Notes under the pieces: model-generated
Seen by the model: only the letters and a program-made list of their open reading frames with translations
The model's database searches: none
What the model was told of the DNA's origin: nothing
Part shown: piece after piece, positions 1 through 34,155 of the stretch
Numbering within the stretch: the first letter of the stretch is position 1
How the letters are laid out: every line of letters begins with the position of its first letter
Program-made: the position numbers and the translations under genes
From: a virus
DNA length: 34,155 bases
Direction: 5' to 3' (one strand)
Virus record (IMG/VR): IMGVR_UViG_3300044621_000984
Coordinates: 1 to 34,155 of that record

Positions 1-432
1 CTCAACAAAACCTTGAACTTCAGATTTAAGCTCAGGGGACTCCACAACATCAAAATAATTTCTTCTTCTGTCGTAAAAACTTTTAAAAGTTGAAGCTTCA
101 TTAGACCAAGCATTTAGAGATGGCGGAATTTTAAAACTTTCAGGGGCATCAATTAAAAGAGATAGGTTTCCTATTTTTCTGCATTTATTTGCGGCCACAA
201 AGGCAGGGTAAATTTTATTAGCAGAAATACTTGTAGTAGGTGAGATTCCAACAATCACTAAATCATATTTTTCTAAATCCGACTCGTCCCAAGAGATGTT
301 AGGAGATGCATAAGTTACGTCAACTTCAGCATTTTTAAAACTCTGCGCCAACAAATTACTAAATGTAGGAGTTCTCTCTGCATGCTTTCGAGAAGCTTGT
401 TGGGCTGTACATCCAGTTATTAGAACTTTCAT
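1..432 (-). CDS. Unknown protein with Rossmann-like N-terminus, partial (3' end outside window)
   Basis: An ATG at 432-430 opens a frame of 144 codons that runs without a stop to the left edge, so the C-terminus is missing. A purine-rich AAAGAGA precedes the ATG. The protein begins MKVLITGCTAQQAS, a beta strand followed by a Gly/Thr/Ser-containing loop, and has a second strand-loop unit at about residues 56-70 (DLVIVGISPTTS). This alternation suggests a nucleotide-sugar or nucleotide binding alpha/beta fold. Similar openings occur in actinophage proteins sometimes labelled glycosyltransferase-like, but no catalytic motif is visible in the part present, so no function is assigned. It is the gene after the ssDNA-binding protein, separated by a 69-nt gap that contains a strong hairpin, so it may be expressed at a different level from the replication genes before it. 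Confidence 0.75.
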   Translation of the reverse strand, partial: MKVLITGCTAQQASRKHAERTPTFSNLLAQSFKNAEVDVTYASPNISWDESDLEKYDLVIVGISPTTSISANKIYPAFVAANKCRKIGNLSLLIDAPESFKIPPSLNAWSNEASTFKSFYDRRRNYFDVVESPELKSEVQGFVE

Positions 433-456
433 AGTGTCTCTTTCAATTTATGTGAA

Positions 457-487
457 GAGCCACCCAACAGTTTTTGTTGGGCGGCTC
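457..487 (-). terminator. Hairpin after the ssDNA-binding protein gene
   Basis: Arms at 457-468 and 476-487 pair over 12 positions (11 Watson-Crick and one G-T) around a 7-nt loop. The arm read on the minus strand is GAGCCGCCCAAC. It lies 14 nt after the stop codon of the ssDNA-binding protein. No clear U-run follows on the minus strand (TTCACATAAATTG), so it is either a weak terminator or an RNA-stabilising or processing hairpin. The flanking TTCACAT also follows the hairpin at 20269-20318. Confidence 0.55.
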
Positions 488-501
488 TAACACAACGTGA
501 T

Positions 502-1026
502 TTAGAACGGTGCTGCTGGTGCCGCCGCTGGAGCTGGTGCAGGAGCGGGAGCTGGTGCTGGCGCTGGTGCTGCTGCTGCAGCAGGTGCTGGTGGTACAGC
601 AGCTCCTGCAGTTGCTCCACCTGCCGCTGGGTAGTAGTTCTTAATTTCGTTCTTCTTGTTGCCCTGATAAGTCTTCTGACCAATCTGAGCACGGAACTTA
701 CGACCCTGCATAGCAGCTTCAATCTGTGCATTTGATGGTGCACGATCAAAAAAGTCTTTTGTAAGACCTAGAGCGCTCATCTTACGGAAAAAGATTCCGA
801 GAGCGGTTGGATTCTCAGGCGAAATTGTTAGGTTGTCCCAAACAAGACGCTTTGCAAAAGCACCTGTTTCGACCTGTGCCTTTAGTGAGAACATTGTTTT
901 ACCTGATTGCGCAACTTTTGCAGTTGCTTCTACAACAGCAAGGTCATAGTCGCCATCTGGTAGTGGTTCGTAGGAGTTTGATTCTCCTGCGTTTTTAATG
1001 AGGTCTGCCCAATTAAGAGTGCTCAT
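502..1026 (-). CDS. Phage ssDNA-binding protein with Ala-Pro tail
   Basis: A 174-aa protein of the phage ssDNA-binding type (DUF669-like OB-fold proteins). Residues 1 to about 130 form the globular part: an N-terminal helix (NWADLIKNAG), the strand entry LPDGDYDLAVVEA, and a central segment with FSLKAQVETG and KRLVWDNLTIS typical of these proteins. Residues from about 134 onward are almost only Ala, Pro and Gly, ending in Phe. Bacterial SSB tails also end in Pro-Phe, but with acidic residues before it; this tail has none. The ATG overlaps the stop of the Sak4-type gene (ATGA, 1023-1026), which indicates coupled translation. It would coat ssDNA during replication and recombination and probably acts with the Sak4-type protein encoded just before it. 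The family assignment rests on pattern and context rather than on a diagnostic motif. Confidence 0.72.
   Translation of the reverse strand: MSTLNWADLIKNAGESNSYEPLPDGDYDLAVVEATAKVAQSGKTMFSLKAQVETGAFAKRLVWDNLTISPENPTALGIFFRKMSALGLTKDFFDRAPSNAQIEAAMQGRKFRAQIGQKTYQGNKKNEIKNYYPAAGGATAGAAVPPAPAAAAAPAPAPAPAPAPAPAAAPAAPF
505..627 (-). repeat. Ala/Pro low-complexity tail
   Basis: This stretch codes for residues 134-174 of the ssDNA-binding protein. It is built of GCT/GCA/GCC and CCA/CCT codons giving alternating Ala-Pro pairs. Such DNA is prone to slippage, so tail length probably varies between relatives. Confidence 0.8.
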
Positions 1027-1811
1027 GCGTTAGCTTCTTTCTTCGTAGTGGTGGATTGTTCTGCTTGTGGAACTTGTTTTGGTCCGAAAATAGTGTCGAG
1101 CATGACATCAATTGACAATTTATCCTGCTCAACAATCGAGCCCAATCGGCCTTGGACTCGCTCTCCCGCTTCATACTCGTTAGTGCGTTCAACATACATA
1201 CGTCGAACTTTGTAAGGAGGTGATAGTGGGTCAGGGTTCGGGAAAGACTCAATAGTCAAAGCACCACGACTGTCGTAAAAATATGGTGCGTGAATAGCGA
1301 GCTGTCCTTGTAGGTAAGGACGGTGCTTCCCATCCTGAGTCACACGAGACATTGCTGTTAGTACAACAGCCTCGAGTGGGTTTGTTGGGTGCATAGTTAG
1401 GTCGCGGAGGTCACGTAGAAGGCCACCCATGTGACGAAGTAGTTCGCCCCACTGTTGCATCTTCATCTGCTCATTTCCAGCGATGCTGTCCATACACTTA
1501 ACTTGCAACTCCGAAATGGAGTCAATAATCAAAGACTTGAACTGGTGTTTACCTAGTTGAAGCCACTGATATGTTTTGATAACCGTGTCATAGTCACGAA
1601 CTGTGACTACGCAGGTATCCCAAGTACCGTCTGCAACAGGTGGTTCCTCTCGCAAAGGGTCCCAATACTTAACGACGATAGGCAAGAATCTGTGTCCGCC
1701 TTCAACGTCAAGCATGAGTCTTGGATATGGTGCGGTTACGGCAAAAGTTGATTTACCAACCTTTGATTCTCCGTAAACCATTACGGTCAATGACCGTTGG
1801 ATTTCACTCAT
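1023..1811 (-). CDS. Sak4-type RecA-like ATPase / single-strand annealing recombinase
   Basis: A 262-aa P-loop ATPase of the AAA_24/Sak4 group. Walker A is GESKVGKST at residues 14-22 and Walker B is LIID at 94-97. The protein lacks the full-length RecA C-terminal domain, as expected for Sak4 proteins, which are cut-down RecA/Rad51 relatives of roughly 230-280 aa. These promote ATP-assisted strand annealing in phage recombination and are stimulated by a cognate SSB. The next gene here is the ssDNA-binding protein, overlapping by 4 nt, and the preceding one is a Cas4-like nuclease ending 3 nt before this start. The order nuclease, annealase, SSB is that of a recombination cassette. The C-terminal 25 residues are polar and probably disordered. 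A plain RecA-like helicase-loader role is the main alternative. Confidence 0.8.
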   Translation of the reverse strand: MSEIQRSLTVMVYGESKVGKSTFAVTAPYPRLMLDVEGGHRFLPIVVKYWDPLREEPPVADGTWDTCVVTVRDYDTVIKTYQWLQLGKHQFKSLIIDSISELQVKCMDSIAGNEQMKMQQWGELLRHMGGLLRDLRDLTMHPTNPLEAVVLTAMSRVTQDGKHRPYLQGQLAIHAPYFYDSRGALTIESFPNPDPLSPPYKVRRMYVERTNEYEAGERVQGRLGSIVEQDKLSIDVMLDTIFGPKQVPQAEQSTTTKKEANA

Positions 1812-1814
1812 GCG

Positions 1815-2744
1815 TCACTCATTTCCTTTAGTTTCTTCTTGACCATAGTAAGCATATGGATCTGCTACTACGAAGCTATCACTGATTGCTTGTTCTGCGG
1901 CACTGCCGTCATCAACAAGTGTGCAAACAGTGAAGAATGGGCACTTCCACTTGCAATCACGGCTTGGCCGTGGGTACGCATGGAATGCTGGACTTTCACC
2001 TTCATCCAATGCTTTTCTAACACGCATCATGTCGGCAATAGTGCCGTGTAGACGGTCCCAGAAGGAGCGTAGGGTAAAGATGTTGTGCCGTACCTCGATT
2101 TGGTCGTAGAACGGCGGACGTGCCGCTGCAGAACGACGAACTTTCTTCAACATTGTGAAGATGCCACCGTCTGAGCGTTCTGACTCATCCTTCTTGGTGG
2201 ATTCCAAGAGCATGTATGTCAAAATCTGTTCATTCATTGGAGCTAGGTTTGCAAACTCACTAAGAGAGCCACCTACTGTTTTAAAGTCACGAAACATGCG
2301 AACTCCATCGCCTTTACGACGCACACGCATATCAAGCTTTCCTGTCAGCTCAACTTCTCCGTTAAAGAGTGGGGCTGTGATTACTTCTTCGGTAGAGATC
2401 ATCTCTAACTCTGCATCAACACCGTTTTCTTCAACCCATTGAAGATATCCCTCAAGCATGATGTGCCCAAGCTCTCCTTCTTTCTCGAGCTCTGAAACAT
2501 CTTTAAATTCTGCAAGAAGTAGTTCTTTCTCTGCATTTAAAAGCTTCGTATGTGACTGTAGTAGCGGGGTTCCGTTAGCGTAGTAATCATCTAGCGCAGC
2601 GTGGATTCGTGTACCCAAAGCAAGCGCACCTGTGGCATCACGATACTTAGGTTGGAGTCTGCGGTAGTAGGTGAGCCACCACTTGCGACGGCAATCTTTA
2701 AATGTTTGAATCTCGCTGTTGGAGATTCTGACTACTTCGCTCAT
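1815..2744 (-). CDS. Cas4-like PD-(D/E)XK exonuclease with Fe-S cluster
   Basis: A 309-aa nuclease of the RecB/Cas4 PD-(D/E)XK class. Visible motifs in order: Cys18 in KDCRRKWW, His48 in GTRIHAAL (the conserved N-terminal His), Asp138 in LTGKLDMR, the catalytic Asp153-Phe-Lys155 (DFKT), Gln173 in NEQILTYML (motif QxxxY), then a Cys triad at 264, 268 and 274 (CKWKCPFFTVC). Cys18 with the C-terminal triad gives the four ligands expected for a [4Fe-4S] cluster. Such enzymes resect DNA ends to give ssDNA for annealing, which matches the Sak4-type gene just downstream. The start overlaps the helicase stop (ATGA at 2741-2744). No cas1, cas2 or CRISPR array is present, so a CRISPR adaptation role is not supported. 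Confidence 0.85.
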   Translation of the reverse strand: MSEVVRISNSEIQTFKDCRRKWWLTYYRRLQPKYRDATGALALGTRIHAALDDYYANGTPLLQSHTKLLNAEKELLLAEFKDVSELEKEGELGHIMLEGYLQWVEENGVDAELEMISTEEVITAPLFNGEVELTGKLDMRVRRKGDGVRMFRDFKTVGGSLSEFANLAPMNEQILTYMLLESTKKDESERSDGGIFTMLKKVRRSAAARPPFYDQIEVRHNIFTLRSFWDRLHGTIADMMRVRKALDEGESPAFHAYPRPSRDCKWKCPFFTVCTLVDDGSAAEQAISDSFVVADPYAYYGQEETKGNE

Positions 2745-4540
2745 AGTAACCCTGCCTTATCGTCTTTGAGTAGTTTTAATAGTTGTGCTTGGTCTTGAAC
2801 AATATCTTCAAAGTTCTGCGCTTTCTTATCAAGAACATTAATGACTCGTTCTTCAATGCTTCCTTCTGTTACATAATCCGTGATGATGATTGAGTCATGA
2901 ATTTCTGACCCGATGCGGTGCACACGGTCCAACGCTTGCTTATGGTCAACAAGTGACCATGGGCGTTGAAGCATAATCAAGCGACGAGCAGCGGTAAGAG
3001 TCACACCCACACCACCAGCTTGAGCAGTGAAAAGAATCCACTTTGTCTTACCAGATTGAAAATCATCAATTGCTTTCTGTCGCTCATCTTCTGTCTGAGC
3101 ACCAGTGATTAGACCATGAGGGATGTTTTTCTTTGTCATAGCGTCGCTAGCTAAATCAATTAATTGTCTAGACACAGCACACACTGCTACAGAGTCATCT
3201 CCAAAGTCTCCACTTTCAATATCATCCATCAATGCATCAACTTTACAAGATGGCTCTGTCAAATAAACAGCAACCTCTCCTGTTTGCTCATCTGTTTCTA
3301 ATACAGCAGATGAACTAGCAAACTGAATTAATCTCAACGTCTGAGTCAAAACACTTGGAGCAGTTAGAGCGTCACCATTTTCAAGTTCAGCAATCATGGT
3401 GTCACGCATCTGCTCGTAAGCCTTCTTTTGCTTAGGTGACATTTCAATATCACGACGCTCGTTAATTACCTCTGGAAGCCAAGGCAACACTACAGACTTA
3501 AGCATTCTTCGCATAACTGGTTGCACTGCTTTATCAAACTCTGTTTGCATATGTGGCTTCACACCAAGAACCAACATCCCACCAAAAGCATTAAGCATTG
3601 TGTCAACCATGCGTTCAATCCAACGAGTCTTTGAAGGCCAATCTTTTGGAGATAGCCAATGCAAGATTGCCCAAAGATCTACAACGTCTTTTGCAATTGG
3701 AGTTCCTGTTAAAGCAAATCGAATGTTGGCATCTCCTGTAGCAGCCCACAGAGCGCGAGTTTGTTTACTCTTAGGTTCTTTGGAGCGGTGAATCTCATCT
3801 GCAACAACAGCTTTAAAGTCAATCTCGTTTAACTCTCTACGGTGCACTTCACAGCGGTTGGCACTGACAGACTCGTCGTGACCTCCACAATCGGAGCATC
3901 TAGTTAAAGCTACAGAGCCGTAAGGAGCTAGTTTTGAATGACCCCTAAGGGCTTCCCAGTTGAGGATATAAACGTCTGCTTGAACATCAAATTGTTTCTT
4001 TCGTTGAACAGCCGTCCCTTTAACCACCTGTGTGCTTACTTCAGGCCACCATTTTTCAAACTCTCTAGCCCAGTTCTTTTTTAGGGTGTTAGGGCAGACA
4101 ATCAAGGCTGGGAATACTGGTTCACCCTGCTCTTGGATTTTCTTTAGGGCACGGATAGCTTGGGCAGTCTTACCTAGACCCGGCTCATCAGCTAAAAGAG
4201 CCCTTTTAGCCGTGCTAAGGAACTGTACGCCAGCTCTTTGATGCGGGAACAAGTCTTCATCCCCATCGGCCTCTAAAACCTCTCTGAGGGCCATTGCAGG
4301 GCCTATACGGGTGCTTAATTCATTAGCTGCCCAATCATTAAGGGCAGGGCCTATTTGTAGGTCATTGAGGAATGTAGAGCGTAATGCAAGGCAGCTAGAC
4401 CAGCTCAGAGGTAGTCTCCACAGTTGGTCTTCAGTAGACCATTTAGAGCCTGGAATAGACTTGCATAGGTCTTTATATCGCCACTCAGCTTGAATGACTA
4501 TATGGCTTTTTTGAGCGTCTAACTCCACAATTACTGGCAT
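2741..4540 (-). CDS. SNF2-type DNA helicase/translocase (HARP-like N-terminus)
   Basis: A 599-aa superfamily 2 ATPase. Motif I is DEPGLGKT at residues 118-125, motif II is DEIH at 248-251, motif III is TGTP at 278-281, and motif VI is LDRVHRIG at about 537-544. The C-terminal RecA-like lobe starts at about residue 430. The DEPGLGKT and RVHRIG forms point to the SNF2 group rather than classical DEAD-box enzymes. Residues 1-60 resemble the HARP motif of SMARCAL1-type fork-remodelling enzymes (Trp/Tyr-rich, ending W-R-L-P-L). An insert holds Cys215, Cys218, Cys230 and His233, a likely zinc ribbon between motifs Ia and II. It starts with ATG preceded by AGGAAG. It probably remodels forks or branched DNA beside the RuvC-like resolvase encoded upstream. 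Confidence 0.88.
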   Translation of the reverse strand: MPVIVELDAQKSHIVIQAEWRYKDLCKSIPGSKWSTEDQLWRLPLSWSSCLALRSTFLNDLQIGPALNDWAANELSTRIGPAMALREVLEADGDEDLFPHQRAGVQFLSTAKRALLADEPGLGKTAQAIRALKKIQEQGEPVFPALIVCPNTLKKNWAREFEKWWPEVSTQVVKGTAVQRKKQFDVQADVYILNWEALRGHSKLAPYGSVALTRCSDCGGHDESVSANRCEVHRRELNEIDFKAVVADEIHRSKEPKSKQTRALWAATGDANIRFALTGTPIAKDVVDLWAILHWLSPKDWPSKTRWIERMVDTMLNAFGGMLVLGVKPHMQTEFDKAVQPVMRRMLKSVVLPWLPEVINERRDIEMSPKQKKAYEQMRDTMIAELENGDALTAPSVLTQTLRLIQFASSSAVLETDEQTGEVAVYLTEPSCKVDALMDDIESGDFGDDSVAVCAVSRQLIDLASDAMTKKNIPHGLITGAQTEDERQKAIDDFQSGKTKWILFTAQAGGVGVTLTAARRLIMLQRPWSLVDHKQALDRVHRIGSEIHDSIIITDYVTEGSIEERVINVLDKKAQNFEDIVQDQAQLLKLLKDDKAGLL

Positions 4541-4569
4541 TTATTACTTCCTGTCACTATGTCAAACAT

Positions 4570-4610
4570 ACTATCATGAAAAATTAAAAAACTTTTTATT
4601 TCTTGATAGT
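4570..4610 (-). repeat. AT-rich inverted repeat between resolvase and helicase genes
   Basis: Arms 4570-4581 and 4599-4610 match at 11 of 12 positions (ACTATCATGAAA against ACTATCAAGAAA, one A-A mismatch). The inner part is A5/T6-rich and can extend the stem. It starts within the resolvase stop codon and lies in the 69-nt gap before the helicase ATG, the only sizeable gap inside the replication block. It could be an attenuator or an mRNA stability element. A TTGACA occurs just downstream on the minus strand, but without a properly spaced -10 before the ATG, so I do not call a promoter. Confidence 0.5.
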
Positions 4611-5086
4611 TATTTTTCTTTGTCTAAGAGTACACGAGGTACCCATTTTTGTTTAGTTAGGGCTAACAAGGCGTGTCGTATTGCATCATTAGCATGACCT
4701 TCTCCGCCAACGTGCCAAGTCCCAATCTTTTTGAGGGCATCGTTGGGGAACATGTTCTTGGCATCAACGGGGTTTTGCATCCAAATCCCATCTACTGAGT
4801 AGCCTTCCTCCCTACAGAGATGCTTGAGGACACCTATCTGCTCCAAGGAGTAGGGAGCTTGACTATTTCGCACAGTCGCAGCATTTATAATAAAACGTTC
4901 ACAAACGACTTTAAACGATGGTGCATTTTTAAACTGAGCCATTACAGCCCGAATATCGGCAGCAAAATCTTCAGGCTGAGACTCCATCGAGTAAACCTTT
5001 ACTGGCAAATCATCGGACCCACCGCTCCACGTAAGTAGAGCTATGCCAGTTGCCTTACCTGGGTCTACAGATAAAACCGCATACAT
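4610..5086 (-). CDS. RuvC-like Holliday junction resolvase
   Basis: A 158-aa protein with the RNase H-like fold signature of RuvC. The acidic residues expected in the active site are visible: Asp8 in LSVDPGKATG, Glu63 in VCERF, and Asp134 in HANDAIRHALL, the form seen in phage and bacterial RuvC-type resolvases. Length is close to the usual 150-180 aa. It would cut four-way junctions left by recombination-linked replication or resolve branches before packaging. Its ATG overlaps the DNA polymerase stop by one base (TAATG at 5084-5088), so the two are probably translationally coupled. A RuvC-fold nuclease with another branched substrate cannot be excluded. Confidence 0.85.
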   Translation of the reverse strand: MYAVLSVDPGKATGIALLTWSGGSDDLPVKVYSMESQPEDFAADIRAVMAQFKNAPSFKVVCERFIINAATVRNSQAPYSLEQIGVLKHLCREEGYSVDGIWMQNPVDAKNMFPNDALKKIGTWHVGGEGHANDAIRHALLALTKQKWVPRVLLDKEK

Positions 5087-6912
5087 TATTCGTACTTCTC
5101 CCCCCAGTTATTAAGTGGGCCCTCAACATCTGCAGTGAGCGGTACTGCCCAGCCTTCTCTTGTTGTCATACATTCCTTAACTACTTGTTTAATTTCTTCA
5201 GCTTCTCCCTTAGGAGCTTGCAAAACAATTTCATCATGTACAGGAACAATCAAATAATCTGTTAAATCTGCTTGGTCAAGCTTAAGTAGATTTGATTTAA
5301 ATACCTCAGCTGCACCACCTTGAATTAAATAGTTGACCAAGGTGTAAGTGCGCTCCTCATCACAAGGAATGCGACGACCAGTCCAAGTGTGAACATAGCC
5401 TTGACCTTCGGTTCTTAATCTTTCTTGACCGATATTATCTATTTGTTTTTGGAAAGCCATCATGCCTGGATAGTTGATATCAAAAGAATCGGATACCAAA
5501 CGCATCTGAGGCTCAGGCACTCCAGCAGTTAGAGCTTGCTTTGCTACTCCCGCTCCGTAGAGTCGTCCATAAACAACACCCTTGATGAGATTACGACGCT
5601 TGTCCGACTTTTGCATAGTTGGGTCTTGATAAACCTGACGACCAATTTCGGTGAACGGGTCTGAGCCAGTTGCATCGGCCATGTTAAACAGGTTGATGAG
5701 ATTCTCATCCCCTGAGAGCGATGCAAACATACGGAACTCAACCTGATCAAGGTCGGAAGTGATGATTACATGGTCTGGGTCTTTAGGTATAAATGCTCGA
5801 CGCACAGTTGCATCTCCCTTTGGAAGAGTCTGCAACGCTGGGTCGGTAATAGACATACGGGATGTTCTAGCAGCAACAGTTTTGATAGATGGATGTAGAA
5901 CTCCATCTATGTTCATGTTAATGAAATTTAAGAAATAAGTGCTAGCTAGTTTTTCAGCCTTGCGAACTTGAAGAACTATTTCGGCTAACTCTTTTACTTC
6001 AGGATTACTATTAATAGCCAATTTGTCTAGTTGGTCTTTTGCAGCAGATTTTTGCCCAGATGCGGTGAACTCGGTAATCTCTCCACCAAGCTCTTCTATC
6101 ATTCTTACAAGTTGCTGATTGCTTGTTATAGAACCGCCGTATCTGTTAAAAGCCCATAGTTTAGTTTTTTCTGTGTAATCCAAAAGTTCTTCGTATTTCT
6201 TTTTGGAATAGTCGACATCAACTCGAGCGCCATTTATCTCCATACGGGTAACAACTTTTCTTGCACCCATTTCAAGTTCATATGCTCGGTTGTAAGGACC
6301 ATTTGGACCACACTTTTCCCAAAACATTTCCCAAAGACGCATTGTTAGAACAGTGTCGAGTGCTCCATAAGACCAGAATGGTTCAAATGAAATAGGAACT
6401 GTTCCCCAAGTCCACCCATTTGCAGCAAGCTCTTCATCAAGTTTGCTTTGTAGATGTGCAGCGTAAGGGTCGATGTGCTGAGCGGAAAGTTCTTTCAATG
6501 CTCCTGACCCAAGTGGATCGACAATGTGAGCCATAATCATCGTGTCATGTGCACGGTCCCAAGGGATACGCCACTTAGATTTAATCTCAAACCAACGAGC
6601 TTCAAACGCAATGTTGTGACAGACGATTGGACCGTCAAAACGATTCATTGCTTCGTAGAAGACACCGTTCCATTCATCCCAAGGGATAGACCAACCAGTC
6701 ATTCCATCTCCTACTTGAACAAGTCTTAATTGACCATGCCAAGGAGATAGGGCATCTTTACGCTGCCCTCCTGGAAGTTCACCAGTTTCAGTGTCAATTG
6801 CAATAGCGTTATATGGACGTCGCTCACCTAGCCAGTGAAGAAACTCCTGCGCTTTTTCTACAGTATCAACAAGCTTTAGTTGAACTCCTGTTAAATCTCG
6901 TCTCTCAGTCAC
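5086..6912 (-). CDS. polA: Family A DNA polymerase with 3'-5' proofreading exonuclease
   Basis: A 608-aa replicative polymerase of the Pol I family with no 5'-3' exonuclease domain. Exonuclease motifs: ExoI Asp40/Glu42 (AIDTETG), ExoII Asn100 to Glu104 (CHNIAFE), ExoIII Tyr182/Asp186 (YGALD), so proofreading looks intact. Polymerase motifs: motif A Asp387 to Glu392 (SDLDQVEFR), motif B Arg440, Lys444, Tyr448 and Tyr452 (RNLIKGVVYGRLYG), motif C His559-Asp560-Glu561 (VPVHDEI). Tyr448 aligns with E. coli Phe762; Tyr is also found there in T7 polymerase. The start is GTG (6912-6910), 14 nt after the preceding stop. It leads the replication block and overlaps the resolvase gene by one base. Confidence 0.95.
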   Translation of the reverse strand: MTERRDLTGVQLKLVDTVEKAQEFLHWLGERRPYNAIAIDTETGELPGGQRKDALSPWHGQLRLVQVGDGMTGWSIPWDEWNGVFYEAMNRFDGPIVCHNIAFEARWFEIKSKWRIPWDRAHDTMIMAHIVDPLGSGALKELSAQHIDPYAAHLQSKLDEELAANGWTWGTVPISFEPFWSYGALDTVLTMRLWEMFWEKCGPNGPYNRAYELEMGARKVVTRMEINGARVDVDYSKKKYEELLDYTEKTKLWAFNRYGGSITSNQQLVRMIEELGGEITEFTASGQKSAAKDQLDKLAINSNPEVKELAEIVLQVRKAEKLASTYFLNFINMNIDGVLHPSIKTVAARTSRMSITDPALQTLPKGDATVRRAFIPKDPDHVIITSDLDQVEFRMFASLSGDENLINLFNMADATGSDPFTEIGRQVYQDPTMQKSDKRRNLIKGVVYGRLYGAGVAKQALTAGVPEPQMRLVSDSFDINYPGMMAFQKQIDNIGQERLRTEGQGYVHTWTGRRIPCDEERTYTLVNYLIQGGAAEVFKSNLLKLDQADLTDYLIVPVHDEIVLQAPKGEAEEIKQVVKECMTTREGWAVPLTADVEGPLNNWGEKYE

Positions 6913-6926
6913 TTACAGTCTCTCTG

Positions 6927-7397
6927 TTAAGGAATCATCTCTATTCTATAGATTGATTCTATTTTTTCATCATACTTAGCTGCTTGTTCTAGAAGCCGCT
7001 GAGCTACATGAGTTAGATATCTTGCCCCACCAGCATCATACTTGTAAAGAGCATCTAGCACAGGTTCAGGGTCTTCTGAGACTTGAGCCCAAGTGCGGTC
7101 TTTTTCTGGGAAAATGATAGGAAGGTTCTTACTTGGGTAGCACTCTTCGCATGGTAGAGAGTCTGTTTTTAGCTCTTCCGAGGAGGCTTCTACAAGTGCA
7201 TATCGCTTCACTAGTGGACAAGCTGCCCCATGAAAAACTAATGAAACTCCAACTCTAGAAAGAATATATGAGCCATTTTCTGTTTTGTAAAGTTTAAACT
7301 CAATCCATCGAGTAGAGCCACGACGCCAAGAAGACGACTCACCTAAAAGACGACCACTGAATTGGAGGGTACGAGAACCGTCCTTTACTTCATACAT
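6927..7397 (-). CDS. Conserved actinophage-type protein of unknown function
   Basis: A 156-aa protein with no recognised enzymatic motif. Residues 10-60 are strand-rich (SGRLLGESSSWRRGSTRW, then IEFKLYKTENGSYILSRVG), followed by Cys60 and a PCEEC pair at about 92-96, so metal binding is possible. The C-terminal half is helical (LTHVAQRLLEQAAKYDEKIESI). I recall proteins with a similar opening and a CxxC pair from other actinophages and actinobacteria, without a known role. It is co-transcribed with the DNA polymerase, 14 nt downstream, and its ATG overlaps the upstream stop by one base (TAATG), so it is read as part of the replication operon or as the join between tail and replication blocks. 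Confidence 0.7.
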   Translation of the reverse strand: MYEVKDGSRTLQFSGRLLGESSSWRRGSTRWIEFKLYKTENGSYILSRVGVSLVFHGAACPLVKRYALVEASSEELKTDSLPCEECYPSKNLPIIFPEKDRTWAQVSEDPEPVLDALYKYDAGGARYLTHVAQRLLEQAAKYDEKIESIYRIEMIP

Positions 7398-7876
7398 TAC
7401 GGCTGTGTCCCCTCTGGAGTAGGTTCGTTAGGGACTGCTTCGCCCGTTTCTGGGTCATGAGTGTGATCCTGTGTCTCATCACCATGCTCGTGAATAAACT
7501 CAGCTACTGCTGCATCATAGTCAGCTTCTAGCATTACTTTTACTCTTTCGTCAAAGTCTTTGTAGTAGATGTAGTTCCACCACAAAACAATTTCATTTTG
7601 ACACCATTCAACTTCTGACCAACCCTTTACAGGCCAAGGTTCTGCATGATTAAATTCATTTAATTGGACTAAAGTCATAGTGTCCATTTTTGCATCAAGG
7701 TATTTAAGAACATTGTCCATGTGGCTGTAAATAACTTCTGCAGGGATAGAAGGTAGCTCACTCTCGTTACCCACATTAATTACAGTGTGAGATTCTTCTC
7801 CGCTTTCTGCAACAAATTTTTTACAGATGACAGGACGTTTTTCTGCTTCATAGAAGTTTGGAACGTATTCTATCAT
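7397..7876 (-). CDS. Hypothetical acidic protein following the tail fibre gene
   Basis: A 159-aa protein, unrecognised. It is acidic and rich in aromatic residues in the middle (GWSEVEWCQNEIVLWWNYIYY, about residues 84-104). The last 30 residues are rich in His, Asp, Glu, Pro and Thr and look disordered. The ATG overlaps the stop of the fibre gene (ATGA, 7873-7876). Genes placed directly after a tail fibre often encode fibre assembly chaperones, but I see no motif for that here and offer it only as a possibility. No signal peptide or membrane segment is apparent. Confidence 0.7.
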   Translation of the reverse strand: MIEYVPNFYEAEKRPVICKKFVAESGEESHTVINVGNESELPSIPAEVIYSHMDNVLKYLDAKMDTMTLVQLNEFNHAEPWPVKGWSEVEWCQNEIVLWWNYIYYKDFDERVKVMLEADYDAAVAEFIHEHGDETQDHTHDPETGEAVPNEPTPEGTQP

Positions 7877-9444
7877 TTTGCATCCTTTAGTCGTTGTACT
7901 TCTTCTTTGAGGAAGTCTATCTCAGCTTGTTGGGATTTTAGGAGTTCTATAGCAAGTGTCGAAAGGAGGCCGTAATTTAGAGCAATTGGCTCTTGTTTTT
8001 CATTATATGCAACTATCTCTTCAATGCCTGTTTCAAGAACTTCTTCAGCAATATATCCGTACATCCACTCTCGATTAAGAGCTTGTTGGTCTTGATTAAC
8101 CAAATCTTTGTATTTATATCTTTTTAGCTTAAGATTTAAAATTTTCTTAGGGTCTACTTCATAATCTGTAATTTCTTTTTTGAAGAGCTTACTTGAAGTA
8201 GATACTCCACCAACAATACCTGACACCTGAACACCGTGAAGGTGGCTACCGTCTCTACCTAAGTGGCTGTGACCTGAAAGTGGACCAGAAGCCGTTGTAA
8301 TACTACCGCCTGTAAATGAGTGGCTGTGAGCTGGAACTGTTCCACCGCTGTGGGTGTGGTTTCCAAGAGCAACTTGGTTAGAGCCAGTACCAGTTGGAAT
8401 ACGAGCTATGTTGAGAGTACCACTATCAATTTTTGCTGCAGAAATTTGCGGAATTCTTGCATCGGAAAAAATACCATTTGTAATTTTTGCAGTTGATAGG
8501 TCTGGAATTCTTGCAGTAGAAAAAGCACCAGTAGTAATTTTACCTGCATCTAAATTTGGAATTCTTGCGGCATCAAAAGTTCCAGAAGTAATTTTACTTG
8601 CAGATATGTCTGCAGCTACTCTAATGTTAGTGACTGCTCCTACTGCCAACTTATCACTTGTAATTTGTCCATTAACAATTTGCTCAGTAAGAATAGAACT
8701 ATCTTGAATATGTAGATTTCCTTGAATAGTTTTTGCAGCAATATCTACGCCTTGAATTGTACTTGGAAATATTTTTGCGCTTGTTATTGCATTATCTTGG
8801 ATATTTTCTGTACCAACTGCGTTAGCAGCAAGCTCTGAATTTCCTACAGCATCTAAGGCAATCTCAGAGCTGCCTACAACCTCGGCACCTATCTCTGAAG
8901 AACCAACAGCGTCAGCTGCGATTTCCGATGAGTTGACAGCATCTGAAGCAATCTCGCTGTTTCCTACAGAGTCAGTCTGAAGGTTTTCTGAAGCAGCGGC
9001 GTCTACGCCTAATTCAGAAGCACCAACTGAATCCTGTGAAATTTCGGAAGACCCAATAGCGTCGGTAGCTACTTCATCATTTCCAACAGCGTCGGTAAGA
9101 ATATTTTCTCGGTAAACAGCATCAACTGATAACTCGCTGGTGCTTACAGAGTCTCCTGCAATTTCCGCAGAACCTACAGCATCTGTTGCAATTTCTGAAG
9201 ATCCCACAGAATCGACATCAAGCTGCGAACTACTTATAGCAGAATCAGAAACAAGCTCTCTTGTAATTGACTGAACCATGATTTTGTCTGTGCTGACAAC
9301 TCTTGGAGCAAGGTTGTTTTCATCAACAGCAAAATTGCCTAGTCTAGAAGGTGATGGTCTACTCTCTAGATACTTAATTCTGCGCTGAACATCGGAAATA
9401 GAGCCAGTGATTGTTCTATTTCTACTTCTTCTTCTACTCGCCAA
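7873..9444 (-). CDS. Tail fibre/spike protein with repeat shaft and C-terminal S74-type intramolecular chaperone
   Basis: A 523-aa fibre-type protein. Residues 1-30 are basic (MASRRRSRNR), probably the virion attachment end. Residues 71-240 form 17 decapeptide repeats (consensus GSSEIATDAV). Residues 281-350 form four 18-residue ITSGxFxxARIP repeats. Residues 363-403 carry four HxH motifs, as in metal-binding fibre tips. From about residue 411 it resembles the Peptidase_S74 intramolecular chaperone: candidate Ser418/Lys423 dyad (SSKLFKKEI), the YGYIAEEVLETG block, and a final coiled coil (LLKSQQAEIDFLKEEV). That domain helps trimerise the fibre and then cuts itself off. The start is TTG (9444-9442), overlapping the minor tail gene by 11 nt with a GAGAAAGA-type site upstream; no better start lies before the repeats. 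It is a likely host-recognition protein. Confidence 0.85.
   Translation of the reverse strand: MASRRRSRNRTITGSISDVQRRIKYLESRPSPSRLGNFAVDENNLAPRVVSTDKIMVQSITRELVSDSAISSSQLDVDSVGSSEIATDAVGSAEIAGDSVSTSELSVDAVYRENILTDAVGNDEVATDAIGSSEISQDSVGASELGVDAAASENLQTDSVGNSEIASDAVNSSEIAADAVGSSEIGAEVVGSSEIALDAVGNSELAANAVGTENIQDNAITSAKIFPSTIQGVDIAAKTIQGNLHIQDSSILTEQIVNGQITSDKLAVGAVTNIRVAADISASKITSGTFDAARIPNLDAGKITTGAFSTARIPDLSTAKITNGIFSDARIPQISAAKIDSGTLNIARIPTGTGSNQVALGNHTHSGGTVPAHSHSFTGGSITTASGPLSGHSHLGRDGSHLHGVQVSGIVGGVSTSSKLFKKEITDYEVDPKKILNLKLKRYKYKDLVNQDQQALNREWMYGYIAEEVLETGIEEIVAYNEKQEPIALNYGLLSTLAIELLKSQQAEIDFLKEEVQRLKDAK
8395..8604 (-). repeat. Four 18-residue ARIP repeats in the fibre
   Basis: Residues 281-298, 299-316, 317-334 and 335-350 share the pattern (S/D)xxKITxGxFxxARIPxx. 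The units follow each other without gaps and lie between the decapeptide shaft and the His-rich tip. This type of repeat is common in trimeric fibre beta structures. Confidence 0.85.
8725..9234 (-). repeat. Seventeen tandem decapeptide repeats in the fibre shaft
   Basis: Residues 71-240 are 17 consecutive units of exactly 10 residues, with no insertion or deletion. The consensus is GSSEIATDAV. Position 5 is nearly always Ile or Leu, and position 10 is Val, Ile or Ala in all. The coding period is 30 bp. The last two units are more divergent. Confidence 0.9.
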
Positions 9445-11449
9445 TTGTTTTTATCTTTCTCTTTTTGTCAACTTTCCAGTCGGGAACTAAGACTAAATCT
9501 ACCGTTTCAGGGAATGTAGGACTGTCTGGGACAGACACTTTATAGGACTCGATTTTTCTAATAATTAAATCGTCACGGGGTTCTTGATCATTACCAAGTC
9601 TTTGTCGTATGAACTCATCATCAATAATAATTGAGCACCAATTACCTGGGTTGTAAGAACCAATAAGTGGGGATAGAGAGCCATTGACTTGAATGTTGTA
9701 GGTGCCTATTGGAGGCAGGGATTCGTAAAGATAATCCTGAGCGTACTCAAAGAGAGCATTTTCATCTTCAACTTCGTCTATCTGTTCTACTTGGTCTAAA
9801 AGAGGCCAACTTCTACCCTCTGTATTAGAAAGGTAGCCGCGGACAGCTGCTCCAGCATATGGCTGACTAGCGTCATCGTTCATATCTTCTATACGACCCA
9901 CCACAAAGAATCGAGTAGCGGACTCTTCTGCAGATTCTTCAACAGTAAATGTAAGAATATTTCCTGGATACTCAAAAACTAATTTATCAGCGCCAACTTC
10001 TTCTGCGGTGTAGTAATCACCATTAGCTGGCTCAAATTCAATGTCTGCAGAGAAAACTTCAAACTTTCTTGTAAAGCTGACAGTGTCGTAGTCGTAGTCG
10101 CAATCGATGCGGTACTCAAAAGCGCCTTCTACAGAGTTTGAATAATCTTCTAAAATTTCTCCAACTGTTTTATTTTGATACCCTCTAAAAGTAAGAGTAT
10201 CTCTGTAGTAGCCACTTTTAATTGAACTATCAAGAGCAATACCAATGTCAGAATTTGCAAGATAACTTCCAAAGTCACCATAACTTACTTTGGCACCCAT
10301 TGTCACTGTACCGCCAGACACTGGCCTAAAATCTGTCAATACGGCACCAGTTACGTATCTAATTTTATTAGTTGCTGGGACACTACTGATAACTTGACGA
10401 CCGTCATAAGTAGTATCTAGAACCCCTGCAAAAAACGAATCAACGCCTTTTACAACAACAGAAGAACCAACAATCGAGTTATGTGTTCTATCTAATGTAA
10501 GCTCTGCTACACCAACATTGTCCATTGATCTAGACACTACGTTATAAGTTTGAAGTCCTCCAACGGCACTAGCTGGAACATCTGGACCGTTCAATACATA
10601 TCTAAAAGTTGTTGGAGTGGGAACTTCAGTTACAAAGTGAGTGCCCTCTAAATTTGAACCAATCTCGTATAAAGATACTTCTTGTCCAACAATAATGTCG
10701 TGCTCTTTTTCTGTAGTAATAGTCACTACGTTTGCAGAGCGCTCTTTTTTAACTACTGGAACATCATAATCTTTGGCAGGTCTAATAGCTTCATTAGCAA
10801 AATTAATTCCTCCCAAATCTGTGTTAATTCTATAGACCAAATCACGAGCAACATCAAAAGTATCTGCTAATAATCTACAAGCACCAGAAGTGCTAGTTCC
10901 TGAGGTGTTAGCTGAAGTGCTCAGATATTGAAATTGATTTGAAGCAGTGATATTTGTAATCTCATGAGTCCCATTTACTGCAGGGTTAACTGTGCTAATG
11001 CTTATATTTTGACCTTTTGCAAACCCGTGAGGCCCATCTGTAGTTATTGTTCCTACACCATTAGAGACAGAATAGTTAGTAACTCCAATAAACTCAGAGC
11101 CGTAAACAATAGTTTGCCAAATATTTCTATGGTAGAGATAGCTGATAAATTCGGCTCCATCTACTGTTAATTCTTGACTCCGAACATCATAGCTGCGAGA
11201 CCAAATAATTCCACCCCAGACGCAGACGCCGTTGCGCATAATGTAGATACCAGTTCTGCCCGGCATTGTTGCTTCATATAAATCTAAGGCTTTTGTAGTT
11301 TCAATAAATGGGATAGTCCCAGAAAAAGCACCAGCTTTTCTATTTACTCTCTCATAAGAAACATTCTTAAAAGGAACCTCGGAAATAACAGTATTAGTCA
11401 ATAAATCTGTTAAGTAGTATCGGTATTCGACATTAGTCTGTAGTGTCAC
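9434..11449 (-). CDS. Minor tail protein (baseplate hub-like) with three inserted repeat domains
   Basis: A 671-aa protein from the preferred GTG at 11449. AAAGGA lies 8 nt upstream of this GTG. The longer frame from a TTG at 11476 (680 aa) has no such site and would overlap the Dit gene by 13 nt. The body has features of siphophage hub proteins: an N-terminal domain ending in VWGGIIWSRSYDV at about 77-89, a central region with GYQNKTVGEILEDYSNSVEGAFEYRID at about 423-449, and a C-terminal region with a GNWCSIIIDDEFI segment. Three copies of a repeat domain found in two other virion proteins interrupt the body at about residues 124-191, 238-301 and 308-386. It lies between Dit and fibre, where the hub and tail-associated lysin usually are. 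No peptidoglycan hydrolase motif was seen. Confidence 0.82.
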   Translation of the reverse strand: MTLQTNVEYRYYLTDLLTNTVISEVPFKNVSYERVNRKAGAFSGTIPFIETTKALDLYEATMPGRTGIYIMRNGVCVWGGIIWSRSYDVRSQELTVDGAEFISYLYHRNIWQTIVYGSEFIGVTNYSVSNGVGTITTDGPHGFAKGQNISISTVNPAVNGTHEITNITASNQFQYLSTSANTSGTSTSGACRLLADTFDVARDLVYRINTDLGGINFANEAIRPAKDYDVPVVKKERSANVVTITTEKEHDIIVGQEVSLYEIGSNLEGTHFVTEVPTPTTFRYVLNGPDVPASAVGGLQTYNVVSRSMDNVGVAELTLDRTHNSIVGSSVVVKGVDSFFAGVLDTTYDGRQVISSVPATNKIRYVTGAVLTDFRPVSGGTVTMGAKVSYGDFGSYLANSDIGIALDSSIKSGYYRDTLTFRGYQNKTVGEILEDYSNSVEGAFEYRIDCDYDYDTVSFTRKFEVFSADIEFEPANGDYYTAEEVGADKLVFEYPGNILTFTVEESAEESATRFFVVGRIEDMNDDASQPYAGAAVRGYLSNTEGRSWPLLDQVEQIDEVEDENALFEYAQDYLYESLPPIGTYNIQVNGSLSPLIGSYNPGNWCSIIIDDEFIRQRLGNDQEPRDDLIIRKIESYKVSVPDSPTFPETVDLVLVPDWKVDKKRKIKTIGE
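10292..11080 (-). repeat. Three copies of the HGF-type repeat domain in the minor tail protein
   Basis: Copies lie at 10877-11080, 10547-10738 and 10292-10528. Each shows a TxTT strand, then H(G/D/N)xxxxG, then (F/L)xGxxxI and P(T/A)xxxF/I-R-Y. The first ends with HGFAKGQ and NGTHEIT, the second with HDIIVGQ and EGTHFVT. The third is the most diverged and carries a short insertion. Confidence 0.8.
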
Positions 11450-11463
11450 TAGAGGAGTCCTTT

Positions 11464-13791
11464 TTATCCAAGCCAACCAGATCGATAGTAGATGCGAAGA
11501 CTAGCATCTCCATTTGTATCTCCACCGTCAATAAACTCAATTTCGTTATTTCCTGGAGCTAGTTCAATAAAATCTGCTAGAACGTCAATTCTTCCCCGAG
11601 CGCCATCAACTACACCATTAAAAGCAACTTCTCGATTTTTTGTGTCAATTTCTAATACGTCTGCACTAAGAGTTGCAGTTGCATTAGCAATACCTGGAGT
11701 AAATATAACGTCATTCTTTTTAATCGCTTTTCCGCTTGCTAAAGTTTTTGGAATAGTGTCAGAAACGCTGGCAACTCCATTTGCACCAGAGAATGGGAGG
11801 CTTCCAGAAACTGTAGCAATTCCACTTGGGGTCACTGGTACAGATGTTGCAATACCGAGTAACTCGATAAATACGGTTGTCACCTCTGTGTTTGGAATAT
11901 CGGTTCCAGAAATAACCATTGTAAAAGAGTTAGCAGTTAAAACAGATGCAACAGACCTGACTCCACCACCAAAGGGGGTAGTCCCAGTAAAGGTAAGCTC
12001 TGCTCCTGTGTAAAGCCCGTGGGAACTAACTGTTGTTATGGTGACAATATTTCCAGTTCGTAGATAAGACTTAACTTTTCTTGAGGAAGGCTCAACAAAA
12101 CCAGCGGTCACAGATGTCGGAATTAAGTTAGCAACACTCTTTGTGTAGGCAAAGGTTGTTGTACTAGGCACTGCGGTGATTGTAAATGTTCCGTCATAGC
12201 TAGGGTCTACGCCAGAAATTACTACTTTCTCGCCAACAACGTAGTTGTGAGGAGTGCTAGTCGTAAGAACTACAGTGTTTGAAGAAGCTGATCTAATCGA
12301 AATACTTCTTTCATTAGAAGAGGCTCTCTTAAATTTAAAGCTTGTTGAGGTAGGAATGTCTGTGATTGTGTACGTTCCATTAAAGTATGCGTCAACATTT
12401 GTAATAGAAACAGGCTCACCAATAATAAACCCATGAGCAGCACTAGTGACAAGAGTTGCTACGTTTAGGTTTAATTCTTTACTAATTATTTCTTTAGCGT
12501 TTGTACGAGTTGCAGCATAGCTAAAAGTATTAGAAGTTGTTGCCGTAATTGTGTAAGAACCATCAAATGGTATGCCAGTATTTGAAACAGTGACAGTATC
12601 ACCAATAATAAATTGATGCTCATCTGCGGTAGTTAAAGTTGCAATATTAGAGACAACTACCTTGCCTGTAACAGCTTTAGGCGGAACACGGGTTTTGGCA
12701 TATGTAAATGTAGTTGCGTTTGGGACTCCTGTGATTGTGTATGTTCCATCAAAAAGACTGTCAACTCCAGTAACAGTTATCGAATCATTTGTACCAAAAC
12801 CATGCGCGGCTGCTGTTTCAAGTCTTGCAACACTACTCTGTAAAGACTTTGTTACAACATCATTGATAACGGCTGATTCTGTTTCAAAAGTAAAAGTGGT
12901 GTCTGTAGGAGTAGAAGTAATCAATTGCTGACCATCAAATGGGAATCCAACGTTTGAGATGTAGATTTCATCTCCTACACTAAAATCATGCTTTGCTGTT
13001 GTTGTCATTGTTGCCACATCTACAAGTTTTGTAGTGTCAAAAACAAGCTGCTTATTTACAATGGCTCGAACAATACTTCCCTTTAGAGATTGCGTAATCA
13101 ACATAAGTTTGTCTGTAGTTCTATTGTAAATAGAAGCAGGAGAAATAAGAGGTCCTGTAATTTCTAAAATACATGGGACAGGGTAGTTTCCAATGTTCTG
13201 AACAGCACCAACACCGTTATAACCCGCCTCGTTATTTTTTACAGGAACTTCACCTACGTTGTAACCATCTGGGCTTGCATCGTTCCAAGAGTATTTAATT
13301 GGGTCTGCGGCACGAAGTCCAATCTCAAACTCTGTTCTTCCACGAGCATTTCTTGTGTCAATCTCTACAGAACCACTTAAGCGAACAAAAGATGCTCGAA
13401 TTGGGTCGTTACCAGTTTTAAGCCATGCTCCTTTGTAAACCAAGTCGCAAGCGGCTACAAGCCTATCTCGGGCTGATTCTACTTGGGAAGGATTTTGAAC
13501 TAGGTATACGCCTTTTATTACAAGATCTCTAGCGTTATATCTGCCTTGTACATCATAAGAACCGTCTCCAAAACCACGAGGGATATCAGGCATTTCAGCA
13601 GATGGCATAGTCCACCAGCCTTCAATGTCGGTAATTACCCAAACAACACCTTCGTCATCAATCGTATTAAAAATAAAGTCTCCAAGAATAATGTTTGCTT
13701 GAAGTTTTAATTTTTCAATGTAGTCAGGTTGTAATGGGGTTAATCCTCTATCTACATAAAAGTTTTCTTGTCCTTGGTTATAAGCAGCCAT
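11464..13791 (-). CDS. Distal tail (Dit)-like protein with six inserted repeat domains
   Basis: A 775-aa protein. Residues 1-200 resemble the N-terminal ring domain of siphophage distal tail proteins (MPDIPRGFGDGSYDVQGRY and ARDRLVAACDLV, then RFEIGLRAADP-type strands). Residues 706-775 (EIDTKNREVAFNG, then FIELAPGNNEIEF) match the closing strands of the Dit galectin-like domain. Residues 247-641 are six repeat domains inserted in this C-terminal domain. A Gly/Ser/Val-rich stretch (642-690) links them to the end. A canonical Dit is about 250-300 aa, so roughly 450 residues are extra. It follows the tape measure by one nucleotide, the normal place for Dit, and precedes the hub protein. It would form the ring joining tail tube and tip, with the repeats projecting outward. 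Confidence 0.82.
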   Translation of the reverse strand: MAAYNQGQENFYVDRGLTPLQPDYIEKLKLQANIILGDFIFNTIDDEGVVWVITDIEGWWTMPSAEMPDIPRGFGDGSYDVQGRYNARDLVIKGVYLVQNPSQVESARDRLVAACDLVYKGAWLKTGNDPIRASFVRLSGSVEIDTRNARGRTEFEIGLRAADPIKYSWNDASPDGYNVGEVPVKNNEAGYNGVGAVQNIGNYPVPCILEITGPLISPASIYNRTTDKLMLITQSLKGSIVRAIVNKQLVFDTTKLVDVATMTTTAKHDFSVGDEIYISNVGFPFDGQQLITSTPTDTTFTFETESAVINDVVTKSLQSSVARLETAAAHGFGTNDSITVTGVDSLFDGTYTITGVPNATTFTYAKTRVPPKAVTGKVVVSNIATLTTADEHQFIIGDTVTVSNTGIPFDGSYTITATTSNTFSYAATRTNAKEIISKELNLNVATLVTSAAHGFIIGEPVSITNVDAYFNGTYTITDIPTSTSFKFKRASSNERSISIRSASSNTVVLTTSTPHNYVVGEKVVISGVDPSYDGTFTITAVPSTTTFAYTKSVANLIPTSVTAGFVEPSSRKVKSYLRTGNIVTITTVSSHGLYTGAELTFTGTTPFGGGVRSVASVLTANSFTMVISGTDIPNTEVTTVFIELLGIATSVPVTPSGIATVSGSLPFSGANGVASVSDTIPKTLASGKAIKKNDVIFTPGIANATATLSADVLEIDTKNREVAFNGVVDGARGRIDVLADFIELAPGNNEIEFIDGGDTNGDASLRIYYRSGWLG
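11869..13053 (-). repeat. Six tandem copies of the HGF-type repeat domain in the Dit-like protein
   Basis: Copies are at about residues 247-315, 316-376, 377-437, 438-496, 497-570 and 571-641. The shared pattern is VAT(L/M)TT, three residues, H(G/D/Q/N)F, two residues, G(D/E)xVxV, then (V/T)xxxFxGTYTIT and P(T/S)xTTFxYA. Unit length is about 59-74 residues. The sixth copy is the most diverged (HGLYTGAEL, PFGGG). Confidence 0.9.
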
Positions 13792-13792
13792 T

Positions 13793-16700
13793 TTATGCAG
13801 CTCCTCTTCTCATTTGATAAGCAAGCTGACGTGAAACAAGAGATGCAAGCTCACGTTCATCCATACCAGCAGACGGGTAAACATTCACAGTTACGCCCTT
13901 ACCACTGCCGCCGCTTAAGTAGTCAATCATTGCTTTATCACGCTTTGATAGACCGTTTGGATCTAGTGGTTCTACACGTTCTGGTTTACCAGCTTCTGCA
14001 ATCTGAGCAATTGTGCCTCCTGCAGATGGCATAACAACTCCACCTAGAGCAAGTCTTGGAATTCTAAAATCGAGTTTAGGTACTTGTTTACCTAAGAATG
14101 TTCCGCCACCAAGAGTAAATCCCTTTCCAGCAGCATTGGTGTTCCACCAGTTTTTTGCCTCTTCAAACCCTGACTTAACACCGTCAAACAAGAATCCAAA
14201 AATATTACCTGCTCCATCTTTAAATTTCTTTGGGAGAGTCTTTAAGAAAGCAGGAATGTCTTTTGTGAAGAAATCAGTGACAGCTGTCCAAGCAGTCTTC
14301 ACTCCACCACTTAGGAAGTCCCAAGCGGCTTTTGCTCCATCTGCAAATTTCTTCGGGATTCCTGAAATAAATGGTGCAATTGTTTTTGTGAAGTAGTCAC
14401 TAATAGCTGTAAATGCCTTACTTAGAAGGTCGGTAATCCAGCTCCAGAAATTGGATACATTAGTGATAAATCTCTTTGGGGTGTCGATTAAATAAGGCAA
14501 AAGTGTCTTACTGAACCAGTCTCCAATCTTTGTGAAGAGACCTCCTAGTAAGTCAAAAATCCATAGCCAGAATCCAGATACCAGTTTGATATAAGTTGCA
14601 GGAATAGATATCAAGAATGGAACAAGAGTGTTGGTAAACCAACTACCAATTTTTGTAAAGAGAGTTCCTAGTAAGTCAAAAATCCACAGCCAGAAGCCAG
14701 CTACAAGTTTGATGTACTTTCCAGGAAGACTGACTAAGAATGGAACCAAAGTTTCTGTAAACCATGAGGAAACTTTTGTAAATAGCTCGCTAAACCAAGT
14801 ACCTATTTTGCTACCAAAATCTTTAAAGAATCCAAGAATTTTTGGACCAAACTCTTTAAAGAAGCCAATAATCTTGTCCCAGTTTTCGATGATAAGCGGA
14901 ACTAAAAGAAGAAGAAGTCCAACAGGACCACCAATAAGAGATAAAGCTCTTCCAGCAAATCGTGCAGCTACTCCAACACCACGCAATGCGCCAGCCTTAA
15001 GTTTTGCAGCGATGCTTGTTTTATCCATAGCCATAGCCGTTGAGGTTGCTCTAATACCCAAACTATAGAGTCTTCCTCCCAAAGTTTTAACAGCCATGAC
15101 GTTTCCAGCAACAGCCTTACCAAAGAATGAGACAGCTTTAAATGCAAGTCGGAATGCTCTAATAAAGGCAAATGCACCAGCAGCATAGGCAAGAATCGTT
15201 GAGACGCCTGGAAGCTTGAGGAAGTTATTAAAGACCGTAAAGATTCCGTTTAAGGTGTCGAAGAAAATCTTTATAGCGCCGCTCTCGGTGAGTAGTGACA
15301 CAAACTCTGCAAAAGAAACTACTAACTCACCCAAGGAAGGCAAACTCTTTGCTAGTTCAGTTCCAAGACCATTAAAAATCTCTACTGCTTCAATTAATTT
15401 GTCAACAAAAACACCAAACTCAGGTGTAGCTCCAACTTGTAGAAGACCTTCACCAATCTTTCCAACAAGGGTAAGAATCTTTGTGAAGTTAGTTGTTAGC
15501 CCGTTGAGGAAGGTTGTAAGACCTTCATTATTTTCTCCACCCTTAGTAAAGTTTTTAAACTTGGTGAAGACATCATCAAAATACTTAATGAATATGTCTG
15601 CAGAACCACCAGGAGCAATAACATTGTCAATAATGTCGCCTAAAGCACTAAAGGCTTTTTTGAAGGCTCCTCCAAGACCACTTGTAACTCTTTCAATATC
15701 ATCAAAGAAATCCTTAAGCTCGCCTGTGGCTTGCTTGGCTTTCATAGTCTTTTCGAATGTTTCACCAAGGGTTGCAACCCACTCGCCGAACTTAGTGATT
15801 AGCGGCCCAGCGGCAGCTAGGATGGCAAGCAGTCCTCCATAGAAACCGTTAGCTGCTTTTCCTAAATTCAAAAGAAGAGTGTCATTAGTCTTCCATATAG
15901 ATTCAAGATTTTCTAGGTTTTTAGCTTCAGTAATTGCATTAGAGAACCCAATTGCAATATCTCCAAGAATTCCACCAGTGGTACGAAGTAAAGGTTCAAG
16001 CTTTGGGAAAAGATTATCTACAAGGTTTTGAATTGCAGTTTCTAGCTTTGGAAAAAGAAGTTCACCAGCAGCATCTCTAAGCTTTTTAAACTCATCTTGG
16101 ATACTAATTAAGTATTTAACAAACTTCTGAGCCTCAGGGGATAGGCCAGCAAGAGCATCAGCAAACGCATCTGCTCCAGGACCCTTTTGAGCATCAGCCA
16201 AATCTTGCTCTGCATCTGCAACATCTCGAACAGCTAATGCAATTTGACGATTGATGTCGCGAATTGCTTTGCTCTTAGTTGGATCGTCAGTTGCCTCTCT
16301 TGCAGCATTTGCTGCATCCTTTTCAGCATCTGTGACTGCTTTTAAAGCCTTTGCTTTATCTATTGCAGCATCAACCAAAGACTCCTGAGCATTACGCTGA
16401 GCAGTAATAGCATCTTTAACAGCCTGAGAGCCTTCAACTCCAGCTGCAGTTGCAGCTTTTTCTTCCTTCTTGAGGTCCTTGTTGCGGTCAATTGCTTTAC
16501 GCAAGTTAAGGTCAGCCTCGGCAAACGCAAGCTCTGCTTCTTGGCGAGCACGGGAGTTTGGCGGAAGGTCTTGAACACGCTGAAGCGCATCACGAGCCTT
16601 AATAAATTCAAGACGGGCCCTCTTCTCAGAGATAGCAGCGCCTTCTGTTTCAAATCTAAGTTGCTGTAGCTTTTCTAAAGCATCTTCACGAGCCTTAGTT

Positions 16701-17389
16701 AACTGCTCTGTTGTTCTTTTAGCTGCTTCTTGAGCATCTCTATAGGTGCGCTCAGAACGTGAAGCAGAAATTTTTGCATCAGCAAGATTTTCTTCTGCTT
16801 CCACTTGCCGCTGAGTTAGTTGAGCAAGAAGTTCTGGCTTTGCTTCTGTTTGTAGGCGCTCAAGTTTTAATGAGGCATCAGCTACTCTACGTTTGGCTGC
16901 TGCAATAGCTTTCTCATTGCTAGCAGATGCCTTTTGAGTCTTTAGTCCAGCAGCTAGCGCTTGCGAAACCCCAGAGAAGGCAAGTTTTGCAACAATAGCA
17001 GCCTGAGCCACAGCACTAAGACTTCCAGCTAATACGACTAAACCACCAGTACCCACTGCAGCAGCAGTAGCACCAAGTGTAAGAAGTCCTCCACCAAGAG
17101 CACCAACGGCTCCAGCAAGTCCAGTAAATGCTGGAGCTAAGAAATAGCCTGTAGTAATTAATTTATCTAATCTGAGACGGGCTTCTTCAGCTTCTTTTCT
17201 AAATTTAGAGCCAAAAAGTCCGTTGCGCTCTGACCCACCGCTGGCTAATCCTTTTGAAAAGGAATCAGAAATATTACGACCAGCATCTTCACCAATACCA
17301 TCTAAGCCTTCAAAGGCTCTTTGGATATCAGGGCGGACGCGGTTGGTAATAGCACGGACAATGACGTGCGCTTCACCTACTACTGCCAT
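13793..17389 (-). CDS. Tape measure protein
   Basis: A 1198-aa protein, the longest of the tail block, placed just after the tail assembly chaperones. Residues 78-150 are hydrophobic and Gly/Ala-rich, with possible membrane segments. Residues 155-400 are a long charged, Ala-rich coiled-coil region. A hydrophobic segment lies at about 815-835 (GGPVGLLLLLVPLIIENW). Five 41-residue repeats fill 870-1074. The C-terminus (GGVVMPSAGGTIAQIAEAGKP, then QLAYQMRRG) is typical of actinophage tape measures. At about 1.5 angstrom per residue the predicted tail is near 180 nm. The ATG at 17389 has AGGAGGTGATAGCAC before it, a very strong ribosome site. No lysozyme or peptidase motif was seen inside the protein. 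Confidence 0.95.
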   Translation of the reverse strand: MAVVGEAHVIVRAITNRVRPDIQRAFEGLDGIGEDAGRNISDSFSKGLASGGSERNGLFGSKFRKEAEEARLRLDKLITTGYFLAPAFTGLAGAVGALGGGLLTLGATAAAVGTGGLVVLAGSLSAVAQAAIVAKLAFSGVSQALAAGLKTQKASASNEKAIAAAKRRVADASLKLERLQTEAKPELLAQLTQRQVEAEENLADAKISASRSERTYRDAQEAAKRTTEQLTKAREDALEKLQQLRFETEGAAISEKRARLEFIKARDALQRVQDLPPNSRARQEAELAFAEADLNLRKAIDRNKDLKKEEKAATAAGVEGSQAVKDAITAQRNAQESLVDAAIDKAKALKAVTDAEKDAANAAREATDDPTKSKAIRDINRQIALAVRDVADAEQDLADAQKGPGADAFADALAGLSPEAQKFVKYLISIQDEFKKLRDAAGELLFPKLETAIQNLVDNLFPKLEPLLRTTGGILGDIAIGFSNAITEAKNLENLESIWKTNDTLLLNLGKAANGFYGGLLAILAAAGPLITKFGEWVATLGETFEKTMKAKQATGELKDFFDDIERVTSGLGGAFKKAFSALGDIIDNVIAPGGSADIFIKYFDDVFTKFKNFTKGGENNEGLTTFLNGLTTNFTKILTLVGKIGEGLLQVGATPEFGVFVDKLIEAVEIFNGLGTELAKSLPSLGELVVSFAEFVSLLTESGAIKIFFDTLNGIFTVFNNFLKLPGVSTILAYAAGAFAFIRAFRLAFKAVSFFGKAVAGNVMAVKTLGGRLYSLGIRATSTAMAMDKTSIAAKLKAGALRGVGVAARFAGRALSLIGGPVGLLLLLVPLIIENWDKIIGFFKEFGPKILGFFKDFGSKIGTWFSELFTKVSSWFTETLVPFLVSLPGKYIKLVAGFWLWIFDLLGTLFTKIGSWFTNTLVPFLISIPATYIKLVSGFWLWIFDLLGGLFTKIGDWFSKTLLPYLIDTPKRFITNVSNFWSWITDLLSKAFTAISDYFTKTIAPFISGIPKKFADGAKAAWDFLSGGVKTAWTAVTDFFTKDIPAFLKTLPKKFKDGAGNIFGFLFDGVKSGFEEAKNWWNTNAAGKGFTLGGGTFLGKQVPKLDFRIPRLALGGVVMPSAGGTIAQIAEAGKPERVEPLDPNGLSKRDKAMIDYLSGGSGKGVTVNVYPSAGMDERELASLVSRQLAYQMRRGAA
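14168..14782 (-). repeat. Five tandem 41-residue repeats in the tape measure protein
   Basis: Residues 870-910, 911-951, 952-992, 993-1033 and 1034-1074 align without gaps. Shared features: (F/W)T at the start, WF or YF at positions 7-8, P at 14, P at 20, and a Trp/Phe-rich second half. The first two units are nearly identical (GFWLWIFDLLG); the last two replace this with KKFxDGA. The coding period is 123 bp. Confidence 0.9.
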
Positions 17390-17411
17390 GTGCTATCACC
17401 TCCTATTTCAA

Positions 17412-17849
17412 TTAGCCGAGCGGTGCGTCTAGAGTTCTGCCAAACGGAGTTGCCGCATCTGGGTCAAACTCTGTTGGCGGTACATATGGTTTTGTTACGT
17501 TATTTGATGGATCAAATGGAACTAGATCATCGTAAGAAGGCGAACTAGATGCGTTATTAGAAGATTTAATTCCTGCATCTATTCTGTACTTGTAAGTCGT
17601 GCCATACAACGTTCTGTAGATCACTGAACGAGACTCTGACTTTGCTGCTACTTGTTCTTGAGAAACAATGTTTAAATCTTCCTCAAAATAGTAGTGAAGG
17701 ACGTCGACCATATCAGCCGCATCCATCTCAACTAGTTTCAGCCCGCTCACAAGTGCTTTCCCATTAACGTAAGGCCAGAGATCTACTGCCCACTCGATGA
17801 AGGCTCTGGCTGCTGCGTAGGGCGGCTTGAATACTCCTCTACAAGCCAC
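17412..17849 (-). CDS. Tail assembly chaperone, T-type second frame (probably expressed as G-T by -1 frameshift)
   Basis: An overlapping frame of up to 145 aa in the -1 frame relative to the upstream chaperone gene. It is open from 17858 and ends at TAA 17412-17414. A GTG at 17849 could start it, but no good ribosome site precedes it, so frameshift expression as a C-terminal extension is more likely. The protein contains AAARAFIEWAVDLW at about residues 12-25 and MVDVLHYYFEEDLN at about 46-59, then a Pro/Asp-rich tail. Position directly before the tape measure, and overlap with a preceding small ORF in the -1 frame, match the G/G-T chaperones of lambda and most siphophages. They hold the tape measure protein and recruit tail tube subunits. 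Confidence 0.8.
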   Translation of the reverse strand: MACRGVFKPPYAAARAFIEWAVDLWPYVNGKALVSGLKLVEMDAADMVDVLHYYFEEDLNIVSQEQVAAKSESRSVIYRTLYGTTYKYRIDAGIKSSNNASSSPSYDDLVPFDPSNNVTKPYVPPTEFDPDAATPFGRTLDAPLG

Positions 17850-18130
17850 GCAGTAATTTCACCAAGAGTATCAACGGTGACGATTTTTTCTGGGTCACTA
17901 AGAAGTGCATTGAACTTAGTCAAGCTCTCTGGAAGGAGAGTTGTTTCAAAAAAATCATTAATGGTACGTGCTACCGCTGCACCATCAGATTCATCTGCAC
18001 CTGCCACGATGTTGAGAAGTACCTTGCCCTGAATTGCTGGGCGACAGTGGAACTCTTCACCGTGAATCTTGAACGAAAGTGGGGAGTACTCCTGAGTACT
18101 TCCACCGAAGTCCTTGAATCGGTTTGTCAT
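17783..18130 (-). CDS. Tail assembly chaperone, G-type first frame
   Basis: A 115-aa protein starting at ATG 18130-18128, preceded by AAGGAAATAGG. Residues 10-30 are strand-rich (SPLSFKIHGEEFHCRPAIQG), and the rest is helical, ending in a short polar tail (PTQQPEPSSSGQ). The size, the N-terminal beta part and the overlap of 67 nt with the next frame fit the G component of the tail chaperone pair. It is not part of the mature virion in known phages. The last dozen codons are where the ribosome would slip to make the longer G-T product. Confidence 0.82.
   Translation of the reverse strand: MTNRFKDFGGSTQEYSPLSFKIHGEEFHCRPAIQGKVLLNIVAGADESDGAAVARTINDFFETTLLPESLTKFNALLSDPEKIVTVDTLGEITAWLVEEYSSRPTQQPEPSSSGQ
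17816..17824 (-). other. Candidate -1 ribosomal frameshift site
   Basis: Frame-0 codons here are CGC CCT ACG. Slipping by -1 on CCT lets a proline tRNA re-pair on CCC, and reading continues as CCC TAC GCA in the second chaperone frame. This gives a join SSRP to YAAARAF. No standard X XXY YYZ heptamer exists between 17858 and the frame-0 stop at 17783, so this is a best guess for the site, not a recognised signal. Confidence 0.3.
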
Positions 18131-18155
18131 CCTATTTCCTTTGTTTGTGTCGTTG

Positions 18156-18175
18156 CCTATTACATTTGTAATAGG
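18156..18175 (-). repeat. Perfect inverted repeat upstream of the tail chaperone gene
   Basis: CCTATTAC and GTAATAGG (18156-18163, 18168-18175) form an 8-bp perfect stem with a 4-nt loop. It lies in the 53-nt gap between the HK97 gp10-like gene and the tail chaperone start. No U-run follows on the minus strand, so it may be a mild attenuator or an mRNA processing point rather than a terminator. Confidence 0.5.
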
Positions 18176-18183
18176 TTTATATT

Positions 18184-18576
18184 TTACCCTGCCAACCTAA
18201 GGTTATCTGTGAGATAACGGTTCGGTTTCGTGCCAGGGTGCTTCACCACGTGGGCAAAGACAACTTGTCCTTTTGTTTGGAACTTAAGCATGTGTCTGCG
18301 AGTTGGTCTAATTATGTGGGGTGATGTACCGTCATGGTGTGCCCTCGCGTAGTTCAAATTTGAACCAACTCGAACATACTGACCTCGAGTGTCAGAAAAA
18401 TGACGCATGTGGAGAGAGGCACGAAGTGCTCCAGTTTGCACACCAACTTGAGATTTAGCCCCCGCTAAAACTCTTAGGCCGCGTTGTTTTAAATCTCTTC
18501 CAATAGGCCCATTTTGACTTCTAAGCAGATACTCCATACCTACTTTGTTTTCAATAAAAATTACATTTTTAGGCAT
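18184..18576 (-). CDS. HK97 gp10-like tail completion / connector protein
   Basis: A 130-aa basic protein of the HK97 gp10-like family. The marker segment is VGVQTGALRASLHMRHF at about residues 44-60, followed by a strand-turn region with YVRVGSNLNYARAHHDGTSPHII, the usual form of these proteins. They sit at the head-tail junction and are needed for completing the tail before joining. It starts with ATG 18576 one nucleotide after the preceding stop. Its length and position between the terminator-like protein and the tail chaperone are normal for the family. Confidence 0.75.
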   Translation of the reverse strand: MPKNVIFIENKVGMEYLLRSQNGPIGRDLKQRGLRVLAGAKSQVGVQTGALRASLHMRHFSDTRGQYVRVGSNLNYARAHHDGTSPHIIRPTRRHMLKFQTKGQVVFAHVVKHPGTKPNRYLTDNLRLAG

Positions 18577-18577
18577 T

Positions 18578-19084
18578 TTATGGAACCGCCATCGTGATAG
18601 TCATACGAGTTGTTTGATATCCACCCTCAGGAGGTGCAGAATCAACAGTTGCAATAACTCCCATACCGTAGGGACCATTGGTTGCCCACGAATCAAACTG
18701 ATTAATGCTCTCCATTAAAATCCACGCATCATATGCTGCAACCACTGCTGCTTCTTGAATGTCATCTGCAAGTGGAGGTTGCCCATTATTCTGCAAAATT
18801 GGAACAGAACGGGAAACTGAAATATTTAAAGTAACGCTTCTTGGGTCATTACAACGGCGTGGCTCTGTGGCTTCATCGCCTGGAGTTCCTACATACATTT
18901 GAATCATAGATACAACAAGCTGTTCACAATCGACAGCAGGGGTCGCAATGTTCCAATAGCGACGTGCTGGAAGAGGCATGTCATAAGACTCGTATACAGT
19001 GATGACTCTGTTGAGAACATCTTGCATCAAATTAGCTAGGTTCTTAGCGTCATTTGACACACCAGTAACATTTGGAAGTGCCAT
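18578..19084 (-). CDS. Probable tail terminator protein
   Basis: A 168-aa protein with no strongly diagnostic motif. It has an N-terminal helix (DAKNLANLMQDVLNRVITVYES), a strand region (SVTLNISVSRSVP), a central helix (DIQEAAVVAAYDAWILMESI) and a closing strand (YQTTRMTITMAVP). That alpha/beta order and size fit tail terminator proteins, which cap the tail tube and bind the connector. Position, between the adaptor and the HK97 gp10-like protein, supports the call. ATG at 19084 follows GGAGATAGACA. A head-closure (stopper) role is the main alternative. Confidence 0.5.
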   Translation of the reverse strand: MALPNVTGVSNDAKNLANLMQDVLNRVITVYESYDMPLPARRYWNIATPAVDCEQLVVSMIQMYVGTPGDEATEPRRCNDPRSVTLNISVSRSVPILQNNGQPPLADDIQEAAVVAAYDAWILMESINQFDSWATNGPYGMGVIATVDSAPPEGGYQTTRMTITMAVP

Positions 19085-19099
19085 TGTCTATCTCCGTCT

Positions 19100-20239
19100 C
19101 TAAGGTAGGGCTATTGGTGTTACAGGGTTACCAAGCTGATAAATGACGTTGCTAGTCAGTAAGTTAATCACTTCATCGACCTCTGGGTTACCTAAACTTG
19201 GCCGTGTTGCGTATAAATCTAAAATTCCTGGGTCACGAGTTCCAAGAATTGGAAGAAGTTGAGAGTAGTTAAGGCTAAGACGGATTGTTCCTTCAACCCT
19301 GTCTAATACTGCTGCAGTCTCAAATACTGTGCTTATTGTATTAGTATAGTTAGAGACAGTTGTAGATACTGTCCAAGCATTATCTTCTGTCAAGAAGTCA
19401 GCATTCAATTCATCTAGATAATAAACAACTGTTCCACCCTCTTGATTAAAATACAAATCAAATGCAGACAGCTCGAATGCTGGAGCTTGTCCAACAATAC
19501 GACGAGCACGAGGGGTGTCTGGAGAGAATACGCGAGAGCGTGCACGAGCCTTGTCTGGGTTTACAGTCTTGAGAAATAGGTCAATAGCATAAACACCAGT
19601 GCGAAGGTCATCAATAAAATCTTGTGAATCAAGAACTGTGTAAGTAACTCCTTGACGAGAAACCGAGGTCACACGTTGAGGGAGGGCACAGGTGTCGTCG
19701 CCTTCATACAACTTAACAAGTTCAATAGCCAACATACGTGCAGCAGCTCTACCAGCTACTGGAGGTGGGCTTCCGTATGTGTATGTAACTTCTACGTTAG
19801 ATGGAGTCCATGTGGCATTAGGGGTGCCATAAATTGTCGAGTGGTCTGCCAAGTAGTAGGTGCTTGAATCAACAATATCTCCGTCACCTGTGCGAAGAGC
19901 ATGCACTCGAACTACCTTACGACCGCGAAGTCTTACGCGACTATAGGAGGATGTTCCATCTCCTTGATAATCATGGTGAGAGTCAATTCCAAACCCTCCT
20001 TGAGGAAGATTTTCAACCTGACCATTAATAAGAGTAGGAGAATAATTTAAGTGAGAAGCACCAGTACGAAGGTAAGGGTCGTACATTGAAACGTAACGCT
20101 CAGTTACTGTAGTGGTGCCAGAAAACTTACGGCCTGACATAGCCCAGAGCATGTAAGAAGCGGTTTTGACGGCATCATAGGCATAATCAGAGTCAGCGTA
20201 GATACCCAACTCATCTGTTTCAACCCAAAGATTGCTCAT
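19100..20239 (-). CDS. Head-to-tail adaptor-like protein, extended
   Basis: A 379-aa protein. The N-terminus (LWVETDELGIYADSDYAYDA, then KTASYMLWAMSGRKFSG) resembles actinophage proteins annotated as head-to-tail adaptors, which dock under the portal. Classic adaptors of the HK97 gp6 type are only about 110-160 aa, so about 220 residues are extra here. The C-terminal third is strand- and Thr/Ser-rich (WTVSTTVSNYTNTISTVFET) and could be a surface or joining domain. It starts with ATG 20239 after GAAGAAAGGGACGAA and follows a gap with a large hairpin downstream of the major tail protein gene. The assignment rests on the N-terminal third and gene position. Confidence 0.65.
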   Translation of the reverse strand: MSNLWVETDELGIYADSDYAYDAVKTASYMLWAMSGRKFSGTTTVTERYVSMYDPYLRTGASHLNYSPTLINGQVENLPQGGFGIDSHHDYQGDGTSSYSRVRLRGRKVVRVHALRTGDGDIVDSSTYYLADHSTIYGTPNATWTPSNVEVTYTYGSPPPVAGRAAARMLAIELVKLYEGDDTCALPQRVTSVSRQGVTYTVLDSQDFIDDLRTGVYAIDLFLKTVNPDKARARSRVFSPDTPRARRIVGQAPAFELSAFDLYFNQEGGTVVYYLDELNADFLTEDNAWTVSTTVSNYTNTISTVFETAAVLDRVEGTIRLSLNYSQLLPILGTRDPGILDLYATRPSLGNPEVDEVINLLTSNVIYQLGNPVTPIALP

Positions 20240-20268
20240 TTCGTCCCTTTCTTCTCCAGATGTGAATA

Positions 20269-20318
20269 GGGGCGGGCAGGGAACCGAGTGTTAAACACTA
20301 ACGGCATCTGCCCGCCCC
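20269..20318. terminator. Large GC-rich hairpin with nested palindrome after the major tail gene
   Basis: Perfect 11-bp arms GGGGCGGGCAG (20269-20279) and CTGCCCGCCCC (20308-20318). The 28-nt loop contains a 13-nt palindrome, AGTGTTAAACACT (20287-20299). On the plus strand the stem is followed by TTTTT, a textbook intrinsic terminator, yet no plus-strand gene exists. On the minus strand it sits 15 nt after the major tail stop codon and is followed by TATTCACAT. It may end or weaken minus-strand transcription, block antisense RNA, or stabilise the capsid/tail mRNA 3' end. Confidence 0.7.
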
Positions 20319-20333
20319 TTTTTCCTACTATTA

Positions 20334-21380
20334 CTAGGCGGATGGATCCTCAGTCGACGCAATGATGAAGTCGATTGGTAGATCTGGGTTGTAGGCATCA
20401 GAGCCTGGAACGTTATATCCAGTTTCTGAACCTTGGCTATCGAAGTCAGAGACTGCGAGATATCCGCGGTTACGAGTTGCTGAACCAGCTGGGCTTACTG
20501 CTGCTGATGGAACATCAGTTGCTGTCTTAGCAAAACGGAAGGATGTTGGAGTTGGAGCTGCAGTAATTGTGTGAGTTCCGTTGAATGTTGAATCAACGCC
20601 CTCGATGGTTACTGACTGACCAACTTCGAATCCGTGTGCAGAACCTGTTGTAAGGGTTGCAACGTTTGAAGTAAGAGCCTTGTTGGTGACTGTCTTTGTT
20701 GACAAGTCGAACCAGCGGTAGAAGCCCTTTAGTCCTTCTGGAGCCCATGATGCACGAGCGTATGAATATGGACGCTCTGCTGCTACTGGGAACTCCCAGC
20801 GGCCATCTAGACCAGCATTGAACTCAGGGTTTCCAAGACCGTAACCTTCGAATGTGTTTGCAAGCAAACCATTCTCAATTACGCGGTCGCCGCTCTGACG
20901 AAGCTTTGCGTATGGGAATACCCAGTAGAAGTATGGAAGACCAGTTGCACGCTTTCCATCCTTAACTGCGTAAGACCAAACTTCAATTGCAACGCCATTG
21001 CCAGCAGGGTCATCGCCAACGGCTGGTGCGGCCCAACCGACTGACTTGTTGTCAGGTGATGCATAAGAACCAAAATTCTTGCGGAGAAGTAGACCGCCAG
21101 ACATTAGAGCTGAAAGCTCTGAGTCTGGTTCGCAAATCGCGATCTCCATAGTGATGCGCTTTAGTGTGTCTGGGGCCTTGTATGACACGCATACAGTACC
21201 GTCAGCAGACTTTTCAACGATTTCGTCACCCTCTTCATATTCAGGGGTGAATGATGCGCGAAGAAACGCCGAGGTGGTGTAAGAGTCACCTGCTCCATTG
21301 AGCAAGTTACCAGCGGCGTCCAGTCGAGTGACTCGGATCGCCACACCTTGGACGCTAGCCGCGTAGTCCTGTGTAGCCAT
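20334..21380 (-). CDS. Major tail (tube) protein with C-terminal repeat domain
   Basis: A 348-aa protein. Residues 1-225 have the strand-rich pattern of siphophage tube proteins (GVAIRVTRLDAAGN, YEEGDEIVEKSADGT, VEVWSYAV-like and PYFYWVFPYAKL). Residues 229-300 are one copy of the HGF-type repeat (ATLTTGSAHGFEVGQSVTIE, then NGTHTIT and TPTSFRF) found in Dit and hub. C-terminal additions on tube proteins, such as Ig-like domains, commonly decorate the tail surface, so several hundred copies of this domain would be displayed. Residues 301-348 are a short polar tail. ATG at 21380 has AAGGAGCACACTGGA upstream. It lies between the second capsid-like gene and the adaptor. A decoration or head protein role is less likely. 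Confidence 0.75.
   Translation of the reverse strand: MATQDYAASVQGVAIRVTRLDAAGNLLNGAGDSYTTSAFLRASFTPEYEEGDEIVEKSADGTVCVSYKAPDTLKRITMEIAICEPDSELSALMSGGLLLRKNFGSYASPDNKSVGWAAPAVGDDPAGNGVAIEVWSYAVKDGKRATGLPYFYWVFPYAKLRQSGDRVIENGLLANTFEGYGLGNPEFNAGLDGRWEFPVAAERPYSYARASWAPEGLKGFYRWFDLSTKTVTNKALTSNVATLTTGSAHGFEVGQSVTIEGVDSTFNGTHTITAAPTPTSFRFAKTATDVPSAAVSPAGSATRNRGYLAVSDFDSQGSETGYNVPGSDAYNPDLPIDFIIASTEDPSA
20481..20696 (-). repeat. Single HGF-type repeat domain in the major tail protein
   Basis: This codes for residues 229-300. It matches the Dit and hub repeats at the TLTT, HGF, G-x-x-V, VDxxFNGT, IT and PTxTSFRF positions, and like several of them it ends with a DVPSAAV segment (compare DVPASAV in the minor tail protein). 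Confidence 0.88.
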
Positions 21381-21415
21381 TCCAGTGTGCTCCTTATTCT
21401 ATGTTGTTGTTGCTT

Positions 21416-22306
21416 TTAGTCATTAGGAAGTGTCACTCGCATTGCGTAATGAATTGACGGATCTGCATACGCAGCTGCAGGGCGGTAAGCCTTAATCCGC
21501 ATGTTATTAATTGTAACATCTGCACCTTGAGCTAAGTTTTCGTTCACAATCTCGATTTTTCCGAGGTGCACGTCAACCATGCTAGTTGCATAAATCCACT
21601 TGTTGGTAGCAGATGCGGCAGCATTTGTATCACCAATAGGACCGTTACCTGTATAACCTGAACCAATGACAACATGAGTACCAAGACGTGTCATAGCACT
21701 TCCTGAATTCTCATTCTCACCCTTCTTATAAATAAGACGGGAGCCTAGAATTGAAGCCACATCACGAGTCATGTGGATAACTGCATTCTCACCTGTAGGT
21801 GATTCAGCAATTGCTTGTTCTAAGATCATTAGGGCATTCTCTGGCTTCTTAGCACCAGAAACTGGAATAGTTGCAGCACCTGTCTTGCTGAGATACATGT
21901 TGCCATTGGCAGATGATTCAGCTCGAGCGGCTGCTCCTTCCCAGAATTCTCTTTCTACTGCCTTCTGTGTTGCTGCCTCAAGCGCTTTAACTACTTGCGC
22001 GAAGCGGTCTTCTCCAGGAAGGCTAAATGTTGAATCAAATAGTTCTACATCTACGATGAATGGGATGTAGTCAATGTATGTGGTATCTCCAGCGTTATCG
22101 CTTAGAGTTCCGCCAGTTACAGACGCATCGTTAACTGTTAAAAGACGAAGATATGAAGGTAGAGAGTCAAACTCTTGAGCTAAACGGCGCACCCAACGCT
22201 CGTCACCTTCGCGGCCCGTGTGCTGCATAACACGGGCAACGCTTAGGAGACCGCAAGGGGCAGGAACTAGCTCATTCGCTGGGAAAACTCCTCTGAATGT
22301 TGCCAT
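21416..22306 (-). CDS. Second capsid-like protein (possible pentamer or accessory capsid subunit)
   Basis: A 296-aa protein placed directly after the major capsid gene. A helix-rich central segment (FAQVVKALEAATQKAVEREFWEGAAAR, residues about 102-128) looks like the spine region of HK97-fold capsid proteins. It is followed by NMYLSKTGAATI, a mid-protein helix ALMILEQAIAES, and a C-terminal strand block (IEIVNENLAQGADVTINNMRIKAY) resembling the P-domain end. It has no scaffold-like N-terminus. It could form pentons, as gp24 does beside gp23 in T4-like phages, or act as a decoration or alternative shell protein. The ATG (22306) has AAGGAGTAAAGAATA before it and lies within a large inverted repeat. 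Fold assignment is by inspection only. Confidence 0.55.
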   Translation of the reverse strand: MATFRGVFPANELVPAPCGLLSVARVMQHTGREGDERWVRRLAQEFDSLPSYLRLLTVNDASVTGGTLSDNAGDTTYIDYIPFIVDVELFDSTFSLPGEDRFAQVVKALEAATQKAVEREFWEGAAARAESSANGNMYLSKTGAATIPVSGAKKPENALMILEQAIAESPTGENAVIHMTRDVASILGSRLIYKKGENENSGSAMTRLGTHVVIGSGYTGNGPIGDTNAAASATNKWIYATSMVDVHLGKIEIVNENLAQGADVTINNMRIKAYRPAAAYADPSIHYAMRVTLPND

Positions 22307-22346
22307 TATTCTTTACTCCTTCGTTCCTAAGCGTTGCCTACGTGTT
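22229..22346 (-). promoter_or_regulatory. Long inverted repeat enclosing the start of the second capsid-like gene
   Basis: Arm 1 is 22325-22346, in the leader; arm 2 is 22229-22248, at codons 20-26 of the gene. They are perfect complements over 14 bp (GGCAACGCTTAGGA) plus 6 bp (AACACG), with a 2-nt bulge TA in the leader arm. In mRNA this gives a 20-bp stem closing a 76-nt loop that holds the ribosome site, the ATG and the first 19 codons. Confidence 0.7.
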
Positions 22347-22358
22347 ATTTATCGAATT

Positions 22359-24452
22359 TTAGTATTCGACTGCTGCAGCTGTTGCTCCACCAGTAGTATC
22401 GCGGAGAGCTGCTGCTACACCGTTGATGCTAATAGATGAAGTGATTGCAAGACCTTCGATACCGACCTTTGCAACACCTTCGAATGTTTCTACGAACATC
22501 TTGTAGTCGTTTGTACCGACTAGAGATGAATCGCGGATGATTCCAAGGTCCAAAGTTCCGCCATCTAGGAACAAGAATGTTCCTTCAGCGAATAGGTACC
22601 ATGTGAAGCTGTCTGCGAACTCAACAAGTGCAGTTGCACCCTGAGCGCCGTAGACGTTCTGGTCTAGTGAGAATGAAACAACTACGTTGCGAGCTGCAAG
22701 GTAGCCATCAATTTCACCGTATGCATTTAGCAAGCTGTCACCAGGCATTGATAGAGCAAGATCTGCTGCCATTGCATCCTTAACCCATGAAGGGATAATT
22801 ACGCGAAGTGGAGCGTCTGACTCTAGACGGTGACGTGAACGGTATGCAGCTGCGGCGCGACCAACCTGTACTAGGAAGTCACGACCGAAACCGATTAGTG
22901 AAGAAGTTGTAACAGCTGTTGAGCCATCAGCAATCTTCGCTAGAAGGTTCTGCTCTGCCTCACGTGCGTGCTGAATAAGACCAAGCTCGTTGTGGCGAGC
23001 GATCAATTCAGGATATGCACGAGTTGCAAGGTTACCGAACTGCATCTGGAGAGTTACAGCATCTGTTGCAACTGTGTTCTCGCCAGCAGCTGTAACAGTC
23101 AAGCTAGCCTTTGTTGATGGGTTTGGAGTTGTAGCTGCATCGTTAGCAGCAGTCCAAACGCCAACAGCGTTTGCGTAGTCTGAAAGAACAGGTGGGGTAA
23201 TGAAGCGAATACCACCACGGTCAGCTTGGAAACGAGGAAGAGCATCACGTACTGGACGTGCTGTTGTTCCGAATCCGAAGATGTCGTAGCGAACTTCAAA
23301 TGGTGCAACGTGTCCACCAGCAGCTACGATAGCTTCTGGGGATGTTACATTGTTAATCTTTGCCCAGTTTGATTCAGCATCTGTTGTCAGAGTGCGCTCT
23401 TCTGGGAAAGAAGTGGTGATAGATGCAACGATGTGCTGCTCTCCATCTCCACCGTTGACACGACGTAGGGCGTGGATACGCTTTTCCATTGCTGATGCAA
23501 CGGCTGTCATGTCCTCAAGAGTGGAACCTGCACTATAGCCAGGAATGTCAGCACCTGCCGTGATTGCCACGGGAGCGGCTGATACCTGAGCTACAGGACG
23601 GCGGTCCACTGGGACCTCTGGTGTGAGGTCGTCTGCGTTTGCAGCGGCGGTCACGGGTGCCTCCATAGTTTCCTGAACCACTACTGGTTCAATTGTTTGG
23701 GTTTCTTGAATTGAAGCTTCTGCTGCGTCTGCAACATCGGCTGCTGCATCTGCTGCATCATCTGATGCATCATCTGCGGTTGCATCAGAAGCAGTTGCTT
23801 CCTCTGCAGCATCTACAGGAGCGTCTGCAGCTGGTGCTGCTTCCTCTTCTGCTGATGCAATAACTACTGGTGCCTCTGTAGCAACTGGTGCTACTTCAGC
23901 TGTCTCGGTTGTTTCAGTTGAGAGCTCGACGGTCTTGTCCGCCTCGATTGACGCTTCGGTCATTGGCTTTTCCTTCTCCTCTTCCTTTTCTTTGTCTGCA
24001 TCTGTTTCAGCAACAGGTGCTTCTTCAGCTGCAGGTGCGGATTCGGCAGGAGCAGCAGGAACTTCTTCAGCAGGAGCTGCGTCTTCTTCCTTCTTCTCCT
24101 CTTCCATTACAGGTGCTGCCATTTCAGGTGACTTTTCCATTTCGGTGTCATCATCTTTAGCTTCATCTGTTTCTGGCATTTCGCCATCTTCCTTCTTGTC
24201 GTCGCCATATACACGGGATGCTGCTTCTGCGGCCCGCTGGGCGAGCTCCTGAACTGCGGCTTCGCGCTGCGATAACTCAGTACGAACTGAATCCAGCATG
24301 TCGGCGAGCGACTTCATAGCGTCAACTGATTCTGGAGTAATGTCAGATTTCTCAACCGATTCGAATTCACTGATGATTGACTGTTGAAGATCGGCAAGCT
24401 TATCGCTGTCGAGTTCAGACAGAGAATCCATCATTTCTTTGATTCGGTCCAC
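22359..24452 (-). CDS. Major capsid protein (HK97-fold type) with acidic scaffold-like N-terminal region
   Basis: A 697-aa protein. Residues 1-80 are helical (a likely coiled coil, TELSQREAAVQELAQRAAEA). Residues 85-275 are a very acidic Ala/Glu/Asp/Pro stretch. Residues from about 300 form a capsid-sized domain (about 400 aa). It has HVAPFEVRYDIFGFGTTARP, the N-arm to E-loop region around PRFQADRGGIRFITPP, and a long helix (REAEQNLLAKIADGS). It also contains VIIPSWVKDAMAADLALSM and a closing strand set. The N-terminal part probably acts as an internal scaffold and is cut off by the protease encoded two genes upstream. The start is GTG, with the near-perfect site AAGGAGG four nucleotides before it, suited to strong expression. 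A structured leader precedes it. Confidence 0.82.
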   Translation of the reverse strand: MDRIKEMMDSLSELDSDKLADLQQSIISEFESVEKSDITPESVDAMKSLADMLDSVRTELSQREAAVQELAQRAAEAASRVYGDDKKEDGEMPETDEAKDDDTEMEKSPEMAAPVMEEEKKEEDAAPAEEVPAAPAESAPAAEEAPVAETDADKEKEEEKEKPMTEASIEADKTVELSTETTETAEVAPVATEAPVVIASAEEEAAPAADAPVDAAEEATASDATADDASDDAADAAADVADAAEASIQETQTIEPVVVQETMEAPVTAAANADDLTPEVPVDRRPVAQVSAAPVAITAGADIPGYSAGSTLEDMTAVASAMEKRIHALRRVNGGDGEQHIVASITTSFPEERTLTTDAESNWAKINNVTSPEAIVAAGGHVAPFEVRYDIFGFGTTARPVRDALPRFQADRGGIRFITPPVLSDYANAVGVWTAANDAATTPNPSTKASLTVTAAGENTVATDAVTLQMQFGNLATRAYPELIARHNELGLIQHAREAEQNLLAKIADGSTAVTTSSLIGFGRDFLVQVGRAAAAYRSRHRLESDAPLRVIIPSWVKDAMAADLALSMPGDSLLNAYGEIDGYLAARNVVVSFSLDQNVYGAQGATALVEFADSFTWYLFAEGTFLFLDGGTLDLGIIRDSSLVGTNDYKMFVETFEGVAKVGIEGLAITSSISINGVAAALRDTTGGATAAAVEY
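23628..24200 (-). repeat. Acidic low-complexity segment of the capsid precursor
   Basis: This codes for about residues 85-275: Glu/Ala/Pro/Asp runs such as MEEEKKEEDAAPAEEV and DDASDDAADAAADVADAAEA. There are almost no aromatic or Arg residues. It resembles delta-domain or scaffold regions in its charge but is far longer. Confidence 0.85.
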
Positions 24453-24474
24453 TGTCCCTCCTTGGGCAGTTGTG

Positions 24475-24620
24475 TAGAACAGAAAATAGTTCTATCGCTG
24501 ATTAGTCGAGGCCGAGGGACTCCGAGAGACGCAATAAATGCGTGGAGGCACTCCACCTAGTTATAAATGGTACAACCATCTATAAAAGGTGATTGGACGG
24601 AAAACGCCGTGTTTCTGTCC
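24475..24620 (-). promoter_or_regulatory. Structured 169-nt leader before the major capsid gene
   Basis: The gap 24453-24621 is the largest intergenic space in the window and holds five adjacent hairpins: 24595-24620 (GGAC/GTCC based, one mismatch), 24562-24584 (TATA-x-ATGGT stem), 24542-24556 (GTGGAG/CTCCAC), 24529-24543 (ACGCA/TGCGT, sharing two bases with its neighbour) and 24475-24494 (TAGAAC/GTTCTA). The first follows the preceding stop codon closely and may be a terminator or processing site. No clear -35/-10 pair was found, although TATAGA and TATAAC occur. Confidence 0.55.
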
Positions 24621-24621
24621 T

Positions 24622-25743
24622 TTATGTTAAGAGTCTTAAAAGCTTTGCCATCTGGCCAGAAATCTCTGACTGGTTGTAAAGCTCACTACCAGACATAAAC
24701 TTCTTTAGCTCTGTGGTTGCAATATCGGCATCCTCTTGGCCAATCTTGTCTTCGACCCGAGAAATCATGTCTTTCATAAGCTTACGAAGAGCTGGTGGAA
24801 CATCAGAAAAGCGAATCTTTTCTGCATCTTTACCGAAGCCAAAAGGAAGGTTTGCAATGACTTTTCCAAGCTCAGCGGAGCTTGTTCGGATGTTTTCTAA
24901 AGCTTCAGGATTTAGTGCTTTTGCGTCCAATCGGTCAATAATTCCGATTAAGTCTTCAGCTGCTTTAGCTGCGTTGCCATAATTTCCAGCGTTATCAAGG
25001 TTTTCAGCCTCTTCAACCTTGTCAATTACACGGTCGAGTCCAGCTGTACCAAGATCAGACTTTAAACGAGCAAGTACTAAACGGAACTTTCCTGAAGCAT
25101 CACGAGGTTGAGTTTCAGGGGTGTACTTAGCCCGCTCGTCTCTTGCTGCTTTTTCTACCTTTAAAGCTTTAACTTCTTCTTCTGTAAGACCCTCTAGCTC
25201 GGGGGCAGCAGCAGCAAAGTCAACTGAATATTCGTGGTCTTCTTTACAGTTTTCTGGGTCAGATAGAAGAATAACTACTTCCTCTTCTGGCTCCCAGCTA
25301 CCATCAAAGTCTGAGTCTGATTCGGTGACAATGGCATCTATATCCATAGCCATATCCTCGTCAGTTACTTCAGTATTGAAGTTTTCAATATTTGAAAAAA
25401 GTGCTTCTGAAAGTTCAATGTATGCCAAATCTAGCTCTGAAAGATTCTTCTTGTGACGCTTAGCATGAGTAGCAGTGTAAATACCTAGTGCTTCTTTATG
25501 GCGAAGCTGGCAGTAACCCTTAGCACGAGCACCCATGTACTTGGATAGATAGCCAACGCATCTCTTCCAGTCACCTGGCTGACCCCAACGGATTTTGAGG
25601 GCACCCTTCCCGCGGGTCCAGTAGCGACGTAGCTTTTCAGCATTGCCTCTATTACGGTCTGCACCGCCAGCAGCAATCATGGCTTCGGCTGTAAAAATAG
25701 CCTCGTACATTCTGCTAGCTACTTCGTCAATATTTTGAGTCAC
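24622..25743 (-). CDS. Head-region protein with duplicated RNRGN domain and conserved helical C-terminus
   Basis: A 373-aa protein. Residues 22-97 (AAGGADRNRGNAEKLRRYW, then RGKGALKIRWGQPGDWKRC) are a second copy of a domain in the 1394-aa protease fusion upstream. The middle (100-205) is acidic (DAIVTESDSDFDGSWEPEEE). After an RDASGKFRL joint at 214-222, the C-terminal 150 residues are helical (LKSDLGTAGLDRVIDKVEEAENLDNAGNYGNAAKAAEDL region and KLMKDMISRVEDKIG). This combination recurs in actinophage head modules as I recall, without a proven function; a scaffold or assembly role would fit the position between protease and capsid. The start is GTG at 25743 with AAAGGATAACTA upstream. Confidence 0.75.
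   Translation of the reverse strand: MTQNIDEVASRMYEAIFTAEAMIAAGGADRNRGNAEKLRRYWTRGKGALKIRWGQPGDWKRCVGYLSKYMGARAKGYCQLRHKEALGIYTATHAKRHKKNLSELDLAYIELSEALFSNIENFNTEVTDEDMAMDIDAIVTESDSDFDGSWEPEEEVVILLSDPENCKEDHEYSVDFAAAAPELEGLTEEEVKALKVEKAARDERAKYTPETQPRDASGKFRLVLARLKSDLGTAGLDRVIDKVEEAENLDNAGNYGNAAKAAEDLIGIIDRLDAKALNPEALENIRTSSAELGKVIANLPFGFGKDAEKIRFSDVPPALRKLMKDMISRVEDKIGQEDADIATTELKKFMSGSELYNQSEISGQMAKLLRLLT
25453..25680 (-). repeat. RNRGN domain copy 2
   Basis: Residues 22-97 of the 373-aa protein. It aligns with the copy at 27508-27732: AAGG(A/V)D(R/Q)NRGNAEKLRRYWT, GKG(A/G)LKIRW, PGDW(K/T)RC, YLSKY(M/L)G(A/P)R(A/S)KGYC, LRHKE. The basic, Cys-bearing composition suggests nucleic acid or metal binding, but this is not established. 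Confidence 0.88.
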
Positions 25744-25758
25744 TAGTTATCCTTTAGA

Positions 25759-28700
25759 TTAGTTGTCAGAAACTTCAAGCTTTGCAGCAGCAGCGATTGC
25801 TCTCTCCTTGAAGCTCTCTACATCGATAGAAGCAGATGACCACTTTTGTGGGATAAGAGTTTCTTTACCAAGAGCACGAGCACGCTTCATAATGTGCTTC
25901 TGCACAAGGCCACGCTTACCAGCTTTTGCTCGTCCATATGCATGAATGGCTGCCTTTAGGTCAGTCGCATTGCGAATAGGAAATGAGCCATCTGGAAGAG
26001 CCTTACCTTCGTCAGCAAGCTTCTTGCGCTCGCGACGAGTTACGACTGCCATCTCTGATTCAGGATTGTCGTCAAACATTTGAATCATATAATCGCTAGC
26101 TGAGTCAGCTGATGCTTTTGCACTTGCGATACGTGCAGAGAGTTCTGCTGCTGTATCTCTTAGAGCAGCGACTTGGTCCTGCTTATAGATAGCCTCGAGA
26201 GCATCAATCTTTGCGTTTAGTTCTGCAAGTGGGTCATGCTTCATTTGAGCAAGAACGTTAGCACCTGCAGCAACCAAAGCCATAACTTGACCTGATGCAA
26301 CACGAGCACGAGCAATTGGGAATCCTGGAACGTTTACCTGACAAACTGCAACAAGCTCAAGGTGACCCTTAATTGGACGCCAGTCTCCTGATGGTGCTGA
26401 TGCACGAGCTGCACGAATCTGCTCTGGAGTTGTGCCTGGGCGTAGAGCACCAGCAACCCAAATACCAAAAGCATCTTCACCTGCATGCACATCTGCAAAA
26501 GCAGAAGCTGTGTCATCATAGTGACGAACTGCTTCATCAGCAGAAGCCTCGAGACCTGCGTGACCGCCAGCCAAAGTTAGTTGACCAACTGGAACATCCT
26601 TACCGTCTTCAGTACGAATAACACCAGTGTGGAAATATGAATACTTAGAACGACTACGTGGAGGACGAGTTCCAAATGCCATTCCAATGTGGTCTACATG
26701 CCATGCAGCGATGTGACCGAATACGCGACCCTCATCAGTGATGGTTAGAGGAGTTGGCTTATCAAGCTTCTGATTCTCAAACCATGAAGCAGGAGGCTCT
26801 ACAGGAATAGCACCAGCAACAATGCCGCATGCGACAAGCGCAGAAGCATCAAGTGGGTTCACCCCATCTACATAAATACCGTCTGGAACTGCCATTTCTT
26901 CCTCCTCAATCTCGCTGCCATCGTCAACGATTTGGATATAACACTCTTGGAATGCTGGCTTAGGCACAATTGTGACAGCCATAATTCGAGCGTTCTTGAT
27001 TACTATTCTACCTGCCTCTACTTTTCCTGAGTCCTCAGAAGCCTCTTCTTCATCAGCTTCAAACATATCCATGTCAGCAGATACTCCACGGATAAACCCA
27101 TGACGAACAAGCCTTTCAGCTTCTTTTCCAAATTCGCCATTGTCGAAAACGCCTACAGCGTTTCCAATTCCTCCATCAACACGCTCCATATGCGTAATTT
27201 GACCAACAACTACAGAGCCATCATGTCCCTGACCAGTTTTAATCTGCCAAAGCAGAGGAAGCGGTAGGTCACGCATAACTATTACACCTTTATCAAAGAT
27301 GCGACCGTCGCCAGATTCCTTCTCCTCAGGGATTACTAGAGGGATGACAAATTTTGCTCCGTGTTCTGTTGGTTTTGCACCTTCACGACCCATAAATTGA
27401 GCTTTAGCCGATTCAGCACGAGCACCTAGAGTGAACGAATCAATAATTTGTTCTTCTGAGCGCAATGCTTCAATACTAGAAACTAAAGACTTCTTCTTCA
27501 TACCTGGGTTGCGCTTGTCTCCCGGCCACATACCAGTCATCTCTTTGTGGCGAAGTGCGCAATAACCCTTTGAACGAGGTCCAAGATATTTTGAAAGGTA
27601 TTTATGACAACGAGTCCAGTCTCCTGGAGAGTTCCAACGAATCTTTAATCCACCCTTGCCAACTGTCCAATAACGACGTAGCTTCTCTGCGTTACCGCGA
27701 TTTTGATCTACACCACCAGCAGCAGTGATTGGGTTGAGTGTTAAAGCCATTGCGAGGTTGAGTCGTACTGAAGCAACAACGCCGCCGTCAATTTGTGAAA
27801 CAACATCAGCCAACATCTCTGTACTAAGCACAATAGTTGGTGGAGGGGTAGGGCTATTTAAGTCAGCAAGAATTCTTTCATCGCGAATCCACTTGCGGTC
27901 ACGACGCTTGAATGTTGAAGGTTGATTTGTATCTAAACCTGCTGGAACAACAGCAACTAGCTCCATAACTGCTGCTGGGTCATCCTCAGCAACAATTGCG
28001 ATGTACATAGGAGCAACATCTGTTTTTTCTGGAGTAATTTCATAGTTAGGCTTTTTACCCTCAGCTGAAGAAATAATTGACATCTCAAGACTTGGGTCAA
28101 ACTTCTTCATATAGTCTGCTGCGCTAATCTTTTTTACATCTTTTGCAGACTTCTTCTCTTCTACTTTAGGACCAAGGTCTCCATAAGTACGGCTAGGTCT
28201 GTACCAACCATCTCTGTGGTATGCAGTCTCAGGTGAGGCACTCTTGTTGTACTTCTTGTCCAACCAGTCGCGAAGGAGTGGGTTGTTGTAAACATTTTCT
28301 GTAGTTGCAGGATTCCAACCTGGCTTTGGAGTTCCATCTGGATTAAAAGAACCTGTGTAGTACTGACCAAGCACACTGTTAATGTCCATCTTTCCATTTG
28401 GAGTAGTAGGAACTTGTGCCTGTGCTTGCTGAGCAGTTAGAGATACAGGATTTCCTGTGTACTCTGGGGTAAGCCGCTGGTCAGACATCCACGAAGAAAA
28501 ATCTGTGAGCATTACTTGCAAGCTATTTACAGTCAATGGTGGGAGACGTCCTGGCATAGTTGCCTGAGGCTCGTCAATAGGAACTCGAGGCTCTCCAAGA
28601 ATTCCAGAAGTGTCTAACTCAAAGCTTGGAAATCCTTGAACAGGAAGAGGTTGGAAATCTTCTTGCAACTGAGTCTGATTTGCAGGAACTGCAACAACAT

Positions 28701-29943
28701 TGCCACTTGGGAATTCAACATTTGCTTCTTGAGTTTGTGAATTGATAGAAAGAATTTTTCCTGTGTACTTAGGGTCGTTTCCAACAATGACAGTGCTTCC
28801 AGCTTTTGCAAACTTACCTAGCTGGTCACGAACTTGCCCCTTTGCCTTTTCAGAACGCTCTTCAGGAGTGTAATCTCCATCGGTGTTAGTTGGAGCCTCT
28901 GTTGTTGGTGCACCAACAGCAATAAGTCCATCATCCCATTCGTCTATTTCATAAACTTCATCTTCAGAAAGCTGGTCTAGGAACTTCCAGTCAATTTCTG
29001 GAATTGCTTTCTCTATCAAATCTGATTCATTGAAATCAATCATTTGCATTGAAATTGCATCAAATGGATTGTTATCCAACATTGCAGAAATCTTTACTGC
29101 TGACTCACGGTCAACAGGAGTGTGGATTTTTTGAACTTGGTCATATGGGTCATCAAGTGATTTGTCATATGTAATAAAGTCGTGATCGATGTGACCTAAA
29201 TCTTCCCAGCAGCCGTCGTCCCAAACGGTGCAGTAACCTTCCATATCTACTTTGTATAGACGGTCAACCCCTGAACCATCTAGACGGATACGAATGTAAA
29301 AATCTGGCTCATACTCAGATGGAGTAAAAGCTGTGTAATCAATTCTTTGAACAGGCATGAAATCTTCAATAGAAGCAACTACAGAGTTGTTTACTCGCTT
29401 CTTGTTATCTCTTTCGACAATTGCAGATGCCCAACGCTTAGCAGCGTCCCCGCCCCAAAGCGCCCATGCAATGCGACCATTACTTGGATAGTTTGTTTGG
29501 CCTGGTTTGTAGCCTTTGCCTTTCTTGTCTACTTCGTGGCGTGGAAAATACTTTGCAATATGACGAATCTTTTGGATACCAATCTGACCACCCTGCGCTA
29601 GAGTGCGTGCAGTATTCAGGCCAACAGGTGTGCCACCACGTTTTTCTTCACGTCTCCAAGCGAGACCTCTTTTAGCTTCTGCAACAACAGCATCAGGAAT
29701 TGTGTACATGTTGCTGCTATCGCCATTACTTAAAACTTTAATATCTAGGTCAGTTACGGCAGCGTTGGCTAATTCATAAGAAGAAGCTGTTGGCTTTTCA
29801 CCATAGGTGTTCCACTCAGCGGAAGCCAATAAAACAACGCTTGAATCTACTCGAACAACTGTGTTAGTTGACTCGTCAATAACTGTTGCCAAGTCTTCAT
29901 TCGAGAAGAGAACGTATGTTTCGTTTCTGCCTAGAAATTCCAT
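25759..29943 (-). CDS. Giant capsid maturation protease fusion (S78-like prohead protease with accessory domains)
   Basis: A 1394-aa multidomain protein. In order: residues 80-180, a basic conserved phage domain (GLAWRREEKRGGTPVG, ARHEVDKK-type, GRIAWALWGGDAAKRW); 200-345, an acidic region; 370-426, RDQLGKF plus an SH3/KOW-like strand set; 738-812, the RNRGN domain; 845-1005, an S78-like prohead protease with candidate His907 (GQGHDGSVVVGQI) and Ser955 (IRGVSADMD); 1070-1220, a conserved actinophage head domain (FGHIAAWHVDHIG, GHAGLEASADEAVRHYDDT); 1300-1370, a DUF6582-like basic domain (LPDGSFPIRNATDL, KRARALGKETLIP). Typical S78 proteases are 200-250 aa. It should cut the capsid precursor; the extra parts may act as scaffold. 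ATG 29943 follows GAGGAATAATC. Confidence 0.85.
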   Translation of the reverse strand: MEFLGRNETYVLFSNEDLATVIDESTNTVVRVDSSVVLLASAEWNTYGEKPTASSYELANAAVTDLDIKVLSNGDSSNMYTIPDAVVAEAKRGLAWRREEKRGGTPVGLNTARTLAQGGQIGIQKIRHIAKYFPRHEVDKKGKGYKPGQTNYPSNGRIAWALWGGDAAKRWASAIVERDNKKRVNNSVVASIEDFMPVQRIDYTAFTPSEYEPDFYIRIRLDGSGVDRLYKVDMEGYCTVWDDGCWEDLGHIDHDFITYDKSLDDPYDQVQKIHTPVDRESAVKISAMLDNNPFDAISMQMIDFNESDLIEKAIPEIDWKFLDQLSEDEVYEIDEWDDGLIAVGAPTTEAPTNTDGDYTPEERSEKAKGQVRDQLGKFAKAGSTVIVGNDPKYTGKILSINSQTQEANVEFPSGNVVAVPANQTQLQEDFQPLPVQGFPSFELDTSGILGEPRVPIDEPQATMPGRLPPLTVNSLQVMLTDFSSWMSDQRLTPEYTGNPVSLTAQQAQAQVPTTPNGKMDINSVLGQYYTGSFNPDGTPKPGWNPATTENVYNNPLLRDWLDKKYNKSASPETAYHRDGWYRPSRTYGDLGPKVEEKKSAKDVKKISAADYMKKFDPSLEMSIISSAEGKKPNYEITPEKTDVAPMYIAIVAEDDPAAVMELVAVVPAGLDTNQPSTFKRRDRKWIRDERILADLNSPTPPPTIVLSTEMLADVVSQIDGGVVASVRLNLAMALTLNPITAAGGVDQNRGNAEKLRRYWTVGKGGLKIRWNSPGDWTRCHKYLSKYLGPRSKGYCALRHKEMTGMWPGDKRNPGMKKKSLVSSIEALRSEEQIIDSFTLGARAESAKAQFMGREGAKPTEHGAKFVIPLVIPEEKESGDGRIFDKGVIVMRDLPLPLLWQIKTGQGHDGSVVVGQITHMERVDGGIGNAVGVFDNGEFGKEAERLVRHGFIRGVSADMDMFEADEEEASEDSGKVEAGRIVIKNARIMAVTIVPKPAFQECYIQIVDDGSEIEEEEMAVPDGIYVDGVNPLDASALVACGIVAGAIPVEPPASWFENQKLDKPTPLTITDEGRVFGHIAAWHVDHIGMAFGTRPPRSRSKYSYFHTGVIRTEDGKDVPVGQLTLAGGHAGLEASADEAVRHYDDTASAFADVHAGEDAFGIWVAGALRPGTTPEQIRAARASAPSGDWRPIKGHLELVAVCQVNVPGFPIARARVASGQVMALVAAGANVLAQMKHDPLAELNAKIDALEAIYKQDQVAALRDTAAELSARIASAKASADSASDYMIQMFDDNPESEMAVVTRRERKKLADEGKALPDGSFPIRNATDLKAAIHAYGRAKAGKRGLVQKHIMKRARALGKETLIPQKWSSASIDVESFKERAIAAAAKLEVSDN
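27508..27732 (-). repeat. RNRGN domain copy 1
   Basis: Residues 738-812 of the protease fusion, immediately before the protease domain. See copy 2 at 25453-25680 for the shared positions. Two copies in adjacent genes imply duplication or domain swapping within the head module. Confidence 0.88.
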
Positions 29944-29945
29944 GA

Positions 29946-30551
29946 TTATTCCTCTACTGCGTACGCTGCTAGGTCAGTCTTAGTGAGTTTGTCACCAGCA
30001 TCCCAGCGGGCTACGAGATCTTTTGCTTTGAGAACGTCAATGTCTGTGATTTCTGAACCGTCATACTCTTCAGACTTTTCGGCAGTGGCAGGAATCCACT
30101 TACCATCGGTGCGGAAGAAAGTACCTAGCTCAGCAACCGTGAAGACAACAGCCGTAACATCACCAGCATCGTTGGACAACGCTTCAACAGCTTGTTCCAA
30201 ACCGACTTGCTCGTCGATTGCCATCATTTCCTCCATCATTTGCGGGGTTAGAGTGATTCCATAACCAGTAAGAAGCGCAGAGTCGTCCTCTGTGAACTTT
30301 CTGATTCGGTATGTACCATCGAACGCAGCAAACTCAATTGTACCCTCGGTTTTAGTAACTAACTCTGGATCAACTGGGTAAAACATGCCGCGTCCTCCAC
30401 GAACGAGGATGCCACTATCGGCCTCATCGTCGTCTCCCTCATATACGAACTGAACTGCATCGAATACAGGGAATTTGCTTCGGTCTTCTCCCGAAAGTTT
30501 TTCTATTACACCAGGAGTACCAAAAATTACATCTTCAGAGATAAGAGCCAT
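29946..30551 (-). CDS. Unknown acidic head-region protein
   Basis: A 201-aa acidic protein that I do not recognise. It has strand-rich N-terminal and central parts (KFPVFDAVQFVYEGDDDEAD; GTIEFAAFDGTYRIRKFTED), a helix (TPQMMEEMMAIDEQVGLEQAVEAL), then another strand section. The C-terminal 25 residues (VLKAKDLVARWDAGDKLTKTDLAAYAVEE) are helical. It starts with ATG 30551, overlapping the stop of the giant protein by one base (TAATG), and ends 2 nt before the protease fusion. Tight coupling to those two genes implies a structural or assembly role in the head, but nothing in the sequence defines it. Confidence 0.72.
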   Translation of the reverse strand: MALISEDVIFGTPGVIEKLSGEDRSKFPVFDAVQFVYEGDDDEADSGILVRGGRGMFYPVDPELVTKTEGTIEFAAFDGTYRIRKFTEDDSALLTGYGITLTPQMMEEMMAIDEQVGLEQAVEALSNDAGDVTAVVFTVAELGTFFRTDGKWIPATAEKSEEYDGSEITDIDVLKAKDLVARWDAGDKLTKTDLAAYAVEE

Positions 30552-33500
30552 TATTTCTTAGCCCCCTTCTTTTTCTTTTTGCCAGAAACAATGTCTGCCA
30601 AATCTGTCAAACCTTCGCTCATCAAACGCTCAATGAGTTTCTCTCTAATAGCAGCTGGCATAGAGATGGAGGATAAGTCTGCCCAAGAAAGGTTCTTCTT
30701 GAACATCAACTCGCCGTAGCTGTTGCTTAGAGACTGAACAATGTCTTCTGAATCAGACTGAAGCTGTCCGTACTTGTCAGAATTGTTTTTATAATAATCA
30801 AGACGACGAAGCACGTTCTTAGAATTAAAGTAGAAAGCTAGATTTGTGGAAGTGCTAGAACCCTTTGATGATGGAGAAGCAAAAACATAGTTTCCGCCGT
30901 TAGCATCGATATCGGAGGAAGAAGACATTCCGCTCTTATTAATGCCATTCATCCAACGAGTGGCAGTAGCGTAAATTCCTCCAGATGTAATCATGTTGTA
31001 GAACCAGTCAACACTGTTTGTCTGGTCTCCACCCTTCCACTGATGAACAATAAAAGGGGAGAATCCTGTCTTTTCCATCAACTTATCGACTGCAGATTCT
31101 GGCATGTAGTAATTAACTCGACCACGAGCAAGAGGGTCAACTACAACCTCAACATCATCTGCTGTAAATCCATACTCATCTTTGATGATTTGTAGTGTCT
31201 TCTCACGAAGTTCACCTGCGTAGTTCTTCTTTCCATCGGTAGAAGAGCCAAGCAGCCAAATCATCTTGTTCTCAATCACGCCTCTAACATCCGACTCAAG
31301 GGCAGGACGAACCTGAGAAATACCACCAAGAGAGTTGAGAGCTTCTGCTACATCTTCTGAAGTTGCATCTGCTGGCAAATAGATTTCTGCTTTATTGTGG
31401 AAAGAAACTGCATAAGGACTGCTGCTGTGATATTTAAAGAAGTCAACATCAGTGTCATCAATTGACTTAGATGCACGATGGAGGAGGAAAGTTCCCTTTC
31501 CAGCAGGTCCTTCAAAAGTCACACCGTTCTTGTTTGAATCAACAGTGCTGGTGTCCCAAACATCTTTCCATACAAGTGAACCATCTTGCTGCTTTTCCCA
31601 CTTACCAAGTCGCAAAGCTTTACTCTTAGAAATGTTTGAATCAGAGTCTGCTTTTGCAGCAACTTGTTTTCCAGCCCAGTTGGTAAGAGTGAATTGAAGA
31701 CGAAGCTTCTTCTCGCCTTTTTCATCTGTAACCATGCCAACATGTACTTCCAAATCCTCAATTGAATCTGAGTCAAGCAAAGTGGTTGAACCATTAGCAG
31801 CTTCTGCTGGGTTATCGTTCTTTGCCATCTTCAAAGAATCTTCTAGAGAAGGAACTTCTGGGTGAGGAGACTTTGAATAGTCAGGAGCAGCATCAAGTGT
31901 TTGGACAGAAAAACCTGGACCGTTTACAGAGAACTTATCCTTAAGTGCTTTTGCCTCTGCTGCTTGCTGAGCCTTCTTTGCAGCTTCTGCTTGCTTTTTA
32001 GCATAAGCCTCGCCTTTAGCCTTGGCAGCAGTCTTTGACTTATCAAACAAAGTCGGGTCTAGAGTAATGTCTAGCTCTTTTGCTTGCTCGGGTGTGATGA
32101 ACTTTTCGCGAGACCAAATTTTGTCTGGGGAGAAAGTTTTGGTCTGTCCTGCAAGAGGACCGTCAAAGAATGAGACATAAACTTCTTTTGCTTTAGCGTC
32201 TTGCTTTGATACAACACCATAGCTAGTCAAGTCTTGGTCTGAATCATTTGGATCTGCGTTCTGAACCAAAATACCTGGAACCATGTTCTTGCTGTTAGGG
32301 TCCTTCAAAAACTCTCCTGAAAGGAAGTTCTTATAATCTGAGTAATCGTTTGCACCGTATGCAGCTAAGTGTCCAACAGAGTTTTTAGCTACTGCTTTTG
32401 ACTCTACATCTGCGATTGCAGTAGCACCTGCTAAATCAGTACCTTCATAAGTTGGAAGGTCTACAGATGTAGTTGGTACTGCTGCTGGTGCAGGACTATC
32501 TGGAGTCTTTGGAGTTGGAGGAGTTCCACCACCACCATTACCGCCATCAGTTGGACCTTCTGGTTCGTCTGGCTTAACACCAGATGTATCTTGAATCTCG
32601 AGGTATGTTGAAGGCTTCCAAGCCTTTACACCTGAGTCATCCCACTTAACTTTTGCAACGTCAGTGTATGTGTAGCCAGCTGGGTTTGATTTTGACTTAC
32701 CAGTGACAAACTCATCCTTGAGAGAAACTACTTTTCCAGTCTTACCAGTCTTAGTATCTTTGACAACCATTCCAACCTTGATTGGGGTCTTTCCATCTGC
32801 AGATACGTATGAACCCTTTTGGGTTGGAAGTGCAGAAGGTGCAATAGTGCCTGGAGTTTCTGGCTTGGACTTAGAGATAACCTTGCTTGGAGTTATCTTT
32901 GCCTTCCACTTTTCACTCTCAATACGACTAGACAACGCTGTGTATGAGTGCCAACGACCTGCAAGAGTTTTTACTCTTGTGCTTCCGTCATTACTCTTGA
33001 TTCGGTGATAAACACTGAATGTGTTATCAGAGTTGCGCTTAACCATTGTGTAAATGGTTGAACCTGATGGAGTTACATTCTCTGCAACAACAATGTCACC
33101 GTTTTCGATGATGGAAATTCCCTTTTCATCTTTAACCTTGGCCCAAATCAAGTCTGGAGTAAGAGGAGTCTTAAGTTCCTCTGCCAAAGCAACAGGGTCA
33201 ATAGGTGGAACTTCATCTTCTGGTGCAGCGTCTTCATCTGGAGTAAGAGCCTGAGATAGGTCAGACTGAATCTTTTCTTCAGGAGTTGCATCAGGACCAG
33301 CTACAGATTCTTTAACCTTGATATCTTCAAGAATTGAATCAATAAGGTCAGTGTTTGCACCATCTTGACCCTTGAGAGACTCAAGTAAGTCCTTTGTCTT
33401 GCCTTGATTGCCAAAAAGCTTTTCAGCAAGAGCAGAAACTTCATCAAGAACCTTTTGCTTTTCAGCAGGATCAATTTGAGCAGCCTCTGGAGCCTGTGGA

Positions 33501-34155
33501 AGTTCCTTCTCAGGTGTTGGAGCAGCCTCTGGTGCTTCTGAAGCAGTAGAACCGCTTTGCTCGAACTTAGAGAGGGTGTAGTTCTTCTTTACACCATCTT
33601 CACCAATTGCTGAAAGGTTGATGTTGCCGTTCTGTGGGTTCTTCCATACTCCCTTTGGAGTTACAACTCGTTCTTTTCCGTTGTATTTGAACGCAACTTT
33701 CTTTCCAGCAGCTTGCGCATCGGCTAGCTGTGCTTCTAAGTCACCTGCAACGTCAAGAACAGTTGTATTTGAGTCAACAGAAGGCTTCTCTGGAGTCTCT
33801 GGAGCCTCTTCTGCTGGCTGTCCACCTAAGAATCGGTCAATGAGATACTGACGACGTGCCTTAAGAGTTGTCTTGAGCTGTTCAGCTGTATCTGCATCAT
33901 CTGGGAATGCTGCATCAACGAGTTCATCAATCTTCTCTTCGCTTACAGCTTGAACCTTCTTCACAGATTCTGCAATCTGCTCATCTGTCATGTCACCAAA
34001 GATTTCAGCAGCTTGTGGATTCTGCTTTGAATCGCGCATTGAATCAACTTGCGTTGCTTCTGGACCAAACTCTTTATCAGTTCCGCCTTGTGCACGGAAT
34101 AGGAGAGAGCCTCCAGCATCAATACGAGTTACATTGCCATCTTTGTCAGTAAGAA
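30551..34155 (-). CDS. Giant multidomain virion-type protein, 5' end outside window
   Basis: The frame stays open from the stop at 30551-30553 to the right edge: 1200 codons. The ATG at 34039 is therefore probably internal. Numbered from that ATG, with negative numbers before it: residues -38 to 20 (RIDAGGSLLFRAQGG, SKQNPQAAEIFGDMT) resemble the end of a kinase-like domain in actinophage head proteins. Residues 93-160 resemble a WYL-like beta domain (KVAFKYNGKERVVTPKGVW). Residues 420-483 are SH3/KOW-like, 484-525 a Pro/Gly linker, 665-700 an Ala/Lys helix. Residues 1000-1092 are a conserved block (SVDWFYNMITSGGIYATATR, SDIDANGGNYVFASP). The C-terminus is Lys-rich (KKKKKGAKK). It is upstream of the capsid genes where portal/MuF fusions are usual. 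Function is not proven. Confidence 0.75.
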   Translation of the reverse strand, partial: LTDKDGNVTRIDAGGSLLFRAQGGTDKEFGPEATQVDSMRDSKQNPQAAEIFGDMTDEQIAESVKKVQAVSEEKIDELVDAAFPDDADTAEQLKTTLKARRQYLIDRFLGGQPAEEAPETPEKPSVDSNTTVLDVAGDLEAQLADAQAAGKKVAFKYNGKERVVTPKGVWKNPQNGNINLSAIGEDGVKKNYTLSKFEQSGSTASEAPEAAPTPEKELPQAPEAAQIDPAEKQKVLDEVSALAEKLFGNQGKTKDLLESLKGQDGANTDLIDSILEDIKVKESVAGPDATPEEKIQSDLSQALTPDEDAAPEDEVPPIDPVALAEELKTPLTPDLIWAKVKDEKGISIIENGDIVVAENVTPSGSTIYTMVKRNSDNTFSVYHRIKSNDGSTRVKTLAGRWHSYTALSSRIESEKWKAKITPSKVISKSKPETPGTIAPSALPTQKGSYVSADGKTPIKVGMVVKDTKTGKTGKVVSLKDEFVTGKSKSNPAGYTYTDVAKVKWDDSGVKAWKPSTYLEIQDTSGVKPDEPEGPTDGGNGGGGTPPTPKTPDSPAPAAVPTTSVDLPTYEGTDLAGATAIADVESKAVAKNSVGHLAAYGANDYSDYKNFLSGEFLKDPNSKNMVPGILVQNADPNDSDQDLTSYGVVSKQDAKAKEVYVSFFDGPLAGQTKTFSPDKIWSREKFITPEQAKELDITLDPTLFDKSKTAAKAKGEAYAKKQAEAAKKAQQAAEAKALKDKFSVNGPGFSVQTLDAAPDYSKSPHPEVPSLEDSLKMAKNDNPAEAANGSTTLLDSDSIEDLEVHVGMVTDEKGEKKLRLQFTLTNWAGKQVAAKADSDSNISKSKALRLGKWEKQQDGSLVWKDVWDTSTVDSNKNGVTFEGPAGKGTFLLHRASKSIDDTDVDFFKYHSSSPYAVSFHNKAEIYLPADATSEDVAEALNSLGGISQVRPALESDVRGVIENKMIWLLGSSTDGKKNYAGELREKTLQIIKDEYGFTADDVEVVVDPLARGRVNYYMPESAVDKLMEKTGFSPFIVHQWKGGDQTNSVDWFYNMITSGGIYATATRWMNGINKSGMSSSSDIDANGGNYVFASPSSKGSSTSTNLAFYFNSKNVLRRLDYYKNNSDKYGQLQSDSEDIVQSLSNSYGELMFKKNLSWADLSSISMPAAIREKLIERLMSEGLTDLADIVSGKKKKKGAKK

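What the first reader, a model, noticed from the sequence alone, without database searches (positions are those of the whole stretch)
10292..20696. One repeat domain spread over three tail proteins: ten copies in tube, Dit-like and hub proteins
The pattern TLTT-xxx-HGF-xx-G-xx-V ... FxGTxTIT ... PTxTxF occurs once in the major tail protein, six times in the Dit-like protein and three times in the minor tail protein. It is absent from the tape measure and fibre. This looks like a self-spreading virion surface module, comparable in behaviour to Ig-like decorations but with a different sequence. It may bind host surface or environmental glycans and would be shown along the whole tail.
Basis: partly seen in the sequence, partly recalled or inferred. 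Interest (0 to 1): 0.72.

Follow-up and report, generated by a model that had tools for sequence, protein, structure and literature searches.

The report
Repeated barrel module studding phage tail
An uncultured virus, probably of actinobacteria, carries ten copies of one small barrel-shaped protein module on three different tail parts, perhaps as weak sticky pads for sugars, and some relatives appear to multiply the same module by inserting it inside itself like Russian dolls.

Summary
A profile from the Dit copies alone finds the copy in the major tail protein and the three in the hub, far above 1,000 shuffled controls, and none in tape measure or fibre. The module is a separate six-stranded barrel (pLDDT 95). 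Its fold matches the beta-barrel of phage endosialidases and the FCCH domain of ubiquitin E1; weak sequence hits agree. It is accessory: two relatives lack exactly this piece of the tail protein, and copy number varies in Dit (0-8) and hub (2 upwards). Best reading: a surface adhesion module; glycan binding is inferred, not shown. Relatives also carry it in fibre proteins. The window's slots are old, not freshly copied. The unexpected part is in relatives: modules inside the beta3-beta4 loop of modules. In four Microbacterium phages a Dit nest opens in one gene and closes in the next; half-module HMMs count 7 opening and 2+5 closing halves in each, and by eye 8, 8, 7 and 8 of both. No nest structure was computed.

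The parts
20334..21380 (-). major tail (tube) protein, 348 aa; core about 1-228, module about 232-306, C-terminal tail 309-348
   Evidence: phrog_792 major tail protein E 2e-22; 76% identical to the annotated major tail protein of DSL-LC01
20499..20672 (-). module copy M1 (residues 237-294)
   Evidence: HMM; exact natural absence in DSL-LC01 and G038
11464..13791 (-). Dit-like distal tail protein, 775 aa
   Evidence: SPP1_Dit C-terminal domain PF22768 E 1.1e-7 at 709-773; phrog_5577; relatives with fewer modules
12853..13026 (-). module copy D1 (Dit 256-313)
12667..12840 (-). module copy D2 (Dit 318-375)
12484..12654 (-). module copy D3 (Dit 380-436)
12298..12471 (-). module copy D4 (Dit 441-498)
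12112..12285 (-). module copy D5 (Dit 503-560)
11881..12060 (-). module copy D6 (Dit 578-637), divergent
9434..11476 (-). tail hub (minor tail protein), 680 aa
   Evidence: phrog_1885 E 1e-30; model matches hubs of Douge Z 11.3, Bxb1 Z 10.4, Mu gp44 Z 9.4
10892..11065 (-). module copy H1 (hub 138-195)
   Evidence: region 127-205 matches E1 FCCH Z 10.8, rmsd 1.7, 75 residues
10565..10741 (-). module copy H2 (hub 246-304)
10322..10519 (-). module copy H3 (hub 320-385), the last before the hub core, with a longer beta3-beta4 loop; nests of relatives lie at this position
   Evidence: relatives
13793..17389 (-). tape measure protein, 1198 aa, no module (named from size, position and relatives)
7873..9444 (-). 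fibre with S74 chaperone domain, no module here

Best explanation
The repeat is an accessory domain of about 75 residues (about 62-residue period in tandem) with a six-stranded barrel fold of the endosialidase beta-barrel / E1-FCCH type. It is plugged into loops or tails of three virion proteins: once per tube subunit, as six beads in a loop of the Dit C-terminal domain, and three times in the hub. On the virion it would stand off the surface along the whole tail (6 per ring, roughly 260 in all if the tape measure sets the length) and cluster at the tip (36 on a Dit hexamer, 9 on a hub trimer). Most likely (inferred) it gives weak, many-point contact with surface polysaccharide of the host, keeping the virion near the cell until the specific receptor proteins engage. 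It grows by tandem duplication (beads), by gain and loss at slots, and in relatives by insertion into its own beta3-beta4 loop. Shown: copies, predicted fold, accessory nature, copy variation. Inferred: surface exposure, numbers per virion, glycan binding, actinobacterial host.
For: Homology of the copies. Model of one module, pLDDT 95, from 119 aligned copies. Fold: phi92 endosialidase 257-340 Z 10.4, K1F endosialidase 425-508 Z 9.2, E1 FCCH Z about 10. Pfam End_beta_barrel matches 11 of 119 and E1_FCCH 17 of 119 members at E <= 0.1, best about 6e-5 each; the profile's best PDB sequence hit is phi92 endosialidase (E 0.011, weak). The K1F barrel is one of three polysialic-acid binding sites and a host-discrimination spot (PMC12632334 passages). 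Natural absence in two tail proteins; copy variation. The tail protein copy evolves faster than its core but under constraint: median dN/dS about 0.21 against 0.08 in 300 of 1,596 pairs. A domain of similar fold projects from the tube of T1 (Z 7.3, modest).
Against: No binding data. The 119 aligned modules hold one tryptophan in 9,662 residues and 28% Ser+Thr, unlike sugar modules that use an aromatic platform (recalled). In K1F the barrel was largely tolerant of mutation on the reference host (PMC12632334 passage). E1 FCCH shares the fold without any sugar role known to me, so the fold does not fix the function. Window proteins stay under the E1_FCCH cut-off (22.1 and 14.9 of 29.5 bits). Foldseek E-values against PDB are all above 0.001. 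The T1 match is at a Z that the tool calls common, and no sequence relation was found.
Confidence: 0.6

Rival explanations
1. Structural spacer: the modules are stiff beads that set the reach and shape of the Dit arm and hub and stabilise the tube, with no ligand.
For: Tandem beads of about 62 residues with short linkers; Ser/Thr-rich, almost no Trp; 0 to 8 copies in Dit could be length tuning.
Against: Does not explain a single copy on the tube with clean natural absence, nor the presence in several other large proteins.
Confidence: 0.25
2. Modules bind environmental particles, polymers or mucus-like glycans rather than the host, concentrating virions where hosts live.
For: Related modules occur in other aquatic phages (Prochlorococcus phage tail fibre) and in many uncultured Caudovirales proteins.
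Against: No data; Microbacterium phages, several from soil, carry it on the same proteins.
Confidence: 0.12
3. Selfish spread: the module has no benefit and persists because tandem and nested insertion into permissive surface loops is tolerated.
For: Nest patterns in relatives.
Against: Purifying selection on the tail protein copy, median dN 0.197 against dS 0.946; one copy kept in 80 of 80 close tail proteins.
Confidence: 0.08

Closest known systems
Carbohydrate-binding modules on 936 lactococcal phages (neck, major tail protein extension TpeX, evolved Dit), PMC6669499 (abstract and sections 3.4 and 3.8 seen)
   Same: Accessory modules on tail tube protein and Dit, present or absent between close relatives.
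   Different: The TpeX module is BppA-like and made by a frameshift, and two modules were shown to bind host cells; here the fold differs, the tube copy is encoded in frame, copies come in beads, and binding is not shown.
Mycobacteriophage Douge coated with glycan-binding domains, PMC13033339 (passages seen)
   Same: Actinophage with sugar-binding domains on tube and tip; its hub is the top match of the window's hub model.
   Different: Douge uses Ig-like and several other domains; here one homologous module is repeated on three proteins.
Beta-barrel domain of phage endosialidases (K1F, phi92), Pfam PF12195
   Same: Same fold and weak sequence relation.
   Different: There it is one domain of an enzyme tailspike; here it is a free accessory module without that enzyme.
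FCCH domain of ubiquitin-activating enzyme E1, Pfam PF16190
   Same: Same fold, Z about 10; the 2,853-aa protein of DSL-LC01 passes Pfam's cut-off as a whole-protein score summed over copies, 29.8 against 29.5 bits.
   Different: No E1 catalytic domain among the Pfam hits of these tail proteins.
Tube-surface domain of phage T1 gp41, called Ig-like (PMC11945409, passages seen)
   Same: Fold match Z 7.3 over 76 residues; projects from the tube wall.
   Different: Lies near the N-terminus; no detectable sequence relation; Z is modest.

Membership tests
E1_FCCH (PF16190) | score over Pfam's curated cut-off (29.5 bits) | tested here: not met
   window Dit 22.1, hub 14.9 bits; M1 alone 14.2. A relative's 2,853-aa protein reaches 29.8 as a whole.
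E1_FCCH (PF16190) | six-stranded FCCH barrel fold | tested here: met
   M1 model Z about 10, 77 residues, rmsd 2.1-2.4; hub H1 Z 10.8, rmsd 1.7
Endosialidase beta-barrel (PF12195) | barrel fold of phi92/K1F endosialidase | tested here: met
   Z 10.4 and 9.2, 79 residues, rmsd 2.0-2.1
Endosialidase beta-barrel (PF12195) | sequence profile match | tested here: inconclusive
   11 of 119 members at E <= 0.1, best 5.6e-5; cut-off not shown for these; not among M1's own hits
Endosialidase beta-barrel (PF12195) | binds polysialic acid or another glycan | not testable with these tools
   needs protein
Ig-like tail decoration | Ig-like sequence or fold | tested here: inconclusive
   one of 119 members hits Big_11 (0.023) and one ChiW_Ig_like (0.055), no other Ig family among the 25 of 32 families listed; absence from a fold list does not exclude it
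Evolved Dit | Dit core with a domain inserted in the C-terminal domain | tested here: met
   PF22768 matches only 709-773 (profile 40-97), after the module array; alignment with short Dits
Evolved Dit | inserted domain is a carbohydrate-binding module | not testable with these tools
   binding unknown
Siphophage tail hub | hub fold | tested here: met
   Douge Z 11.3 over 190 residues spanning 15-478, rmsd 3.1; model pLDDT 75, pTM 0.67
Major tail protein | tube fold | not tested
   no model made; filed by phrog_792 and deposited annotation of relatives; sequence profile found no PDB tube protein

The most novel reading that the evidence does not exclude
The module is a self-nesting domain. In relatives of this phage it has been inserted repeatedly into its own beta3-beta4 loop, giving Russian-doll stacks (first halves in a run, then second halves in a run) up to about 6 deep in hubs and 7-8 deep in Dit, with one module inside another in one tube protein. 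In Microbacterium phages the Dit nest is opened in one gene and closed in the next, so that five barrels and the last strand of Dit would be completed in trans by a second polypeptide. The window shows the simple bead form of the same system.
Probability: 0.6. Interest if true: 0.85.

Novelty: new variant of a known kind. Interest (0 to 1): 0.6.

Why it matters
It shows one small barrel fold used as a common accessory module of tube, baseplate ring and hub in a phage group with many metagenomic members (548 stretches encoding a relative of the tail protein core). It offers a fold-level alternative to Ig-like decorations and suggests that at least one published 'Ig-like' tube domain (T1) deserves a second look. 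If the nests are real, they are an unusual way for a protein to grow and a natural case of a domain series shared between two chains. Isolated Microbacterium phages make both claims testable.

Tried and rejected
Rejected: chance repeat; integral part of the core folds. Recent copying between the window's copies: within Dit-hub DNA the longest family is 68 bases at 63-72% identity inside Dit. Gain or loss in the tail protein: the two module-less members group together (98/72) in an unresolved base of the core tree (45 rows), so direction is open. Movement between proteins: on a tree of 102 copies (53 columns) the protein labels need 12 changes against a minimum of 2, but holding the tail protein copies together is not rejected (p-AU 0.319; the hub test did not finish). 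The inner modules of five hubs with a single nest form one clade (SH-aLRT 97, quick tree) and are 51-68% identical to their best tail protein copies of other phages but 46% and 44% to their own phage's copy in the two that could be compared: suggestive of a move, but conserved copies look alike in any case.

The 80 loci are the best of 548, hence close relatives; the 31 records partly repeat their contigs. Hub copy counts undercount nested copies. For the nests, half-module HMMs give balanced counts in the Dit of four phages but not in all hubs: A3Wally 5N/5C, L149 5N/5C, L183 4N/4C, L146 5N/4C, Pumpernickel 5N/4C in the nest run, and Cece 8N/3C over the whole hub (Big4's hub is cut). Only A3Wally and L149 hubs were then read by eye. 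Regular expressions recovered 8N+3C/5C for A3Wally but fewer for Pumpernickel (5N+1C/4C) and Cece (4N+0C/2C), and one of Big4's eight N was the separate Dit copy; eye counts come from the printed sequence. Other weak hits of the window proteins, all under cut-off: FlgK_2nd 2.8e-4, FeoA 0.0011, Prophage_tail 0.076, VgrG_rel 1e-4. No RNA family and no tRNA in the window. Literature: 'E1 FCCH' + phage, FCCH + tail + phage, family accessions and nested/Russian-doll terms listed no paper that I recognised as describing this module in phage tails or self-nested domains; one search listed one that names End_beta_barrel among receptor-binding-protein domains (PMC9230537, table passage).
Full report
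WHAT IS THERE. The window is a 34,155-base virus record with a structural gene run on the minus strand. The three proteins of the finding are the major tail protein (20334-21380), a Dit-like protein (11464-13791) and a hub (9434-11476); PHROGs and Pfam support these names. The tail protein gene lies before the head-tail adaptor gene, an order shared with DSL-LC01, Microbacterium, Gordonia and Arthrobacter (Mimi) phages and Pam4 but not with Arthrobacter phage Ryan. The 130-aa gene nearer the usual tube position matches tail-completion proteins (phrog_5). No solved tube protein was found for the core by sequence, so its name rests on family and annotation. The nearest annotated relatives are DSL-LC01, from Dishui Lake in China, and Microbacterium phages, which makes an actinobacterial host likely but not shown.

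THE REPEAT IS REAL. An HMM from the Dit copies alone finds the other four copies, and an HMM from those four finds the six Dit copies; 1,000 shuffled proteins give nothing better than about 0.06 with the Dit HMM; the tape measure and fibre have none. Over 119 diverse copies the most conserved points are G268 (98%), H249 (97%), T245 (91%) and G254 (87%) in tail protein numbering.

IT IS A SEPARATE MODULE. DSL-LC01's tail protein is 76% identical over the first 223 residues and has the same C-terminal tail but lacks residues ~232-306. Record G038 has the same gap with the same junction. Among the 80 nearest loci 80 of 80 have one copy. Of 31 other records (partly the same contigs), 27 held the tail protein and 25 were read: 23 with one copy, one with none, one with a nested form. 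Dit proteins with 0, 1, 3, 6, 7 or 8 copies exist: in 50 distinct Dit+hub pairs, from 69 of 81 loci with both proteins complete, the (Dit, hub) counts were (6,3) 17, (7,3) 12, (1,2) 9, (1,3) 5, (0,2) 3, (0,3) 2, (3,2) 1, (8,3) 1; another subgroup has Dit 1 and hub 5-6. In Dit the array sits within the C-terminal domain, where evolved Dits carry insertions (recalled). In the hub model (pLDDT 75, 43 sequences) the three copies repeat one strand pattern between parts of a tail-hub core. Five of ten named phage records scanned (three Gordonia, two Arthrobacter) have no module at E <= 0.001.

WHAT FOLD. The model of one copy (119 sequences, pLDDT 95) has six strands. The best matches among solved structures are the beta-barrel of phi92 and K1F endosialidases and the FCCH domain of E1, and weak sequence signals point to the same two (the phi92 sequence hit is at chain positions 197-259 and I take it to be the same domain, numbering not checked). 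The tube proteins of T1 and FCWL1 also match over 76-77 residues (Z 7.3 and 8.0, a range the tool calls common); the T1 authors describe residues 16-94 as an Ig-like domain extending outside the tube (PMC11945409, passages). No sequence relation to T1 was found. In BFVD 22 viral proteins match at E <= 0.001, mostly uncharacterised, with a baseplate wedge subunit (54% identity) first and a baseplate J-like protein among them.

HOW IT PROBABLY WORKS. The related barrel in K1F is a polysialic-acid site; some changes there affect host range, though most are tolerated on the reference host (PMC12632334, passages). Other phages carry sugar-binding domains on tube and tip with shown host binding (PMC6669499; PMC13033339 passages). 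By analogy the module would give many weak contacts. A tape measure of 1,198 residues at about 1.5 A per residue (recalled) and a ring rise of 42 A give about 43 rings and 260 tube copies; the same sum for T1 (957 residues) gives 34 rings, as published. Dit and hub would add 36 and 9 if they are a hexamer and a trimer (recalled for this class). Against: almost no tryptophan (1 in 9,662 residues) and no binding data. The tail protein copy has a dN/dS about 2.6 times that of the core but stays well under 1 (57 distinct metagenomic proteins, 300 of 1,596 pairs sampled within 88-99.5% core identity; 280 and 299 usable). This fits a surface domain better than a fast-changing receptor-binding tip.

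HOW IT SPREADS. Slots are mostly inherited in place: the D2 and D3 copies of nine phages and D1 copies of eight of them form supported clades. So the window's set is old. In the wider group the module also enters the gene after the hub (12 of 80 loci) and giant proteins next to collagen-like genes. The close relative G001 has 14 matches: 1 tail protein, 6 Dit, 3 hub, 1 in an 895-aa and 3 in a 2,034-aa frame. DSL-LC01, which lacks it on the tube, has 12 matches in a 2,853-aa protein, one of them partial.

RUSSIAN DOLLS. In some relatives the module appears as a run of first halves (about 36-residue period) followed by a run of second halves (about 40). HMMs for the two halves give no hit in 500 shuffled proteins. 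Of 225 distinct ORFs with two or more halves, 208 show beads or other orders, 6 show N N C C and 11 show longer N-runs followed by C-runs. In two of the six that I read (L155, L179) a complete module lies in the beta3-beta4 loop of the last module before the hub core. The third hub module of L030 and L071 holds a different repeat in that loop. One tube protein (G019) has a module inside its module, with weak scores of 15-19 bits for the parts. In the hubs of A3Wally and L149 I count six first and six second halves by eye (HMM: five and five), L149 with two further complete modules between.

THE SPLIT DIT. In four Microbacterium phages the run of first halves starts after the Dit core, and the run of second halves goes on in the next gene, which ends like the missing last strand of Dit (VRFRSGWSG, VRFRSGWSG, IKFRSGWAG, VRYRSGWAG; the window's Dit ends IYYRSGWLG), while the first gene ends without it. 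The HMMs count, beyond the Dit core, 7 first halves and 2 + 5 second halves in each of the four. By eye an innermost complete module is added in three: 8 = 3+5 (A3Wally, Big4, Cece) against 7 = 2+5 (Pumpernickel), which lacks that innermost module and stays balanced, as nesting demands and separate arrays would not. These cases share ancestry and are few independent events. No structure of a nest was computed, so the nested fold and its completion by a second chain are inferred.

VERDICT. The reading as a separate, repeated surface module outside the Ig families is mostly right; 'self-spreading' fits the group but is not recent in this window; glycan binding remains a reasonable guess. For the window alone this is a new variant of a known kind (accessory tail modules). 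The nests in relatives could be something new.

Noticed in passing
L096 26485-32663 (A3Wally genes 98-99) and the same genes in L092, L093, L095: Dit appears split over two genes, with nested half-modules opened in the first and closed in the second, which also carries the Dit's last strand.
   Followed up: partly
L198 (G019 tail protein, 439 aa): One module apparently inserted in the loop of another within a tube protein.
   Followed up: partly
L030 and L071 hubs, third module: A different repeat (about 65 residues) inserted in the same beta3-beta4 loop.
   Followed up: no
window 20334-21380 and 19100-20239: The major tail protein gene lies before the head-tail adaptor gene, an order shared with related Gordonia, Microbacterium and cyanobacterial phages.
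   Followed up: partly
L101 97-12911 (close relative of the window): A cluster with a subtilase-family protein, a collagen-repeat protein, a 2034-aa and an 894-aa protein, the last two holding the module.
   Followed up: partly
T1 gp41 residues 17-99 (PDB 9l0f): The published Ig-like tube domain matches the endosialidase-barrel/FCCH model over 76 residues at modest Z; its classification may deserve a check.
   Followed up: partly
window 21416-22306 and 22359-24452: Two proteins in a row at the capsid position (296 aa, phrog_779 of unknown function; 697 aa, major head protein); relatives annotate the larger as hexamer protein, so the smaller may be a pentamer or decoration protein.
   Followed up: no
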